From a virus, in the IMG/VR virus record IMGVR_UViG_3300025400_000015, positions 1 through 64,000 of that record: a stretch of 64,000 nucleotides of DNA; one strand, written 5' to 3'. The notes beneath the pieces are model-generated. The model had not been told where the DNA came from. It did no database searches and was given only the letters and a program-made list of their open reading frames with translations. This document shows positions 1 through 64,000 of this stretch, piece by piece (the stretch's first letter is position 1; the number at the start of each line of letters is the position of its first letter). Made by a program: the position numbers and the translations under genes.

Positions 1-583
1 GGCTGACGTATGTTGCGCTGCTTCCTGATGATGAGGCAATCTGATAGTCAATAAAAGGAGCGCGAGAGTTCACAATGGATGACCCAATAAACGTGTCTGA
101 AACGCCCGCCCAGGTTCCGGTCGGCGTGGTTGATGCCCAAGCAAAGGCTTCACCAACCGCCAACAGCAATTCGCCGGATGACCATGAAAGACCCCCTGCC
201 GTAACCGTTGAACCAAATGCCGTGTTCGTCAATGGACCGAAGGCTGCGGTCGGAACCACTGACGTTGAGCAACCAGAGAACATGGCAATTGAGCAACTAC
301 CCGCAGTGGTCGAAGGGTTGCTGCTCAGCGTCACCGCGTTCGACAGATACCCTGCCGCAGCATTGACGCCAATGGCAAACCAGTTACCCTGAGCCGCGCC
401 ACCAGAGTTGGTACCAAAGTGGTACCACGTTGCGCCAGCACCGCTTGCGGTTACGGCGGTCCAGTTTGCGTTACCCGAACCAAGCGAGATGACAATAAGG
501 TCGCCAGCCACAGAGATGCGTGGCAAAGAAATAGACGTGGTAATTCCACCGTTGTTGGTACCGTAAGCCCCGGTGATAGCCAT
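1..583 (-). CDS. Virion surface / fibre-associated protein, copy A (3' end cut by window edge)
   Basis: The reading frame starts at the ATG at 583, which overlaps the stop of the fibre gene in a TAATG junction, and stays open to the window edge. About 194 codons are visible; the homologue at 41259-41939 is 226 aa, so roughly 32 residues are missing. The sequence is rich in Ser, Thr, Gly and Ala with alternating beta-strand patterns and aromatic positions (ATWYHFGTN), as expected of a jelly-roll or lectin-like phage surface domain. I recognise no named family. It lies directly downstream of the fibre gene, so a fibre accessory or decoration role is inferred. The first 127 bases are identical to copy B. 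Confidence 0.7.
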   Translation of the reverse strand, partial: MAITGAYGTNNGGITTSISLPRISVAGDLIVISLGSGNANWTAVTASGAGATWYHFGTNSGGAAQGNWFAIGVNAAAGYLSNAVTLSSNPSTTAGSCSIAMFSGCSTSVVPTAAFGPLTNTAFGSTVTAGGLSWSSGELLLAVGEAFAWASTTPTGTWAGVSDTFIGSSIVNSRAPFIDYQIASSSGSSATYVS

Positions 584-2661
584 TACGCCACCGCCACACA
601 ACGCCACTTAGATGTGGCACCGTTGTAGATAAAGCCAATGGTAAGCGGAAGCGTCGTCGAACCGTTGGATGAAGTCGGCACGGAAACAGTCGAGTTTTCT
701 GTATTGTTGAAAGACAATGTAACGGAAGAGGCGGAGTAGTCGTAGAAGCGAACGATTGATTGCATGCCATCAACAGCACTTGTGGTCGACATGGTAATCG
801 TTACAGACAAAGCGGCGTTGTTTGTTACCTTGGTCGAAGTGTACGACGATGGCGTGACGGTAGCCGTTTGCGAAGCAACAGTTACCGAGCCAACGCTGGG
901 GGCCAGCACGTTTGACGTGACGCTGGTAGCCGTGGCCACGCCGAGGGATGGCGTGGTCAGGCTGGGGGAAGTGCTAAGCACGTTGGAGCCCGAGCCGGTC
1001 GAGGTTGTCACGCCGGTTCCGCCGTTAGCCACTGGCAGGGTTCCGGTGACGCCGGTAGCCAGTGAGACGTTGGTAATCGTGTTCGTCGAGCCGGAGATTG
1101 ACTTGTTCGTCAGGGTGTCCGTAGTGACACGTCCGACTAGGGTGTCCGACGAACTCGGCATCGCTATAGTCACAGTGGTAGTGGCATTCGCATCAATGAT
1201 TGTTGTACCAGTTGCACCGCCAATAACTCCATTTGACAGGTAGATTTGGCCTGGGTACGCCGAGCCTCCGTTGTTGCCGAACGTTGGGGAGTTGCTAAGA
1301 ACTAACGAGCCAGTGCCAGTCGAGGTGGTCGTGCCGGTTCCGCCGTTGCCGACAGGCAGGGTTCCGGTGACGCCAGTACTTAGTGGCAGGCCGGTGCCGT
1401 TCGTAAGGGTGACGCTCGAAGGAGTGCCCAGGCTAGGGGTCGAGGAAAGGGCAAACGTAGTCTGACCGTTGGCGTAGGTAACAACGATGTTGCCGCTGCT
1501 GTCGGTGTTGAGCGAGGCAACAGCAGACGCCCAGTTGCTTGTCGTTTCCGTAACACCAAACCAGTACGCACCTGGGGCGATCCAAATAGGGCTGTTCGCG
1601 CTTGCGCCGTCAATACTTTGGCTGCCACCAATGCACGGCCAGATAGGAAGCCAGTGCGTGCTGTCGGTGTTATCAACCCAAACGGTCTGGCCGGTCGATG
1701 AGATGTAGGGCAGGTGGACACCCGTGCCTGAACCACCGTTGGTTGTAGCAGTCGCGCCAGAAACAATGTTGTAGTTGTACGTCAGCGCCGCCACGCTCGT
1801 CTGCGAAGAGCCTGTGGCGGTGATGGTGCCAATGGTGCCAACCGTGCCGCTGCCAGCAGTGATGGTGGTGTTCGTTACGGCGGTGACGCGACCATAAGCG
1901 TCCGTGGTGATAACCGGAACCTGCGTGGCCGACCCATACGTACCAGCGGTACCAGCGGTCGACAAGCCAATGTTGGCCGAGGTGCTGGTGCCGGAGTTGG
2001 TGATTGGTGCCGTGACAGCGATGACGCCAGACGGACCCTGAGCGCCCGTGGCGCCGGTAGCACCAGTTGCACCAGCGGGGCCTGTAGCGCCAGTAGAGCC
2101 CGTAGCACCCTGGGGTATGGTGAAGTTAAAGACAGCAGCAGAACTCGTCCCAGAGTTCGTTACAGACGCGCTGGTGCCTGCTGCGCCTGTGGTGGTAGAG
2201 CCGACTGAGATGGTGGCGGCTGCACCGGCTGCACCCGTGGCACCAGTAGAACCGGCTGGTCCGGTGGCACCAGTGGCACCAGCAGGGCCCGTAGATCCAG
2301 TAGGCCCAGCGGGGCCCGTAGGACCGGCAGGGCCAGTGGGACCAACAGGGCCAGTAGCACCCGTTGCGCCTTGCGTGAGGACGAGGGAGTCGTCGAGGGT
2401 CCAGTAGGTCTGGCCGTTGAACGTCACAGCCACGTAGTAAGCGTCAATGGCGACGGTCATCTCCCACTGGCCGGGGCCACCAAACGCGGTGCCGGTGGTG
2501 ACAGGGCCAAAGACATTGGTGCCGGAAGTACCGGTGGTGGGGGGCGACTGCCCGGCGACTGGCTCGGACGTGAAGAGAGAAGTGCTGTAGGCATACACCT
2601 GTGCGCCGTTAAACGCACCCGATGGGCCAAAGACTACACCTGACAGGATTCCCGTTGTCAT
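583..2661 (-). CDS. Tail fibre / receptor-binding protein with collagen-like repeats, copy A
   Basis: This 692-aa protein has three parts. Residues 1-95 are a virion-attachment domain shared with copy B ([16 protein letters not shown] start). About residues 97-150 and 185-212 are collagen-like Gly-x-x triplets (GPTGPAG, GATGATG), which usually trimerise into a stiff rod. The C-terminal half has phage fibre repeats (VTGTLPVxNGGTG twice) and ends in a distal domain nearly identical to that of copy B. Known fibres with this plan bind the host surface. It is translationally coupled on both sides by TAATG overlaps. The middle of the copy B homologue is a beta-helix instead. Fibre function is well supported by composition and position; the receptor is unknown. 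Confidence 0.85.
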
Positions 2662-2999
2662 TAGATCACTGACTCACCTTTATTGATTGCGGCCTGTGTT
2701 TCATCAAGTCGGCGGCCCAGCTTGGCGTCGCCCTTAAGGGACGTGTTGGTTTCAACTTCCCACTTTGAATTGGCTCGTGCTTCAAGAGCAGCCGACCCCT
2801 TGACCGACTTTGGCTGCAAGCCGTTGAAGCGCAGGCGCTTGTATGCGGCCACGTCCTTGTGCTGGGCTTTTGTGGCCTGCTCAGTGGCGGCAGCGGTTGA
2901 TCGTGTAGGCATTGCCGTAGCAGCAAATGCGACAGAAGATGCCTTGCATCCAAAACAGTCGGGGATGCAGAGTCCTTGGTTGTGGGGGATAGCGGTCAT
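2661..2999 (-). CDS. Small virion-module protein with N-terminal cysteine motif, copy A
   Basis: A 112-aa protein beginning [19 protein letters not shown]. Three cysteines (C11, C15, C18) are all kept in copy B and could bind metal or an Fe-S centre. The rest is basic and helical, with a conserved [10 protein letters not shown] segment and the C-terminal [12 protein letters not shown] motif. It lies between the fibre gene and a 126-aa tail-module gene with overlapping start and stop codons. I do not recognise the family. Position suggests a minor virion or assembly protein. Confidence 0.7.
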
Positions 3000-3376
3000 T
3001 TGATGAGTGCTCCGTAACCAGCGGCAGTCAGGGCCGTGACTTCCGCGGCAGTGATTTCTGTAGGCCCTAGGTATACTTTAGTAATCCAAGGGTTCTGAGA
3101 TACGACGTTCTTAACCTCAACGCGGTTGGTGTAGTCGTGGTAATACGATGTTGAGTACGGCGCAGATGGATCCCACGGGTTGTAGGGGTACGGAATGTTC
3201 GTGTTGGAATTTTCTGCCGAAGCAGTGTCCTGAACGAACGTGCCATCACTCAACGCAAAAACATTGATGTACCGAGGGCGGTTAGAAAAGTACCGAAAAA
3301 GCCGGTTCGACAACCCGCCCATTGCAGGAAGAATGGGCGGGTTGTCGTACGCGACTGGCGGAGTGAATATTGCCAC
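2996..3376 (-). CDS. Small structural protein, copy A
   Basis: A 126-aa protein with the conserved core PPVAYDNPPILP, NRLFRYFxNRxRYI and FALSDGTFVQDT, then a Pro/Tyr-rich stretch (NIPYPYNPWDPSAPYSTSYY). The homologue at 45732-46187 is longer (151 aa), with extra residues in two loops. No signal peptide or membrane segment is visible. Its place in the run of small genes between capsid and fibre fits a head-tail connector or tail component, but no family is recognised. Confidence 0.7.
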   Translation of the reverse strand: MAIFTPPVAYDNPPILPAMGGLSNRLFRYFSNRPRYINVFALSDGTFVQDTASAENSNTNIPYPYNPWDPSAPYSTSYYHDYTNRVEVKNVVSQNPWITKVYLGPTEITAAEVTALTAAGYGALIK

Positions 3377-3382
3377 TCCGGA

Positions 3383-3613
3383 CTACTTTCGACCTTGTGC
3401 TCCAAGACGGAGTGCGGCTTCGGTGTCCGTGGTGCCACGACCACCAGTGGTCTGGATCTCGGGACGTGGGCCGGTGGCGTCACCAACAGGCATGTTCACA
3501 CGATCGCCACCCATCTGGCTCTGCTCAAGCAGAGTGGTTGGGCGGAAGTCGGCTACTTGCTTGCTATGCTTGCCCGAGTCAACACTGTATTCGGCATCGA
3601 AACGGCTAGGCAT
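3383..3613 (-). CDS. Small structural-module protein, copy A
   Basis: A 76-aa protein, conserved in copy B (75 aa) with identical blocks TTLLEQSQMG, DRVN and PRPEIQTTGG. Its start overlaps the stop of the upstream 85-aa gene, so the two are probably translated together. It is hydrophilic with no membrane segment. Function unknown; inferred minor virion or assembly protein. Confidence 0.65.
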   Translation of the reverse strand: MPSRFDAEYSVDSGKHSKQVADFRPTTLLEQSQMGGDRVNMPVGDATGPRPEIQTTGGRGTTDTEAALRLGAQGRK

Positions 3614-3870
3614 TAGTTGTCCTCCCGAACCTTAAATGGCATAACTTCTGGCTGCAGTGAAGCGACACCGTACTCGATTTGATTGATGCCAGTGATCATC
3701 GGGGCCATGTGTCCACCACGGTTGGTGTTTGCCTCAATGCCACGGTTTGCGGGGCCAGATGTTACCTGTGAAGTTACAGGCGTAGGAATGATGCCGGTGT
3801 CAATGCTGTTGGCACCCGTGCTACGCAGGTCGTATTCCGAGATTTGCTTGAAGGATGAGCGTGATTCCAT
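3613..3870 (-). CDS. Small structural-module protein, copy A
   Basis: An 85-aa protein with the conserved core SGPANRGIE and HMAPMITGI followed by a C-terminal EVxPFKVRED motif, all shared with copy B. Start and stop overlap the neighbouring genes. No recognised family. Conservation between two diverged cassettes indicates a real, probably virion-related gene. Confidence 0.65.
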   Translation of the reverse strand: MESRSSFKQISEYDLRSTGANSIDTGIIPTPVTSQVTSGPANRGIEANTNRGGHMAPMITGINQIEYGVASLQPEVMPFKVREDN

Positions 3871-4481
3871 TAGAGTCCTGTTCCTGGTGCGCTTTGAATG
3901 TGGCCACGCATAGCGGCACCTGCGTTTGGAGCGGCAACGACGCCGTGACCGTTAGGGGTCACTGAGCCACTGCCACCTTCAGCGTGGTTTTCTAGACCGC
4001 GAGAGTACCGACGAGGGGCACTGCCACCACCGCCCAATCCGAAGAATGAGCCAATGTCGTCTGCAACAGAAGCAACATCGTGACGAGCACGGTCAAAGCC
4101 GCTAGCAATACCGTGGCCTACTGAAGCAACATCGTGACGCCCGCGGTCGAAACCACCGGCAATTGCTTCGCCATCATCTTCCCAACCATCTTCTTCGACC
4201 GCGCTCCTGTACGCGGCGTAGTTTTGGCCCTGCCCACCACGGCCCGGAAGGTCTGCGCCAACAACACCATTGGTGTCGCCCTTGAGGGTAATGCCTTTAC
4301 TTACGTTTTCACGATACTGGTCCCAGGTCATGTCCCCAATTTCGGAGGGGCGGCTCATACCGGTTGAGCGCGGAGTAGTTCCTCCGTCGTATCCGGCAGG
4401 GACCTTTGCGGTGGGGTACGGTGGAAGGTCAGCGTTGATTTGAGCGCGAGTCGGTCCGGTGTTTTTCTTGCCTCCAGCCAT
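3870..4481 (-). CDS. Accessory protein found only in copy A, with an internal tandem repeat
   Basis: The start is taken at the internal ATG at 4481 (MAGGKKNTG), which overlaps the upstream stop, giving 203 aa. A GFDRxRHDVASV unit occurs twice in succession, and a Gly-rich FFGLGGGGS stretch follows. Copy B goes straight from the 59-aa gene to the 85-aa gene, so this gene was gained in A or lost in B. The hydrophilic, Gly-rich composition suggests a flexible virion or decoration protein, but no family is recognised. Confidence 0.65.
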   Translation of the reverse strand: MAGGKKNTGPTRAQINADLPPYPTAKVPAGYDGGTTPRSTGMSRPSEIGDMTWDQYRENVSKGITLKGDTNGVVGADLPGRGGQGQNYAAYRSAVEEDGWEDDGEAIAGGFDRGRHDVASVGHGIASGFDRARHDVASVADDIGSFFGLGGGGSAPRRYSRGLENHAEGGSGSVTPNGHGVVAAPNAGAAMRGHIQSAPGTGL

Positions 4482-4660
4482 TACTTCCACCTTGCGTCGG
4501 TCATGTCACAGCAGCCGCAATAACATGGGTCGGATGTTTCGCCTTTTACGGCGCGTGAATCGTTTGCCGCAGCAGCGGCAACCCGGTTGAATGAGCGTCC
4601 GGGGATTGGGTCAGCGGCGTCAAGGCCGCGTCGTAGGCCAAGGCCTGTGGGTACAGTCAT
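4481..4660 (-). CDS. Tiny cysteine-motif protein, copy A
   Basis: A 59-aa protein (MTVPTGLGLRRG start) with the conserved PIPGRSFxRVAAA and CYCGxC near the C-terminus, ending DARW. Copy B has a matching 59-aa gene. The start was chosen by homology and the 4-base overlap with the next gene upstream. The clustered Cys residues suggest metal binding. Function unknown. Confidence 0.65.
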   Translation of the reverse strand: MTVPTGLGLRRGLDAADPIPGRSFNRVAAAAANDSRAVKGETSDPCYCGCCDMTDARWK

Positions 4661-4839
4661 GCTTGCTCCTGTGCGTGTTCGTTTTGGCTCGGAAGTTCTT
4701 CCGAAGTGAACTGGTGGGAAAGGGGGACGAGTACGCCATGAAGGTTCGTAAGCCGCCCGCATTGCAGGCAGTGGATCTCATCGATCCCTGCCTGCACGTC
4801 GCGAGAACCGCAGGCGGCACAACTACGAGGCCATGGCAT
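4657..4839 (-). CDS. Small zinc-ribbon protein, copy A
   Basis: A 60-aa protein with two Cys pairs, CAACGSRD and HCLQCGRL, forming a four-Cys zinc ribbon, then a conserved acidic HQFTSEELP tail. Copy B has the same layout (CANCASRN, CLDCGML). It is the first gene after the major capsid protein. Such small zinc ribbons occur near phage capsid genes, but a specific role is not known here. Confidence 0.7.
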   Translation of the reverse strand: MPWPRSCAACGSRDVQAGIDEIHCLQCGRLTNLHGVLVPLSHQFTSEELPSQNEHAQEQA

Positions 4840-4860
4840 ACCCGTCCCCTATTCCAACTA

Positions 4861-6156
4861 CTAGGCCGCTGGGGTTGAGACCGTGGGCGAGCCGAGGGTT
4901 CCGACGCTGGTAACGCCAGGAATGACCACGTTGAAGGTGTAGGCAGTCGGGTTGACCGCGGTGACCTGGAACGTACCGTTGAGGTTGGTGTTCGTAGCGC
5001 TTGCGATGGTGACGGTTGCGTCCGTTGAGAACGGAGGAACAGTCGTGCCCGTGGTGAACTGGAAGGTGTTTGCGCCGACGTACGAAGCAGCGGTGATGCT
5101 GGTCGACGTAGCGGAGCCTTCGCCCGTGTTCACAGAGGGGTTGAACTGGGAGCTGGAGAGGTCCGTGCCCAGGATCGAGGTCGATTCAAGGCGGATGACC
5201 GAGGCCTGACGGAAGATACCGTAGGCGCCCAACCAGTACCAACCCAGCGGCACGAAGCGGCGCAGGCGGTCAGTGATCGGACCGGGAACAACGTGTGGGT
5301 ACGCGCCGTTGCCGTCGATCATCGAGTAGGCCTTGGCCAGCGACTGGCGACCAACGATGATGGTGCCGTAAACGTTGGCCGACGAAGCACCAGCACCCGT
5401 GTAGATCGGGGCACGTGGGGTTTCGATCCAGCGAACGCCTTCGAAGGCACCCAGCTCACCCGTCCAGATTTCACCCGGCTGGGCGTAGACGTGTGGTGCA
5501 CGCCAGCCCTGGATGTTCGAGGAACCTACGGTTTCACCCTGGAGGTCAGCAACAAGGTCAGGGTGGATGTAGCCAACGTACATACCGCCGAACGTAGGCA
5601 CGTTCTGCGAGCGCAGACGAGCGCGAGCGACGCGGATGTCAAACGCCGAAATGGTGTTGCCAGGCGAAGAGGAGCTGGACCAAGCGGCCAGGCTTGAACG
5701 AGCAGTCACCGAGCTAAGCGACGTAGCGCCAAGACCGTTGGTGTACTGCACGTTGGTGCCGGAGTCCAGAGCAGCGCGGGCAAGGGTGTCCAAGGACACA
5801 CCAGCGTTGTAACCAACTACGTTGGCTACAACGGGGTCAATGTCCACGAACGAGGTGCCACGCAGCTTGGCAGTGGTCAGCACAGCGTTACCGTATTCAG
5901 CCAAAGTCAGCGAGACCTGCGAGTCTGAAAGGGCAACAGCCGAAACGTCGGTGGTTTCGCCAAGAGCCGACGTGTTGATCGACAGGTCGTTGACGATGGT
6001 GAACGTTACCGAGGCACCAGGCATCGACTGTGCAGTGGGCTGCACGTCAGCGGCGGCGTCGAAGTAAAGTTCTGGGCGGAGGGCGAAGTATGCCAGTCGG
6101 TCATACGCCGCCTTTGAAAAGTCCAGTGTGGACTGGCCTGTGTAGGCGTCAGTCAT
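4861..6156 (-). CDS. N4-gp56-type major capsid protein, copy A
   Basis: This 431-aa protein builds the icosahedral head. Family evidence is the core TLAEYGNAVLTTAKLRGTSF, then DPVVANVVGYNAGVSLDTLA, diagnostic of the N4-gp56 major capsid family (HK97 fold). It follows the scaffold gene and has a clear Shine-Dalgarno (GAAAGGAA) before the ATG. Residues about 345-431 are a Ser/Thr-rich beta domain (NLNGTFQVTAV) that copy B lacks at this place. This is probably a surface-exposed decoration domain fused to the C-terminus. The family call is firm; the role of the extension is inferred. Confidence 0.93.
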   Translation of the reverse strand: MTDAYTGQSTLDFSKAAYDRLAYFALRPELYFDAAADVQPTAQSMPGASVTFTIVNDLSINTSALGETTDVSAVALSDSQVSLTLAEYGNAVLTTAKLRGTSFVDIDPVVANVVGYNAGVSLDTLARAALDSGTNVQYTNGLGATSLSSVTARSSLAAWSSSSSPGNTISAFDIRVARARLRSQNVPTFGGMYVGYIHPDLVADLQGETVGSSNIQGWRAPHVYAQPGEIWTGELGAFEGVRWIETPRAPIYTGAGASSANVYGTIIVGRQSLAKAYSMIDGNGAYPHVVPGPITDRLRRFVPLGWYWLGAYGIFRQASVIRLESTSILGTDLSSSQFNPSVNTGEGSATSTSITAASYVGANTFQFTTGTTVPPFSTDATVTIASATNTNLNGTFQVTAVNPTAYTFNVVIPGVTSVGTLGSPTVSTPAA

Positions 6157-6189
6157 TAGGGGTAATTCCTTTCGGGGTTAGTGAAAGGC

Positions 6190-6669
6190 TTAGTACATCC
6201 CCGTGGTAGTGACCCCGACCTTTCGGCCTAGTTCACCAGAGCTGATCCGCATGATTTCCTCAACCGTAGTAGCGTTGGCCAAAGCGGCGAGGTACTCCTG
6301 CTGGGCGTCTGGCGTAGCGCCAACCGAACCAATAGTCGCACCTTGCGCACGGCGCAGGGCTTCGAGTTCAGGGTCATTCGACTGTTCGACAGGCTGGGGC
6401 TGGGAGTCCAAGATGCCGTACTCGCGGGCCTTGGCGCGGATCGCGTCTAGGTCTGCTTCGCCACGGTATGCGTCACGGAAAAGGTTTCCGAGAGGCGTAT
6501 CTGGGATTCCTGCCTTGGCCAAAAGAACATCGCGTCTTGAGTTTTCAAGTTCGTGGCGCATGTGCTCCAGTTCCTTGCGGGCCTTCTCGGCCTCCCGCAA
6601 CTGACGCCGAATGTTCGGGTCTAGCGGCTGGTTCGAAGTCTCTTCGTCAAGCTCGTCGTCGTATGCCAT
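6190..6669 (-). CDS. Probable capsid scaffold protein, copy A
   Basis: A 159-aa acidic protein placed directly before the capsid gene. Residues about 20-55 form a charged coiled coil (REAEKARKELEHMRHELEN), followed by LLAKAGIPDTPLGNLFRDAY and a helical C-terminus. This matches the usual look of phage scaffolds: short, charged, helical and adjacent to the capsid gene. Copy B is very similar. A strong Shine-Dalgarno (AAGGAG) precedes the ATG. Scaffold role is inferred from position and composition. Confidence 0.75.
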   Translation of the reverse strand: MAYDDELDEETSNQPLDPNIRRQLREAEKARKELEHMRHELENSRRDVLLAKAGIPDTPLGNLFRDAYRGEADLDAIRAKAREYGILDSQPQPVEQSNDPELEALRRAQGATIGSVGATPDAQQEYLAALANATTVEEIMRISSGELGRKVGVTTTGMY

Positions 6670-6852
6670 GCAGTTCGCTCCTTACGGGTACGCACTTTGC
6701 CAAGAGGGTAACAAAGCGGAAAATCAATTGTGATGCACGCTGGTACGCACCAAGGTTGTGCAACCCTTGGCGGGTTAGGGACCAGCGCGCCTGCGGCCAA
6801 ACAGGGCCAATCACCTACTTAGATTGTACAGTAGGGGACCCTAGATGTTACG
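6670..6852 (-). promoter_or_regulatory. Structured leader with candidate promoter before scaffold/capsid, copy A
   Basis: This 183-base gap lies between the 499-aa gene and the scaffold gene. On the minus strand a TACAAT -10-like box (6823-6828) is followed by an RNA with an outer 7-bp stem (6738-6744 with 6781-6787) and an inner 8-bp stem (6748-6755 with 6765-6772). The inner arms differ in copy B but still pair, with a G-U pair at the same place on the minus strand only. The inner loop sequence is kept. This supports a real minus-strand RNA structure, perhaps controlling capsid and scaffold expression. Confidence 0.6.
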
Positions 6853-8352
6853 CTACACGCGAGCGGAACCAAGACCAACGACGCCCTTTTGGTTTTCAGC
6901 GTAACCACCACCCTTTTCAAACGGAGCAGCGCGGCCCTGTTCGGCACGGGCCACTTCCGTCTGTGCGACAACCTGGTTGGTGCCCTGAAAGCCTGCAAGG
7001 TTGGCGGCAATAAGGGTGTTGGTGTCCACGGTGGGGGTAGCCTGCCCAGGAAGGTTCTTGGTCAAAGCCACGTCGCGGCTAGCGCTAAGCAGCGATTGTT
7101 CGATTTGGTTTACACCGTATCCCAAGCCCTGGTTTCCAACGGTGCCAGTCAGCTTGGCCATGTCGGCTGCTTGTTCGGCGCCCGTCCGCGAAAGGCCCGT
7201 AAGGCCTACACGGCTGGCGTAGTCCTGGATTTCCGTTGAGGCCACCTGGCGCTGCATCGTCTGCAAAGCAACCTTTGGGTTCATGAAGTAATGCATAAGG
7301 TTTTGCTGGGAAACACCGTATTCAGTTTGGAGCAGACGCTTTACGTTGGGGTCGGCGTTGGATACTGCAGCGTAAATGTCTGTGACTCGCTGCTGGTATT
7401 CGGCGGCCGAAACGTGGTGGTTAAGCAACTCTCCAACTTCTTGGGCGGTAGGCATTGGCGCACCGTACTGCGTGGCCGAATTTAAAATGGCTTGCACGTA
7501 CGTGCTGTACTGGGTTTCGTTCATGCGGTTGGCAGTTGGCTGGTTGTTGTATGAGGTAAGGCCTGGGTATGCCTGTTCATAGTCTTGCCTAATCTTGGCG
7601 TCAACGGCATTCCCAAGACCCGAAGGGATCTGCCCGCGCATAATGCCAGTAAGCAGTTCAACATTGGTCAAGTGATTGCCCTGCCTGGTGATCAACGCCA
7701 ATACCGTGTTGGCCATCCAGCTCTTTTGCTCGGGCGTCAAGTTCCAAGATTCAATAGTGTTTTGAATCGTGTCAAATGCGTTAACTTCTTGCGTGGCCGT
7801 AACGCTCTTGAGTCCGGCCGTAATGCCCATTTGTACGTCATTTTTTAACGCAGTAATTTGAGCATTAAGGTCTTGGTATGCCAATGGCGGGACCTTGGCA
7901 AAATTCCAATTGTTTTGTTCCAGCGTAGTAAAGATATTTTGCCAACCGGTTTTTGCGGCTGGGGTATCTATAAAACTCAAGTCATAATATGAAGCGGCGG
8001 CGGCGGCTACGTTTGGGTAGCTGGCAGCCAGCTGGTTCATTGCTTCTTCAAAATTGCTTTTTGTAATCGGAGCAGCGACACCTGTCGTTGGGTCCGTGTA
8101 GGTAAGCACGGTTTTTGACAAGTCGTTTTTGTTACCGCTTGAGTCAACCTGCGTGGTGCTCAAACCAAGAATGTGAAGCAAATTGCTAAGTGGGATCTGA
8201 ATAAAATCCTGGCTTGCGCCAAATGGTTTAATACCAAAGCTGTTTGACGAACCAGCCGCTGGGGCGCCAGTTGCGTTAGGCGTTGTTTGGCCCACGACTC
8301 CAGGGACGCCACTAAATCCAGTAGCGCCCGTTACTCCTGTAGGTCCGGCCAT
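6853..8352 (-). CDS. Head-module protein, possible internal virion protein, copy A
   Basis: A 499-aa protein with a short collagen-like N-terminus (GPTGVTGATG), then a helical, Gln/Ala-rich body. Conserved C-terminal blocks shared with copy B are TEIQDYASRVGLxGLS, EQxADMAKL and APFEKGGGYxEN. The ATG overlaps the stop of the 164-aa gene upstream. It sits between the giant ejection protein and the scaffold. Long helical proteins here are often internal head or ejection proteins in short-tailed phages. No family is firmly recognised. Confidence 0.7.
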   Translation of the reverse strand: MAGPTGVTGATGFSGVPGVVGQTTPNATGAPAAGSSNSFGIKPFGASQDFIQIPLSNLLHILGLSTTQVDSSGNKNDLSKTVLTYTDPTTGVAAPITKSNFEEAMNQLAASYPNVAAAAASYYDLSFIDTPAAKTGWQNIFTTLEQNNWNFAKVPPLAYQDLNAQITALKNDVQMGITAGLKSVTATQEVNAFDTIQNTIESWNLTPEQKSWMANTVLALITRQGNHLTNVELLTGIMRGQIPSGLGNAVDAKIRQDYEQAYPGLTSYNNQPTANRMNETQYSTYVQAILNSATQYGAPMPTAQEVGELLNHHVSAAEYQQRVTDIYAAVSNADPNVKRLLQTEYGVSQQNLMHYFMNPKVALQTMQRQVASTEIQDYASRVGLTGLSRTGAEQAADMAKLTGTVGNQGLGYGVNQIEQSLLSASRDVALTKNLPGQATPTVDTNTLIAANLAGFQGTNQVVAQTEVARAEQGRAAPFEKGGGYAENQKGVVGLGSARV

Positions 8353-8846
8353 TAGATGCCCAATCCTTTCTTAAGGTTGCCAAGCATCATCTCTGCGCGA
8401 GCATGTGCTTCTGGTGTGTATGCCCAGCCAAACGCTGGTTCGTTGCGAATGTGATCCTGCCATTCGCCAATTGACATTGGCACAGGTCGGCCTGTCTTGG
8501 GGTCACGGCTCCCCATCAAAGCCGCCTGGGACTTGGCGTCATTAACAAAATCTGGCTCAAAATTTTCGCCAAGCATTTGCTTTGCAACTTGACGATACGG
8601 GTCAAGCAAATATGCCGTTGGGATGCCATTGGCAATCTGCTCAGCAAACGATGGGTACAGGCCCTGCGCTGCTGTCTTGAGATAATTTTCAAAAGCGCCA
8701 ACCCGTCCAGCATCGGCGCCGTCACCAGCAATTTGCTTAATAGTTTCTTCGCTCATGGGCACCTGATAGTTGTGAGCCATCTGTGCCAATTCGGAAGAGC
8801 CCATGACCTTTTCGGCCGGGGCCTCGGGTGTTGGTGTGTCTGTCAC
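8352..8846 (-). CDS. Head-module protein, copy A
   Basis: A 164-aa protein with a likely GTG start at 8846, preceded by AGGAGG. Conserved blocks shared with copy B are GLYPxxAxQIxxGIPTAYLLDPYRQVAKQ (in two pieces) and the TGRPxPMS motif. It is helical with no membrane segment. It is tightly packed between the giant protein and the 499-aa protein, so a shared role in head or ejection-complex assembly is likely. No family recognised. Confidence 0.7.
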   Translation of the reverse strand: MTDTPTPEAPAEKVMGSSELAQMAHNYQVPMSEETIKQIAGDGADAGRVGAFENYLKTAAQGLYPSFAEQIANGIPTAYLLDPYRQVAKQMLGENFEPDFVNDAKSQAALMGSRDPKTGRPVPMSIGEWQDHIRNEPAFGWAYTPEAHARAEMMLGNLKKGLGI

Positions 8847-8854
8847 CGTTCCTC

Positions 8855-11800
8855 CTAGTTACCGTACTTGTTTGGCAGTGAAGCCAAAGCGTGTTGAATA
8901 AAATATGCCTGGGTCTTAAATTGCGGGTCCGCGGCGACTTCTTGGCACCAGTTGTACCACTGGTTCTCAAGGCCCGTGGCGCTGCCGTTGCCGCTAATTA
9001 TTGCCTGCACCTTGGACACAACCGAGTCGTAGTTTTCAAGAACGAACGCAAACTTTTTTCGGTCGGTTTTGGTCATGATGTTTTCTGTAACCAATGGGTC
9101 CTTAACCAAGGAGCGCATTTCGTTAATAGAGTTGATCTCTGCGTTGTACCGAGATGCACCCTGGAAGTTGGAAAGCCACGTTGGGTTCATCGAGCGACCG
9201 TAATTTAATGCCTGGTCGTTCAACGCCTTGTATTCCTGGTAGCCAATGTTTGTGCCCGGGGCCATTCCGTTACCACCAAAAGCAGGCTGAGCGGCCAAAT
9301 AGTTGTAGTAATAGTCATTGCCTGCGGCCACAAGAATTGCGTCCAAGTATTGCTGTGGGGTATCCTTGGCTCGAAGGTTAAGAGAAACCTCAAGCGTGTA
9401 GGCCACAGGCGAGTACTTGCCATTGCGGCTAATGGTGTAGGCAAAAGCGTACGGGTATTTGGCAGCAAGCTGCTGGCCTTGCACCGTTGACAGAATTGCC
9501 GCACTTGACACCGTTTCTGGGTACGGCGTGTAATTGCTGGAGCTGTGGGCAACAAGGTCAAAAATGTTGTTGGGGTATTCAACCGCAAACTTATTAGCCG
9601 CTTCGGTAAAAGGCATGCGCGCCGACAGCGCCTGAAATTCTGGGCTCTTTGAGAACTGTTCCTGAATACTTAAAGCCGCAGGGGAAGCAAACGCCAATAC
9701 GCCCTTGACAAGCATCATCATGACAGCTGCACCGCGAGCGTGGTCCAAGAACGTTTGGAAGTTCTGAGGATTGTTGAAGTAGTCAGAAACATACAAGTCA
9801 GCTTGTGCACGAAGGAACGCAATCTTTTCGTTGGGGGTCCATGGTTGGCCGGTGTTGGGGTTTGTCTGCTCCAACGCTTTTTGGTAGTGCTTCCATGCCA
9901 AGTCATATTGCTGCGAGTACAGGTTGTCCAACGCATTGTTAAGAACCAAGTTTTCAGTGCTTCGCATAGCAGACGTGTTTAGGTCAGTAATGCCCGCAGC
10001 GTTTGCCAGCGCGACCGAAGCGTCCAAAAGGTTGCGGCCAATGGTACTTGGAAAGAAGTCACTGTACAAAGACGAGTTGTTTGAGACTGGACCAAGGATT
10101 GCCGCCAAAACTTTTGTGGCCAAAACGCCTGAGCTGGTTGCTCCGCTAAACATCTTTTCGGCAATCTTCAACGGCATTGTGACTAGCGGGCCCCACGATG
10201 GGCGGAACAAACCAAGGGCACCAGCAGCGCCGCTTTCTGATCCGGTGGGCACAACCGATGCAATTGAACCCGGGTCAATGGAAAGCCCAAAACCAAGGTG
10301 GCCAAATGCGCCGTTTGTAAAGCTGCCGACGTTGCCGCCAATTACACCAGCGTTGCCCAAGAACGTAGATCCTGGGACAGCAATGCTTGGGTTATTGCCG
10401 CCAGCCGAAGCATTGCTAATGTAATTGGTGACACCAAGGCAAAGTTTCAAGTATCGCTCAAACGCGCCTGGGTCATTGCGAAGCACGCGGAAAGCACGAC
10501 GCCATGCCTGGTTCTGGGCAAAGTAGAACGGCGCAAGCACGCGCATGTTTACTTCCCACAAGGTCTTGTCTTGTGGGTTGTGAACGTATTTGTGCATGTT
10601 AATAAACGCGTCACGGTCTGCAATCATGTGAGCCGTTGGTTCGTCAATCAAGTTGCGTTCAATAAGCGGGCGCAAACGCTCCATCTGCAAATGCTGTTCA
10701 AGCAAAAAGATTGGTTCGCGAACCATCTTGTTTACAATTGGCCCAAGGACTGCGTCGTGTCCTTTTTCGGCTACACGAGTAATAAGGTCGGACATCGAAC
10801 CTTCAACAAGGCCGCTGTGGCCGCCGATCGAAGGGATGTCTTCAGGGGCAAGATTGCCCATCTTTCGGACATCTTCGCGGAAGTCTTCAAGGCCCTTAAG
10901 CTTGTCTGGGTTTGCCGCCTGGGTTACAAGTGCTGGGTGAAAATAGTGGTCAACGTATTGCAACGTGCCATTGTTGTCCTCAAAGTAACCGCTACCAGAA
11001 ACGCTGGCAATAGCGTTTTCGGCAATGACGGCAGCCCACTCTTCGTGCGCGTTGCTGCGAGCAAATTTGCTTGTTGGCGGGATGCGGCCCGTGTCGCGCT
11101 GGAAACGGGAAACCTCTTCTGGCGGCAATGCCTCGATGGTTTCAAGAGCCTTCTTTTCCATTGCTGCCCGCAACGCGTCAACTTCAGTTGGCCCTATGTA
11201 CTTAACGCCTTGGCGAATAATTTCTTCGCGAGTAAACCCAAATTCATCTTTTGGGTCGGTAATTGCACCGTGAACAACTGCTTGCTGAAGGCCATAATTG
11301 TACAGCCATTCTTCCATTTCTTTTGAAACAGGAGCAAGCAACGGGTCGTTGGCAATACGAGCAATCTGCATGCGCAAGTCTGACTCGTAATTAGGGGCGC
11401 CAGGCATTGACAATGCAACGCCATTGCGTCCGTGCTTGGTTGACGGAACCCATTCGCCATTGTCGTTCTTTTCAAGAAGGATGCCAGACATTGTCTGCTC
11501 AACGGTCTTTTCATCAAAAACATCGTTCTTGGAACTGTGAACGCCACCGGGCAAGTGTCCATCGTGTCGCATGATAGTGCCGACAAAGTCGTCAAGCATG
11601 CGGTTGCGCTTTGCCTGATCCATGCCAAGAATCAAATTCTTTTGCATGCCTGTAAGGACACCGGCAACAACGTCGCGAATCAGCTTGCCTTCGTACGCAT
11701 CGCGAACGTAAGAATTAAATTCTTCCACGCTCATCTTTTGAGGGTCGAGTCCCTGTTTGGCCAAACGGGCAGCAACTTCGTCTGCCTTTTCACGGAACAA

Positions 11801-14800
11801 ACGAGCGCCATACGCTTCATGCTTGGCGATCGAGGCCATGACTTTTGCATCAAAAGATTGCCAGCCGCCAAAACGAAGACTGTTCAACATAGCTTCTGAG
11901 GCGCCTACGCGCAGGGCCCAGCCACCAGAAAACAAAGCCATTGGCACAAAAGTGCGGCTAAGGAATCGATTGATGGCGTCAACCGTGTATTGCCAACCCA
12001 TGATGTACGGGCTGCGCTTGCTGTACAAACGAGCAAGCTCTGTCTGCAAATTGGTTTCCGGTTTTTCGGCAAGAATTTCTTGGAAATTTTTACGGTCAAT
12101 GTTGGCCGAACGAATTCCCAAAGGAAGGTCTTCGGAATTGCCTAGGTAGCGGCTTTCCATAAAATTGTCAAAGACATTGTCCAGCAGTTCTGAAGAAAGC
12201 TTGTTTTTCATGCCGCTTAAAACGGAAGCAATAACAGAATGACCAAAATTTATCATTAAGTTTTCTTTGCCCGCTTCGGAAACAATTGGCGACAAAAGGT
12301 CCATTGTTCGTACCGCCAAAGATTCGGCAAAAAATTCGTCAACGCCGTGAAGCCAATAGTTTCGCCCATACGCGCTCATGGTGTAACCGGACAAGCGCGT
12401 AAAATCAATTGTCTTTGGATCAATCGGGTTGGTTCCGTTTACGTCCAAAATGTGATTGATGTAATCCATTTCCTCGCCATGAGAATGTACCCATCCAAGG
12501 GGAACGCCATCTTCTGTGTCTTTGTTCATGTAATCCCAAAGCGGGTGTTCCTGGAAAAACTTCTCTCGTGCGCGGTCAAAATCGTTTTCCATTTGCGCAA
12601 CGTATTCTTCGGGAAGGTACGTGGAGAGGTGGTGGAACAATTCATGATATACACTGAAATCAAAATTTAACGGGGCTTCAAGTGCGGCGCTGTAAATGTT
12701 TAATATTTTTTGACCAAACATGTACGACGCAAATGCGTCTGGATGGTCGCTACCAACCATAGCAATGACACCCGCAAAAAATTTTGGTCCGATTCGGTTT
12801 ACAAAATCAAGAAGTTCTTTTTCGTAATTGTCTGTTTTTTCGGCAAAGAATTTTTCAATAGCGGCCATTTCTTCAGGCGACGACGACTTAAATGTTTCCC
12901 GAAGTTTTTCAAGATCTGCTTTTTCTACAAGATCTTTATGCGTCTCAACAAGGTCTTTAATAAGCCGTTCGCCTTCTGGCGACGTGTCTTGTCGAGCACG
13001 AATAAAACTGTCAATTTTTGGAGGCGTGACAATAAAGTCCCGCTTCATTCCCTTGGGCATGTACCCCTTACGAAGCACTTCGCTCAAAGACCCAACATTC
13101 CATCGAGCTTCTTTAAGGTCTTCGGCAAGCCCAGCTAATTCACGCAAACCATAAACCGGAGATGCAAGAGGGCTTTGCATTGAATTTATAAATTGGTTCG
13201 TTGCCGAGATTTTTCCACGAACCTTTTCAAGCTCGTCCATCAAAAATTGTGGCGACGAAACGTTCAGGTCAAATCCAGAATGGGCGGTAATAACTCTGCT
13301 TGAAAAAATGCGCGTGTTGTTGAACGCAGCAATTCGGTCTTCAATTTCGCGCTTTTGCTGAAACAAGAAACGCAGCTTTGCTTCAAAAACATTAGCCGCG
13401 TGAACAAAATGCTCAACTTCGGAAGGCTCGGGCATTGATTCGCTCGCCCCGAATTCGTACATTGGGCTAAGGCCTGTTTTAAGAATTTTTGAAAGTTCGG
13501 CTTCGGCTTCTTCGTAGCCGTCAATAAACTTGCCCTTTTTAAGCGGCGGCTCCGTTGTCCACTTTTCAATGTCTTCCCGGTTGTGATCAATGATCATATT
13601 TTCGGGTTCGCCTAATTTACGGGCCCCACCTTCAGACATGGTAATCGCAGGTGCATCTTTTTCCCCGGCAATGGCGTGCAACGCTTGAAGCAAGGCTGCA
13701 CGGGCTTCTTTGTTCTTTGCCCCAAGGTTGTGGATTGTAAACGACCCGTCTCTTTCGGCAACATAATTAAGAACACCAACCATGCCTCCGATTTCGTCAC
13801 GGGCAACAACAATGTTTGAAGGCAAGTCGCCAAACCGCCGTTGAGCATTAAACCGCTCAAGGGCGCTGACCATTTGATCCAGGGTTTCGCTTGTGCCGTT
13901 AACAACCGTTTTTTGCGTGATTTTTTTAAATTCAGCAGCAAAGTGTTCATTAACAATTTCATGAAGCAAATAAGCGTGGGCAACGTCCGCTGGCGTATCG
14001 TTAACGTAAGCGTTTTTTCCCTGAAGCTTGTTCAGCCATGTTGGGTCATCGGCCAAACGTTCTTTTACATATTCGCGAAATTTTTCAGCGACTTCTTTGG
14101 CGCTGCCATCTGGGCCAACCTTAAACGGATTGGCCCATTTTGACCCTTCACCAACAAACACAGAGTCTTTAGGAACAGCAAGACCGGGCTTAGTTACATA
14201 ACCGGCTTTAAACCCAAGGCCTATTCCATAACTTTTTTGTTTATTGCGAATTGATTCATCAATCAAATGTTTAATAACGTCACCATGGCAAGCCAACGGC
14301 GAGCAGTTGCAGGAAATGTTTTTGCCCTTAAGCGGGTCCAGCCAATCCGGTTCTTCAGCCAAACGCTTTTTTGCGTACTCATAAAACTTTTCAATAACTT
14401 CTTCACGGGTTCCGTCCGGGCCAATCTTAAATGGATTGCCCCATGGCGTTCCTCTCCCAACATATATGGCGTCTTCCGGAGCGTCCTTTTTGTTAAAAAC
14501 GCCCTTAACCGAAATTGCTTCTTTGAACTTTTGACCCCTTGTTTTGGGTGAATCGCCGCTTGGGTATTGTGCCCGCTCTTCTGGCGTTAAGGCTTTTTGA
14601 AATTCGGAACGAATATCAGTAAGCAACTGGCCAAGTTTGTTTTGCCCAGGGATGCCAGCGCACTTGCCACAGGAACAATCGCCCCACGTATTGTCGTGCC
14701 AGGTGTTTACCTCAACAAGTTTTGCGTCACCAGTTTGCAACAACAAATCGCGCATGCCCGGTTCGCTAAACTTTTGGCGCACCAAGTTTTTCATTACGTC

Positions 14801-17800
14801 TTCGCGTATTAAATTCCAATCTTCGCGCAATGGGTTTTTGCGGCCAAGCCTACGTGCAGCATTTGGGTGATTGGCGTTGCGAATTTGTTCGCGCAAGTCT
14901 TTGTCGGTTGTTTTGGCTGCTTGAAATGCGTGCTCTACCGTTGGGTATGTCTTGCCTTCAAACACAACGGGCGACTCATGGAAGTTGGAAAGGAATCTAA
15001 ATTCGCCCTTAAAACCGTTTTCTTCTAATTCAATTTGTTTTAGGGTAAGTTCGCGTTTATAATTTTCGGAAGCCTCGCGCAAACGCGTAGCTTGCTGTTT
15101 GGCTTCTTCAACAAAATCGTCATGCTTTTCGGCCGCAAAGGGATTGCCAATCTCGGGCTCCGAAGGATAATGGTCAACTTCTCCATTGAAATTTTCTAAA
15201 TCAAGAATTTGCTGTTTTAATTCTTCGGGGTAATCGGTAAAGTCGTACCGATCTTCAGCTTTGACGTTTGCGTAAATATGACGTTCTTTGATGTATGGCT
15301 TAGTTGCGTTTTCAACAACTCCGTCGCGCGAAACACGCGCATACTCCGCCAAACGAAGCTTTTGTTCCAAGCTCAAAAGCCGTGGTTCAATTTCTTTACC
15401 TGCCAGCGTGGTGTACAAAACGCCCGAGATGCGACGCATCTCTTTGGCCAAACCACGAAGTTCTGCGGCACGTGGAATGCGCAGTTCGCCAAGGTGGGTA
15501 GAACCAATACCAGCGAATCCTTCAAGGCCAGTCTTGGAGTTGCCCACGCGTGAAAGGACGCGGCCCTCCTTACCGGCTACATACAAGCCGCGATCGCCAC
15601 CGCCGTCAAGGCCGGTCAGCTTCATAACTTCTTCCCAGATTTTGTTACCCATGGTGTGGGTCAAAATGCCAAGTTCGCCCTTTTCAAGACCAGCAACGGC
15701 GCGACGCATCGTGGCGTAATACATTGCCTGGCGGTATGCATTGATGTATTCCTGCGGCCCTTCGGCGTGAAGCAACAAGTCGCCAACAGCCTTAACGGCG
15801 TCTTCGTGCATAAGGGATGAACGCAAAAGGTCCATGATTGCTGGAATGGCGTTAACACTGCCTGGGCGAATAATTTTGTTTTCGATCTTGCCGGTCAGCT
15901 CATCAATGTACGATGAGTCGCGGGTAAAACGCGTGGCCAGCCAACGAAAGAATGCAGCGGTGCCACGAATGCTTTCGTCAGGCAAAGCAAACAACAAAGC
16001 GCTGTTGGGTTTAATGTCAACGCCTGTTTCTTCGCGAATGACTTTCCATACGGACTGAATAAAAGCACCGTCGGAATTAAGCAGATTACCCAGAATGTGA
16101 AACCGGCGTCCAAGGTCGCCCTTTAGTTCTGCCTTGAAAATTTCGTACATGCTCATGCTGGGCATCATGCCATTTACAATGCTGCTGCCTTCAGCTATGT
16201 CACGGAAAACCGCAAGGACCCCCTCTTCCGTGTTTGCTTCGCCCAGTCGCTTAATAAGCGTTCCAGCCTTAACGCTTTTGTCGGCAGAATCTTGAAACGT
16301 GTTGCGGAATGTATCCAAGATTTCCGATGCGCTGTGACTGGCAATGTAGTGAACTGCATTGCGCACACGTGCGTACTGCTGGTACGCAAGGTCAACGTCG
16401 TCCGCGTTGCGAATGCCAAGTCCGCTAAACCAAGCGCCCAGTGTGCCAGTAAAACCAGCAAACGATCGTGAAGTGTGCAAGACTTTGCCGTACGCGCCCA
16501 ATGGGTCGGTACCAAGCCATTTGGTGTAAAAATCGGTCAAACCGGACACCGGAGCGAAGAAAGGGTTGCCCTTGTCGATGCCAAAATACTGAGCCAACAT
16601 TTGGCCATCAGTGCCAATTATTTTGCCATTTGCGTCATAGGCATTTCCGTCACGTGTCTTATTCCAAAGATCAATCAACGGCTGGTCATTGCTGTTAAGA
16701 ACATTTTCTTGATTCACCAAATACATGGCGTTTAAACGAACGCTGGACGTGGCCTTGCCTGCCAATCGAGCGGTTTTCATTAAATAACCCAAAGGGCGGA
16801 ATGCTGCCTGCGAAGCAAGGTCCGCCAACTTGTATGCAGTGCCTCGGTCGGTGCCTGCAAACTTGCCCGATTGCAATTCGCGTTCGGCGCCAATCTTAAG
16901 GCGCTCTACAATTGCCTGTGTGCTGCGTTGTTCTGCGGCTTTAATGGCAGCTTGGGTTTCTTCGTCTAGCGTCTTTCCCGCAGCTTTTGCTGCATTGCCC
17001 ATTGCAACCAATCGGCTGTCTTCCGCCATTTGTATTGACGCTTGAAGCGCTTCGGCATTTGCCGCAGCAACAGATGCGTCGGTTGACGCGCCATCGGTTG
17101 CAAGCCCCGCAAGGATGGATGGAAGCATGTAGGAAAGTGCATAATTCCAACCACGCTGAGCAGCCAACGACTCGGTGAACGCCATTGTGTGCGACATCAA
17201 TTGGTATGCGTTTTGCTGGCTCCACGGATCGATCAGGCGAGTTACGCTAAGCGCAACGTTGTTTGCGGTGTTGTAAGCATCGCCAAGGCCTACAAGTGGA
17301 TTCCCTTGAAAACCGTTTGGCCCAAAAAAACCAATAGTGGCAATTTCGTCAGTGGTTAACATTCCTCGCAAAGCAATGTTTTTTCCCCAATCGGCAAGGC
17401 CCCCAAGGCCTTGGCCGACCCCACTTACTTTGTCCATAATGTTGTTGCCTATTGACCCCCAGAATCCATACTGGGCTTCACTGGCAGCAGTTTCCTGCAC
17501 GCTGTCATTTAAAACGTTGTATCCGTCTTTAACAACGTTTGTTGCGGCGTCCCACAAACCTGACGGGGCACCCTGCAAAAAATTGCTTGCGCCTCTCCAT
17601 GCATTTGACCACATGCCCGAAACGTCATTTGTGAAGTGGCCCCAACCACCATCGTTGTTTGCATACCCGTGTACGTATCGACCGATCTGGTTATACGCAG
17701 TCAAGTACTTAACGGCATTTGAAATCTGGGTAGGGCTTGCATTGTCCATGCGAGCAAGGCTTGCAATTGTTGAAGGGTTCTGGGCAATCAATGGATTGAT

Positions 17801-17956
17801 TGAAGTAATACGGGCAAGGCCGTGTTGTTGCGTTGGGCTTAATGCATTCATGGCGTCGGAGTCAATATTCTCCTGCGCCAAAGCAATTGCCTTTTGGCCA
17901 ATCGGGCTTGTCGTTGGCGTGCTTTGCTCTAATGGGATTCCATTGATTGAGGGCAT
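8855..17956 (-). CDS. Giant probable ejection protein with NADAR, two DUF4326 and zincin-like domains, copy A
   Basis: At 3033 aa this is the largest gene. The N-terminal ~970 and C-terminal ~1030 residues resemble the copy B protein. Between them are about 930 extra residues: NADAR at ~985-1125 (FRFLSNF, TVEHAFQAAK with E1008, GQNKLGQLL); DUF4326 at ~1155-1235 (GRGTPWGNPF with W1172, CNCSPLACHGD from C1216); a second, altered DUF4326 at ~1260-1335; a possible acetyltransferase-like region ~1386-1450; and a zincin site (H1771-E-L-F-H1775, with DEFFAES near 1872 as a possible third ligand). NADAR proteins act on ADP-ribose linkages. Position between portal and capsid genes suggests delivery with the DNA, which is inference. 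Confidence 0.8.
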   Translation of the reverse strand: MPSINGIPLEQSTPTTSPIGQKAIALAQENIDSDAMNALSPTQQHGLARITSINPLIAQNPSTIASLARMDNASPTQISNAVKYLTAYNQIGRYVHGYANNDGGWGHFTNDVSGMWSNAWRGASNFLQGAPSGLWDAATNVVKDGYNVLNDSVQETAASEAQYGFWGSIGNNIMDKVSGVGQGLGGLADWGKNIALRGMLTTDEIATIGFFGPNGFQGNPLVGLGDAYNTANNVALSVTRLIDPWSQQNAYQLMSHTMAFTESLAAQRGWNYALSYMLPSILAGLATDGASTDASVAAANAEALQASIQMAEDSRLVAMGNAAKAAGKTLDEETQAAIKAAEQRSTQAIVERLKIGAERELQSGKFAGTDRGTAYKLADLASQAAFRPLGYLMKTARLAGKATSSVRLNAMYLVNQENVLNSNDQPLIDLWNKTRDGNAYDANGKIIGTDGQMLAQYFGIDKGNPFFAPVSGLTDFYTKWLGTDPLGAYGKVLHTSRSFAGFTGTLGAWFSGLGIRNADDVDLAYQQYARVRNAVHYIASHSASEILDTFRNTFQDSADKSVKAGTLIKRLGEANTEEGVLAVFRDIAEGSSIVNGMMPSMSMYEIFKAELKGDLGRRFHILGNLLNSDGAFIQSVWKVIREETGVDIKPNSALLFALPDESIRGTAAFFRWLATRFTRDSSYIDELTGKIENKIIRPGSVNAIPAIMDLLRSSLMHEDAVKAVGDLLLHAEGPQEYINAYRQAMYYATMRRAVAGLEKGELGILTHTMGNKIWEEVMKLTGLDGGGDRGLYVAGKEGRVLSRVGNSKTGLEGFAGIGSTHLGELRIPRAAELRGLAKEMRRISGVLYTTLAGKEIEPRLLSLEQKLRLAEYARVSRDGVVENATKPYIKERHIYANVKAEDRYDFTDYPEELKQQILDLENFNGEVDHYPSEPEIGNPFAAEKHDDFVEEAKQQATRLREASENYKRELTLKQIELEENGFKGEFRFLSNFHESPVVFEGKTYPTVEHAFQAAKTTDKDLREQIRNANHPNAARRLGRKNPLREDWNLIREDVMKNLVRQKFSEPGMRDLLLQTGDAKLVEVNTWHDNTWGDCSCGKCAGIPGQNKLGQLLTDIRSEFQKALTPEERAQYPSGDSPKTRGQKFKEAISVKGVFNKKDAPEDAIYVGRGTPWGNPFKIGPDGTREEVIEKFYEYAKKRLAEEPDWLDPLKGKNISCNCSPLACHGDVIKHLIDESIRNKQKSYGIGLGFKAGYVTKPGLAVPKDSVFVGEGSKWANPFKVGPDGSAKEVAEKFREYVKERLADDPTWLNKLQGKNAYVNDTPADVAHAYLLHEIVNEHFAAEFKKITQKTVVNGTSETLDQMVSALERFNAQRRFGDLPSNIVVARDEIGGMVGVLNYVAERDGSFTIHNLGAKNKEARAALLQALHAIAGEKDAPAITMSEGGARKLGEPENMIIDHNREDIEKWTTEPPLKKGKFIDGYEEAEAELSKILKTGLSPMYEFGASESMPEPSEVEHFVHAANVFEAKLRFLFQQKREIEDRIAAFNNTRIFSSRVITAHSGFDLNVSSPQFLMDELEKVRGKISATNQFINSMQSPLASPVYGLRELAGLAEDLKEARWNVGSLSEVLRKGYMPKGMKRDFIVTPPKIDSFIRARQDTSPEGERLIKDLVETHKDLVEKADLEKLRETFKSSSPEEMAAIEKFFAEKTDNYEKELLDFVNRIGPKFFAGVIAMVGSDHPDAFASYMFGQKILNIYSAALEAPLNFDFSVYHELFHHLSTYLPEEYVAQMENDFDRAREKFFQEHPLWDYMNKDTEDGVPLGWVHSHGEEMDYINHILDVNGTNPIDPKTIDFTRLSGYTMSAYGRNYWLHGVDEFFAESLAVRTMDLLSPIVSEAGKENLMINFGHSVIASVLSGMKNKLSSELLDNVFDNFMESRYLGNSEDLPLGIRSANIDRKNFQEILAEKPETNLQTELARLYSKRSPYIMGWQYTVDAINRFLSRTFVPMALFSGGWALRVGASEAMLNSLRFGGWQSFDAKVMASIAKHEAYGARLFREKADEVAARLAKQGLDPQKMSVEEFNSYVRDAYEGKLIRDVVAGVLTGMQKNLILGMDQAKRNRMLDDFVGTIMRHDGHLPGGVHSSKNDVFDEKTVEQTMSGILLEKNDNGEWVPSTKHGRNGVALSMPGAPNYESDLRMQIARIANDPLLAPVSKEMEEWLYNYGLQQAVVHGAITDPKDEFGFTREEIIRQGVKYIGPTEVDALRAAMEKKALETIEALPPEEVSRFQRDTGRIPPTSKFARSNAHEEWAAVIAENAIASVSGSGYFEDNNGTLQYVDHYFHPALVTQAANPDKLKGLEDFREDVRKMGNLAPEDIPSIGGHSGLVEGSMSDLITRVAEKGHDAVLGPIVNKMVREPIFLLEQHLQMERLRPLIERNLIDEPTAHMIADRDAFINMHKYVHNPQDKTLWEVNMRVLAPFYFAQNQAWRRAFRVLRNDPGAFERYLKLCLGVTNYISNASAGGNNPSIAVPGSTFLGNAGVIGGNVGSFTNGAFGHLGFGLSIDPGSIASVVPTGSESGAAGALGLFRPSWGPLVTMPLKIAEKMFSGATSSGVLATKVLAAILGPVSNNSSLYSDFFPSTIGRNLLDASVALANAAGITDLNTSAMRSTENLVLNNALDNLYSQQYDLAWKHYQKALEQTNPNTGQPWTPNEKIAFLRAQADLYVSDYFNNPQNFQTFLDHARGAAVMMMLVKGVLAFASPAALSIQEQFSKSPEFQALSARMPFTEAANKFAVEYPNNIFDLVAHSSSNYTPYPETVSSAAILSTVQGQQLAAKYPYAFAYTISRNGKYSPVAYTLEVSLNLRAKDTPQQYLDAILVAAGNDYYYNYLAAQPAFGGNGMAPGTNIGYQEYKALNDQALNYGRSMNPTWLSNFQGASRYNAEINSINEMRSLVKDPLVTENIMTKTDRKKFAFVLENYDSVVSKVQAIISGNGSATGLENQWYNWCQEVAADPQFKTQAYFIQHALASLPNKYGN

Positions 17957-17963
17957 TTAGCTC

Positions 17964-18389
17964 CTAAATTCCAAGAGCACGGGCTGCGTTAGCCATGCTG
18001 TTCATAAGTGATGTTGCACCAAGGCCTTGCGAACCCATTGAAAAAATTTGGCTCAGGGCTGGGGGTTGCGTTTGCGATGGACCAGCGCCAGGGCCAAATG
18101 GCAAACCCGCAGTAACGGGTTCGTTGGGGCGCTGCGTAGGAGCAATGTACGGAATGTCACCCGGCTTTACTGGTGGGGCCGACTGCATCTGCGCCATTGG
18201 TCGAGGGGCGGGAGCGGCAGCAACCGGGGAAGAACCCATTGGCACGATTTGCTGCGCTTCCCGCTGAGCTGTGGCCTTGCCGTACTCTTGGTTGGGCACG
18301 GTGGAAATTGGCATGTTTAAATCAGAACGATTGCCATATGCCGTACCCGGGGTTCCCTGTCGACGGCCGCCGTGACTTTTGCGTGGCAT
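17964..18389 (-). CDS. Proline-rich head-module protein, copy A
   Basis: A 141-aa basic, Pro/Ala/Gln-rich protein between portal and giant protein. The N-terminus (MPRKSHGGRRQGTPGTAY) and the blocks ISTVPNQEYG and PNEPVTAGLPFGPG are shared with copy B. Low complexity suggests a disordered linker or connector accessory. No family recognised; conservation in both cassettes supports a real gene. Confidence 0.7.
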   Translation of the reverse strand: MPRKSHGGRRQGTPGTAYGNRSDLNMPISTVPNQEYGKATAQREAQQIVPMGSSPVAAAPAPRPMAQMQSAPPVKPGDIPYIAPTQRPNEPVTAGLPFGPGAGPSQTQPPALSQIFSMGSQGLGATSLMNSMANAARALGI

Positions 18390-18392
18390 TTA

Positions 18393-20303
18393 CTACACTC
18401 CTGCTGGGGTTGGTGCTGGTGCCATGGCGACAGCGGGTGCCATGCCTCCCTGTGGGGGCATTCCTCCCTGCGGTGGCATACCGCCACCACCGCCACCAAG
18501 CTGTCCAAGCAAATCCTGAAGGCTGGGCTTGCCCTGTGGCTGTGCGCCCTGGATTGGGTTTTCTGGGCCAACAGCCAAACCAGGCTGCTGCTGAGGCATG
18601 GGTGCCTGCTGCTGTTGCATTGCCTGCGCTTGCGCTTGCTGCTCTTCCTGCATTTCTTTGTGAATTTGGGCCACAGCTTCTTCCAACGTAGTGTGGCGCT
18701 GGTTCTTGGCCTGAGCAATGCGGGCAATGATGCTGGGGTCTAGCGACCCTTGGGCGGCTTGCTGTTCAAGGCCCGTAAGAAGCGCTTTACGCAAACCTTC
18801 AATTTCAACCAAGTCCGCTTCACGCGCCGGGTCTTTGATCGCCGGGTCCATGGTTCGTGCGGTTTCATTGGACATAATGCCCATGCCAACACGCTGTCCA
18901 ATAGCAACCACCATAGAATCGATGTCGCTTCCCGGCATTGGGTAGACAACTTTTGAAACGTCCGTTTCGAAAGTTTCTTTAGGCGTGTAATCAGGTCGTG
19001 CAATTTTTCCGTCCGTTCCAAAGAAAAACATGCTTGGCTTGTTGCCATAGTACGCCTTCATAATCTTTACTGCGCGACTGTTTTCCAACTCCATTGAGTT
19101 GGCCAGGATTTCCTGGTACTCCTGAAGCGGCATGTCGATCGCGGAACCAAGAACGGTAGCACCACGGCGAGCGGTGCGGATGTTAGAACCAGATTCACCG
19201 TTGAGCTCTGACGGAATGTTACCCGTCATACGCTGAGCGCGCTCAAGGTTGCTTATGGCAATTTGGGCGTCCTGGGTCTGCTGGGGGTGGATAATTTGGA
19301 TCTGTCCCTTGTCAATAACTCCTCGAATACCCATCTTGCCATCGGCTTCTTGGATAATTCGGGGACTTGTGGGTGCGTTGGCAGGGGAAACCACCCATTC
19401 GTCGGGAAAGACATTTCGGAAAACGGCGATGGTGTTAAGTGCGTCAAGCTTTGCCTCTCGCTGGTACATGCCGAGCATTTGGTCAAACTGACCCTGCAAA
19501 CGGTCGAGGGTAATGCGACCGGCGATTACAACAGGGCAAACCTCTGCGCGGTTGGGAATTCGTTCAAGAATAATGTGCGAAGCGGCGCCCTTGCCAACCT
19601 CTTGCGAAAACGGCGTGGCCTTAGGTTTTTCGGCGCCAACAGCAACCATGACGGTTTCGTTGGCATCCATGTATTCCAAGATCTGGAACAGGTCGGACTT
19701 GCCCCTGTCGCCACGGTACAGCACCGACATTTGCTGGGGGTAGTTATCCTGCAGCCAACCAAGGGGTCGACGGTCGGCAAAGATGCAGTCAGTTGGCTCC
19801 ATGTTGTCGGGGTCGACCATGGGCGAAGGGTAGGTGGCCAGCGGGTTCCGAACTCGCCAGAATGGGATCTGTCGGCGGTCGCTGGGGTCGAGGGCTACGG
19901 GCGATAACGAAATGGCTGACATGCCATAAGCCGTCAAGTGGCGGGCGCGACGGCGCACCTTGGTGGTCATCTTGTTCATGTCCCACCAGCCAAGGTTTGC
20001 CAGTCGGCGGTCATGCGCCTTGTTTTCTGAAAGCTGAATGCCGTTACGAAGGGCTGGGTACTGAATGTCCGGCATGACTGACGCCACGCGCATAGAGAAC
20101 TGGTCAATGCCCTGGGCAATAAGGTTAGGGATGGCGGGGCGCTCAGCTTCGTCCAGCTCGGGCAAAGGCACAATGACATCGCCGTTGTAGTGGTCGCGGA
20201 CCTCGGCCATGCGCTTAAAGATGCCCGAACGGCTCATCTGCCGTTCCTGGAACATAGAAACGATTTGGCTTGCAGCCTTTTCGTTGTCAAGGGCCAATGC
20301 CAT
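18393..20303 (-). CDS. Portal protein, copy A
   Basis: A 636-aa protein directly downstream of the large terminase, the usual portal position. Its start (MALALDNEKAA), the long alpha/beta body with GDVIVPLPELDEAERP and SGSNIRTARRG, and a helical Gln-rich C-terminus fit a phage portal, the twelve-subunit ring through which DNA enters and leaves the head. Copy B is 629 aa and close to identical over most of its length, except in the Gln/Pro/Gly-rich tail. The call rests on position, length and general resemblance rather than one motif. Confidence 0.85.
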   Translation of the reverse strand: MALALDNEKAASQIVSMFQERQMSRSGIFKRMAEVRDHYNGDVIVPLPELDEAERPAIPNLIAQGIDQFSMRVASVMPDIQYPALRNGIQLSENKAHDRRLANLGWWDMNKMTTKVRRRARHLTAYGMSAISLSPVALDPSDRRQIPFWRVRNPLATYPSPMVDPDNMEPTDCIFADRRPLGWLQDNYPQQMSVLYRGDRGKSDLFQILEYMDANETVMVAVGAEKPKATPFSQEVGKGAASHIILERIPNRAEVCPVVIAGRITLDRLQGQFDQMLGMYQREAKLDALNTIAVFRNVFPDEWVVSPANAPTSPRIIQEADGKMGIRGVIDKGQIQIIHPQQTQDAQIAISNLERAQRMTGNIPSELNGESGSNIRTARRGATVLGSAIDMPLQEYQEILANSMELENSRAVKIMKAYYGNKPSMFFFGTDGKIARPDYTPKETFETDVSKVVYPMPGSDIDSMVVAIGQRVGMGIMSNETARTMDPAIKDPAREADLVEIEGLRKALLTGLEQQAAQGSLDPSIIARIAQAKNQRHTTLEEAVAQIHKEMQEEQQAQAQAMQQQQAPMPQQQPGLAVGPENPIQGAQPQGKPSLQDLLGQLGGGGGGMPPQGGMPPQGGMAPAVAMAPAPTPAGV

Positions 20304-20306
20304 GTA

Positions 20307-22220
20307 TTACCTCAAGTTCGCTAGTTGGGTGTTGCGTACCCACTTGGGGCGCCATGCCTGGACCGCAATGGATCGTGGCTGGTGCAAGTTTGGAATGTTC
20401 CATTCAAAGAACCATTCCGCCATTACGCAGTCGTCTGTACGCCCGTGAGGGTACTTGGTTACCTCGTCGATAAGATGCATCGACCGGGTTTTGCCTTCAC
20501 CCTTACCCATCAATCTTACACGACCAAATCGCCAATGTTGGGAAATCGTCGTAACACCGTAATTTGGGTCACTCTTGTTACTGGTGGTATTGTGAGGAAT
20601 TACTTCGACGCCGCTGAGTTGCCGCCATCTTTTAAAATGGTCGTACTGAAGCATGAATCGCTGGGCGGCATTTTGTTCAATAATCCACCACTGTATCGGG
20701 AAACCGATACTGGTCGATAAACGCTGCCATTCTTCCATGACCCCAGTGAATTCACCGAGATTGTAGTTGTATTCCAAAAACTCCGGGGCTTCCATCTTCT
20801 TACGAATAAGGTCAAGCAAAAACCGTTGTTGGCTTTCAGGATGGTATAGCCAGCATTGAATCGACCAATAATTAGTTGGCGACGGGTCTGCCGTGGCGAT
20901 AACCATGCAATCGGCTGGATTAAGCCCCGGGGGTATCTCCCAACGGTCTCTATCTTTGTCAATGCACCCCACGCTCCCTCCGTGTCCGTAGACCCATTCA
21001 TTCCGAACCAGCGTCTCATCTAGCGCAATGTCTTCTTGCTGGTAGACGACCGCAAAGCGTTCACCACGGTTTGACATAAGATTCGATATTTCGCGCCATG
21101 GGAGTCGACGGGGGTCCAAAAGGCAACCCGTAGGATACGCTTCAGATCCTCTTTTGTGGAAAGCGGGGTCGCATCGATCTTCGTAATGGGCACGGTACAG
21201 CAGGTGCTTGTACTTCTTGTCGTGTCGGAGATTGGCGATTTCATCATCGGTAAGTTCGTCAAGTATTTCATCTTCCTCCAAGGGCTGGGTCATGTCCAGC
21301 GCAAAGCGATATAGGTCATCAGGAGCAAGCCGCTGGCCAATAAGGGCAAGCATGCCAGCAGGTTCCAGACGAGTCTCGGCCACGTCTTGGTACCAGTCTT
21401 CCATGGCTTCTCGCTGTTCAGCACTTCGTACTTTACGAGGGTCCACAAGGTCGTCCCAAAAACAACCATCAAAGCGGCCACCAATAAAACCTGAGTCCAT
21501 ACCGTAAGCACTGAGCGTTGGTTCCTTTTCTGAGATAGCGCCGTTTTCTTCGGGCTGCATAACAATAAATGCTTCATTGGTCCAAAGCTCTTTTTCCAAA
21601 GGCTTAAACCGGCCAAAGTCAAGGGCTAGGGTTGATTCGGCGTCGACCGCTTGTCCACGGGCTTTAAGGTTGTCATCGGCCAATTCAGGAATGACGCGCT
21701 CTAGGGAACGGCGAACGCGCATTAGGTTTCGCTTAGCCAGGCTCATTGTGGCCGATCCGGTCAGCAAACGCACTGCTCGGTTTCGGCAAATGATCCAGCA
21801 CGTCAAATCGTGGAGCAAGGTCGTTTTACCAGAACCCGGGGGCATGTTCATGACCACGTATTCTTTTTGCTCAGACTCTAAGAGTTTGACCAGTTCAGTA
21901 CCGGCTTCTTCCTGCCACGGCGTAGCGATGCGCCCAAAGTACCGGCGCCGAAAATACCCAAAATCCTCTAAGGCCAGCTTGGCTTCTTCGCACAAACTGT
22001 CGTATGGCTTGGGCCCTTCAAGCTTGGCTTCTACCTTAAGCTCTCGGTAGTTGGACGCTGACGTGTCCATTTGATCTGCCGCTTTTAGCGTTTGGGCGGC
22101 TTTCTCTACGCGGTAGGCCGTAGCTTCCGAAAACTTTGCTTTGCGGGCGCTGTCGGCAATGGAGAAACCAGCCGTGCGCGCTTCAAAGTATTTTTTGCGT
22201 TGGGCGGGAGTAACAGCCAT
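20307..22220 (-). CDS. terL: Terminase large subunit, copy A
   Basis: A 637-aa packaging motor. Residues 1-45 look like a helix-turn-helix (AxRKAKFSEATAYRVEKA), perhaps replacing a separate small subunit. The ATPase Walker A is MPPGSGKTTLL near residues 125-135, and FDGCFWDDLVDP is the probable Walker B region. The C-terminal nuclease shows TADPSPTN and HGRTDDCVMAEWF acidic motifs. It cuts concatemeric DNA and pumps it into the head. Copy B is the same length and very similar. No separate small terminase gene was recognised nearby. Confidence 0.93.
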   Translation of the reverse strand: MAVTPAQRKKYFEARTAGFSIADSARKAKFSEATAYRVEKAAQTLKAADQMDTSASNYRELKVEAKLEGPKPYDSLCEEAKLALEDFGYFRRRYFGRIATPWQEEAGTELVKLLESEQKEYVVMNMPPGSGKTTLLHDLTCWIICRNRAVRLLTGSATMSLAKRNLMRVRRSLERVIPELADDNLKARGQAVDAESTLALDFGRFKPLEKELWTNEAFIVMQPEENGAISEKEPTLSAYGMDSGFIGGRFDGCFWDDLVDPRKVRSAEQREAMEDWYQDVAETRLEPAGMLALIGQRLAPDDLYRFALDMTQPLEEDEILDELTDDEIANLRHDKKYKHLLYRAHYEDRCDPAFHKRGSEAYPTGCLLDPRRLPWREISNLMSNRGERFAVVYQQEDIALDETLVRNEWVYGHGGSVGCIDKDRDRWEIPPGLNPADCMVIATADPSPTNYWSIQCWLYHPESQQRFLLDLIRKKMEAPEFLEYNYNLGEFTGVMEEWQRLSTSIGFPIQWWIIEQNAAQRFMLQYDHFKRWRQLSGVEVIPHNTTSNKSDPNYGVTTISQHWRFGRVRLMGKGEGKTRSMHLIDEVTKYPHGRTDDCVMAEWFFEWNIPNLHQPRSIAVQAWRPKWVRNTQLANLR

Positions 22221-22468
22221 TAACTATTTAATGCGGTTGTCAGCAGTCCTGCTACTCGATACGTTGGAGTATTCCCGTAAATTGTAAAGACACCGCCCCC
22301 GCCGTCGCTGTAATCACTGACGGCGACGACGAGGCAGTAGTCCTCGATGACTGGCATTTTCCACTCTTCACCTTCATCAAGGTCGTGGTTAATGGTCGTC
22401 AAAAACTTCGGAAGGTTCTCATCCAACCATTGCCGTAGCGAGGTTGAGATTGAGTCCTCGGAAAGCAT
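22220..22468 (-). CDS. Small conserved protein before terminase, copy A
   Basis: An 82-aa protein with the conserved pieces LPKFLTxIN, EEWKMPVxEDYCLVVAVSDY and a C-terminal AGLLTTALNS, all kept in copy B. It looks globular and alpha/beta. Its position immediately before the large terminase is where a small terminase would often be, but no DNA-binding motif is visible, so I leave the function open. Confidence 0.65.
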   Translation of the reverse strand: MLSEDSISTSLRQWLDENLPKFLTTINHDLDEGEEWKMPVIEDYCLVVAVSDYSDGGGGVFTIYGNTPTYRVAGLLTTALNS

Positions 22469-22767
22469 TAGGCCTGGGGTGTCCCGGTGGGAGCAGCAGG
22501 AACAACCGGAGCGGCAGAAGCAGCAGAAGCGGCTTCTGACTGAGCCAGGATGTTGTTGATGAAGTGAACCGCAGCAATGCTGTCCGCTTCCAAGCTGTGC
22601 TTCTTCAGGAAGTGCAGGGCCTCAAGGGCAGCCGCAAACAATGCGGGCACCGTAAAGCTGATGGCCTGTACAACAGGGTTCAAGTTGAAGCCCGGGTGGA
22701 TCAGGGCAACAATGGCGGTAGCCCCTGACAACAGGGCCGTGATGTGTGTGCTGATGTGCTTGGTCAT
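22468..22767 (-). CDS. Small membrane protein, possible holin, copy A
   Basis: About 99 aa from the ATG at 22767 (MTKHISTHITALLSGA). Two hydrophobic segments (ALLSGATAIVALIHPGF and a second of about 20 residues starting VVQAISF) are followed by an Ala/Pro-rich tail. Two membrane spans and small size fit a holin, but the endolysin gene is far away at 36.7 kb beside other small membrane proteins. The start is supported by a conserved -10 box six bases upstream in both copies, implying a leaderless mRNA. Confidence 0.6.
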   Translation of the reverse strand: MTKHISTHITALLSGATAIVALIHPGFNLNPVVQAISFTVPALFAAALEALHFLKKHSLEADSIAAVHFINNILAQSEAASAASAAPVVPAAPTGTPQA

Positions 22768-22773
22768 GTATTC

Positions 22774-22801
22774 AGTATACACAAAAATCCCCACCAGTTA
22801 C
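22774..22801 (-). promoter_or_regulatory. Candidate leaderless promoter of late operon A
   Basis: On the minus strand TATACT (22774-22779) ends six bases before the ATG at 22767. Copy B has TATAAT with the same six-base spacing. Transcription would begin at or next to the start codon. Seventeen bases further upstream both copies carry CGTAAC rather than a standard -35, inside the hairpin described next. An unusual -35 or an activator site is possible. Confidence 0.6.
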
Positions 22802-22814
22802 GGTGGGGATTTTT
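22783..22814. terminator. Symmetrical hairpin with A and T tracts overlapping the late promoter
   Basis: A 13-base arm (22783-22795) pairs exactly with 22802-22814 around a six-base loop, with five A at one end and five T at the other, so it could terminate transcription from either side. It overlaps the upstream part of the late promoter. The copy B dyad (62211-62235) is less perfect but keeps the central ACCGTAAC and GGT sequence. It could instead be an operator. Confidence 0.65.
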
Positions 22815-22888
22815 GCGGAAGGGTTTTGTGTGGTTGTCCTGAGGATGGACGTTCCCAGTGTATCACGGGTGGGACCGTATGTGTGTCA

Positions 22889-22956
22889 GGGGTTAAAAAA
22901 TTTTTGAAGCACCGGGGTGCGAACTTGCAAAAAGGCCCCGTCCGGAGACGGGGGCC
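22889..22956 (-). terminator. Conserved noncoding block and terminator-like hairpins, copy A
   Basis: The block 22889-22920 (AAAAAATTT, GAAGCACCGGGGTGC) recurs at 62309-62342. The small hairpin at 22909-22920 followed by T-rich sequence on the minus strand could be a terminator. A second hairpin at 22934-22956 has nine paired bases and a minus-strand T5 run. Because the block lies next to the terminase operon it could alternatively be a packaging site. Confidence 0.5.
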
Positions 22957-23096
22957 AATTTGCATCTATGAGCAAGACGGATCGCAATGTAGGTACAAAC
23001 ATTATAGCAGATGGAGTGCAGAGAGGGGGGTCTGGGCGGATCCAAATCTTTGGGTAGGTTACGCCGCAAACGACTGGCCGCGGCCGCCGAATGGTG

Positions 23097-23545
23097 TACA
23101 CTGGATGTATCGCCATTGGCAGCGGTCGTGGGTGGAAGCCCCCGCGGAGTGTGAGTCTGGAAACAGATACTCGCCGCAGTTACCCGGTTAGAGCGGGATT
23201 CGGTTGGCGCACCCTGAATGCAATTTGGTTGCTTTGGGGAAGAGTTGAGGAGTTGCATTGCTCCACAAACAGTCCTTGCGCCGTGCGGAACAGGTATTGC
23301 AGACTCTTCGGAGTTGAGGGAAATGCGGGCAGAGTTGTAAGCAAACGATACTAGCCCCCATAATCCCGAGGTAGAAAACCTTCCGCCGCGGATGACACCC
23401 ACTGATAGTACTTTTGATAGATACGACGCATAGCCGCGGCCGCGACCGCGGCGCCTGGCCTGGTGACGAGAATGACAGTTTTCGGTAGAGGGGATAACAA
23501 CTCTTGGTAGCACGACGGGCTCGGCACACACCCGGTCAAGTCGCT
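23097..23545 (+). ncRNA. Candidate large structured noncoding RNA, copy A
   Basis: The 5' ~110 bases (23109-23218) are about 90% identical to 62801-62910, although flanking sequence is diverged. They fold as a closing stem (23111-23115 with 23205-23209) around three hairpins: 23127-23132/23141-23146, 23147-23150 plus 23156-23159 with 23164-23172, and 23183-23186/23194-23197. The four differences from copy B in the hairpin area fall in loops or linkers. A TACACT -10-like box at 23097-23102 would start transcription near the closing stem. Shared motifs continue to ACGAGAATGACAGTT (23466-23480) and CTCGGCA near 23520. Length suggests comparison with GOLLD or ROOL RNAs; identity is unproven. Confidence 0.6.
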
Positions 23546-23597
23546 GGTAAACACAGAGTTTTTTTCCACACCAGAATATGTGTGCCTCGCATTTTAC

Positions 23598-24450
23598 GGA
23601 ACCGACCCGGTTCCATATCCTCCCGGGCAAACTTGGAAGGGATACCTTCCAAAGTTTGCAGTTCCGCTTGCAACCAGCCAGAATGAGAAACAAATTGGAG
23701 GGGAAGGCGTTGGATTAGCAAGACGGCTAAAGCCGACTAATCCGGGATCCTCCCGCTAGTAAGACGCCGACGGGGGCGTCGTCATCTTACTGCACGGGCC
23801 CCTCCCGGTTCATGAGTGTCGCCCTAAATTTGCAGCCTGCATTTACAACGCACGTTTGCGGGGGCGTAAACCCAACGATCCGTAAGTTCGGGGAAACCCC
23901 TCTCTAACGGACTCGGTAGGTTTCACACCCTTTGAGCAAACGCACGTTGTTGCAGGCTCAAATTTACCAAATCTCGCGATTTGGACGGGCGCCACCGTCC
24001 GGCTGGGAATCGCGGCGAGCGGCCCGGCCCCAAGGGGCCTATGGTTTGGTCAGTCCCAAAAGCGGACTGACCGCACCTATGCCGCTACGGCTTGTCCGAG
24101 GGGGGGAGTGAACCCCCCCCGTCGGCCTACGCCTGTCGCCTCCGGCCAAACTCACACACAGTTGGTTCCATGGTACGGGATAAATTTCGCGTGTCAATCC
24201 GTAAACGGACGGGAGCCTGCATTGCGCCCCTGCGGGGCACAATTCTTAGCAGGCTTCTCAGAAACTTTTCACAATTACGGCCCCCCGCAAGCGGGGCCCC
24301 CCGGAATTCTGAAAACTTCCTGCGACGCGTTCCGCGCCCTGTTGACACACGAAATTCACCCCCTTCGCCGCCCGCGCCAACGACGCACTGCGTCGTTGTC
24401 ACGTTCGCCTCGGCCATTTGCTAAGCCCCACACGTTCGCTAGCGAACGTG
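23598..24450. other. Protein-free region packed with hairpins
   Basis: No convincing gene. Consecutive inverted repeats are visible at 23598-23614, 23627-23659 (14-base arms), 23712-23743, 23759-23790, 23826-23965 (about 30-base arms around further hairpins), 23967-23984 (perfect), 23983-24000, 24026-24039, 24048-24072 (nine perfect pairs), 24100-24120 (G7/C7), 24214-24255, 24378-24398 and 24431-24450 (perfect 20-base palindrome). Copy B has different sequence here. It may continue the upstream RNA, be a set of RNAs, or be a replication origin. The strand is uncertain. Confidence 0.55.
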
Positions 24451-24521
24451 AGTGGCAAAGCAAACGCCGTCCTCCTGTCCCAACTATGCGTGAGATGCGC
24501 GCATAGGGAAAGAGGATGAGT

Positions 24522-24932
24522 ATGGGAAAGTTTATAACGATTCTGGTTTGTGGGAGTCGCACGTTCAAGGACGAAGCCTTCATGCGGAACAAGTTGAGCA
24601 ATGTAATTGCCGACCTCGGCGTTGAAGCAACCGACGTGAAGTTGATCACGGGTGGCGCTGCAGGTGCCGACACGATCGCTGAAAAAATCGGCCGTGGGTG
24701 GAAGTGGGAAGTGAGCGTGTTCAAAGCCGACTGGACAGCCGAACCCAAGCGTGCTGGGTACATCAGAAACCAGCGCATGCTTGACGAAGGCAAGCCGAAC
24801 CTCGTGCTCGCATTTTTCGGGCCCGCTGAAGACGACTCCCGAGGCACTTCCATGATGGTTGACATCGCCCGCAAGGCTGGAGTGCCCGGCTGGTCGTACC
24901 GTCCGCACATCACGCCTGACCCGATTCCCTAG
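24522..24932 (+). CDS. DUF2493-type SLOG nucleotide-binding protein
   Basis: About 136 aa from the ATG at 24522, chosen because AAAGAGG lies six bases upstream; an in-frame ATG at 24516 overlaps that ribosome site. The fold signature is LVCGSRTF (residues 8-15) then ITGGAAGADTIAEKIG, typical of the SLOG superfamily (DUF2493) relatives of DprA and lysine-decarboxylase-like proteins that bind nucleotides or NAD-derived ligands. It is the first early gene of this unit. Phage members have no settled function. The corresponding place after copy B encodes an unrelated protein. Confidence 0.8.
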   Translation: MGKFITILVCGSRTFKDEAFMRNKLSNVIADLGVEATDVKLITGGAAGADTIAEKIGRGWKWEVSVFKADWTAEPKRAGYIRNQRMLDEGKPNLVLAFFGPAEDDSRGTSMMVDIARKAGVPGWSYRPHITPDPIP

Positions 24933-25003
24933 TTCGCAGTACGGTATGGGTTCCACCGCTAAAGGGCCCAACCAACCAACTAAGTATCGAGAAAGGATAC
25001 ACC

Positions 25004-25258
25004 ATGCAGTTTGAATTTCAGGCAACCCTTCAGACGGTTGCAAAGCAGTTGTTCGACGCCACCTACGGGGTAGGCGTTCCGTCCAGTGAGCGCGATGGCG
25101 CGTTCAAGGCGCTTGGCGAGTTTGAGGCCCTTGCGGAAGCAGGGCACCCAGACGCCGTCTACGTTCTTGCGTGGTACGACCGCCTCATCACCGATTGGGA
25201 AGCCGAGGTCGAACGTTACGAACTCGAACTCGCTGACGCAAGTTGGGAGGTGATGTGA
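25004..25258 (+). CDS. Small early protein of unknown function
   Basis: An 84-aa acidic, helical protein (MQFEFQATLQ start) preceded by GAGAAAGGA. It contains EALAEAGHPDAVYVLAWYDR and a charged C-terminal helix. No membrane segment or metal site. Its stop overlaps the start of the next gene (TGATG), so they are probably co-translated. No family recognised. Confidence 0.6.
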   Translation: MQFEFQATLQTVAKQLFDATYGVGVPSSERDGAFKALGEFEALAEAGHPDAVYVLAWYDRLITDWEAEVERYELELADASWEVM

Positions 25259-25434
25259 TGTGGGTTGACCTGCAAGCAACGCTGGTGATTGCAGCGCCGA
25301 TGTTGTTCGTGCTTCTCGCCTTCTTGGTCGAGGAGTGGTTCACTGACTTCACCAGCCCACAGGCAAAGCGCCGCCGCCGCCGCAACCGCCGTATCCGCGC
25401 CCGCCGCAAAGCAGCACGCAGAAGCGGTTGGTGA
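25258..25434 (+). CDS. Small membrane protein with arginine-rich tail
   Basis: A 58-aa protein starting MWVDLQATL. One hydrophobic segment (VIAAPMLFVLLAFLV) is followed by an extreme basic tail (KRRRRRNRR then RARRKAARR). The start at 25258 overlaps the previous stop. It could be a membrane-anchored nucleic-acid-binding or host-takeover peptide; function unknown. Confidence 0.6.
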   Translation: MWVDLQATLVIAAPMLFVLLAFLVEEWFTDFTSPQAKRRRRRNRRIRARRKAARRSGW

Positions 25435-25471
25435 AGTCATGAAGTCGAAGAGAAAGAAAGGAGGTGAGACC

Positions 25472-25540
25472 ATGAGCAAGACGGAATTTGCAAGAGAGGT
25501 CGCTCGCGCAGCCGAGGCCGACGAGGAACCAAGGAAATAG
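25472..25540 (+). CDS. Possible 22-aa peptide
   Basis: A very short frame (MSKTEFAREVARAAEADEEP) with a strong ribosome site (AAAGGAGG) at proper spacing. An in-frame ATG at 25439 would give 33 aa. The strong ribosome site is the main evidence; protein function cannot be inferred. Confidence 0.4.
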   Translation: MSKTEFAREVARAAEADEEPRK

Positions 25541-25587
25541 GGGGTAACGCCCCTAAACGGTTCAGCAATAAAAAATCCGAAGGTCGT

Positions 25588-25625
25588 ACCCTACCGAGAG
25601 GCTTTTTCAAGCCTCTCGGTAGGGT
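25588..25625. terminator. Long intercistronic hairpin
   Basis: A 15-base perfect stem (25588-25602 with 25611-25625) with loop TTTTTCAA. No T run follows on the plus strand, and A-rich sequence precedes it, so it could terminate minus-strand transcripts or cap and stabilise the mRNA of the amidoligase genes. The region 25541-25722 otherwise holds no gene; a TATAGT -10-like box occurs near 25645. Confidence 0.5.
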
Positions 25626-25722
25626 TCAGCGAAGGGTGTCTTGTATAGTGCAAGATTATCCTTTGCAATCAAAATCTGAAGGGAAAGTCCCGGAAGAAAA
25701 CAAGTTACCGAGAAAGGGTAAT

Positions 25723-26937
25723 ATGCCTGAAGGCTACGAGCGTGAACTCGTAAACTCACAAGCGCCCAGTGACGTCATCACTGAATTCGCCACCATCGAC
25801 GGAGAAACCATGGAGTTCGATTCGGACACCATGACCCGTTGCGAGCGAACCACCTGCGACAACGCGTGGCTCAACGATTCATATGACTATATGAATGTCT
25901 TTACGTTGGGCGGCGAACAGCAGTGGTGCGAAGACTGCGCCAACCTGCGATCATGGGTTTGTGACTCATGCTCCAACTGGTACGACTCGTACTACGAAAG
26001 TTCCACCTGCGTTGACGACGAATCCAGCGTCTGCACTGAATGTGACGAAAACACGTGGTACTGCGACAGTTGCGAAACCAACCACTGGGATGGCCACACT
26101 TGCGAGCGCGTAGAACAAGAGTTGATGTCCTACACCTTCAAGCCACGTCCAATTCACAAGTTCGCCAGCAATGAGGTCTGGAATGGAGCCCAAGGGTACC
26201 CCACTCCCACCTACGGCATCGAACTTGAGTCGGAAAACGTAACAAACCAGTTGCACGAAGCAATCGCCGCGTTCCGCAAGCACTACACGATGGACGACTT
26301 CTACCTCAAGTCGGACGGCTCGCTGTCCTACGGCATGGAGATTGTCAGCCACCCTCGGTCGCTTGCGTCGTGGCGGGAAATTGCTCCCGAACTGGCCGTA
26401 GCGCTCAAGGAATTGAGCAATCTCGGTCAGCGCGCTTGGTCGCAAACTCGTGCTGGTTTGCACATCCACGTTGGACGTAAGAACTTCACCACCAGCCACG
26501 CGGCTCGTTTCGTGATGTTGTTTGCGCGCAACGCAGAAGACTGGATCCGTCTCGCCAACCGCAAGACCTCGTACGCGTTGTTCAGCGGAATCGAAGGGGC
26601 TGCCGTCATGAAGGTCAAAAACCCAACGTGGGCTGCTCACTCCGACGCCGTCAACACTGGCGCCAACGGTGGAACAACGATCGAAATTCGTATCTTCCGT
26701 CCATCGCTGTCAGTCGGCCGCGTAATCGGTTCAATTGAGTTGGTCGATGCAGCAATTGCGTACACGCGCAACATGACCGCATACGATGCCATCCGCGGGG
26801 CTCTGGCCTACGACGAGTTCAAGAAGTACGTCATGTCGTGCGACAACTGGCCAATGGCCAAGAACATCATGCGTGGCTTGCGCTTCAACATGGAAATTCT
26901 CCCGCCCGACAATCGTGGAGACCGCTCATGTGCGTGA
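25723..26937 (+). CDS. Amidoligase-family enzyme with N-terminal zinc-ribbon region
   Basis: 404 aa from the ATG at 25723, favoured by GAAAGG just upstream (an earlier in-frame start at 25636 lacks this). Residues ~40-140 hold repeated CxxC pairs (CEDCANL, CDSCSNW, CTECDEN, CDSCETN), probably two or more zinc ribbons. The catalytic part has TYGIELESE (~165), LKSDGSLSYGMEIVSHP (~195), GLHIHVG (H247, H249) and TIEIRIFRPS (~321), matching the phage/bacterial amidoligase family with a glutamine-synthetase-like fold (Amidoligase_2). These form amide bonds using ATP. The next gene overlaps it and encodes a class II glutaminase, a typical partner. Substrate unknown. Confidence 0.82.
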   Translation: MPEGYERELVNSQAPSDVITEFATIDGETMEFDSDTMTRCERTTCDNAWLNDSYDYMNVFTLGGEQQWCEDCANLRSWVCDSCSNWYDSYYESSTCVDDESSVCTECDENTWYCDSCETNHWDGHTCERVEQELMSYTFKPRPIHKFASNEVWNGAQGYPTPTYGIELESENVTNQLHEAIAAFRKHYTMDDFYLKSDGSLSYGMEIVSHPRSLASWREIAPELAVALKELSNLGQRAWSQTRAGLHIHVGRKNFTTSHAARFVMLFARNAEDWIRLANRKTSYALFSGIEGAAVMKVKNPTWAAHSDAVNTGANGGTTIEIRIFRPSLSVGRVIGSIELVDAAIAYTRNMTAYDAIRGALAYDEFKKYVMSCDNWPMAKNIMRGLRFNMEILPPDNRGDRSCA

Positions 26938-27833
26938 TGTGCGTAGGAACGACCGCCAATGAACGGCCGACACGCGCTAACCTCGTCGTTAGTTGCATCA
27001 ACAACCCAGACGGCTTCGGCTGGGGAATCGTGTACGACGCACAAGTCGAAGGAACACCAACCCGTCGACTCATGGCAAACCACTCGATGACGTCCGAAAG
27101 CGCCATCGATTCGTACTTCGCGGCACTCGACCAGTTGGGCGAAGCAGTTGTGGGACACCTGTTCCACGCTCGCATCGCCACACGCGGTGGGGTTCACCTG
27201 AAAGGCTGTCACCCATTCTGGGTACCAGAAGGTGAGCGTGAGTACGACACCAGTGCGTTGCTTGCACACAACGGAATGCTTGGCTTGAGCATCCCCAAGA
27301 ACGACCAGCGGGTTGACTCGCAGGTCTTTGCGGAGGATGTGCTGCCAATGTTCGGTGGCGTCGAATCGCTGAACAAGCCGTACATGTGGGACATCATCAA
27401 CGGTTACGTTGAGGGAGAACGCTCCAAGGTGGTAATTCTCAACACCATCTTCGAAGAGTCACCTGTCATCATCTTGGGCGAAAGCCTCGGATCGTGGGAC
27501 AAGAACACCGGGCTCTGGTGGTCTAACACCTCATGGTGCAGCACTCCTTCGTATCGCACGCCAGCAAACGTGACCTACGGATCGCGAATGCCAGCACGCG
27601 AGAGCACTTGGTCAGACTACGACATGTTTGAGTCAAAGTCAACCATGACCGAAGACGAGTACGAAGAGTTGTTTGGCGGAATGGCATGCCTTGACACAAC
27701 CTGCCCCGGCTGGGTTCTCCCAGAAGACGGACACTTGTGCTTGGAGTGCGGCGTCTGCCAAATGTGCCTCGACACGTGGGATGAGTGTATTTGCGAAGAC
27801 ATTCGCGAATCACTGCCCACGGAAAAGCAATAA
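26928..27833 (+). CDS. Class II glutamine amidotransferase-like protein
   Basis: 301 aa from the ATG at 26928, overlapping the amidoligase stop by ten bases and preceded by GTGGAG. It begins MCVMCVG, so the nucleophilic Cys expected right after Met in Ntn glutaminases is present (C2, or C5 if translation starts at 26937). Other family marks are NNPDGFGWGIVYD, HARIATRGGVHLKGCHPF and LLAHNGMLG. It would release ammonia from glutamine for the amidoligase. The C-terminus carries a Cys cluster (CLECGVCQMCLDTWDECIC), an unusual zinc-binding tail that mirrors the partner. Confidence 0.85.
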   Translation: MCVMCVGTTANERPTRANLVVSCINNPDGFGWGIVYDAQVEGTPTRRLMANHSMTSESAIDSYFAALDQLGEAVVGHLFHARIATRGGVHLKGCHPFWVPEGEREYDTSALLAHNGMLGLSIPKNDQRVDSQVFAEDVLPMFGGVESLNKPYMWDIINGYVEGERSKVVILNTIFEESPVIILGESLGSWDKNTGLWWSNTSWCSTPSYRTPANVTYGSRMPARESTWSDYDMFESKSTMTEDEYEELFGGMACLDTTCPGWVLPEDGHLCLECGVCQMCLDTWDECICEDIRESLPTEKQ

Positions 27834-27868
27834 GCGGCTCCGGCTGGCATTTCCGATATCAAAAGTAC

Positions 27869-28045
27869 ATGGACAAGGTGGCCTTCGTGGTTTGCGCCAT
27901 TGAAGGCTACCTTGTCTACTCTTTTGTGCACAAGTACACAGCATCCATTGTTGGAGTCAACACCACCGATCCAGTTGCCCTCTTCGCAGGCGGCTCTATT
28001 GGTGGGGCCATGTGGGCCACTTGGGTGAATGCCAAGCGCAAGTAA
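27869..28045 (+). CDS. Small membrane protein
   Basis: A 58-aa protein (MDKVAFVVCAIEGYLVYSFV start) with two hydrophobic stretches around residues 4-20 and 38-52 and a basic C-terminus. It follows the amidotransferase after 35 bases and ends just before a terminator. Function unknown. Confidence 0.55.
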   Translation: MDKVAFVVCAIEGYLVYSFVHKYTASIVGVNTTDPVALFAGGSIGGAMWATWVNAKRK

Positions 28046-28050
28046 ATAAA

Positions 28051-28092
28051 TTAGGGTGGGGGTAGTCGAAAGACTGCTCTCACCCTAATTTT
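28051..28092 (+). terminator. Rho-independent terminator of the early operon
   Basis: Outer arms TTAGGGTG (28051-28058) and CACCCTAA (28081-28088), an inner AGTC/GACT pairing, and TTTT immediately after. It ends the plus-strand operon containing the SLOG, amidoligase and amidotransferase genes. Confidence 0.8.
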
Positions 28093-28179
28093 GTATTGGT
28101 GTTGGTCGCGTTTCTCACCGACCCTAAAGGGTCACCTCAAAACACGAATACGTAAGCCGCGGCAAGCGCGGACGCCGGA

Positions 28180-28222
28180 GGCGAATTATCCTTTGGTACC
28201 GGCCCGGCGAATTATCCTTTGG
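28180..28222. repeat. Two 17-bp direct repeats
   Basis: GGCGAATTATCCTTTGG occurs at 28180-28196 and again at 28206-28222, spaced 26 bases apart (about 2.5 helical turns), in the gap between convergent genes. Could be binding sites or a duplication remnant. The rest of 28093-28235 shows no gene. Confidence 0.7.
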
Positions 28223-28235
28223 AACAGAACCGCAA

Positions 28236-28294
28236 AATTCCCTCGGGAAAGGGGGCCTTAAACGAGTAAGAACCCACCTCTACCCGAGGGAATT
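28236..28294 (-). terminator. Terminator of the 81-aa gene
   Basis: AATTCCCTCGGG (28236-28247) is exactly complementary to 28283-28294. On the minus strand the second arm ends in TTTT. The loop is long (35 bases), so termination efficiency is uncertain. Confidence 0.55.
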
Positions 28295-28300
28295 ATGCGC

Positions 28301-28546
28301 TTAGTTGCCGATGTAGCGAATGTAAGTGCGCTGGATCTTCACGCCGTTCTCAACCGTTCGGCGGTAAGCTCGCTCCCACTGCGGACCCTTGAACGGCCCC
28401 CATGCTGGGCGGTGAGCCGTGCCCTCGTAGAGCACAAACCACTGGTTGGGGCGAGACTTCCCAGCCTCAACAAAGTACGCTGACTTAGTTGCTGCGTAGC
28501 CACCACGCTTTGCTGGTGCTGGCGCTTCCCACTTAATTTCTTCCAT
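28301..28546 (-). CDS. Small protein of unknown function
   Basis: An 81-aa basic protein (MEEIKWEAPAPAKRGGYAA start) with an excellent ribosome site (AAGGAGG) before the ATG. It has WFVLYEGTAHRPAWGPFKG and a C-terminal RTYIRYIG strand. It is the only minus-strand gene between two plus-strand early blocks, with its own promoter and terminator, as regulators often are, but no helix-turn-helix is evident. Confidence 0.65.
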   Translation of the reverse strand: MEEIKWEAPAPAKRGGYAATKSAYFVEAGKSRPNQWFVLYEGTAHRPAWGPFKGPQWERAYRRTVENGVKIQRTYIRYIGN

Positions 28547-28570
28547 GTTACCTCCTTTAAGGTGATACCC

Positions 28571-28625
28571 ACATTAATGCCTAATCCCACAAATTGCAAA
28601 TCATAAGAACAGATAGCGACTATCT
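28571..28625 (-). promoter_or_regulatory. Promoter of the 81-aa gene with an adjacent dyad operator
   Basis: On the minus strand TTGCAA (28594-28599), a 17-base spacer and TAATGT (28571-28576) form a reasonable sigma-70-type promoter. A perfect dyad AGATAG-CGA-CTATCT lies at 28611-28625, just upstream, between this gene and the plus-strand gene at 28709. It could bind a regulator of both directions. A TTGACA at 28648-28653 faces the plus strand but has no convincing -10 at the right distance. Confidence 0.5.
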
Positions 28626-28708
28626 TTATTTAAATTTGCATTTAGTGTTGACAAGCACTAGCTTTGTATGCGTGGTCGCAAGGCCACCATAACAGTAAAG
28701 GAAATGAG

Positions 28709-28849
28709 ATGGAAGCGTACACGGTTACAATCCTTGTTTGCATTCAATGCTATGACATTGAGGGCTGGTGCGATGGCGCACCGTTTGACTTGGAAGAACA
28801 CACGTACATTTGCGAGCGTTGTGGCGCAGCTCTGGGAGGAGAAGAATGA
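28709..28849 (+). CDS. Tiny zinc-ribbon protein
   Basis: A 46-aa protein starting MEAYTVTILVCIQCYDIEG, with CIQC and CERC pairs forming a zinc ribbon. The ATG at 28709 follows AAAGGAAATGAG. Its stop overlaps the next start (ATGA). First of four chained tiny genes. Function unknown. Confidence 0.6.
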   Translation: MEAYTVTILVCIQCYDIEGWCDGAPFDLEEHTYICERCGAALGGEE

Positions 28850-29022
28850 TTAACCACGGATTGGCCTTTGCGGCTACCGGCTTCGGCAAGGTAGAGGTTT
28901 ACCTTGACCGTCAGCCTGCTACGCTTGAAGAAGCGCTGGACTGCATTGACTACCTCATCGCTCGATACAACGAGGCGCAGGAAGTCATCAATGAACTGGA
29001 GCAGGAAGGGGAGGGCGTATGA
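28846..29022 (+). CDS. Small acidic early protein
   Basis: A 58-aa protein (MINHGLAFAATGFGKVEVYL start) with the ribosome site GGGAGG upstream and ATGA overlaps at both ends. The C-terminal half is a helical, acidic segment (EALDCIDYLIARYNEAQEVI). Function unknown. Confidence 0.6.
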   Translation: MINHGLAFAATGFGKVEVYLDRQPATLEEALDCIDYLIARYNEAQEVINELEQEGEGV

Positions 29023-29138
29023 CGTTGAACATAACCGGAGAATGGTCCGACTGCGACCGTCACCCCGACTTGGAGTGCTACCGCTTCTTGTCCTTCGCCA
29101 CTGATCAATACGACTACGACTGCGAGGTGTCGGAATGA
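29019..29138 (+). CDS. 39-aa acidic protein
   Basis: Starts at ATG 29019 in an ATGA overlap with the previous gene and stops at 29138, giving MTLNITGEWSDCDRHPDLEC and a Tyr/Asp-rich end. Three cysteines and three His/Asp residues could bind metal. The chained overlaps on both sides are the evidence that it is translated. Confidence 0.5.
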   Translation: MTLNITGEWSDCDRHPDLECYRFLSFATDQYDYDCEVSE

Positions 29139-29305
29139 CAAACGTTTCGGGCGACGGCTTTTACACGACCTGCAAAGGATCAATTTACAAGCCCAGCAAA
29201 AACCCTTTTGGTATCTGCGATTCGTGCTGCGAGTTGCGCACCCTCACCATTGTCTACAACGACGTTGGTGACGAAGTAAACTATCACTGCGACGAATGTC
29301 TGTGA
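29135..29305 (+). CDS. 56-aa zinc-ribbon protein
   Basis: Starts at ATG 29135, overlapping the previous stop, and ends at 29305. It has CDSCCELR and a C-terminal HCDECL, a four-Cys zinc ribbon like those in the amidoligase N-terminus. Last gene before the convergent terminator. Confidence 0.6.
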   Translation: MTNVSGDGFYTTCKGSIYKPSKNPFGICDSCCELRTLTIVYNDVGDEVNYHCDECL

Positions 29306-29317
29306 TAGACTAAGTTC

Positions 29318-29394
29318 GCTAGGGGGGTCGAGTCTGACTTCCTCGGTAATGAGCCGACCTGTTCCCTTTCTCCAGGTGCGGCTCCCCCCCTAGC
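29318..29394. terminator. Bidirectional terminator between convergent operons
   Basis: Outer arms GCTAGGGGGG (29318-29327) and CCCCCCTAGC (29385-29394) enclose a second stem GAGCCG/CGGCTC (29351-29356 with 29379-29384). It separates the plus-strand tiny genes from the minus-strand whiB gene, so it can serve both. Confidence 0.7.
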
Positions 29395-29396
29395 AT

Positions 29397-29783
29397 TTAT
29401 TGAGTATGCCCGTTTCGCTTCTTGCGATAACGGGCTACTCTTATTTTTGAGGCATGGTTGTATGCCTCAATGCAGGGCTCGCAGATGACGTGGTCAGGGT
29501 CCTTAAGTTTGAGGCGACGATGCTGTGCGTGTCCTCGCTCGGTGCCGTGCTCGATTTCCTTGCGATTAGGAGGCTCGTAGCCCAGCGATGCTGCCACGAT
29601 GCGGAGTTCCTGATACGACAAACCGCCCCACACTCCCCATGCTTCCCGATGTTCTAAGGCCCAATACAGGCAGTCGGTCTTTATGGGGCAGGTAGCGCAG
29701 ATAGCACTAGCCTGTTGTGTGAGGCGGTCGTTGAAGAAGAGATCCGTCTGCCCTACGCAGAGGGCTTTGGACCAATCGGTCAT
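29397..29783 (-). CDS. whiB: WhiB-family Fe-S regulator 1
   Basis: A 128-aa protein with the WhiB signature: C9, then C29-x2-C32-x5-C38, then GVWGG at 50-54. Four cysteines hold a 4Fe-4S cluster and the Gly-Trp turn contacts the host sigma factor. The C-terminal half adds a CEPC pair and a very basic end (RVARYRKKRNG), likely contacting DNA. WhiB proteins are confined to Actinobacteria and their phages, so this is the best host clue. It is the last gene of the minus-strand replication operon, three bases after ssb. Confidence 0.92.
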   Translation of the reverse strand: MTDWSKALCVGQTDLFFNDRLTQQASAICATCPIKTDCLYWALEHREAWGVWGGLSYQELRIVAASLGYEPPNRKEIEHGTERGHAQHRRLKLKDPDHVICEPCIEAYNHASKIRVARYRKKRNGHTQ

Positions 29784-29786
29784 GGA

Positions 29787-30149
29787 CTAGAAATCTTCCT
29801 CGGGGGTCGACCACTTCTTGGGTGCGCCCTTAGCGTCCTCGCTGGCGTAGCGAAGATCGGCTCCTGCGCCTTCGACGGTCAAGATGACCTTCGAGACGGT
29901 CTTGCCTTCCTTGTTCTCGTAGCGGTCTTGGTTCAGGTTGCCAGTGATGATAACACGCTGGCCCTTGCGCAAGTTGTCCGAGATGCCTTGGGCAAGAGTG
30001 CCCCAAGCGGTGCAGTCGAAGTAAGAGACGCTCTCTTCTTCGCCCTTCTTCCGGTTCACTGCGATGCTGAAATTAGCGAGGGCAGTTCCCTTGTTTGTGA
30101 ACTTCAGGTCCACGTCTGCGACCATACGGCCAATAAGCGTTGTGCTCAT
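29787..30149 (-). CDS. ssb: Single-stranded DNA-binding protein
   Basis: A 120-aa OB-fold protein starting MSTTLIGRMVADVDLKFT, with VSYFDCTAWGTLAQ and KGQRVIITGNL, matching bacterial SSB cores. It is short because the disordered linker is nearly absent, but an acidic tip (STPEEDF) remains, comparable to the tip that recruits replication proteins. The ribosome site is AAAGGA. It would coat single strands during replication and ERF-mediated annealing. Confidence 0.92.
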   Translation of the reverse strand: MSTTLIGRMVADVDLKFTNKGTALANFSIAVNRKKGEEESVSYFDCTAWGTLAQGISDNLRKGQRVIITGNLNQDRYENKEGKTVSKVILTVEGAGADLRYASEDAKGAPKKWSTPEEDF

Positions 30150-30197
30150 GTTTTTCCTTTACAGTGTTGTGCCTTGCGGCGTATTTAGTTTACCACG

Positions 30198-30539
30198 TTA
30201 GAAGCCTGCTTGCTTAAGCAACCAAGCCATTTCTTCCAGCGTTACGACTGCGTAGCCCAGTCGAGCTGGCTTGTTCCGCCGTTTGATAACAGCGATACCA
30301 AGGTCCGCCTTCGCATTGGCTCGCTCTCGGGACGCTTCGTCCATGATGCTCGCCAACGTGATGGTCTTTACATTCTTGCACTCAATCACGACCCGAGGGA
30401 TACCGTTAAGGTCGCCCTTGTCCATCGTGTTGCCTGCGCCGTAGCGTCGCTCGGCATAGGGGAACCCCATGTCGTTAAACACCTTGGCAACGTCACGTTC
30501 CCACTGGGAACCCTTTGCCTTTTCAGGCGTCGTCATCAC
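30198..30539 (-). CDS. PD-(D/E)XK endonuclease / Holliday-junction-resolvase-like protein
   Basis: About 113 aa. KGSQWERDVAKVFNDMGFP, then ERRYGAG, then KGDLNGIPRVVIECKNVK give the catalytic order E...GD...ExK of the PD-(D/E)XK fold, as in archaeal-type Hjc resolvases and small phage nucleases. The start may be GTG at 30539 or ATG at 30536; both overlap the upstream 51-aa gene. Likely trims or resolves branched DNA for packaging. Family call good, exact substrate inferred. Confidence 0.8.
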   Translation of the reverse strand: MMTTPEKAKGSQWERDVAKVFNDMGFPYAERRYGAGNTMDKGDLNGIPRVVIECKNVKTITLASIMDEASRERANAKADLGIAVIKRRNKPARLGYAVVTLEEMAWLLKQAGF

Positions 30540-30678
30540 TCGTCTTTTCGATCAGCACGGCAATCGCTTCCTGAATCTTCGTCTGCTCGACGCCGACCTG
30601 CACTAAAGCAGCCAGAAAGTTGACCATCATGTTGTCAACAGACTCTTCAATTTTCTTAATAATTTCTTCATTTGTCAT
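30523..30678 (-). CDS. 51-aa helical protein
   Basis: A short frame from ATG 30678 (MTNEEIIKKIEESVDNMMVN) to the stop at 30523. It is wholly helical and acidic, with IQEAIAVLIEKTSDDA at the end. It overlaps the 173-aa gene upstream and the nuclease downstream, filling the gap exactly. Function unknown. Confidence 0.55.
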   Translation of the reverse strand: MTNEEIIKKIEESVDNMMVNFLAALVQVGVEQTKIQEAIAVLIEKTSDDDA

Positions 30679-31196
30679 CGAACTAAGCCTAGCACACGCT
30701 TGATGCTCTCCGGCATTGGCACCGCCTCTTCACGCTCTCGACGCTTCTTTTCAAAGAACTCGCTGTCGACGGCAGGAATTCGTGGGGCGGTGTCCTGCAC
30801 AACAATGACTTCTCCGTCACGTTGGCGCTGCGCAAGCATCGTGTGGTAGTGCTTGCGGAACTTGATCGGTGAAAAAATAACCGTGCCCCAGAAAGCATGA
30901 CCAACGCACCACGTCAACATTTCTTCGACGTTGGGCACCGGCACCTTGTCAATGCGCAACAACTTTTCCATTGCGGAAACGTTCGTGTCGTTCATAACAA
31001 AAGGGCGGTGGGAGTTGGCAACAATGCCTTCGTTGAGGCGCTCACAAAGCGTTCGAGCCTGCGCCCATGTCTCTGTATGCTTGGTTCGTGCCACAGTTCG
31101 GGCGTTGACGAATTTCTTCATTTCCTCCACCTCTTCCACGGTGACACGCCCCTCCTGAATTAACAAACACAAAACTTCCTTGTACGCGTCAGTCAT
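30675..31196 (-). CDS. DnaD-like replication protein (probable helicase loader or replisome organiser)
   Basis: A 173-aa protein. The segment AFWGTVIFSPIKFRKHYHTM resembles the conserved C-terminal motif of phage replisome organisers and DnaD-like proteins, where a Trp, a Ser-Pro turn and LRK/FRK precede the end. The N-terminus is helical. It lies in the same operon as SSB, nuclease and ERF. No polymerase, primase or helicase is visible in the window, so a protein that recruits host replication enzymes would fit. Moderate confidence. Confidence 0.55.
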   Translation of the reverse strand: MTDAYKEVLCLLIQEGRVTVEEVEEMKKFVNARTVARTKHTETWAQARTLCERLNEGIVANSHRPFVMNDTNVSAMEKLLRIDKVPVPNVEEMLTWCVGHAFWGTVIFSPIKFRKHYHTMLAQRQRDGEVIVVQDTAPRIPAVDSEFFEKKRREREEAVPMPESIKRVLGLVR

Positions 31197-31396
31197 CGCG
31201 CCACATCTTCCACGTCACATAAGTCGCACTCAACTTTAGTTTTTAGGTCGTCAAACTTTAGGTTTTCGGTAGCGTCCAGTACCTTGATTACGTCGCAGGG
31301 TGATTGGGTGAGGCAGGTGGCGCACACCGGAAACCATTCCGTGTGCGGTTGAGGCTGGTGCTTCTCTCGTAGGGCTTTGATTTCGGTGGGGGTCAT
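31193..31396 (-). CDS. Small CxxC protein, paralogue of the next gene
   Basis: 67 aa from the ATG at 31396 (MTPTEIKALREKH). CATCLTQSPCDVIKVLDATE and a second pair (CDLC) suggest a zinc site. The N-terminal layout repeats in the adjacent 91-aa protein (MTPAERQALREKH, CDICPGYYPCDVIRLLDATE), so a tandem gene duplication is likely. Overlaps its neighbours by ATGA. Function unknown. Confidence 0.6.
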   Translation of the reverse strand: MTPTEIKALREKHQPQPHTEWFPVCATCLTQSPCDVIKVLDATENLKFDDLKTKVECDLCDVEDVAR

Positions 31397-31668
31397 AGTT
31401 TCTCTCCACACTTGGGGCAGTAGGCGAACTCCAGCCACGTTTCATCGCCATCTATCCCAGCAGGTATCCACGAACCGGCGATGTTCTGAAACACGCGCCG
31501 GTGCTTCTCTCGTATAACGTGGTCGCACTGCGGTTCGGTGGCATCAAGCAATCGAATAACGTCGCAGGGGTAGTAGCCAGGGCAGATGTCGCACGAGGTA
31601 GTCCCTTTGCCGTAGCGACCGTGAGCCGTGTGCTTCTCTCGTAGGGCTTGGCGTTCGGCGGGGGTCAT
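31393..31668 (-). CDS. Small zinc-finger protein, paralogue of the previous gene
   Basis: A 91-aa protein with CDIC plus PCDVIRLLDATE in the first half and a C-terminal CPKCGEKL zinc knuckle. Start and stop overlap the neighbours. It resembles small zinc-ribbon proteins often found in actinophage early operons. No function assigned. Confidence 0.65.
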   Translation of the reverse strand: MTPAERQALREKHTAHGRYGKGTTSCDICPGYYPCDVIRLLDATEPQCDHVIREKHRRVFQNIAGSWIPAGIDGDETWLEFAYCPKCGEKL

Positions 31669-31751
31669 TGTGCGGCCTCCCAGATGCAGTAGCCCAGCCA
31701 GCAGAGCCAGCCAGCAATAGCAACGATGTAAATACAGTCAGCCAACTTCAT
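31665..31751 (-). CDS. Tiny membrane peptide (28 aa)
   Basis: A 28-codon frame from ATG 31751 to 31665, one hydrophobic helix (DCIYIVAIAGWLCWLGYCIW). It fits exactly between two genes with ATGA overlaps at both ends, which is the main evidence that it is real. Possible membrane-disturbing or regulatory peptide. Confidence 0.45.
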   Translation of the reverse strand: MKLADCIYIVAIAGWLCWLGYCIWEAAQ

Positions 31752-32143
31752 TGGTCGTAAGTGTCCATGATGCAGTCGTGCAAGTCCTCAAGGTCGAGCA
31801 GATGCTCAGCCGTGTCGGAACCGAACTGCTCGCCACACTTGCCACACATGCTGACAAACTCGTGCTGGTATGACCGGTACTCATCGAGGGCAATGGTCAG
31901 GTACGTAATCATGTCCAGCAGGCTGTCCTCGACGCCCTCGTTGCTAAGGCTGCCACCAGAGGCGGCCCGTTGCAGACGCTTCATTTTGTCGTTGGCTCGC
32001 ATGACTGCACCGACCCACGAGGGGATGCCGAACTCTTCGGAGCCACGAATGTTGTAGTAGGGGTCATGAGGGCGGCCGTAATCACGAGACTTCTTATCGT
32101 GCATGGCCTGCACTTCTTTTAGAATCAGGTTGAATGATGACAT
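31748..32143 (-). CDS. DUF1599-type (nucleotide-modification-associated / MazG-like) protein
   Basis: 131 aa from the ATG at 32143, chosen over an upstream in-frame start because AAAGGACTG lies just before it. The core HDKKSRDYGRPHDPYYNIRG, EEFGIPSWVGAVMRANDKMK and NEGVEDSLLDMITYLTIAL is typical of the phage DUF1599 family, related to all-alpha NTP pyrophosphohydrolases. The C-terminus adds CGKC and several His/Asp residues. Likely handles nucleotides; substrate unknown. Confidence 0.75.
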   Translation of the reverse strand: MSSFNLILKEVQAMHDKKSRDYGRPHDPYYNIRGSEEFGIPSWVGAVMRANDKMKRLQRAASGGSLSNEGVEDSLLDMITYLTIALDEYRSYQHEFVSMCGKCGEQFGSDTAEHLLDLEDLHDCIMDTYDQ

Positions 32144-32213
32144 GATCAGTCCTTTGGAATTCGCATAGAGGCTATGCAACAAAAAATAATGATTGTACAG
32201 CAAATGGCGATTA

Positions 32214-32348
32214 TCACTTGGTCTCCTTCGGGCCAGGTATATGAACAAACGCTGTGTTCAGGCTTTTGTTTTTTGGACAACGGTGCGACACATCGGTCGC
32301 AACGGCGTGAACTTTAAGGTTGCATTTTGGGCACTGGAAGTATCGCAT
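32214..32348 (-). CDS. 44-aa zinc-knuckle protein
   Basis: A short frame starting MRYFQCPKCNLKVHAVATDV and ending in a basic tail. The CPKC and later HRC residues suggest zinc binding. It overlaps the end of the 55-aa gene by 35 bases in another frame, and its ribosome site is distant, so it is less certain. The bases 32144-32213 hold nothing else I can support. Confidence 0.4.
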   Translation of the reverse strand: MRYFQCPKCNLKVHAVATDVSHRCPKNKSLNTAFVHIPGPKETK

Positions 32349-32481
32349 ACTTTGCTGGCACCTTTCCTCGGTAGGGGATTTGTTGGTTCTCGGGCTTGAA
32401 CTGCGCACCACAGCCCTTGCAAAACACAAGGGCTGGGTGCGCGGCCGACAGGTTCATGAGCCAGTCGTGCCGGTGGGTCAT
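32314..32481 (-). CDS. 55-aa zinc-ribbon protein
   Basis: A frame from ATG 32481, overlapping the ERF stop in ATGA fashion. The sequence has FCKGCGAQFKPENQQIPYRG, a half zinc ribbon that may be completed in a dimer. Coupling to the ERF gene is the main evidence. Confidence 0.5.
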   Translation of the reverse strand: MTHRHDWLMNLSAAHPALVFCKGCGAQFKPENQQIPYRGKVPAKYAILPVPKMQP

Positions 32482-33116
32482 TCGCCCAGTTCCAACAGGA
32501 CGCCTGCAATTTCAGCGTCGGTCAGTTCGGACAACTTGCCGATGGAGCGGCCGAGGATTTTCTCTACGGCTGCCTTGCCCTTGATGGGCTCACCGAATTT
32601 GACGGCCAAGCGGTCGCGGAGTTGTGCCGTGAGGTCACGAACGCCATCGGCCGGAGTGGCTGCCTTGTACTCGGGGCTGGGCTTCGGGTGCTGCGACTGC
32701 TGTACCTTTGGTCGGCTTGCGGCGTTGCCGTCATCGTCATCGTCAGCCACGAGGCCGAGGATGGCCATGTAGGCGTAGCGTCGAGCGTAGGTGACAGCCG
32801 AGCCCTGACCCTGCGGGTCCTGCTTGGGCAGGTGCAGGAGCATCGAGTTCTGAATGTACTGACCCGACTTGTGCAGCAGGGTCGTGGTCAAGGTGTCAGC
32901 AAGGCTTCCGTCACCGTTCACGTCGAACGAGATGGATTGAGTGACAGCAAGACCGTGCTTCGTCAGGACGGGACTGGCCGAGGCCACCACGTCAGGCAAA
33001 GCGGCGTACTTGCTCTTGAAAAAGGGGTTGGTTGACCCCTTCGGGACCGCCGAAAATTCGGCTTGTGCTGCGACGAGGGCTGATGCCAACTCGTTGATTT
33101 CGGTACTGCGGTTCAT
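32478..33116 (-). CDS. erf: ERF-family single-strand annealing protein
   Basis: A 212-aa recombinase. Family marks are NPFFKSKYAALPDVV near residue 30, QGQGSAVTYARRYAYMAILG near 110, then an acidic turn (DDDDDGN) and a variable C-terminus. ERF proteins form rings that anneal complementary strands and promote recombination between related sequences. The partner nuclease is two genes upstream and SSB lies downstream, a complete annealing module. GGAGGAAC precedes the ATG. Confidence 0.9.
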   Translation of the reverse strand: MNRSTEINELASALVAAQAEFSAVPKGSTNPFFKSKYAALPDVVASASPVLTKHGLAVTQSISFDVNGDGSLADTLTTTLLHKSGQYIQNSMLLHLPKQDPQGQGSAVTYARRYAYMAILGLVADDDDDGNAASRPKVQQSQHPKPSPEYKAATPADGVRDLTAQLRDRLAVKFGEPIKGKAAVEKILGRSIGKLSELTDAEIAGVLLELGE

Positions 33117-33124
33117 GTTCCTCC

Positions 33125-33346
33125 TTAGAAACGGTGCTCAATAACGTACCCTAAGACACCGAAGACGGTGGCAAGGGCATTGATGTCTTCGAACGAATCT
33201 TCAAACGTTCGCTTTGTTGCGATAAGGACGTTGCCCTTCTCGTTTTCAATGAAGATGTCAAACAAACCATCTTCTGCTTGGACTGGGGTGATCTTAAAGA
33301 ACACCTTCCCCTTACGGACCCGAAGCACGGGCCAGTCTGTCTGCAT
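33125..33346 (-). CDS. Small protein between nuclease and ERF
   Basis: 73 aa from the ATG at 33346 (MQTDWPVLRVRKGKVFFKIT), overlapping the nuclease stop. Alternating hydrophobic strands and an acidic segment (TFEDSFEDINAL) suggest a small beta-rich fold. Placed inside the recombination module, it may be an accessory factor. No family recognised. Confidence 0.6.
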   Translation of the reverse strand: MQTDWPVLRVRKGKVFFKITPVQAEDGLFDIFIENEKGNVLIATKRTFEDSFEDINALATVFGVLGYVIEHRF

Positions 33347-34233
33347 CACTGTGCGCTCCCTTCTGCTGCGTTGCTTTGTGTGATGGTGATTGCTGCCCCA
33401 CCATCGGAAATGCACAGGTCCTTAAAGGCGCAGTAGTCACACTGCCACGCACGTCCGCTAATGGGGTCCAACGATATTTGCATGCCGTTGTCGTCCTGCG
33501 CAAATCGAGCAGGCAAATACCCCTGTTCGACTTGGTAGGCGATCTGCTCCATGCGAGCAAGTTCCTCGGACGCAAGGTCGTACCACTCTTCACGAGGCAC
33601 GTAGTATTCGGCAAGGAAACGGTTGGTCCCCTCGACGCCCATGTTCGCTGCCTTGTTCTTTGACAGCGCCTCAAAAGTGATAGAGCCCATGATGAGCCAG
33701 TCGATTTCAATGTCAGGGTTTTCGTTCATGATGCCGATGGCGTTCATGCCAGCCTGAATGATTGCCTTAAGGGCAGGTCCTTCGCCCTCGTTCTGGGTGC
33801 CACCACGCATGCGGTTCCAGCCGACCTGCTTGTCAAATGAGTACGTGCCCATGGTCTTGAGTTCATACAAAGCGTGAGTGCCCGAGAAGAACTCGTCAAG
33901 CCCCTTCGTCTCAAGCAGGGCGTCGCAAGAACCGGACACGTAACTGCCGACCTGCGATGCCACCTCGAACTGTGCGCTGGGGTACTTGCGGCTGATGCAG
34001 TCCTGCAATGCTTCGTGAATGATGGTACCTAGACCTGTCGCCCATGCACCTGCTTCGTCCATCGGGTTCGAGGGCTTTGCGTCAAACGCGGCGTATCCTT
34101 GCTGGCGTCCGCACGAAAACGCTGACGAGTAACGCATGGGCGTTCCTTTCGCCGTGGGCTTTGGTACTGCTGACTTGACGTGCAGCTCTTCAACGAGTGC
34201 ACTTGTAATAATTGGTTTGTCTGCTTTAAACAC
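33346..34233 (-). CDS. Cas4/RecB-like PD-(D/E)XK exonuclease with Fe-S cysteines
   Basis: 295 aa from a GTG start with AAGGAG upstream. GLGTIIHEALQDC supplies the His motif, GSCDALLE the catalytic Asp, and HALYELKTMG the ExK motif. A Cys in the N-terminal part (SCGRQQ) and three in CDYCAFKDLC near the C-terminus match the four-Cys Fe-S cluster of Cas4 and AddB-type nucleases. It would resect DNA ends to give single strands for ERF annealing. Phage Cas4-like genes without CRISPR are common. Confidence 0.85.
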   Translation of the reverse strand: MFKADKPIITSALVEELHVKSAVPKPTAKGTPMRYSSAFSCGRQQGYAAFDAKPSNPMDEAGAWATGLGTIIHEALQDCISRKYPSAQFEVASQVGSYVSGSCDALLETKGLDEFFSGTHALYELKTMGTYSFDKQVGWNRMRGGTQNEGEGPALKAIIQAGMNAIGIMNENPDIEIDWLIMGSITFEALSKNKAANMGVEGTNRFLAEYYVPREEWYDLASEELARMEQIAYQVEQGYLPARFAQDDNGMQISLDPISGRAWQCDYCAFKDLCISDGGAAITITQSNAAEGSAQ

Positions 34234-34252
34234 ACTAACTCCTTTTTGTAGG

Positions 34253-34426
34253 TTATTGATTGTACTGCTTGGACACGGTGCCTGTCAAACCGGCTTGGCG
34301 CTCAATTTCTTCGAGCAGGGCGCCGCATTCTTTGCCGAGTTGCCAGTCTTCGTGCTTTACTTCGATAAATGCCAGCGCAACAACCATCGTCACGTACTGG
34401 TCTGCGGTCAGTTCAAGACTAAACAT
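34253..34426 (-). CDS. 57-aa helical protein
   Basis: A frame from ATG 34426 (MFSLELTADQYVTMVVALAF) to the stop at 34253, overlapping the end of the second whiB gene by eight bases. Helical with an acidic patch (EECGALLEEIE-like). Translationally linked to whiB. Function unknown. Confidence 0.55.
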   Translation of the reverse strand: MFSLELTADQYVTMVVALAFIEVKHEDWQLGKECGALLEEIERQAGLTGTVSKQYNQ

Positions 34427-34685
34427 TTTCAGCCTGTCCGCCGCTGTTCTTCATGCGCTTCTTGTAGCGACGGCGATCAAGATTGGTCGTCCCTCCATAG
34501 ATGCCAACCGTGATGTTGTTTTCAATGGCGTAATCAAGGCATTCCTGTCGAACAGGGCATGCGTTGCAATACGTTAGGGCTAACCGCTTGCGGCTACCAG
34601 CCAAAGTGTCGGTGTCGTCCGGCATAAAAATGGCGGTGTCGACCCCACGGCACTGGGCTTTCTTCTTCCAGTTTGTGTATGTCAT
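34419..34685 (-). CDS. whiB: WhiB-family Fe-S regulator 2
   Basis: 88 aa from the ATG at 34685 (MTYTNWKKKAQCRG). Cluster ligands are C12, C40-x2-C43 and C49; GIYGG follows, then a basic tail (DRRRYKKRMKN) for DNA contact. The start is chosen because a near-consensus promoter ends seven bases upstream, leaving no leader. Being first in the minus-strand replication operon, it probably regulates that operon or the late genes. It is only distantly similar to the first WhiB. Confidence 0.92.
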   Translation of the reverse strand: MTYTNWKKKAQCRGVDTAIFMPDDTDTLAGSRKRLALTYCNACPVRQECLDYAIENNITVGIYGGTTNLDRRRYKKRMKNSGGQAENV

Positions 34686-34692
34686 GACGGCC

Positions 34693-34721
34693 ACAATACA
34701 GGTGGCCTGTGACATTGTCAA
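34693..34721 (-). promoter_or_regulatory. Near-consensus leaderless promoter for whiB and replication operon
   Basis: On the minus strand TTGACA (34716-34721), a 17-base spacer and TATTGT (34693-34698) lie seven bases before the ATG at 34685, so transcription should start at the start codon. The -35 box overlaps the last codons of the metallophosphoesterase gene. Confidence 0.75.
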
Positions 34722-35551
34722 ATCGAGACGTTGTATTTTTTTTTCATGAAGGTTTCTAAGCGCATTCCTTCATAACGGCGACACAAATAATCAAGAGAGA
34801 TAAACATTGGACAGTACGCGCCACCTTCGACTTCGTGCTTAACGACGATGCCTCGGAAGTGGGCGTTTCCCTGCGGCCCCTTGTAATCCTCATCGTGTAG
34901 ATAGCACGCTCCCGCAACCAATCCGTGTTGCGACTTGCCTGCGACAAAGCGTAAAGAGTACCCGAGCGTCTGCTGGTGGCCCATCGAGAACGAGTGCCCA
35001 ATGGTCTTGAGTCGCGAGTCAATGGTTCCTCCAAGGGGCTTGCCCGTCATGGGGTTATAAAAGTAGTGCGAATAGGCCACGCCGTCGAGCCAAAGAATGT
35101 CGAGGAAGGGTACAGGGCGCCAGCCCAACTCCACGTCATTGAACTGGAAATCGCCCACCACGCCTTCCAACTGGGCGTCGGCAGACACGGCACGGTTGAT
35201 GCGGTCCTCGTGGTTGCCTCGCAAGATGTAGCGTTCGGGGTGCCAGCCTGCGTGCTTGGTTTGCTTGCGTACTTTGTTGAGGTCGATCAAAGGTTGGTTC
35301 AACACAACAAATGCGTCGTTGCCTGCCTTGATGTCCTCAAGAAAGCGTCGGCCCTCCATGGCCTTCTTTCCCTTGTCGTAAAGCGAAAGCGAAGGCATGT
35401 CCCAATGGTCACCAAGGTGGATAATCTTGATGGGTTGGTCGCGGAAATGGTCGACAATGTACTGACCGATCCAGAGAAGATGGTCGGTCGGCGCACCAGG
35501 CTTGGCCTGCGTGTCGGGGATTACGACATGAACGGTTGGCTTAGGAAGCAA
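34718..35551 (-). CDS. Calcineurin-like metallophosphoesterase
   Basis: 277 aa with a TTG start supported by AAGGAGG seven bases upstream. Metal-binding motifs in order: VIPDTQ, IHLGDHWD, LRGNHEDR, HSFSMGHQQ and VVKHEVEGG. These make a two-metal phosphoesterase site. Phage members may act on nucleotides, polynucleotide ends or modified nucleotides; the substrate cannot be told from sequence. It sits between the lysis and replication genes. Confidence 0.85.
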   Translation of the reverse strand: MLPKPTVHVVIPDTQAKPGAPTDHLLWIGQYIVDHFRDQPIKIIHLGDHWDMPSLSLYDKGKKAMEGRRFLEDIKAGNDAFVVLNQPLIDLNKVRKQTKHAGWHPERYILRGNHEDRINRAVSADAQLEGVVGDFQFNDVELGWRPVPFLDILWLDGVAYSHYFYNPMTGKPLGGTIDSRLKTIGHSFSMGHQQTLGYSLRFVAGKSQHGLVAGACYLHDEDYKGPQGNAHFRGIVVKHEVEGGAYCPMFISLDYLCRRYEGMRLETFMKKKYNVSI

Positions 35552-35578
35552 GGCAAGACCTCCTTGGTCCCCTTGAGC

Positions 35579-36076
35579 CTAGCACACGTTAGTGCAAAAT
35601 TGGGCAATTTCCGCAGGTGTGCAGGTATAAACGTCGTTCAATCGCATGAGCGGCTCAAACCCTGCGAACCACAAAGCAGCGGCTGCGAGCCCCGAGCAAA
35701 TCCATGTGTTACCATGCCGAAGGCAGATAGCATCTGGCAACCACATGTCAAATGCGCATGAAAAGATAGACAGCCACGAGTACTTGTCACCTACTTGGGC
35801 GCGGGCGAACTTGAGCAACTTCTGTCGGTCGGCCTGAATGGGAAGCGGAATGACCTCGTATCGGCCACCTGGGGCCACCGAGGACAATGTCTTGTCGTTC
35901 GTTACGCCTTTGGCTTCGGCTTGAATGACATACCATTGGCCATCCACTTGTCGGTCAAGAATCGCAATGTGGTTCCATTCTGAGAACCGACTGTTTTGGA
36001 GGCGACGTTCAGCGACCCGAATGGCACGTCCGAGTATTCCTGTCGAGTGACAAAGTACCAAATCACCGGGCTTCAT
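35579..36076 (-). CDS. NlpC/P60-like (YiiX-type) cysteine hydrolase
   Basis: About 165 aa; the ATG at 36076 is favoured because AAGGAG is six bases upstream (an ATG at 36082 overlaps it). MKPGDLVLCHSTG, SEWNHIAILDRQ (His) and NTWICSGLAAAAL (Cys) match the circularly permuted NlpC/P60 fold of YiiX-like enzymes, which cleave amide or ester bonds in cell-wall peptides or lipids. Near the endolysin and holin-like genes it may assist lysis, but other uses are possible. Confidence 0.7.
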   Translation of the reverse strand: MKPGDLVLCHSTGILGRAIRVAERRLQNSRFSEWNHIAILDRQVDGQWYVIQAEAKGVTNDKTLSSVAPGGRYEVIPLPIQADRQKLLKFARAQVGDKYSWLSIFSCAFDMWLPDAICLRHGNTWICSGLAAAALWFAGFEPLMRLNDVYTCTPAEIAQFCTNVC

Positions 36077-36431
36077 CTCCATCTCCTTCGTGGTAGGCCT
36101 CTAGGTCTTCTTCCACTTTAGCAATCAAATCCTTGAGTTCGGCAAACTGGTGAGTCTCCATTGCCAGAATCTTACGGATTACTTTAGCGTCGGCCTTGGT
36201 CTGCTGGTACATGGCAATGCCCACGACCAGTTCAATCAGAACCGCCATGTACGAAGCCGTGTAGTTCCACCACTCCAGTACACCCGCCGTGTTGATGCCC
36301 CAGCAAACCACCGTAGCAAGCGTCACGGCGCCCACAAACTCCCAGCGACGAATCGCGTTCTGTGCTGTCCAAGAGAGGTGTTCTCCTAACGTGATGTTCT
36401 CACCCGTAATAGGGTGCTTCCAACGCTTCAT
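36063..36431 (-). CDS. Membrane protein with coiled-coil tail, holin-like candidate
   Basis: A 122-aa protein with two hydrophobic segments (~33-50, FVGAVTLATVVCWGINTAGV; ~58-75, SYMAVLIELVVGIAMY) and a charged helical C-terminus. Position between the endolysin and another small membrane protein is typical of actinophage holin pairs. Confidence 0.65.
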   Translation of the reverse strand: MKRWKHPITGENITLGEHLSWTAQNAIRRWEFVGAVTLATVVCWGINTAGVLEWWNYTASYMAVLIELVVGIAMYQQTKADAKVIRKILAMETHQFAELKDLIAKVEEDLEAYHEGDGDEAR

Positions 36432-36694
36432 TACAATCCTTCGTGTGCGCCTAGGTGCCGGGCAAGTTCCAGTTTTACTTCGTCAAGGTTGCGCTCAATG
36501 CGGTCAATGGCATCACGCATAGATGAGCCGTGATTGGGTCGCAGCTCTGCCTGTAGTTCGTGCAGGCGTTCTGTGACCGAGCGGGCAAGAGCGTTGTGGA
36601 CTACACGCCATACACCGACGACTGAGCCTGCCACCACAACAACTGCTTCGGTGATGTACCAAAAGTTTGCCGAGGTGAACAACGACGCCATCAT
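36431..36694 (-). CDS. Small one-span membrane protein, holin-like candidate
   Basis: An 87-aa protein with one N-terminal membrane segment (ITEAVVVVAGSVVGVWRVV) and a long amphipathic helix (RDAIDRIERNLDEVKLELAR). The start overlaps the endolysin stop. The layout resembles actinophage holin-type proteins encoded next to endolysins. Confidence 0.65.
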   Translation of the reverse strand: MMASLFTSANFWYITEAVVVVAGSVVGVWRVVHNALARSVTERLHELQAELRPNHGSSMRDAIDRIERNLDEVKLELARHLGAHEGL

Positions 36695-37167
36695 GACTGC
36701 GGAAGGCGTGGCGTGCCTTGGGTGTTGAAGCGAAGGTAACGCTGGGGCTGGCGTCCGTCCTGCGAGACACGAACGAACGAGGGGTCGCCCTGCTGTCCCA
36801 TGCTGACGGTCAGTGGGTCTGGGCCTGCCTCCACGACAAGGGCCGTGTGCCAGCCCACGCCGGGGCCGTAGACGATGGCGTCGCCAGGCTGAACCTGAGC
36901 GAGCGAAATCTCGGTGCCGGTCGACAACTCGGTGCCGGTGTAGCCTTCGTGCGTAGCAAAGCCTGCCTTGTTGGTGGGGTCAGTGGCGCAACCAGCGACC
37001 CAGTAGCACCACGTCACGAACATGGAGCAGTCCATGAACATAGGGAACTTCGGCGGGAATACGCCAATGGCTTCGGCGCGGTTGCCTGCTTCTGAATAGT
37101 TGAAGTGCTGCTTATTTGCCACGGCCCACTTAGCCCAGGCAACGATTGCATTACGGGTATCTGTCAT
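36691..37167 (-). CDS. Endolysin, CHAP/NlpC-type cysteine peptidase
   Basis: A 158-aa enzyme with catalytic C47 in FMDCSMFVTWCYW and H107 in GVGWHTALVVE, preceded by VQPGDAIVYG. This order is typical of CHAP and NlpC/P60 peptidoglycan hydrolases that cut peptide bridges. There is no signal peptide, so export through a holin is expected, and two small membrane proteins follow. No separate cell-wall-binding domain is present. It is short for an endolysin. Confidence 0.82.
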   Translation of the reverse strand: MTDTRNAIVAWAKWAVANKQHFNYSEAGNRAEAIGVFPPKFPMFMDCSMFVTWCYWVAGCATDPTNKAGFATHEGYTGTELSTGTEISLAQVQPGDAIVYGPGVGWHTALVVEAGPDPLTVSMGQQGDPSFVRVSQDGRQPQRYLRFNTQGTPRLPQS

Positions 37168-37175
37168 GTTTTTCC

Positions 37176-39986
37176 TTAGGTTGATGGTTTGGTGTATGAG
37201 TAAGGTCCAAGGGTTTTGAGGGTGACCACGCAGTCGCCTTCGTACCCGTTTTCGTAGTTGTCTCGACGCTTGTGGGGAATCCAGTCAAGGGATTCAATGA
37301 TTGCAACACTCGTGCTAAGAGGACCTTCTGTATACGTCACAAGGTTCTGGGCCTGTCGCAAGGATTCGAGCCAATAGAAATTATCGTACGGATCAATGTA
37401 TACCTCCACGCCGTCGACAACGTCGACCGAGAAGAGCTGTAATACGACGCTAATGTTTGTACCCGAAACCACGTTTGGAAAAGACTTTAGGGTCCACCGG
37501 TAGAGTATTGGAGTACTGTCGTTCGAACTGGTTTTTTGTCCAGAGCTTAGTACAACTACTACCTGGAATTGTGACGATTTTGGATTTGAAGGCAAAGCAT
37601 ATTCTTTTGCCGCCTGACCAAGAGACGTGGGGGAGTAAAAAATCGGAACCGTAAGTTCCTGGCCCGACAGCGTTTCGAGCGGCTCGCAAATAACTGTTGC
37701 TGAAATTGCAGAGTTGTTCTGCGCCTGGCCACCGTACTCAAAGTACACGGGAGCTTTTTGGTCGGGAATGCCGTAATCAAAAACCGACGTTGTAAGGGTG
37801 CCGCTCACAACGTACTTTGTGGCAACAATACGACCGCTTGTGTTGGTTGCGTATGGTTGGTACATACCCAAGCCGCCAACTGTAATTACGGGCAGATTGG
37901 TTACAGGGTTCCACGTCAATGCATTTACCAAGCCCTTGCCGGTGTTGCTGGAAGGGTCGTACGTGTATCCGCTGCTCGCGTTGTACCCAACCATAAGGTC
38001 GGAGGCATACACCGGGGCCAGTGGATCACCATTGATAAACGTTGTCAAGTCCAGTTTGCCAAGCCCGGTGCTGAAAAGGTTGGTCGTGCCAACGGACGCG
38101 TCGTAGTTGTTCCACGCAAACCAGACAAAACGACCGTCTCCAAGAATGGCCGTGACCGGATACGTCAACGGCGTCAAGATGTTGGGGATAAGCGGTCCTG
38201 ACTTAAGGTCACCTGTGGCCGTAGCGGTAGGGTCGTACACGCTTAACGTCTGGGCCATGCGGATGCCTCGGTTGGTGCCGACAAAGATGTAGTTAAGGTA
38301 CGAGGCAACGCAAGTCGGGTATTCGTCTGGCGACATCGGCAAGGCCTGAATCGGTGGGTTCAGCTGCCAGGGCTGGGCCACCGTAGACGTTGATACCGTG
38401 GCAGTGTTTGTTGCCGACGTTGTGCTAGATCCCAAAAGGTCGGAGCGGTACACGCACCCTCGGCCCGGGTAGCCATTTTGGTTGCTGTACCCACCGATGT
38501 ATACCTGCGTTTCTCCACCCGTGGCGCTTGACCAAACCCATGACGGATCTTCGTGGGTGAAGAGAAGGTCGGACGTAACATTGGTAAAGGCCGTGCCACC
38601 AATCGCGTAAGCAGATGCGGAGACACTGCTGATGCCTATGACAAAATTGTATGCGTCTATTACTGAAAGGACTGCGTACGTACCATCAAGGCTGTTGCCT
38701 GCTGTCGACGAAACAACTGCCCCGGTAATGGTGCCTGCAACAAATTCAGAAATAACGTTTGCGTTTGTTGTGTAGTACGTAAAAGACGTGCTGCTGTTAA
38801 TTCCGGATACGGCGCCATTGTCAACAATGCGAGCGCTGCCGCGGGACCCGTTGTATTGAATTTGAATTTTGGCACCAACCGCCAAACCATTTGGCACCCC
38901 AGTTGTTGTAACCGTAATGGTTGCGCCTGCGGCGGTTGAACTGGGTCCGCTTACAGATGAACCCCATTGCGTTGTGGTTCCGGAGATAGAAACACTTTGG
39001 CCATACAGAAATTTGTGTGGGATTCGAGTTTGAACTTGCAAACCTGTTAGCCCGCTAATTGATCCGTACCCAAAAATTGATGCAATCTGGGACGAAGCAA
39101 TTGAATCACTTGGAGCGGCGCCATAAATAGGCCCTGCGTTTGGTTGACCCGATACAAAAAACGATCGAGGCTGGAACGCATAAAGGCGCGGGCCAGCACC
39201 AGCAATAAGCTGGTCGTTTGCCCATGACAACATGTTGTATGGCGTCGTCGAGTAATTCGAGTCGTTGCCTGCAAAGAAGTGGAACTTGCCATCGTTGAGG
39301 GTGCCAGCGGTGCCGGTCGAGCCAGGGGAGGCCACCCAAATGCCGTTGTCGGTAGAGATGTAAACGTATCCACCGCCACTGGTCATGTCGTAAAAACGAG
39401 TTGGTGCGGAGTAGCCAGCGCCGCTGGGAACGTAATACGTCATCGTGTTAGAGGTCCAGGTCGACCCCGAAAGGCCTGAGTAATAAACCACCGAAATGGA
39501 AGAGGTGCCACTGCCCATGACGATGTACCCGTTGCAAGCAACAGACACGGTATTGGTATTAGTGTTCGCCACCATTTGCTGAACGTCTGGCAGCAGCGTG
39601 GCCTGGTATGGATAGTTAAATACGTCGATGCCCTTGCTGGCGTAAAAGCGCGACGAGCTGTCTTCTTGGCGGTGGTCGAGGTACATCTGTCCCGCGCCTT
39701 CGTTCCACTCACGCTGCTCTCGACGCCACAAGCCTTCGGTGTTGACCGTGCCTTCACCCATAATGTTGGTCATCTGGATTGCTTCACGCTGCCCAGGGAT
39801 TGAGCGGTGACGGAAAGCTTCGCGACGGTACGGCTCAAACGAGGTGTCTACTGGAAACGTGCGTGTCTGCGGTGCATACGTTCCGGTGCTGTCTGGGTAC
39901 GGCACACCTTGATTGTCCGTGATGGACACCGAGAAGCCGCCAAGTGGAGCAGGCAAACCGTTTTGGCTGATGTAGTCGATTGTCAT
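37176..39986 (-). CDS. Large tail protein
   Basis: A 936-aa protein with a conserved-looking N-terminus (RHRSIPGQREAIQMTN) and many short beta repeats with aromatic residues, suggesting a beta-propeller or tail-hub body. Residues ~320-470 carry inserted beta domains with LDGTYAVLSVIDAYNFVIG, similar to the capsid extension in copy A. Only one copy is in this window, next to cassette B. Likely a tail hub or nozzle protein; no firm family. Confidence 0.75.
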   Translation of the reverse strand: MTIDYISQNGLPAPLGGFSVSITDNQGVPYPDSTGTYAPQTRTFPVDTSFEPYRREAFRHRSIPGQREAIQMTNIMGEGTVNTEGLWRREQREWNEGAGQMYLDHRQEDSSSRFYASKGIDVFNYPYQATLLPDVQQMVANTNTNTVSVACNGYIVMGSGTSSISVVYYSGLSGSTWTSNTMTYYVPSGAGYSAPTRFYDMTSGGGYVYISTDNGIWVASPGSTGTAGTLNDGKFHFFAGNDSNYSTTPYNMLSWANDQLIAGAGPRLYAFQPRSFFVSGQPNAGPIYGAAPSDSIASSQIASIFGYGSISGLTGLQVQTRIPHKFLYGQSVSISGTTTQWGSSVSGPSSTAAGATITVTTTGVPNGLAVGAKIQIQYNGSRGSARIVDNGAVSGINSSTSFTYYTTNANVISEFVAGTITGAVVSSTAGNSLDGTYAVLSVIDAYNFVIGISSVSASAYAIGGTAFTNVTSDLLFTHEDPSWVWSSATGGETQVYIGGYSNQNGYPGRGCVYRSDLLGSSTTSATNTATVSTSTVAQPWQLNPPIQALPMSPDEYPTCVASYLNYIFVGTNRGIRMAQTLSVYDPTATATGDLKSGPLIPNILTPLTYPVTAILGDGRFVWFAWNNYDASVGTTNLFSTGLGKLDLTTFINGDPLAPVYASDLMVGYNASSGYTYDPSSNTGKGLVNALTWNPVTNLPVITVGGLGMYQPYATNTSGRIVATKYVVSGTLTTSVFDYGIPDQKAPVYFEYGGQAQNNSAISATVICEPLETLSGQELTVPIFYSPTSLGQAAKEYALPSNPKSSQFQVVVVLSSGQKTSSNDSTPILYRWTLKSFPNVVSGTNISVVLQLFSVDVVDGVEVYIDPYDNFYWLESLRQAQNLVTYTEGPLSTSVAIIESLDWIPHKRRDNYENGYEGDCVVTLKTLGPYSYTKPST

Positions 39987-41242
39987 TAGAGTGGGCTGAC
40001 CCTCGTGTACTGACGCTGAAGACGGTCGGCTTCTTCGCTAATGCGCTGAGCGCGGCGCATGATGAGCGCATTAACGGAACCAGCAACCGCACCGGGCGCA
40101 ACCTCTTGGGCCTTGCGTGGATCGGACTGCGACTCCATAAAGTTACGACTGATTTCACGCGGAATCGTCAAGTCGATCTCGGCGCCAAGAGCAGGCAAGT
40201 CAAGCATTGTTGCGGTCATGTTAGGCACGGTTGTTGGAATGGCCGCCTGGATGGATACAGCGGTACCGGTGTGCGTAGCCTGGTTGCTCATGGTAAACGA
40301 AGTGCTGGACGTAATCGCCGTGATCGTGGTGTTCTGGGGAACGTACGTAAAATTGCCGCTGGTGTCCTGGATGGGCATGCCCGGGTACAGCGAAGCAAGC
40401 GTGGTCGACGACACGTTGGTGACTGACGTGCTGCCGCTGGTGAGGTTTCCCGTAAACGAATACTGCACCTGGCTGCTGTAGCCGTTGTAAGGTGGTGCCT
40501 CGTCGTTGGTGCCATTGGTGTTGATAAGGGAGTCGGTAGGCGAAACCAGCTTGATGAACGGGGCCGAGTAGGTCACGTAGATAGGCAGTCCCGGCCAAGC
40601 CGCTTCGTAAATTACAAGGCCGTTGCCTGAAGGGAATACTGGGTCGGTCGAGCCCGGGTTCCAACGAATGACCTTCCATCGACGGATTGGTGGGAACGTG
40701 CGGTAGGGCGGCGCAATGCGGTAGCGAATCTCAAGAATGTCGATAAAGTTGGCGGGCAGGGCGCCAAGGTCGTAGCCCTGGAAGACAGGGTTGTATGTAA
40801 GTTCGGCCACGCCCACGCGGAACAAACCATTACTGGGGCTGGAGAGGGAGCGAAGGTCATCGTTGATGGCCACGCCAATGTCAAAGCGCGAATAGCGAGG
40901 GTTAATGTAGGCCAAGGTGTTGGCGGAGTGGTTGGCGGCCAGCGATCCGTTGTACCCGCGTGACACCGTAGCCGTTCCGGTTGTTGACGTAGAAGAAGTC
41001 CAGCTCAAAACATACATGAGCTCAAGGTCAACAGAAAGCAATACGCCCGCCATAATGCTAGCGACTTGTGCGCCAGAAACATTTACGGTTGTGTCGGTTG
41101 AGCCAACCGCACTGGACAAGGACACGGCGCGCTCGCGAATGCCGCCCATCGTGCGGCGGTATACCTTTTCGATAACGTCACCAAACGTTGAACCCGATGT
41201 CGTCGTACTGGCGGAACCGCCTACTGTAATGATGGATGGCAT
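39986..41242 (-). CDS. Head-tail adaptor / tail protein
   Basis: A 418-aa protein with RRTMGGIRERAVSLSSAVG at the N-terminus, a middle region (FIDILEIRYRIAPPYRTFPP) and the helical end RRAQRISEEADRLQRQYTR. Residues ~265-340 form a Ser/Thr-rich inserted beta domain. The overall pattern is reminiscent of podoviral adaptor proteins that join portal to tail. AAAGGAAACTC precedes the start. Function inferred from position and style. Confidence 0.65.
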   Translation of the reverse strand: MPSIITVGGSASTTTSGSTFGDVIEKVYRRTMGGIRERAVSLSSAVGSTDTTVNVSGAQVASIMAGVLLSVDLELMYVLSWTSSTSTTGTATVSRGYNGSLAANHSANTLAYINPRYSRFDIGVAINDDLRSLSSPSNGLFRVGVAELTYNPVFQGYDLGALPANFIDILEIRYRIAPPYRTFPPIRRWKVIRWNPGSTDPVFPSGNGLVIYEAAWPGLPIYVTYSAPFIKLVSPTDSLINTNGTNDEAPPYNGYSSQVQYSFTGNLTSGSTSVTNVSSTTLASLYPGMPIQDTSGNFTYVPQNTTITAITSSTSFTMSNQATHTGTAVSIQAAIPTTVPNMTATMLDLPALGAEIDLTIPREISRNFMESQSDPRKAQEVAPGAVAGSVNALIMRRAQRISEEADRLQRQYTRVSPL

Positions 41243-41258
41243 GAGTTTCCTTTACCTG

Positions 41259-41939
41259 TTAGTTCATCGCTAGAAGCATGTTGCCGCCAGCGGTGGCAGC
41301 AGCGGGGATGATAAAACCGTAGACCGTACCGACTCCGTAGCCACTGGCTGATGCAGGGCTGACGTATGTTGCGCTGCTTCCTGATGATGAGGCAATCTGA
41401 TAGTCAATAAAAGGAGCGCGAGAGTTCACAATGGATGACCCAATAAACGTGTCTGAAACGCCCGCCCAGGTTCCGGTCGGCGTTGTCGACGCCCAGGTAA
41501 AGGCTTCACCAACCGCCAACAGCAATTCGCCGGATGACCATGAAAGACCCCCTGTCGTAACCGTTGAACCAAGTGTTCCGTTCGTCAATGGACCGAAGGC
41601 TGCGGTTGGAACAAATGACTTTGAGCAGCCGGAGAAAATGGCGATTGAGTAACTACCCGCACTGGTCGAAGGGTTGCTGCTCAGCGTCACCGCATTTGAC
41701 ATATACCCCGCCGTAGCATTGACGCCAATGGCAAACCAGTTACCCTGAGCGGCGCCGCCGGAGTTGGTGCCAAAGTGATACCACGTTGCGCCAGCACCGC
41801 TTGCGGTTACAGTGGTCCAGTTTGCGTTACCCGAACCAAGTGCAATGACGATGAGGTCGCCAGCCACAGAAGTGCGTGGCAAAGAAATAGACGTGGTAAT
41901 CGTATTGTTATTGCTACCATTGACTCCAGTAATAGCCAT
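41259..41939 (-). CDS. Virion surface / fibre-associated protein, copy B
   Basis: 226 aa from the ATG at 41939 (MAITGVNGSNNNTITTSISL); a longer frame upstream would overlap the fibre gene and lacks support. It is the complete version of the gene cut at the window start. Beta-rich, ending in a Gly/Ala-rich GFIIPAAATAGGNMLLAMN. Most of its sequence is nearly identical to copy A. Probably attached to the fibre or capsid surface. Confidence 0.75.
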   Translation of the reverse strand: MAITGVNGSNNNTITTSISLPRTSVAGDLIVIALGSGNANWTTVTASGAGATWYHFGTNSGGAAQGNWFAIGVNATAGYMSNAVTLSSNPSTSAGSYSIAIFSGCSKSFVPTAAFGPLTNGTLGSTVTTGGLSWSSGELLLAVGEAFTWASTTPTGTWAGVSDTFIGSSIVNSRAPFIDYQIASSSGSSATYVSPASASGYGVGTVYGFIIPAAATAGGNMLLAMN

Positions 41940-44900
41940 TACGCCACCGCCACACAACGCCACTTAGATGTGGCACCGTTGTAGATAAAGCCAATGGTAA
42001 GCGGAAGCGTTGTTGAACCGTTGGACGAAGTCGGCACGGAAACAGTCGAGTTTTCTGTGTTGCTGAAAGACAACGTCACGGAAGAGGCGGAGTAGTCGTA
42101 GAAGCGAACGATTGATTGCATGCCATCAACAGCACTTGTGGTCGACATGGTAATCGTGACCGACAGAGCGGCGTTGTTCGTTACCTTGGTTGAGGTGTAC
42201 GATGATGGCGTGACCGTAGCCGTTTGCGAAGCAACAGTTACCGAGCCAACGCTGGGGGCCAGCACGTTTGCCGTGACGCTGGTAGCCGTGGCCACACCGA
42301 GAGTTGGCGTTGTCAGGCTGGGCGATGTTGAAAGAACTACCGAGCCGGAGCCAGTGGATGTTGTCGCGCCGGTACCGCCGTTAGCCACTGGCAGGGTTCC
42401 GGTGACGCCAGTACTTAGTGGCAGGCCGGTGCCGTGCGTAAGGGTGACGCTCGAAGGGGTGCCCAGGCTAGGGGTCGAGGACAGGGCGAGGGTGATCTGA
42501 CCGTTCGAGTAGGTGACGACGATGTTGCCACTGCTGTCGGCGTTGAGCGAGGGGACTGCCGACGCCCATTTACCCGATGCGCCGGTGGTCTCGACGATGC
42601 CGAGCCAGTAGGCACCAGGGGCAATCCATACGGGGTTATTTGCGCCTGCGCCGTCGATGCTCTGGCCGGTGCTGGGGTAGATTTTGAGCCAGTGAGTGCC
42701 GTCGGTGTTGTGCACCCATACCGCTTGACCGGCGGAAGAGATGAAGGGCAGGATTACCGCCGTGCCTGCGCCGCCGTTGGTGGTAGCGGTTGCGCCCGAG
42801 ACGATGTTGTAGTTGTACGTCAGCGCCGTCGAGCTGTATTGCGTCGAGCCTGCCGCCGTGATGTTGCCCGTTGTGCCGACCGTGCCGTTGCCGACTGATT
42901 GCCAGGTTCCAGGCGTACCGCTTGCCGTGCAGACCCACATTTTGCCGTACTGGTCAACAACAAAGTCACCAACAAGAGCTGGGAAAGAACCGGACGGTGC
43001 GCCAGAGGTTGTTGAACCAATGAAACGAGATGCAGTCAAACCATAGCCAGCCACGTTGACGCCAAGCGCACCTGTAACAACGTCAAGTTCTCCAACGCCA
43101 GCGGCAAGGTTGTCGGTCCATTTTACATAATTGCCTGAGCCAGACGATTTACCCAATGTAAGCGTGTTTGACCCGTTGGCGTAATAGCCACCCGTTGAAT
43201 CAACGTGGCCCGTAAACGCGGCGGAAGTACCGTTTAGTGTTGAGGTCAATGGAACATTTAGCCCATTGGATGAAACAATAAACCATTGACTACCAATCAA
43301 GGAAAATGAATACAAATATCCAGGAGCCAAAGAATAATAAGAGGGGGAGCCGCCCTGTGTCGCCACAGTACCGGTGCCAGGCAGATAGATAGTTTGTCCT
43401 GTATTGGGGGCAATTGAAAGGTTATACAAACCTTCGTTTACAACGGTGACACTACTTCCATTGCTGGGGGAAAGAGGCAATGTAGCGGTGATGCCGTTTG
43501 TGGTACCAGTCCAACAAACTACTTGATTGCAATTCAGATTAAAGTTTGTGCTGTCTGACCGCAGGATAGTCGGAGGCACATTGGTTTGCGTAATTTTGTA
43601 AACGCTAGTTGAAGCAGTCGAACCGCCCGTGATGCCACCGTACAAAGAAGAAGTAACATCGTTGTACGAAAACGTTTCAAAGTAGTTTTGTCCACCGTCA
43701 TTTACAACGCGGATTGTGGAACCAACGGTAGTCACCGACAAGCCCTTGACGTTAATAATCGCCACGCCGCCATTGGTTCCAAGAACAATGGCAGAACCCA
43801 GAATCTGGAAAACGTTTGAACTTGGGAGGGCGTTTGTCCAACCACTAACCGTAAGAGTAGTAGCGGTGTTTGCCGTGATAACACCCGCCGTAAACCCAGC
43901 AGCCTGAGTACCCACCAAAACACTTAGACCTACCCATTGGTTTGTCGTCCATGATGCGGTTGAATAAATGAGAGTAGTCGAAGTGACAGAGTTTGCCGTT
44001 GCAACTGGAGTCTTGTACGTGTCGTATGCAGCGCCACCAATAATTTCCGAAGCGCCACCGTATTTTGTGAACACAAAACCGTCAGGATCAGAGTCGCAGA
44101 TGCAGTTAATAAAGGTTGCAGTTGCGTCAACATAATACGACCCAACGCCATTTCCATAACAATGAGCTTGCGTAATTTGCAGGCCGCCACCGTAGCCGGG
44201 ATTGCCAGAAATGTTTTGGCCAGAAACATAGATGCCATAATTGGAATTAAGGTACGACAGGATGTTGTCAAATTCGCTGTCGTGTGGCCCAAGCCATTGA
44301 ATTCCGTTTTGACAATTGTGGGTTTTTACATTAACCAAACGGGATTCCATCGAGTCCGGCTGATATGCCGTGGAATCTGAGGACCACTCGGAGTAAATGC
44401 CAGCGTTGCCAAAAGAGCGAACGTCAACGTTTTCAATAATAAAATCGTATCCATAAACGAGGATACCGTAGCCAGTTCCCACCATGCCTGTTTGATATGA
44501 CTGGCTGCCGCCGTCAATGAACAAGTCTTTAATGGCGAAGCGGCTGATACCGGCAGTTGAATTAGTGCCGGTAAGGGAAGAAAAGTTCTGACCAACAATA
44601 ACGTTGCCCGTCGATGCCGTCAGCCGGTACAGACCGCTTGAGCCGACGCCATTTCCCTGAAGGGTTACGTTAGAGAAAAGAGTGAGAGGGCTTGAAACAA
44701 ATGAAATGCCAGGAATGTATACAACCCCACCACCGTTTGAGTTGGCGTCGTTAATTGCCGCTTGGATGGCTGCGGTGTCATCCGTGCCGTATGCGAAGTC
44801 AACATCGCTTTTACCCAACGGGATAGCGTCGGCAACAAGGATGTTTTGAGCATCGGTGTAACCGGCAATCGTTGTCACAAAGTTAACGCCACCCGTGCCG

Positions 44901-45400
44901 ACCCCACCAATAATAATTTTCTTGCCTACGTCTGTTGACTTGAAAACTCCTGCGTTGGAATAGAAGCCATAGTTGTTCGTAGCGGTATTGCCGTCGCCGC
45001 CGATGTTTGTCGAGTTGCCTGGGCCGTAATCAGTAATGACATTGCACACAGCGCCGTATGATTTGACATTGTAATTTTCTAATACAATGTCACCTAGGCT
45101 TAGCAACGAACCATCGTAAGTCCAATACTCCATTGCACCCGTAGCATTGGGCGGGTAAGCAACGCCGATGTAGTAACCAACGCCCGCTGTAACACTCAAT
45201 TCCCATTGACCAGGACCGCCGAAGTTTGTACCCGTGGTAACGGGGCCAAATACCGTTACACCCTGAACGCCGCCAGAGGGGGCTGACGTGCCCGCAGACG
45301 GCTCGGTAGCAAACAACGAGGTGCTGTAAGCGTAGACCTGTGCGCCGTTGAGTGCGCCCGATGGCCCGAATACTACGCCTGAAAGCAACCCCGTAGTCAT
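41939..45400 (-). CDS. Tailspike-like receptor-binding protein with pectate-lyase beta-helix, copy B
   Basis: A 1153-aa protein. Residues 1-105 match the copy A attachment domain. From ~110, NVKSYGAVCNVITDYG and DDTAAIQAAINDANSNGGGV mark a pectate-lyase-3 style right-handed beta-helix that runs to about 560, as in tailspikes that bind or cut capsular polysaccharide. The distal part ([32 protein letters not shown]) is nearly the same as copy A. Collagen-like rods are absent. Enzymatic activity is plausible but catalytic residues cannot be assigned by eye. Confidence 0.88.
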   Translation of the reverse strand: MTTGLLSGVVFGPSGALNGAQVYAYSTSLFATEPSAGTSAPSGGVQGVTVFGPVTTGTNFGGPGQWELSVTAGVGYYIGVAYPPNATGAMEYWTYDGSLLSLGDIVLENYNVKSYGAVCNVITDYGPGNSTNIGGDGNTATNNYGFYSNAGVFKSTDVGKKIIIGGVGTGGVNFVTTIAGYTDAQNILVADAIPLGKSDVDFAYGTDDTAAIQAAINDANSNGGGVVYIPGISFVSSPLTLFSNVTLQGNGVGSSGLYRLTASTGNVIVGQNFSSLTGTNSTAGISRFAIKDLFIDGGSQSYQTGMVGTGYGILVYGYDFIIENVDVRSFGNAGIYSEWSSDSTAYQPDSMESRLVNVKTHNCQNGIQWLGPHDSEFDNILSYLNSNYGIYVSGQNISGNPGYGGGLQITQAHCYGNGVGSYYVDATATFINCICDSDPDGFVFTKYGGASEIIGGAAYDTYKTPVATANSVTSTTLIYSTASWTTNQWVGLSVLVGTQAAGFTAGVITANTATTLTVSGWTNALPSSNVFQILGSAIVLGTNGGVAIINVKGLSVTTVGSTIRVVNDGGQNYFETFSYNDVTSSLYGGITGGSTASTSVYKITQTNVPPTILRSDSTNFNLNCNQVVCWTGTTNGITATLPLSPSNGSSVTVVNEGLYNLSIAPNTGQTIYLPGTGTVATQGGSPSYYSLAPGYLYSFSLIGSQWFIVSSNGLNVPLTSTLNGTSAAFTGHVDSTGGYYANGSNTLTLGKSSGSGNYVKWTDNLAAGVGELDVVTGALGVNVAGYGLTASRFIGSTTSGAPSGSFPALVGDFVVDQYGKMWVCTASGTPGTWQSVGNGTVGTTGNITAAGSTQYSSTALTYNYNIVSGATATTNGGAGTAVILPFISSAGQAVWVHNTDGTHWLKIYPSTGQSIDGAGANNPVWIAPGAYWLGIVETTGASGKWASAVPSLNADSSGNIVVTYSNGQITLALSSTPSLGTPSSVTLTHGTGLPLSTGVTGTLPVANGGTGATTSTGSGSVVLSTSPSLTTPTLGVATATSVTANVLAPSVGSVTVASQTATVTPSSYTSTKVTNNAALSVTITMSTTSAVDGMQSIVRFYDYSASSVTLSFSNTENSTVSVPTSSNGSTTLPLTIGFIYNGATSKWRCVAVA

Positions 45401-45735
45401 TAGATTACTGCCTCACCTTTGTTGATAGCTGCCTGTGTTTCTTCAAGTCGCTTGGTAATCTTCAAGTCACCAATGCGTTGCCCAGTCTCAATCTCCCACT
45501 TGGAGTCGGAAGTCTTTTCTAACAACGCTGCGCCCTTGACGGACTTGGGCTGAAGTCCGTTCTTACGCAGTCGTCGGTATGCGGCCACATCGCTGTGCAT
45601 CTTGCGTGTCTCACGCTCAACGGTGCCAGCCTCGCTGCGGGTAGGCATAGCAGAGCCAGCAAAGGCGACAGAAGCCACCTTGCACCCGAAGCAGTTAGGA
45701 ATACAAAGTCCTTGGTTGTGAGGGATAGCGGTCAT
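45400..45735 (-). CDS. Small virion-module protein with N-terminal cysteine motif, copy B
   Basis: 111 aa from the ATG at 45735 ([19 protein letters not shown]). The three Cys residues and [10 protein letters not shown] match the copy A protein. The start is placed by homology; an upstream in-frame start at 45750 would overlap the neighbour more. Confidence 0.7.
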   Translation of the reverse strand: MTAIPHNQGLCIPNCFGCKVASVAFAGSAMPTRSEAGTVERETRKMHSDVAAYRRLRKNGLQPKSVKGAALLEKTSDSKWEIETGQRIGDLKITKRLEETQAAINKGEAVI

Positions 45736-46187
45736 TTGTAAGTTATACATCCTGAGTATCCAGCGTTTATCAACGCAGTCGCCTCGACGGTTCCGAGCTT
45801 TGTGGTAATCGGTTCCGTCGCTGAGATCGGGGTGGGTCCCAAATACACTTTAACAATCCAAGGGTTCTGAGATACGGCGGTTTTCACCTGCTCATGGGGA
45901 ATCGTTGAATAGTCAACGTAGTAAGACGTTGAGTACGGCGCCGAAGGATTGTACGGGTTGTATGGGTACGGAATGCTCGTGTTGGTCACATTGACGATGT
46001 TGCCACTGAGGTCAAATCCGTTTGGCGTGTCCTGCACAAACGTACCGTCGCTCAAGGCAAACACCGCAATGTAACGCTTACGGTTCGGGAAGTACCTAAA
46101 CAAACGATTACCCAGCCCACCTGCGTAGGGCAGAATGGGTGGGTTATCGTATGCTATTGGCGGCGTAAAGAGAACCGGAGTAGTCAT
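45732..46187 (-). CDS. Small structural protein, copy B
   Basis: A 151-aa homologue of 2996-3376 with the same PPIAYDNPPILP and FALSDGTFVQDT blocks but two insertions, one after FVQDT (NGFDLSGNIVNVTN) and one near the C-terminus. Probably a connector or tail component; variation in loops suggests surface exposure. Confidence 0.7.
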   Translation of the reverse strand: MTTPVLFTPPIAYDNPPILPYAGGLGNRLFRYFPNRKRYIAVFALSDGTFVQDTPNGFDLSGNIVNVTNTSIPYPYNPYNPSAPYSTSYYVDYSTIPHEQVKTAVSQNPWIVKVYLGPTPISATEPITTKLGTVEATALINAGYSGCITYK

Positions 46188-46196
46188 AACCCCGGC

Positions 46197-46424
46197 TTAC
46201 TTCCGACCGATTGCTCCGAGTTGAATCGCAGCCAAGGTGTCAATAAGGTTGTTGCCACCCGTGGTCTGGATTTCAGGGCGTGGCGCGGTGGCGTCACCGA
46301 CTGGCTTGTTCACGCGGTCAACACCCATCTGGCTCTGCTCAAGCAGAGTGGTCGGGCGCATATCCACAACAAAGCCTTCGCGCTTTGCATCAACGCTGTA
46401 TGCGGCATCAAAACGGCTAGGCAT
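46197..46424 (-). CDS. Small structural-module protein, copy B
   Basis: A 75-aa homologue of 3383-3613 sharing TTLLEQSQMG and PRPEIQTTGG. Overlaps the upstream gene start. Function unknown. Confidence 0.65.
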   Translation of the reverse strand: MPSRFDAAYSVDAKREGFVVDMRPTTLLEQSQMGVDRVNKPVGDATAPRPEIQTTGGNNLIDTLAAIQLGAIGRK

Positions 46425-46681
46425 TAGATATCCTCTCGGACCTTGAAGGGAATGACCTCTGGCTGAATGGTCGCAGCCGCGTAGTCAATAGTGGTGATGC
46501 CAGTGATCATTGGAGCCATGAAACCATCTCGGCCAGTGTTCCCTTCAATGCCACGGTTGGCTGGGCCAGACGTGGTGGTGGAAGTGATGTTTGGCGGGAT
46601 GGAACCAGTGTCTACAGTGTTAGCAGCGGTTGAACGAAGGAACTCGTCACCGACCGTCTTGAAAGATGCACGGGACTGCAT
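46424..46681 (-). CDS. Small structural-module protein, copy B
   Basis: 85 aa from the ATG at 46681 (MQSRASFKTVGDEFLRSTAA), a homologue of 3613-3870. The start directly overlaps the stop of the 59-aa gene, because the copy A-specific 203-aa gene is missing here. Confidence 0.65.
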   Translation of the reverse strand: MQSRASFKTVGDEFLRSTAANTVDTGSIPPNITSTTTSGPANRGIEGNTGRDGFMAPMITGITTIDYAAATIQPEVIPFKVREDI

Positions 46682-46860
46682 TACATCCACCTCGCATCTA
46701 CCAAGCTACAGTTACCGCAGTAGCAGGGGTCGGAAACTTCTCCCTTGACGGCTGAAGCATTGTTGCGGTTTGCAGCAGCAACGCGGTCAAACGAACGTCC
46801 GGGAATTGGGTCGGCGGCGTCAATGCCGCGAGTTAGGCCGAGGCCCGTGGGTACAGTCAT
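46681..46860 (-). CDS. Tiny cysteine-motif protein, copy B
   Basis: A 59-aa frame from ATG 46860 (MTVPTGLGLTRGIDAADPIP) with CYCGNC near its end, homologous to 4481-4660. It lies within a longer unrelated frame that I reject. Conservation in both copies supports it. Confidence 0.65.
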   Translation of the reverse strand: MTVPTGLGLTRGIDAADPIPGRSFDRVAAANRNNASAVKGEVSDPCYCGNCSLVDARWM

Positions 46861-46868
46861 CGTTACTC

Positions 46869-47051
46869 CTAAACGCTTGGTTGGCTGTTGTCGTCAGATA
46901 CCGGCAGTTCTTCTGAACTGAACTGCTCGGAAGCGGGGACGAGTACACCATCAAGGTCAGTGAGCATCCCGCAGTCGAGGCAGAATACTTCGTCTGCTGC
47001 TGCTTGAATGTTCCTCGAAGCGCAGTTAGCGCAACTGAAAGGCCATGGCAT
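46869..47051 (-). CDS. Small zinc-ribbon protein, copy B
   Basis: 60 aa, homologous to 4657-4839, with CANCASRN and CLDCGML zinc-binding pairs and the EQFSSEELP acidic motif. Immediately downstream of the capsid gene. Confidence 0.7.
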   Translation of the reverse strand: MPWPFSCANCASRNIQAAADEVFCLDCGMLTDLDGVLVPASEQFSSEELPVSDDNSQPSV

Positions 47052-47072
47052 ACTCGTCCCCTATTCCTGAGA

Positions 47073-48446
47073 CTAAACTTCGTTAGCGTCGGTCGTACCC
47101 GACTCACCGAGGTTGACACCTGGGTTGTAGTAGGCGTTGTTAATGTCGCCACCCAAGGTCGAGGTTGACTCGATGCGCATGATGGAAGCCTGACGGAAGA
47201 TGCTGTAAGCACCCAGCCAGTACCAACCCAGCGGGACGTAACGGCGCAGGCGGTCAGTGATGGGACCGGGAACAACGTGCGGGAAGGCACCGTTTCCGTC
47301 GACCATCGAGTACGCCTTGGCAAGAGCCTGACGGCCCAAGATGAGCGTACCGTAGACGTTCGCACCAGTGGTCGTGGTGGACAGCGTTACCGTACCGGCA
47401 GTGACCGAAGCCGAAGCCGAACCAGACACGAAGTTGAAGGCAGGCGTAGGCGTACCGCTAACCAAGATGGTAGTGATGCCGGTCACGGTGAGGGTACCAG
47501 CAACAGTACCCGAACCAGCACCCGAACCCGAAACCAGCGTAGCGCCGACCTGGGGAGCGTTACCCGTGTAGGTACCCTGACCAGTTGCGCCGGAAGCACC
47601 CGAAGCGATGGCCGTGGTCACGGTGTAGGTACCAGCCGTAGCCGAGGCACCAGCACCAGCGAAGATTGGAGCGCGAGGCGTTTCAATCCAACGGACACCC
47701 TCGAAGGCACCCAGTTCACCCGTCCAGATTTCACCCGGCTGGGCGTAGACGTGAGGCGCACGCCAGCCCTGAGTGTTCGAGCCGGAGATGGACTCGCCCT
47801 GAATGTCTGCAACAATGTCGGGGTGAACGTAACCGACGTACATACCACCGAAGGTAGGAACGTTCTGCGAGCGCAGACGAGCGCGGGCAGTACGAATGTC
47901 CACCGACGAGATGGTGTTACCGGCAGCGGTGGCCGAGGTGTAAGCCGACAGAGCCGAACGCGAGGTAACGGCAGACTGGGAAACAGTGGCGCCAAGACCC
48001 GAAGCGTACATAACGTTGGTGCCGGAGTCCAGAGCCGAACGCGCAATCGTGTCCAGTGAGACACCAGCGTTGTAACCAACCACGTTGGCGACAACAGGGT
48101 CAATGTCCACGAACGAGGTACCACGCAGCTTGGCGGTGGTGAGTACGGCGTTACCGTATTCGGCCAAGGTCAGCGTGACCTGCGAGTCGGAGAGGGCAAC
48201 CGTCGCAACGTCGCTCTGCTCAGAGAGGGCTGACGAAGCAATGGGAAGGTCGTTGACGATGGTGAACGTAACAGACGAACCAGGCATTGACTGCGCGGTA
48301 GGCTGAACGTCAGCAGCGGCGTCGAAGTAAAGCTCAGGACGAAGGGCGAAGTATGCCAGTCGGTCATATGCCTGCTTCGAGAAATCAAGCGTGGACTGAC
48401 CCGTGTAAGAGTCGGTACCCGCTACGTTGCCAAATTCATTGGCCAT
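47073..48446 (-). CDS. N4-gp56-type major capsid protein, copy B
   Basis: 457 aa with the same family core as copy A (TLAEYGNAVLTTAKLRGTSF). Residues ~265-355 are an inserted Gly/Ser/Thr-rich beta domain (GASGATGQGTYTGNAPQVGA) between the two halves of the axial/peripheral region, where copy A has only a few residues. The C-terminal extension of copy A is missing. The two capsids therefore carry extra domains at different places. GAAAGGAAAA precedes the ATG. Confidence 0.93.
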   Translation of the reverse strand: MANEFGNVAGTDSYTGQSTLDFSKQAYDRLAYFALRPELYFDAAADVQPTAQSMPGSSVTFTIVNDLPIASSALSEQSDVATVALSDSQVTLTLAEYGNAVLTTAKLRGTSFVDIDPVVANVVGYNAGVSLDTIARSALDSGTNVMYASGLGATVSQSAVTSRSALSAYTSATAAGNTISSVDIRTARARLRSQNVPTFGGMYVGYVHPDIVADIQGESISGSNTQGWRAPHVYAQPGEIWTGELGAFEGVRWIETPRAPIFAGAGASATAGTYTVTTAIASGASGATGQGTYTGNAPQVGATLVSGSGAGSGTVAGTLTVTGITTILVSGTPTPAFNFVSGSASASVTAGTVTLSTTTTGANVYGTLILGRQALAKAYSMVDGNGAFPHVVPGPITDRLRRYVPLGWYWLGAYSIFRQASIMRIESTSTLGGDINNAYYNPGVNLGESGTTDANEV

Positions 48447-48479
48447 GGTGGGGTTTTCCTTTCAGGGAAGTTGAAAGGC

Positions 48480-48959
48480 TTAGTACATCCCCGGTGCAGA
48501 GACTCCGACCTTGCGGCCAGTGTCGCTAGATACGATTCGCATGACCTCTTCGACGCTACCCGCGTTGGCTAGAGCGGCGAGATACTCCTGCTGGGGATCT
48601 GGTGTAGCACCAACTGTCCCAATAGTTGCACCCTGCGCTCGACGCAATGCTTCGAGTTCAAAGTCATTCGACGGTGTTGCCTGCTGAGGCGCGGCTTCCA
48701 AAATACCGTACTCACGGGCCTTTTCGCGGATTGCGTCTAGGTCTGCTTCGCCACGGTACGCATCACGGAAAAGATTTCCAAGAGGCGAATCGGGAATACC
48801 TGCTTTAGCCAGCAATACTTCACGCTTCTGATTCTCAAGTTCCTGGCGCATCTGCTCCAGTTCCTTGCGAGCCTTTTCTGCTTCACGCAGCTGCTTCCGA
48901 ATGTTCGGGTCTAACGGCTGGTTCTGCGGCTCTTCGTCAAATTCGTCGTCGTATGCCAT
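48480..48959 (-). CDS. Probable capsid scaffold protein, copy B
   Basis: 159 aa from the ATG at 48959 (MAYDDEFDEEPQNQPLDPNI). The charged coiled coil and the LLAKAGIPDSPLGNLFRDAY segment match copy A. A longer in-frame start would run into the conserved leader RNA and is rejected. Confidence 0.75.
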   Translation of the reverse strand: MAYDDEFDEEPQNQPLDPNIRKQLREAEKARKELEQMRQELENQKREVLLAKAGIPDSPLGNLFRDAYRGEADLDAIREKAREYGILEAAPQQATPSNDFELEALRRAQGATIGTVGATPDPQQEYLAALANAGSVEEVMRIVSSDTGRKVGVSAPGMY

Positions 48960-49141
48960 GCAATCGCTCCTTACGGGTACGCACTTTGCCAGAGGGTAAC
49001 AAAGCGGAAAATCAGTTGATGCACGCTGGTACGCGATAAAGGTTGTGCAACCCTTTACCGGGTTAGGGGACCAGCGCACCTGCGGCCAAACAGGGCCAAT
49101 CACCTACCTAGATTGTACATTACATAACGTAATTTGTTACG
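48960..49141 (-). promoter_or_regulatory. Structured leader with candidate promoter before scaffold/capsid, copy B
   Basis: Homologue of 6670-6852. The TACAAT box is at 49112-49117. The outer stem is 49024-49030 with 49070-49076, unchanged. The inner stem is 49035-49042 with 49052-49059; three consecutive base pairs differ from copy A in both arms together, keeping the pairing, while the loop sequence is the same. Confidence 0.6.
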
Positions 49142-50734
49142 CTAGGTGCGAGCAGATCCAAGACCAGTGACGCCCTTAGCGTTCTCAACGTAGCCACCGC
49201 CCTTCTCAAAGGGGGCAACCTTGGCTTGCTCAGCACGGGCAACCTGCGTCTGCGCGGCCACTTGGCTGATACCACCGAAGCCTGCCAGTTGAGAAGCGAT
49301 AAGGGTATTGGTGTTGACGGTCGGCTGGTTGGCGCCGGGCAGGGATTTGGTCAGAGCCACGTCACGGCTCGCTCCTAGGACGCCTTGCTCAATCTGGGAT
49401 ACTCCATACCCCAAAGCCTGATTGCCGGACGTAGCGGCCAATTTAGCCATGTCTGCGAGCTGTTCAGAGCCACCCAGAGACAGGCCGCTCAGACCGACGC
49501 GAGTGGCGTAGTCCTGAATCTCGGCGGTAGCAACCTGACGTTGCATCTGGGGCAGACCTTCCTTGGTCTTGCTACCTGGCAGTTCGCCGGTAATGACGTA
49601 CTTCATCAGGTCGCTCTCGTTGATGCCAAACTCCTTCTGGAGCAGAGCCTTGGTGTTGGGGTCGGCGTTCTGGACTGTGGTGTAAATGTCCTGAATACGC
49701 TGCTGGTACTCGACGCGAGAAACGTTGCCGTTCAGCAGTTCACCGATTTGTGCTTTGGTTGGCATGGGTGCGCCGTACTGAGTGGCCGAGTCTTGGATGC
49801 CCTGAACGTAGGTCTGGTATTGATCCTCGGTCATGTGAACATTGTTCTTTGACGAGTTGTAAGTTCCCAGTCCGGGGAAGGCGGCGTTGTAAATCTGACG
49901 AATTTTCTCGTCGGCGGCTTTGCCCAAGTTGCTAGGTGCTTGGCCACGAATGGCAGCCAAGATGCCGTCATACTTGATAAGGTGGTCGCCCTGCTTGCTG
50001 ACCATCTGCCAAACGTAATCGCCCAGTTGCCCCAGACCCCAGCGGTCAAGGTAGTTCATCACCGTGTTGTAGGCGCCCTGCTCTTGGTTGACCGTGGCGG
50101 TGGATACGGAGAGCTGGTACTGCTCTTGGTTCAGCCTGAGGTTGGCAAGGTTTGCTGCGGCGTTGGCGGCAGCGGTGTTGGCATTGGCAACGTCTGTCTG
50201 GATGAAGTTTAGAACCGCTGGGCTGTTGATGAGTGCGGTGCTGGGTGCAACGTAGCCGGAGAGCGTGTAGTTATTGCTCTGCAACTGGAGCGTTACCGCC
50301 GCCAGAATCTTTGTCGCGTCTTTGGTCGAGGGGTTGAAACCAGGCTCAATAGCCCAGCTGATAAGACTGTTGTACTGTGCCTCGGTAATCTTGCCCTGTT
50401 CCTTGGCCTGACCGATGGCGTCGTACAATTCCTTACCATTACTAGGCGCGTAAGGAGCGCCGTTTTTGGCACCGGGGTTGTAGGAAAGCGTCAGGTTCTT
50501 TGGCAGGCCAAACTGTTTGATGAGGTTTTCTGGGATAGGCGTGGAGCTGATTGGGTTCAGGCCGGTGGTCGTGCTGGTGGTGGTAGCGGCAGTCGTTGAC
50601 CGAGCGCCGACTAGCCACTTGCCCGTGGTTGCGTCCTTATAGGCAAAGTATTCCGACTGATCCGCCTTAGGGATTGTCGGTTCTGAATCAAACGTCTGAC
50701 TCGGGTTGTTTGGGTTGAATACTGGGGCTGCCAT
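49142..50734 (-). CDS. Head-module protein, possible internal virion protein, copy B
   Basis: A 530-aa homologue of 6853-8352. The C-terminal third is conserved (VATAEIQDYATRVGLSGLS, KVAPFEKGGGYVEN), while the first third is unrelated and lacks the collagen-like start. Helical, Ala/Gln-rich middle. Overlaps the upstream gene. Confidence 0.7.
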   Translation of the reverse strand: MAAPVFNPNNPSQTFDSEPTIPKADQSEYFAYKDATTGKWLVGARSTTAATTTSTTTGLNPISSTPIPENLIKQFGLPKNLTLSYNPGAKNGAPYAPSNGKELYDAIGQAKEQGKITEAQYNSLISWAIEPGFNPSTKDATKILAAVTLQLQSNNYTLSGYVAPSTALINSPAVLNFIQTDVANANTAAANAAANLANLRLNQEQYQLSVSTATVNQEQGAYNTVMNYLDRWGLGQLGDYVWQMVSKQGDHLIKYDGILAAIRGQAPSNLGKAADEKIRQIYNAAFPGLGTYNSSKNNVHMTEDQYQTYVQGIQDSATQYGAPMPTKAQIGELLNGNVSRVEYQQRIQDIYTTVQNADPNTKALLQKEFGINESDLMKYVITGELPGSKTKEGLPQMQRQVATAEIQDYATRVGLSGLSLGGSEQLADMAKLAATSGNQALGYGVSQIEQGVLGASRDVALTKSLPGANQPTVNTNTLIASQLAGFGGISQVAAQTQVARAEQAKVAPFEKGGGYVENAKGVTGLGSART

Positions 50735-51231
50735 TATTGCTCCTTCGGCGGGTTGCTAAATCCCTTTTGCAACGCTTGAATAATCTGTTGTGCCTTGCCC
50801 ATCGCTTCTGGCGTTTTGTCATAGCCGAAAGAAGAATCGGTCATAATGTGTTGCTTCCAGTCCTCAAGCGACATAGGTGCTGGGCGTCCGGTGGTCGGGT
50901 CGGTGCCACCAGTCAAGGCGGCGATGGCCGAGGGGTCGGTCTGAAAGTTAGGCTCGTATGCCTCGCCCAGCTTCTGCTTCGCCACTTGGCGGTACGGATC
51001 AAGCAAGTACGCGGTGGGGATGCCAGCGTCAATCTGCTTTGCCAGCGTTGGGTACAGACCCTTTGCCGTGGTCTTGACGTATTCCTCAAACGCGCTCGCC
51101 TTCTCTGGCGTCACGCCGTCTTTGGCGATGCCATCAAGCGTGGAGTCGCTTATGGGAACGTGATACATCTCGGCCATTTGGCGTAGGTCGCCTACGGACA
51201 TTTGCTTTTCCTGTGGTGCTTCGTCTGCCAT
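50734..51231 (-). CDS. Head-module protein, copy B
   Basis: A 165-aa homologue of 8352-8846 with GIPTAYLLDPYRQVAKQKLG and TGRPAPMSLEDW. Starts with ATG rather than the GTG of copy A. Function unknown. Confidence 0.7.
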   Translation of the reverse strand: MADEAPQEKQMSVGDLRQMAEMYHVPISDSTLDGIAKDGVTPEKASAFEEYVKTTAKGLYPTLAKQIDAGIPTAYLLDPYRQVAKQKLGEAYEPNFQTDPSAIAALTGGTDPTTGRPAPMSLEDWKQHIMTDSSFGYDKTPEAMGKAQQIIQALQKGFSNPPKEQ

Positions 51232-51236
51232 TATTC

Positions 51237-54200
51237 CTACTTTGTCGGTGCCTTAGCAAGTACTGCGGTCAAAAGGTATGCGATGTTTGCGTTCGCTGGG
51301 TCCTGCGCGTAGGCGTCCATCGTGTTTTGGAGTTCCTGCTCAACCGACCACTGTTCCTTAGCGGATACGCCTGGTTGGTCAATCTGTTCCATGTAGTTGT
51401 TGTACTGCTCAAACGCCTTGGAAAGAACAGCGATGTTTCCCTTAGTCCACAGTCCCGCGTTGGTGACTTGCGCCTGCGCTTCGGGGTCGGCCAAGAACGC
51501 CTTGAGTTGCTCAACGGCCTTGACTTCCTTTGGCTTAGACGAGGTGCCGAATGGGGAGCCGTACTGTAACCACGTTGAGTTGTTCGTGTTACCCCACGAC
51601 TGCGCCGCTGCCTTGAGAGCCTGCGTGCCTGCGTAGGGAATGTAGTTACGCGGGTCGCTTTCGCCGTAGTAGGTGCCGCCGTACTGAGCGTAGTACTGGG
51701 GAACCAGCTGACCGTAGTAGAACTGGTCGCCAGCGTTTGCCAAGAAGGTGTTGATGAAATCCTGTGGCGTGTCTCGGCTACGGAGTCCCATGCTCACAAG
51801 GTTCTGGTAGATACCCGGCAGGTACGTTCCGCTACGAGGGATACCGTAGGCAAACAAGTTGGGGTAGCCGGTGTCTGGCTCAAGCAACTTGGGAACCGCG
51901 TTGATCCACTTGTAGGTGACGTTGGTTTCGGGGTACGAGCCAAACGGGTTCTGCGATGACGAGATGGTGTCTACCCATTCCTGCGGGTACTGCTGGGCAA
52001 ACAAGTACTGCGCTTCCGAGAAGGGAATTTGCTCGCCATTAGGCATCTTGAGGCTGGCGAATTGGTTGAACTTGTCGTTACTGAAGTTTGCCTTGAGTAC
52101 CGGCGCGATGGGCGAGAAGAACGAGGGAAGCAGTCGAGCAACCGACAAGGCCAACGAAGCAACGTAGGCACGCTCGATGAACTGCTGTTCGTTTGTTCCT
52201 TCGTTGAACCAAGCACTTGCCTGCTCCAGCGCGTAGTTCTGCGCGTTCACGTTGTCCGTGTTTGACGGAGTTTTGATGTTGTTCATCGCAAAGTATTCGT
52301 CAATGTAGGTGGTGAGCATATTCTGCAACGCTTCGTGCATCGCAGTCACCTGAGTCTGAGCAACGTTGCCGAGGTCAAACTGCTTGTGGTTGAAGGCATA
52401 ACCAGCAGTGTCCACCGCGTAGAACGCCGTGTCGCGCCAGAAGCTTGACGGCAGAAGGTCAGAAAGGATGCCTGTCTTAGCACCGACCGGACCAAGGATT
52501 GCGGCCAATACGTTTGCGTGTGCCTGAGCATCAATGATGTGGTTGTCGGCAAGACCGTTCATAACCATCTTGGTAAGGACGCTGACGTAGGGGCTAGCGT
52601 CAGGGCGCAACAGGTTCTCAATCATGTTGACGCCAGTGTCCGAGCCGAGCGGATCAATGGTCTGAATTGCCGATGGGTCGCCCAGCATCGTGAAGCCAAG
52701 GTTGGTAAAGAAGTTGCCCAGCAGGTTGTTACCGCTTGCCAAGGCATTGACCGCAAAGTGCGTCACTTCAGAGCCACCGGGCATACCGAGGTACGACTGG
52801 TTGTCCTGCGTAATCTTGTGGAACACCTGAGTCATTCGCATACAGATACGCAGGTAGCGAACGAAGGCGGCTGGGTCATCGTCAAGCAGACGGAACGCAC
52901 GACGATACGCCTGGTTCTTGGCAAACCAGAATGGGGACAGGATACGAGTGGCCTGCTCAAACTGAAAGCGGTCGGCAGGGTTGTGGACGTACCGGACCAT
53001 TCGAGTAAAGGCATTGTTGAGAGCCTGCACCGAAGCCTGTTCTTCAGTCATCAGGTTGTCTGCGATACGCTCGCGCAGTTGCTCCATTGAGGCGTGGTAC
53101 TCCCAGAGGAATACCGGCTCACGGCTCATCCAGCTGACGATGTTGCCGAAGGCGCGGTCAATGATTGCTTCGTTGGTAATCTTTGGCAACATGGCAAGAA
53201 CCTTCAGGTACTTCTTGATGCCATCAGTTTCCCACGACGAGCGAGCGTCAGAGGCCGCGATAAGGTGCATTGGGTACAGACCCTTTGCCTTGGTGTAGTC
53301 CTTTGCCAAGTCCGGCTCTGCCTTGATGTTGCCACTGACCGCTTGGTCAATAAGGTCTTGGTGGAAGATGGCTTCAGTTCCCTCGTCCATCGTGGAGCGC
53401 AGACCCGACAGCGAGTGCCAGACGTTGTAGACCTGGGTGGTGGCGAAGTCGCGCAACGGATCGCCAGAACTGTTCTCTGCCAGCAACTTGCCGTAAGCAC
53501 CAAAGCCCTGTAGTTGGTCCTCTGGGATTTGCAACAGGCGGTTGACCTGCTTGTCCACGAGGTTATCAAAGGCGCTACGACGACCCAGACCGCTGTAGGT
53601 GTACTTGCCGTCTGCGGCCACCATTGCCTCAATGTCCTTTGCGATTGGCAGGTACAGGTCCTTTTCGACGTGGATGAGTTGCAACTGGTTGAACAGCGCC
53701 GAGGCGATGTGCTTCTTGTCTGCTTTCGTGTATCCGTCACCGACGAACCGAGTGCCACTTACGACCTTGCCACCTTCTTCGTCCGTACCGTATGCCATCT
53801 GCGACATAGCGGCGGCTTCCTTGGTGGTGCCGTAAATCTGGTTGATGCCGTGCGTAATGTCTGCAATGTGGCCACCACAAAGGCTGAGTGCCGTTGCGTA
53901 GTCAGACAGCATCCGCTCAAAGCGTTCCGGATTCATGGCTTGCAAGATGCCACGCTCGATGCCGGTAAGCGAACCCATGTAAAGCGACTTTGCCCAACTG
54001 CCACCATCCATCAAAGTGTTGGCGATGCGCATAGCTTCTTTGGAAAGGAGTTCAGATTCCTTTATAACTGGCGGCGTGTCTGGCAACAAAGCCTTGGCAA
54101 ACGGGTTTGGCACTTCGGCCAGAGGCATATATTTTTCTTCGTGCTTGGCAATAGACGCAGCCAAGCGTGACTCAAAGTAGTCAACCGGCCCGATGCGCGA

Positions 54201-57200
54201 GATGTTCAGCAACGCTTCCGATGCCGACACGCGAATCAAGTAGGCACCCGTTGAGAGCATTTCGGGAATGAACATATTGCTCAATGCCCAGTTGAAGGCG
54301 TCGGCAGTCTTGTTGTGCCAGCGAAGGTAGTTGATCTGAGTGGCGCGGAAACGGCTCATCTTCTCAACGAGCAACTTTTGCGCTTCTGAGTTTGCCTTCT
54401 TTGAGTCGGCCAACTTGACCGTCTTAGCCAGTTGCTGGAAGTCCTTGATGGGAACAGCGGGCGTACTGATTTTCTTGTAGATACGCGCTTCCATGTCCAT
54501 CAGCGCCTGGAGTGTCCCCTTGGCGCGAGACAGGTCTGCCTCTGGAATAAAAGTCATGGCAGACAACTGCGCTCGCAAACGACTAGCTTCGGGCGCGTTG
54601 ATTTTGGTGGCGTTGTCGGCGGCTTCCTTCAGAGCGTTGTATGCGTCGGCCTGCTCAACCATATCCTTGTACGATTTGGCGGCGGTGTAAGCGGAGCGAG
54701 ATACGCTCTTGGCGTACTGAACAAACTTCTGCGGTTCGCTCAGTTCAGGGTTGTTCATGGCACGGTCGGCGGCACGAACGACCTTCTCAAAGCCGTCACG
54801 GTAGCCCTGCGCCAGTCCGATAAGACCCTTCTTCAGGTATGAGTTAGTGCGCTTCTCAACAATGTCGGCCATTGTCTTTCGGGCGTCTTGCACCACAGCG
54901 TTCTGAATGTCGGCAATGCGAGCCATCGCCTGTTCTTCCATGTTGCGTGCTTCGCTGGCCTTGAACAACAGCGTGCTGTCGGTTGTGGCCGCTGCCTTGG
55001 CGTAGCGAGAAAGCATACCGGCAATCTGGCGAGGGTCAATAAAGTGCCCGGCGCGGATGTGCTGGAAGGCGTTACCGTACAGACCAATGCTGGCAGGGTC
55101 CTCGGGGTCAACGAACGTAGACATAGCCAAACCGTCTGGCCCAGCGTTGTAGACACGGGCATCCTTGAACGCGCCACCACCACGGAAACCGTAGAGGTTC
55201 TCAAAGTCTTGACGGATCATTGGCTCAAAGTAGTCCTTGAGTGCGTAGTAGTTCTCGCCCACCATGCGACCCAACTGACCGCTAACGGTGAGGGTACTGA
55301 GGTGAACCAAGGCATTACCAAACTCGACGTTGCTCTTAGCGGTTCGCAGAACGTCGCCAAGTGCCTGAATAATGCGCTCGTTGAACTGGCCGGTCTGCAA
55401 GAACATACGCTGGATAAGCGGGATAGCGTCCTTGTCGCCCAGCTTGAAGGCGTAATTGGCAATCTTGGGAATTTCACCCTTTGCCTCGGCTTCGTCAATT
55501 TTCCAAATGGACTCGGTGGCCAATGCTCGCAGGCGCTGGTTCAGGCTGCCACGGGCAAGACGTCGAACATCGTTTGTGCCAGCGGTGTCAATGTTGAGAA
55601 GGTCAATCTCGTCGAGGCCAGCCTTAGCCAGTTCCTCGTTCATAATGTCAACCGCTTTCATCAAGTCGGTGTTCAGTACGGTGCGACCAAAGACGTTCAG
55701 CCCTGCGTCAACAATGCGAGTTATGCCCTTGCCAATCGCGCGAGTGCCAACGCGGAATACGCGAGTGGTGGGCAATACGTATCCGGTCAAAGCACCGCCG
55801 TCAGCAATATCGGCGTGAATGCCTACAACTTCGTCCCACGTCTTAGCGTTGGCCAAGGCGTGTAGCACGCTGTCGGTGTACATACCATTGAACATCTTTT
55901 TGATATCGTCATAGCCGTGGTCAACCATGTACTGAAAGGCTCGGCGGTTGCGGGCTGTGGAACCAGCCTTCTCAAATACGTCTGCGCCGGTTTCTACACC
56001 AAGACCAGGCCACCACTTGCCGAGTACGCCACCAACACCGTGAGCAGAGTTGGCTGCGTCAAGGTAGTGCGATGCCGCGCCGATTGGATCGCTTGACATA
56101 AAGGTCCCCATGTCGACGGCACCAGACACAAGTGTGTAGCCCAAACTACCCTGTTCAAGTCCAAGGCTGTCTGCAAGGTATCCACCGGGACTCATGTGAA
56201 TCGGCATACCACGCGAGTCAACCGGAACGCCGTTGGCGGATGCCTTCCACAGCGCGGCGGTGTAGGGGTTCTGCATCGCCTGCTGTTGCATCATGGCGTA
56301 TGACCATATGAAGCGTGGATTATTGACCGCGCCTAGGTATGCTTTAGCACCCTTAGCGAATGGTCCGATAGTCCAGCGAGCAACCGGCTGGAAGAAGTCA
56401 CGGGCGGCCTTGAACGCTTGACCGTTGCGAGTAAGCTTGTCCGTCTTGCCGAGTTGTTCAGTTGGAGTTTCCTCGCCCTTTGTAACCGCTTCCTCAAGGT
56501 TTGCGGCGGCGGTGTCCTCTGGAACGGTGTCTGGGTTGAACTTGCGAGCAACGCGAGAAGCGGTTGCAATAAAACGCGAGAAATCGGTAGAACTTGCTTT
56601 CCCTGTTTTTTGCGCCTTTAGTGCAAGATTGGCAAGCGTTTCCAAATCGCTTGTTTCTCCACCGCCAGCGACAACCTCGTTACCGGCAAGTGCCGTAAGG
56701 ATTGCGGGCATCAAATATACCAGCGTGTAGCCAAGACCCTTTTGGTTGGCCATTGACTCGGTGTAGGCAAGAGCTTGCTTACCAATATCCCACGTTTTAG
56801 GAATGTTGATTGCGTTCAGAAATGTTTGCTGTGCATCGCCTAAGTTGGCTGAGAATTGACCAATGCCGTTTTCACCAACGAAACCACCCGTGCCGAGTTC
56901 GGCGGCAGTCCACACCGTTCGGTTGGCAAAGTTGAGTGCGCCCTTAGCAACTGCTTCGGTACCGGCAAGCGATGCCTGACCTTCCCAGCTTCGCTGACTT
57001 TCTGGCGTGTCGGCAGCCATTACAGGGTTGTACTGAGCGATGTTGTTCAGGGTGTTGGTGAAGAAATTACCAATGTCGCCAAGGATGCCACGACCGCTTT
57101 GTTGCGGTTTGGGCTGATCCGTTGCCGCGTTCGCAAAGGTGTGCGCAATGTTGGTGGCGTCACTCCAGTATTGGTTAGCGTCACGGTTGCTGGTGGCGTG

Positions 57201-57422
57201 GCCGAGAACTGCGTCCCTGACGCCGGAAAGCATATCTGCCTGCTTGGTCATCAAACCGAGCGTGGTGCCATCAACGCCAGGTGTGCTGGCAATGGCGTGA
57301 ACCGTGGCTGGCTCTTGTGCCAGTCGAGGGTTAGCGACTATTGCGGCCTTAGCGTTCTGCTCATACGGAGTTGCCCACGGTGGCATTACCGAGTCAAGCG
57401 GCGAATTTTTTGGCTCCATCAA
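51237..57422 (-). CDS. Giant probable ejection protein, copy B (without the enzymatic cassette)
   Basis: 2061 aa. It aligns with both ends of the copy A giant, for example SASEALLNISRIG and SIAKHE in the middle and KYVHNP/RYVHNP with FAKNQAYRRAFRLL later. The NADAR, DUF4326 and HExxH regions are absent; in their place is a short helical stretch around residues 930-1050. Long amphipathic helices with scattered hydrophobic segments fit a protein ejected into the cell envelope. Its start overlaps the 140-aa gene. Confidence 0.75.
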   Translation of the reverse strand: MMEPKNSPLDSVMPPWATPYEQNAKAAIVANPRLAQEPATVHAIASTPGVDGTTLGLMTKQADMLSGVRDAVLGHATSNRDANQYWSDATNIAHTFANAATDQPKPQQSGRGILGDIGNFFTNTLNNIAQYNPVMAADTPESQRSWEGQASLAGTEAVAKGALNFANRTVWTAAELGTGGFVGENGIGQFSANLGDAQQTFLNAINIPKTWDIGKQALAYTESMANQKGLGYTLVYLMPAILTALAGNEVVAGGGETSDLETLANLALKAQKTGKASSTDFSRFIATASRVARKFNPDTVPEDTAAANLEEAVTKGEETPTEQLGKTDKLTRNGQAFKAARDFFQPVARWTIGPFAKGAKAYLGAVNNPRFIWSYAMMQQQAMQNPYTAALWKASANGVPVDSRGMPIHMSPGGYLADSLGLEQGSLGYTLVSGAVDMGTFMSSDPIGAASHYLDAANSAHGVGGVLGKWWPGLGVETGADVFEKAGSTARNRRAFQYMVDHGYDDIKKMFNGMYTDSVLHALANAKTWDEVVGIHADIADGGALTGYVLPTTRVFRVGTRAIGKGITRIVDAGLNVFGRTVLNTDLMKAVDIMNEELAKAGLDEIDLLNIDTAGTNDVRRLARGSLNQRLRALATESIWKIDEAEAKGEIPKIANYAFKLGDKDAIPLIQRMFLQTGQFNERIIQALGDVLRTAKSNVEFGNALVHLSTLTVSGQLGRMVGENYYALKDYFEPMIRQDFENLYGFRGGGAFKDARVYNAGPDGLAMSTFVDPEDPASIGLYGNAFQHIRAGHFIDPRQIAGMLSRYAKAAATTDSTLLFKASEARNMEEQAMARIADIQNAVVQDARKTMADIVEKRTNSYLKKGLIGLAQGYRDGFEKVVRAADRAMNNPELSEPQKFVQYAKSVSRSAYTAAKSYKDMVEQADAYNALKEAADNATKINAPEASRLRAQLSAMTFIPEADLSRAKGTLQALMDMEARIYKKISTPAVPIKDFQQLAKTVKLADSKKANSEAQKLLVEKMSRFRATQINYLRWHNKTADAFNWALSNMFIPEMLSTGAYLIRVSASEALLNISRIGPVDYFESRLAASIAKHEEKYMPLAEVPNPFAKALLPDTPPVIKESELLSKEAMRIANTLMDGGSWAKSLYMGSLTGIERGILQAMNPERFERMLSDYATALSLCGGHIADITHGINQIYGTTKEAAAMSQMAYGTDEEGGKVVSGTRFVGDGYTKADKKHIASALFNQLQLIHVEKDLYLPIAKDIEAMVAADGKYTYSGLGRRSAFDNLVDKQVNRLLQIPEDQLQGFGAYGKLLAENSSGDPLRDFATTQVYNVWHSLSGLRSTMDEGTEAIFHQDLIDQAVSGNIKAEPDLAKDYTKAKGLYPMHLIAASDARSSWETDGIKKYLKVLAMLPKITNEAIIDRAFGNIVSWMSREPVFLWEYHASMEQLRERIADNLMTEEQASVQALNNAFTRMVRYVHNPADRFQFEQATRILSPFWFAKNQAYRRAFRLLDDDPAAFVRYLRICMRMTQVFHKITQDNQSYLGMPGGSEVTHFAVNALASGNNLLGNFFTNLGFTMLGDPSAIQTIDPLGSDTGVNMIENLLRPDASPYVSVLTKMVMNGLADNHIIDAQAHANVLAAILGPVGAKTGILSDLLPSSFWRDTAFYAVDTAGYAFNHKQFDLGNVAQTQVTAMHEALQNMLTTYIDEYFAMNNIKTPSNTDNVNAQNYALEQASAWFNEGTNEQQFIERAYVASLALSVARLLPSFFSPIAPVLKANFSNDKFNQFASLKMPNGEQIPFSEAQYLFAQQYPQEWVDTISSSQNPFGSYPETNVTYKWINAVPKLLEPDTGYPNLFAYGIPRSGTYLPGIYQNLVSMGLRSRDTPQDFINTFLANAGDQFYYGQLVPQYYAQYGGTYYGESDPRNYIPYAGTQALKAAAQSWGNTNNSTWLQYGSPFGTSSKPKEVKAVEQLKAFLADPEAQAQVTNAGLWTKGNIAVLSKAFEQYNNYMEQIDQPGVSAKEQWSVEQELQNTMDAYAQDPANANIAYLLTAVLAKAPTK

Positions 57423-57841
57423 ACACCCATCATGCTTGCCATTGAAGCAAGGCTCTGCAACGTTTCTGATCCGCTAACTCGGGCGGCGTTGGTCAGGTGC
57501 ATAGTGGCAGTCTCCGGTTCAGGACCCATGCTGTTTGGCCCAGGCCCGAAGGGAAGTCCAGCGGTGACGGGTTCGTTGGGGCGGTTCGTTGGCTCAAGGT
57601 GTGGCAACTGTCCGGGGCGGGGAAGTGGCATAGCCGTTACTGGTGCCGATGGTGCTGGTGCAGGTGCGGCGGCAACGGGTGAGGCCGCCATAGGGATTGC
57701 TTGCTGTGCTTCACGCTGTTGCGTAGCCATGCCGTACTCCTGATTGGGAACCGTAGAAATAGGTTGGTTTAGATCGGTGCGGTTGCTGTATGCCGTACCT
57801 TGCGTGCCCTGACGTGCGCCGCCCCTACCCTTGCGTGGCAT
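57419..57841 (-). CDS. Proline-rich head-module protein, copy B
   Basis: 140 aa, homologous to 17964-18389 (MPRKGRGGARQGTQGTAY; PNEPVTAGLPFGPG). Low complexity; function unknown. Confidence 0.7.
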   Translation of the reverse strand: MPRKGRGGARQGTQGTAYSNRTDLNQPISTVPNQEYGMATQQREAQQAIPMAASPVAAAPAPAPSAPVTAMPLPRPGQLPHLEPTNRPNEPVTAGLPFGPGPNSMGPEPETATMHLTNAARVSGSETLQSLASMASMMGV

Positions 57842-57845
57842 CTAG

Positions 57846-59735
57846 TTATACTCCTGCTGGTGCTGGTGCTGGTGCCATTGCTACCGCTGGTGCCATACCA
57901 CCCTGCGGTGCGCCTCCACCTGCGTGTAGTTGTTCAAGCAAGTCCTGAAGTCCTGGCTTGCCTTGCTGTGGCGGTGCCGTCTGAATGGGTTTCTCTGGGC
58001 TGGCACCAAGACCGGGCTGTTGCTCAGCGGTCGGACCCTGTTGGGCTTGCATTGCTTGTGCCTGCGCCTGCTGCTTCTCTTGTTCTTCTTTGTGAATTTG
58101 AGCAACGGCATCCTCAAGGCTGGTGTGACGCTGTGACTTGGCTTGGGCGATGCGAGCGATGATGCTGGGGTCTAGTTGACCCTGAGCAGCCTGCTGCTCA
58201 AGACCTGTAAGCAACGCTTTACGCAGACCTTCAATTTCCACAAGGTCAGCCTCACGAGCTGGGTCTTTGATAGCCGGGTCCATGGTACGGGCCGTTTCAT
58301 TGGACATGATGCCCATTCCCACACGCTGACCAATAGAAACCACCATAGAGTTGATATCGCTACCCGGCATTGGGTAGACAACCTTAGACATATCCGTTTC
58401 AAAGGTTTCGTTCGGAACATAGTCAGGGCGCGTGACCTTTCCATCGGAGCCAAAGAAGAACATACTGGGCTTGTTGCCGTAGTACGCCTTCATCATCTTG
58501 ACGGCGCGGCTGTTCTCCAACTCCATCGAGTTCGCCAGGATCTCCTGGTACTCCTGAAGTGGCATGTCAATGGCCGAGCCAAGAACGGTGGCACCACGGC
58601 GAGCGGTGCGAATGTTGGAACCGGACTCACCGTTGAGTTCCTGAGGAATGTTACCCGTCATACGCTGGGCACGCTCTAGGTTGCTAATCGCAATCTGGGC
58701 GTCCTGCGTCTGCTGGGGGTGGATAATCTGAATCTGTCCCTTGTCGATGACGCCTCGGATACCCATCTTGCCATCGGCCTCTTGGATAACACGGGGGCTA
58801 GTCGGTGAGTTCGCAGGGGAAACGACCCACTCGTCGGGGAATACGTTGCGGAATACGGCAATGGTGTTGAGCGCGTCCAGCTTGGCTTCGCGCTGGTACA
58901 TACCGAGCATCTGGTCAAACTGACCCTGCAAGCGGTCAAGGGTGATGCGACCGGCGATAACGACAGGGCAAACCTCGGCGCGGTTAGGGATGCGCTCCAG
59001 AATGATGTTGGAAGCGGAACCCTTGCCAATCTCCTGACCGTATGGGTTCTGAGCTGGACGTTCTGCACCAACGGCAACCATGACGGTTTCGTTGGCGTCC
59101 ATGTACTCAAGAATCTGGAACAGGTCGGACTTGCCTTTGTCGCCACGGTACAGTACCGACATTTGTTGAGGGTAGTTCTCTTGTAACCAGCCAAGGGGTC
59201 GGCGGTCGGCAAAAATGCAGTCGGTCGGCTCCATGTTGTCGGGGTCAATCATGGGCGACGGGTAGGTGGCCAACGGGTTGCGAACACGCCAGAACGGAAT
59301 CTGTCGGCGGTCGCTGGGGTCAAGAGCCACGGGCGAAATCGAGATGGCCGACATACCGTAGGCAGTCAGGTGGCGAGCGCGACGGCGCACCTTGGTGGTC
59401 ATCTTGTTCATGTCCCACCAGCCAAGGTTGGCCATACGGCGATCGTGCGCCTTGTTCTCGGACGCTTGGATACCGTTGCGCAGGGCAGGATACTGAATGT
59501 CTGGCAAGACCGACGCCACGCGCATTGAGAACTGGTCAATGCCCTGAGCGATAAGGTTAGGGATGGCGGGACGCTCTGCCTCGTCCAGCTCCGGCAGGGG
59601 AACGATAACGTCACCGTTGTAGTGGTCACGCACCTCGGTCATGCGCTTGAAGATACCCGACCGGCTCATACGCCGCTCTTGGTACATTGAGACTATTTGA
59701 CCAGCAGCCTTATCGTTATCCGGGGCCAATGCCAT
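57846..59735 (-). CDS. Portal protein, copy B
   Basis: A 629-aa homologue of 18393-20303, nearly identical through the core (GDVIVPLPELDEAERP, SGSNIRTARRG) and variable only in the C-terminal Gln/Pro/Gly region. Lies between terminase and the Pro-rich protein as in copy A. Confidence 0.85.
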   Translation of the reverse strand: MALAPDNDKAAGQIVSMYQERRMSRSGIFKRMTEVRDHYNGDVIVPLPELDEAERPAIPNLIAQGIDQFSMRVASVLPDIQYPALRNGIQASENKAHDRRMANLGWWDMNKMTTKVRRRARHLTAYGMSAISISPVALDPSDRRQIPFWRVRNPLATYPSPMIDPDNMEPTDCIFADRRPLGWLQENYPQQMSVLYRGDKGKSDLFQILEYMDANETVMVAVGAERPAQNPYGQEIGKGSASNIILERIPNRAEVCPVVIAGRITLDRLQGQFDQMLGMYQREAKLDALNTIAVFRNVFPDEWVVSPANSPTSPRVIQEADGKMGIRGVIDKGQIQIIHPQQTQDAQIAISNLERAQRMTGNIPQELNGESGSNIRTARRGATVLGSAIDMPLQEYQEILANSMELENSRAVKMMKAYYGNKPSMFFFGSDGKVTRPDYVPNETFETDMSKVVYPMPGSDINSMVVSIGQRVGMGIMSNETARTMDPAIKDPAREADLVEIEGLRKALLTGLEQQAAQGQLDPSIIARIAQAKSQRHTSLEDAVAQIHKEEQEKQQAQAQAMQAQQGPTAEQQPGLGASPEKPIQTAPPQQGKPGLQDLLEQLHAGGGAPQGGMAPAVAMAPAPAPAGV

Positions 59736-59738
59736 GTA

Positions 59739-61652
59739 TTACCTCAAGTTTGATAGTTGCGTGCTGCGAACCCACTTGGGACGCCATGCTTGTACTTGGC
59801 GTGTTTTAGGCTGGTACAGGTTGGGAATGTTCCACTCGAAGAACCACTCAGCCATTACGCAGTCATCTGTACGCCCGTGAGGGTATTTGGTTACTTCGTC
59901 AATGAGATGCATTGACCGAGTTTTGCCCTCACCCTTACCCATCAATCTTACACGACCAAAACGCCAATGTTGAGAAATCGTCGTAACACCGTAGTTTGCG
60001 TCACTCTTGTTGGTGTTGGTGTTGTGCGGAATTATCTCGACGCCATTGAGCTGTCGCCAGCGTTTGAAGTGATCGTACTGGAGCATGAATCGTTGGGCGG
60101 CATTTTGCTCGATGACCCAAACTTGTATCGGGAAACCGAGACTGGACGACAGCCGTTGCCATTCTTCCATAACCCCAGTGAATTCACCCTGATTGTAGTT
60201 ATACTCCAGGAATTCTGGTGCTTCCATTTTTTTACGAATAAGGTCAAGGAGAAATCGTTGTTGGCTATCAGGGTGATATAGCCAACATTGAATGGACCAA
60301 TAGTTAGTTGGCGACGGGTCAGCCGTGGCAACGACCATGCAGTCGGCGGGGTTGATTCCTGCCGGTATCTCCCATCGGTCGCGTTCCTTATCAATGCAGC
60401 CTGGCGAAGTTCCGTGTCCAAAAACCCATTCGTTTCGTACCAGAGTTTCATCTAGGGCAATATCTTCTTGCTGATAGACGACCGCAAAGCGTTCGCCACG
60501 GTTTGACATAAGATTCGATACTTCGCGCCACGGGAGCCTACGGGGGTCCAGAAGGCAACCCTTAGGGTAAGCGTCAGAGCCTCGCTTATGGAATTCTGGG
60601 GCGCATCGGTCCTCGTAGTGGGCACGGTACAACAAGTGTTTGTATTTCTTGTCGTGTCGTAGATTGGCGATTTCATCATCGGTAAGTTTGTCAAGTATTT
60701 CATCTTCTTCAATAGGCTGGGTCATGTCCAGCGCGAAACGGTACAGGTCGTCGGGGGCAAGCCTTTGACCAATTAGGGCAAGCATCCCAGCAGGTTCCAG
60801 ACGAGTCTCGGCAACGTCTTGATACCAGTCCTCCATAGCCTCGCGTTGCTCTGCCGAGCGCACCTTACGAGGGTCTACAAGGTCGTCCCAAAAACAGCCG
60901 TCAAAGCGGCCACCAATAAAACCTGAGTCCATACCGTAAGCACTGAGCGTTGGTTCTTTTTCTGAGATAGCACCGTTTTCTTCGGGCTGCATAACGATGA
61001 ACGCTTCATTGGTCCATAGTTCTTTGTCTAATGGTTTGAACCGGCCAAAGTCAATGGCCAGCGTGGATTCGGCGTCGACGGCTTGGCCACGGGCTTTAAG
61101 GTTATCGTCAGCCTGTTCGGGAATGGTACGCTCAAGCGAACGACGCACACGCATCAGGTTTCGCTTGGCGAGGCTCATGGTCGCAGAACCAGTCAGCAGG
61201 CGCACCGAGCGGTTACGGCAGATAATCCAGCAGGTCAAGTCGTGGAGCAGGGTGGTCTTACCGGAACCAGGTGGCATGTTCATCACCACATATTCCTTCT
61301 GGTCAGACTCTAGGAGCTTGACCAGTTCAGTACCGGCTTCTTCCTGCCACGGCGTAGCGATGCGCCCAAAATACCGACGCCGGAAGTACCCGAAATCCTC
61401 TAGGGCTAACTGGGCTTCTTCACATAGCCGATCATAAGCTTTTGGCCCGTCAAGTTTGGCTTCTGCCTTTAGTTCTCGGTAGTTAGACGCCGACGAGTCA
61501 ATACCCTCATCCGCGCGTAGATTCTGAGCGGCCTTCTCCACACGGTATGCGGTGGCCTCTGAGAACCTCGCTTTGCGGGCGCTTTCGGCAATGGAGAATC
61601 CCGCCGCCCGTGCTTCAAAGTATTTCTTTCGCTGTACCGGAGTTACGGCCAT
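59739..61652 (-). CDS. terL: Terminase large subunit, copy B
   Basis: 637 aa, the same length as copy A, with the same Walker A (MPPGSGKTTLL), TADPSPTN and HGRTDDCVMAEWF motifs. The strong conservation compared with the fibre and giant protein suggests that packaging machinery of the two units is functionally similar. Confidence 0.93.
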   Translation of the reverse strand: MAVTPVQRKKYFEARAAGFSIAESARKARFSEATAYRVEKAAQNLRADEGIDSSASNYRELKAEAKLDGPKAYDRLCEEAQLALEDFGYFRRRYFGRIATPWQEEAGTELVKLLESDQKEYVVMNMPPGSGKTTLLHDLTCWIICRNRSVRLLTGSATMSLAKRNLMRVRRSLERTIPEQADDNLKARGQAVDAESTLAIDFGRFKPLDKELWTNEAFIVMQPEENGAISEKEPTLSAYGMDSGFIGGRFDGCFWDDLVDPRKVRSAEQREAMEDWYQDVAETRLEPAGMLALIGQRLAPDDLYRFALDMTQPIEEDEILDKLTDDEIANLRHDKKYKHLLYRAHYEDRCAPEFHKRGSDAYPKGCLLDPRRLPWREVSNLMSNRGERFAVVYQQEDIALDETLVRNEWVFGHGTSPGCIDKERDRWEIPAGINPADCMVVATADPSPTNYWSIQCWLYHPDSQQRFLLDLIRKKMEAPEFLEYNYNQGEFTGVMEEWQRLSSSLGFPIQVWVIEQNAAQRFMLQYDHFKRWRQLNGVEIIPHNTNTNKSDANYGVTTISQHWRFGRVRLMGKGEGKTRSMHLIDEVTKYPHGRTDDCVMAEWFFEWNIPNLYQPKTRQVQAWRPKWVRSTQLSNLR

Positions 61653-61904
61653 TTACGAATTCAGAGCAGTAGTGAGCAATCCAGCTAGACGGTATAAAGG
61701 CGTGTTTCCGTGAATTGTAAAAACACCGCCATTGCCGTCGCTGTAATCGCTCACAGCAACGACAAGGCAGTAGTCCTCTACAACTGGCATCTTCCATTCT
61801 TCCTCATCTAAGAGTTCAGCGTTGATGCTCGTTAGAAACTTGGGGAGGTTCTGGTCGAGCCACTCTTTGAGTGATTCGCCAATCCAATCCCCTTGGCGTG
61901 CCAT
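61653..61904 (-). CDS. Small conserved protein before terminase, copy B
   Basis: An 83-aa homologue of 22220-22468 with VEDYCLVVAVSDYSDGNGGV and AGLLTTALNS. No DNA-binding motif seen. Confidence 0.65.
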   Translation of the reverse strand: MARQGDWIGESLKEWLDQNLPKFLTSINAELLDEEEWKMPVVEDYCLVVAVSDYSDGNGGVFTIHGNTPLYRLAGLLTTALNS

Positions 61905-62191
61905 TAGGCGGCTGGGGTCGCTGGTGCGGGAGTGGCCTCTGGAGCGGCGGGTTGGTTGGCCTGCTGTGCGGCAATGCCTGCGATGAAGTGATCCGCGGCG
62001 AGCAGGTTTTCCTTGAGGTTGTGGTGCTTCACAAAGTCAAGAGCTTCAATGGCGCCAGCGATAATGGCAGGAACGCCAACGGCAATGCCCTGAACGGCAG
62101 GGTTCAGGTGGAAGCCAGGGTGCAGCAAAGCAAGGATAGAAGTGGCCCCTGACAGCAGAGCCGTAACGTGAGTGCTAATTGTTTTGGTCAT
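61904..62191 (-). CDS. Small membrane protein, possible holin, copy B
   Basis: 95 aa (MTKTISTHVTALLSGATSIL start) with two hydrophobic segments and an Ala/Pro-rich tail, homologous to 22468-22767. A TATAAT box lies six bases before the ATG. Confidence 0.6.
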   Translation of the reverse strand: MTKTISTHVTALLSGATSILALLHPGFHLNPAVQGIAVGVPAIIAGAIEALDFVKHHNLKENLLAADHFIAGIAAQQANQPAAPEATPAPATPAA

Positions 62192-62197
62192 GCTTTT

Positions 62198-62235
62198 ATT
62201 ATAACGCAGAAACCCCCACCGTTACGGTGAGGGTT
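62198..62235 (-). promoter_or_regulatory. Leaderless late promoter and dyad, copy B
   Basis: On the minus strand a perfect TATAAT (62198-62203) ends six bases before the ATG at 62191. The dyad 62211-62235 overlaps the spacer and -35 area and keeps the central ACCGTAAC and GGT of copy A. Its hairpin lacks a strong T run, which favours an operator or activator site over a terminator. Confidence 0.6.
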
Positions 62236-62308
62236 CCTACGGAAAGTAGCCTGAGTGCTATGCGGGATTGTCCCGCTCCATTATCGTATCACAAATCACA
62301 CCATTGCG

Positions 62309-62379
62309 GGGGACCTAAAAAATTTGTGAAGCACCGGGGTGCATATATGCAAATGCCCCTTGGTCAAAACCAAGGGGCA
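62309..62379 (-). terminator. Conserved noncoding block and terminator hairpin, copy B
   Basis: The AAAAAATTT and GAAGCACCGGGGTGC block at 62309-62342 matches copy A. A perfect 11-bp hairpin follows at 62354-62379 (loop CAAA); it would end minus-strand transcripts of the two tiny genes at 62474-62721. The stretch 62380-62473 shows nothing further. Confidence 0.55.
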
Positions 62380-62473
62380 CCGCAGCAACACAATCGTCAA
62401 CTGGATTTTCCAGCTACCTCTATGTTAGCAGAGAAGGGGGGCTAGTGTGCCGCCGAATCTCATACAATTTGAA

Positions 62474-62590
62474 TCAGTAGGCGTCCGGGGCCGGAGGGTT
62501 GTCGCTAATGGGCTTGCTCTCAAATTTCGCCGCGAGCGCCGCGCAACCGGGGCAGTTACACATCTTGTCGCAGCCGCAGGTGATACACAT
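62474..62590 (-). CDS. 38-aa cysteine-rich peptide
   Basis: From ATG 62590: [20 protein letters not shown] and a Pro-rich end. Six cysteines in the first 16 residues make a compact metal-binding or metallothionein-like knuckle. GAGG lies eight bases upstream, and the start overlaps the stop of the preceding gene (TAATG). Absent from copy A. Confidence 0.5.
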   Translation of the reverse strand: MCITCGCDKMCNCPGCAALAAKFESKPISDNPPAPDAY

Positions 62591-62721
62591 TATTTTTTCC
62601 TCGCTTTTCCGGCCTGGGACAGAGCAATGGCAACTGCCTGCTTCTGGGGCTTGCCCGCCTTCATCTCGGTCTTGATGTTGGCCGAGATTGTCTTGGGAGA
62701 TCTTCCGCGTTTTAGGGGCAC
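62590..62721 (-). CDS. 43-aa basic phage protein
   Basis: Probable GTG start at 62721. The sequence [19 protein letters not shown] followed by [17 protein letters not shown] is a signature I recognise from very short basic proteins in many phages ([20 protein letters not shown] pattern). Function unknown. No clear ribosome site, so the start is uncertain. Absent from copy A. Confidence 0.55.
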
Positions 62722-62766
62722 ATACGAGTGTACCAATAAGCATGGAAAAAGTTACGCCAAAAGGTG

Positions 62767-62794
62767 TTGCACCTCGGCGCCGATGGTGTATCAT
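62767..62794 (+). promoter_or_regulatory. Promoter of the structured RNA, copy B
   Basis: TTGCAC (62767-62772), a 16-base spacer and TATCAT (62789-62794) lead into the conserved RNA; transcription would begin about seven bases later, at the closing stem. Copy A keeps the -10 position (TACACT) but has a weak -35. Confidence 0.5.
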
Positions 62795-62800
62795 AGGTAT

Positions 62801-63350
62801 ATCGCCATTGGCAGCGGTCGTGGGTGGGAGTCCCCGCGGAGTGTGAGTCTGGAAGCAGATACTCGCCGTAGTTACCCGGTTAGAGCGGGATTCGGTTGGC
62901 GCACCCTGAATACAGTTTCATTCGGGGAAACGTCGAGGCTATGCATTTGGCCACAGACTGTCCTTGCGCCGCGCGGTTCTGGTATTGCGGACTTTTAGGA
63001 GTTGAGGGAAATGCGGGAATAATTGTTTCTAAACGCTTTTAGCCCTTGCTTAGAATGTGCGATGAGGACAGACGGTTAGCAAGGACTATGAGCTGGTGCG
63101 ATGACTCCCAGCCAAGAAGCCCGGTGAAAGTATGTTTGATAGAAAAATCTAAGGTGATTTTGACACCACCATTTGTCCCGAACCTGGCGGTTCGTGACGT
63201 GATGAGAACTACAAATAAATAAGTTCTGATCTAAAACAAAGTGTGGCGAAAACCCTTGTGTTGTATGGGTTTTGGCGAGAATGACAGTTCTCCGTTTCTG
63301 GGATACACACGCGCATAACGACACCCGCCTCGGCATACACCTAGTCAGAC
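62801..63350 (+). ncRNA. Candidate large structured noncoding RNA, copy B
   Basis: Homologue of 23109-23545. The closing stem is 62803-62807 with 62897-62901, and the three internal hairpins match. Shared downstream motifs are CCTTGCGCCG near 62962, GAGTTGAGGGAAATGCGGG near 62999-63017, TTTGATAGA near 63134, GCGAGAATGACAGTT (63275-63289) and CTCGGCATACACC near 63333. Between them the sequence is diverged, as expected of an RNA with conserved structural elements and variable arms. No protein gene is supported from 62722 to 63705. Confidence 0.55.
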
Positions 63351-63413
63351 AACCCTTGTGACGTGGTGATGAGAGAAAGTAAAGGTGTGTAGGGTAAGCG
63401 ATGCGTTGGCTAT

Positions 63414-63474
63414 GGCATCAGACAACACAACGCGAGGCATCAGACAACACAACACAACACAACACACAACGCGA
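63414..63474. repeat. Imperfect tandem repeat with ACAAC expansion
   Basis: A 22-base unit (GGCATCAGACAACACAACGC and GA) at 63414-63435 is followed directly by a second copy at 63436-63474 expanded internally by extra ACA/ACAAC units. Lies between the RNA and the early promoter. Possibly slippage-generated, or iteron-like. Confidence 0.6.
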
Positions 63475-63631
63475 TTACACTCGCGAGACAACGACCGCTA
63501 CACTCGCGCCACCGATCTCACCCGCGCTAAAAAGCTCTAGGCCACGCGTAAAAAAAAATTGTGATGAATTCCAGGAGAAAGCACAATTTTTAGATATCTA
63601 TTTTAGTGATGTTGGCTATCTGTGTTTTTAG

Positions 63632-63684
63632 TTGAATTGGGTAGCTCTAGGTGATACTATCTACTTAGTGCCGGTGACACCGGC
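63632..63684 (+). promoter_or_regulatory. Early promoter and operator-like dyad, copy B
   Basis: TTGAAT (63632-63637), a 17-base spacer and TACTAT (63655-63660) form a good promoter facing the early gene at 63706. A perfect 15-base dyad (63670-63684, GCCGGTG-A-CACCGGC) lies just after the expected start, a suitable place for a repressor. Confidence 0.65.
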
Positions 63685-63705
63685 CATAAAAGAAAGGTAA
63701 TAACA

Positions 63706-63990
63706 ATGTCATATGATTTTACACTTAGCGATGCCAGGGAGATCTTAGAATTCTTTGGAATCAACGGCAACATTGAGTCTATTGGCGGGAGCCTCGTTGC
63801 CCTCGTCGTTACCAATGACGGGAACAATGCACTCGTTTCGAACGATATCGGCGTGTTTCACTGCCCAAATTGGGCGGGAGCCGCGGACAACGAGTACGAA
63901 ACAGAATTGACAGAATACCCATTCAACGCTGAGTCTATCGCGCGCGTTATCCGTGACAACATGCACCTAATCACAGAGGCGGGTGCATGA
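63706..63990 (+). CDS. Early protein of unknown function (unit following copy B)
   Basis: 94 aa (MSYDFTLSDAREILEFFGIN start) with AGAAAGG before the ATG. Alternating strands and helices suggest a small alpha/beta fold; one Cys in FHCPNWAG. It replaces the SLOG gene found after copy A, so the two early regions differ. No family recognised. Confidence 0.65.
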   Translation: MSYDFTLSDAREILEFFGINGNIESIGGSLVALVVTNDGNNALVSNDIGVFHCPNWAGAADNEYETELTEYPFNAESIARVIRDNMHLITEAGA

Positions 63991-64000
63991 TGTCCGACAT
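63987..64000 (+). CDS. Start of next early gene (cut by window edge)
   Basis: An ATG at 63987 overlaps the previous stop in ATGA fashion (a second ATG follows at 63990 in another frame). Only a few codons are visible, so nothing can be said of the product. Confidence 0.35.

Follow-up and report, generated by a model that had tools for sequence, protein, structure and literature searches.

A structured RNA family beside the late operon of lake phages, possibly related to the origin RNAs of actinophages

The locus and its relatives

The window analysed here is positions 1-64,000 of the 64,966-base IMG/VR record IMGVR_UViG_3300025400_000015. It carries two phage units, each with a structured RNA beside a minus-strand late operon that contains a terminase (phrog_38), a portal-like protein and a major capsid protein (phrog_1357). 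The terminases of the two units are 92% identical and the portals 90% identical at the protein level. The stretch 1-1057 is repeated at 41357-42413 with 91% identity, and a relative (G002), which covers most of the window from 1 to 41 kb, has only one unit, of 40 kb, and one RNA. From this single unit and the repeat, the contig probably consists of one phage genome of about 41 kb and 23 kb of a second, related one. The seam most likely arose in assembly, from two relatives that occur together, and a natural tandem of two units is the less likely alternative. The presence of WhiB suggests an actinobacterial host. We use lake phages as a label for the group; it presumes a habitat from IMG sample numbers.

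Other genes of the window include SSB, RusA, Erf, a Cas4-like nuclease and a DnaD-like helicase loader. The late operons also hold very long minus-strand open frames at 8855-17956 (3033 aa) and 51237-57422 (2061 aa). Hairpins with T-runs lie directly 5' of the late operon start at 22783-22815, 22935-22955 and 62205-62240, as they do in the relatives L151-L153, and suggest antitermination of the late genes. The main features are listed below, with scores from R1, a covariance model of the 5' domain of the RNA.

20307-22220, minus strand: terminase large subunit (phrog_38, E 5e-53); the RNA lies upstream of its operon, in divergent orientation
23108-~23538, plus strand: structured RNA of unit 1 (R1 120.5 bits, E 3e-26, itself a training sequence of R1); its 3' end is set provisionally at the last conserved block
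23468-23538, plus strand: conserved 3' block, GAGAATGACAGTT..C.RT.......ATA...CTCGGCA...GGTCA, present with few exceptions in relatives that span the 3' part
30675-31196, minus strand: DnaD-like helicase loader (phrog_2514, E 1.2e-11), a possible initiation partner
62800-~63347, plus strand: structured RNA of unit 2 (R1 118.8 bits, E 7.5e-26, also a training sequence of R1); 3' block at 63277-63347
63414-63474, plus strand: 22-nt direct repeats 3' of the unit-2 RNA, possibly iteron-like

The RNAs of the two units are 84% identical over about 250 nt. A first-pass annotation had reported two copies with a 5' part about 90% identical. Both are present at the places given, and their core is closer than claimed, with 96 of 100 positions identical between 23108-23207 and 62800-62899. 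The four differences (23136, 23139, 23163 and 23177) had been placed in loops or linkers only. Three do fall in hairpin loops, whereas one changes a G-C pair of helix P3 to G-U. The proposed recurrence of motifs over about 440-550 nt agrees with the second conserved block found in both units (23468-23538 and 63277-63347), and alignments of segments contain a further variable hairpin along with this 3' block.

Beyond the RNA, unit 1 has about 950 nt of hairpin-rich non-coding DNA (23560-24515), where unit 2 instead has about 300 nt with the 22-nt repeats. In L086, L092 and L093 the RNA is followed by repeats that differ in sequence from these, and none is clear in L096 or unit 1. Repeats or hairpins occur 3' of the RNA in several members and are not conserved.

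Homologues were collected by scanning viral contigs for exact patterns and by searching with terminase relatives. Relatives were found on more than 50 IMG/VR contigs, and R1 gave 53 matches over 83 loci, with E of about 1e-6 or better in all cases except one. In every relative that spans both, the RNA is upstream of, and divergent from, the p108-p82-terminase operon. In the more distant members, L091/L083 (39 bits) and L099 (30 bits), the RNA is likewise divergent from a terminase. No RNA was found within 5 kb upstream of the terminase in L220 and L224, whose terminases are 57-58% identical. As for L151-L153, with terminases about 90% identical, other coding sequence occupies the place of the RNA and the available sequence then ends, which is no proof of absence.

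Blastn of the window RNA against 50,697 phage records gave no match, and plasmid records matched neither this RNA nor the origin RNA of phage Blue7. The GTDB genomes, scanned for a prophage copy or host, gave a single hit (L144) to the pattern only; since the other parts of the RNA were missing there, no prophage copy was found.

Some further observations concern individual relatives. In two of them (L117:2658-2740 and L138:3995-4076; 48 and 55 bits), P1-P3 are of another kind while the rest of the RNA is normal, which looks like an exchange of the 5' end. Furthermore, L091 has two sub-threshold matches to the type II hammerhead, at 4852-4911 and 5283-5341 (30.3 and 29.5 bits, cut-off 37), both in gaps between open frames and the first 3' of a RusA-like gene.

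Secondary structure, promoter and coding potential

The hairpins P1-P4 were placed by eye and their pairs then counted across the alignments.

23109-23126, plus strand: hairpin P1; 4 of 5 pairs with two-sided changes, 98.8% paired in 33 sequences
23130-23142, plus strand: hairpin P2, loop UGNRANU; 3 of 3 pairs with two-sided changes, 100% paired
23144-23177, plus strand: hairpin P3, with outer and inner helices and a loop of variable length; 9 of 11 pairs with two-sided changes
23183-23197, plus strand: hairpin P4, CCCGGUUAGAGCGGG; 3 of 4 pairs with two-sided changes, 100% paired, also in mycobacteriophage origin RNAs
23205-23283, plus strand: long-range helix P5 (23205-23211 with 23277-23283) and the hairpins it encloses; seven helix forms
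62875-62889, plus strand: hairpin P4 of unit 2, from the R1 match and the covariation alignment

Covariation supports this domain strongly, far above controls with slid pairing. In the alignment of 33 distinct sequences (A6), 97.6% of cells are paired and 19 of 23 pairs change on both sides, with a covariation of 0.437 against at most 0.068 in slid controls. The alignment of 40 distinct rows (A4) has 96.5% paired, 18 pairs with two-sided changes and 0.363 against 0.066. Both were fitted to the model, so the plain MAFFT alignment of 18 distinct sequences (A2) is the cleaner test; there, 97.8% are paired, 13 of 23 pairs change on both sides, and covariation is 0.302 against 0.073 or less. This analysis over metagenomic homologues, which the first-pass annotation had suggested, rules out a chance repeat or a duplicated flank. 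It upholds the structured domain of that annotation and corrects the number of hairpins from three to four (P1-P4).

The most conserved hairpin is P4, CCCGGUUAGAGCGGGAU, with the loop N-UYAGA-N. The loops of P2 (UGNRANU) and P4 (UYAGA) appear to match the T-loop pattern. Helix P5 pairs the base 3' of P4 with a strand 35-95 nt further on. Seven different helices occur among 21 sequences, all fully complementary; a strand and its own partner form 7.1 bp on average, against 4.5 bp for swapped partners, which reach at least 6 bp in only 17% of cases. In terms of minimum free energy, the 100-nt core is no better than its shuffles (z = -0.68) and the 548 nt give z = -2.0. Folding energy alone is insufficient to reveal the structure, and it is covariation that reveals it.

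Promoter-like sequence precedes both RNAs.

23058-23065, plus strand: GTTACGCC box of unit 1, 5' of the RNA promoter; GTTACG-like, found roughly 45 nt 5' of P1 in the majority of 33 aligned upstream regions
23097-23102, plus strand: -10 hexamer TACACT of unit 1, by consensus match only; a GGTGTAYAMT block lies 5-7 nt 5' of P1 in most relatives
62751-62758, plus strand: GTTACGCC box of unit 2, by sequence match
62767-62794, plus strand: promoter TTGCAC-16-TATCAT of unit 2, by sequence match

The GTTACG-like box is shared by most relatives, as is a sigma70-type -10 that ends 5-7 nt upstream of P1; in some, a full TTGACA -35 is present as well. The full TTGACA-16-TACAAT is found in L086 and L093, and the upstream sequence differs in L117, L138 and the most distant members. 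Comparison of frames across relatives found no open frame common to them, and loop lengths change in steps that are not multiples of three. Conserved frames in the homologues, which would have spoken for a gene, are therefore missing, and a coding sequence is ruled out. The RNA is probably autonomously transcribed and non-coding. Covariation, the promoter-like sequence and the lack of conserved frames together bear out the initial proposal of a conserved structured RNA adjoining the late operon. For comparative data, the support for the RNA itself is about as good as can be had.

A likeness to GOLLD or ROOL had also been proposed. These are structured non-coding phage RNAs of several hundred nt, like the one described here, and tRNA genes are frequent, though not obligatory, near GOLLD. 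The suggested Rfam search returned no family at gathering score in either unit, the GOLLD and ROOL models were absent from both even at E<10, and the window has no tRNA genes, hence no tRNA array near the RNA. The likeness was therefore abandoned, and GOLLD, ROOL and any other Rfam family are ruled out as the identity of the RNA. The further suggestion of a new class is probable, given the covariation, the conserved promoter, the non-conserved frames and the lack of an Rfam match.

Comparison with mycobacteriophage origin RNAs

A better comparison is with the origin RNAs of cluster A mycobacteriophages. In non-RepA parABS phages of this cluster, a region expresses a non-coding RNA and acts as an RNA-based replication origin (Wetzel et al. 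2020, PMC7157519). About 600 bp of the region is enough to replicate a plasmid in M. smegmatis, in the cases of Gladiator, RedRock, LadyBird, Alma and Et2Brutus. When the region is deleted in Alma or LadyBird, lytic growth is normal and lysogens are unstable; in the same two phages, the frames in the origin are unnecessary for replication (PMC7157519). The main text of that paper does not contain the terms “secondary structure” or “stem-loop”.

The link came from a 17-mer of P4. A scan of viral contigs with it also brought up contigs of phages that do not resemble those of the window, among them L085, which by blastn matched unannotated gaps in Mycobacterium phages and in Gordonia phage Daredevil. 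The corresponding region of Blue7 matched 128 phage records, including Gordonia phage Schiebs (14,646 bp). In mycobacteriophages it sits between the tail genes and parA, on the opposite strand to both. Annotated genes for hypothetical proteins lie across the origin RNA, on its opposite strand, in Blue7, LadyBird and Alma (L139:3102-3248, L230:695-925 and L241:269-577). In Daredevil, an unannotated gap of 1.2 kb before the terminase (L140:2922-4111) holds an origin-type RNA domain, and a tRNA-like stretch was seen by eye near 3470-3540.

Fourteen origin RNA sequences also fold into four hairpins, with 99.0% paired, 11 of 21 pairs changing on both sides and a covariation of 0.355 against 0.090 or less in slid controls. 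A model of this domain (R2), built with Alma left out, matches Alma at 94.5 bits inside the deleted origin. It also finds L079, L080, L085, L098, L078, L090, L088 and L097 (55.8 to 22.8 bits). There is no R2 match in the RepA phages Rachaly and CRB1, in D29, in Gordonia phage Rosalind, in Schiebs or in Et2Brutus. Of five mycobacteriophage RNA origins tested, four have the domain. Et2Brutus, rejected as a member, has an RNA origin that works without it, so not every RNA origin requires the domain.

Both sets have the order P1-P4, joined by linkers 1-6 nt long, and several members share an identical P4 stem-loop over 17 nt. Variation between U and C in the P4 loop also occurs on both sides, in L201 among the lake phages and in RedRock and others among the origin RNAs. 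The exact 17-mer is present in 27 viral contigs, 25 of which carry lake-phage or origin-type RNAs by R1 or R2; several origin-type loci were found through this motif, so the P4 evidence is partly circular. For the Blue7 origin, R1 gives a score of 20.8 bits, with E 0.0009 over 24 kb. With R3, a model from lake-phage lineages only, origin-type loci take eight of the top nine places in a set of 80 loci, with a lake-phage relative in the other place, and rank above 55 control loci; their scores are 13-19 bits, with single E values of 0.07-0.6. The reverse search, with R2 over the lake phages, was not significant: the best score was 13.8 bits (E 0.7, L096), and the window reached 10.7 bits (E 3.4).

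The two kinds of RNA are both non-coding and share four covarying hairpins in the same order and the P4 loop N-UYAGA-N. They differ in overall sequence, with no clear similarity beyond P4, and in the P2 loop, and their 3' parts cannot be aligned. The cluster A origin RNAs are transcripts of their own, and the promoter-like sequence suggests the same for the lake-phage RNA. Finally, the known origin RNAs lie by parA in temperate phages, and the lake-phage RNA beside the terminase in phages without detected ParA or integrase. On balance, these comparisons favour homology between the lake-phage RNA and the actinophage origin RNAs.

Possible functions of the RNA

We give about even chances to the proposal that these RNAs are a new phage family, probably distant kin of the actinophage origin RNAs, which starts or controls replication on the host replisome. 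The transcript would start at P1, fold into the P1-P4 domain and remain at, or come back to, its template. There it would open or prime the DNA, as an RNA-primer or R-loop origin of the kind known from ColE1 plasmids, and the DnaD-like loader and SSB of the phage would then recruit the host replisome. The host replisome is invoked because polymerase and helicase of the phages' own were not detected: five records of the group had no detectable DnaB-type helicase, family A polymerase (PolA), tyrosine or serine integrase, or ParA (PF13614), although fragments and other families may have escaped this search. With a loader and no polymerase, a phage would need the host replisome at an opened site, and a transcript that opens its own template would fit. 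The proposed mechanism resembles that of ColE1 RNA II, a structured transcript that starts DNA replication; no counterpart of the antisense RNA I was identified here. GC skew gave no origin signature and was dropped as evidence: the RNA strand is mildly G-rich, inside the genome range, and the mycobacteriophage RNAs are not G-rich. The weakest point of the analogy is the lytic role. The lake phages have no sign of lysogeny (no integrase and no ParA found), whereas mycobacteriophages with the origin deleted grow normally in the lytic cycle.

As a single explanation, an origin RNA is the best available, and we hold it to be right in roughly one case of two. Its main rival, clearly less probable, is a stable, early, trans-acting RNA with no role in replication, which would bind host RNA or protein for take-over or regulation. 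The model would be mycobacteriophages L5, D29 and StarStuff, which make an abundant RNA of about 500 nt from Pleft near the genome end, from a region that in D29/L5 is toxic to the host (PMC5712189). The Pleft RNA lies at a comparable divergent-operon junction, and the lake-phage RNA has its own promoter-like sequence on the early-operon side of such a junction. Its fold is elaborate, and the apparently T-loop-like loops of P2 and P4 resemble motifs for tertiary contacts or the tRNA elbow. Against this, neither R1 nor R2 matches the D29 region, so that the Pleft RNA was rejected as a homologue, and it is the origin RNAs that P4 and the layout match.

The remaining readings are improbable. The constant position beside the terminase operon in lake phages, and the closeness of a terminase in L091, L099, L085, L097 and Daredevil, would suit a packaging RNA with a role like that of phi29 pRNA; such a role is unlikely, as the cluster A relative lies in the interval from the tail genes to parA and its deletion does not impair lytic growth, and Rfam has no match in either unit. 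A little less likely again is a cis-acting leader (riboswitch or attenuator) of the early genes. The next genes of the window are on the same strand (24516 and 63706, plus), but about 350-1000 nt separate RNA and gene. Moreover, nearby amidoligase/GATase genes lie on the strand of the RNA in L024, L084, L121 and L128 and opposite to it in L092, L111, L114, L116, L122 and L125, whereas the RNA and the terminase side are fixed. Least probable of all is an RNA cage like ROOL or GOLLD without sequence similarity to either; size and phage setting would fit, but the RNA is shorter than a typical GOLLD, and neither an Rfam match nor a nearby tRNA accompanies it.

Returning to the origin RNA, RNA-initiated phage replication has been shown in one phage cluster so far, and we found no published structure. 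A covariation-supported secondary structure is now given for the origin RNA domain of mycobacteriophages, and the origin-type domain is extended to other actinophages, namely Gordonia phage Daredevil and several short phage contigs. Alongside it stands a new RNA family, on more than 50 lake-phage contigs, which may share a clan with the origin RNAs. Tentatively, and at somewhat less than even odds, RNAs with the P1-P4 core would be protein-free replication origins in very different actinobacteriophages. Such a widespread clan might, with the same reserve, span parABS prophages, mini-phages of about 14-15 kb and the lake phages, in which neither integrase nor ParA was detected and where it would serve the lytic start. 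It can now be tested if a defined fold of RNA initiates DNA replication in phages, and which of its loops matter.
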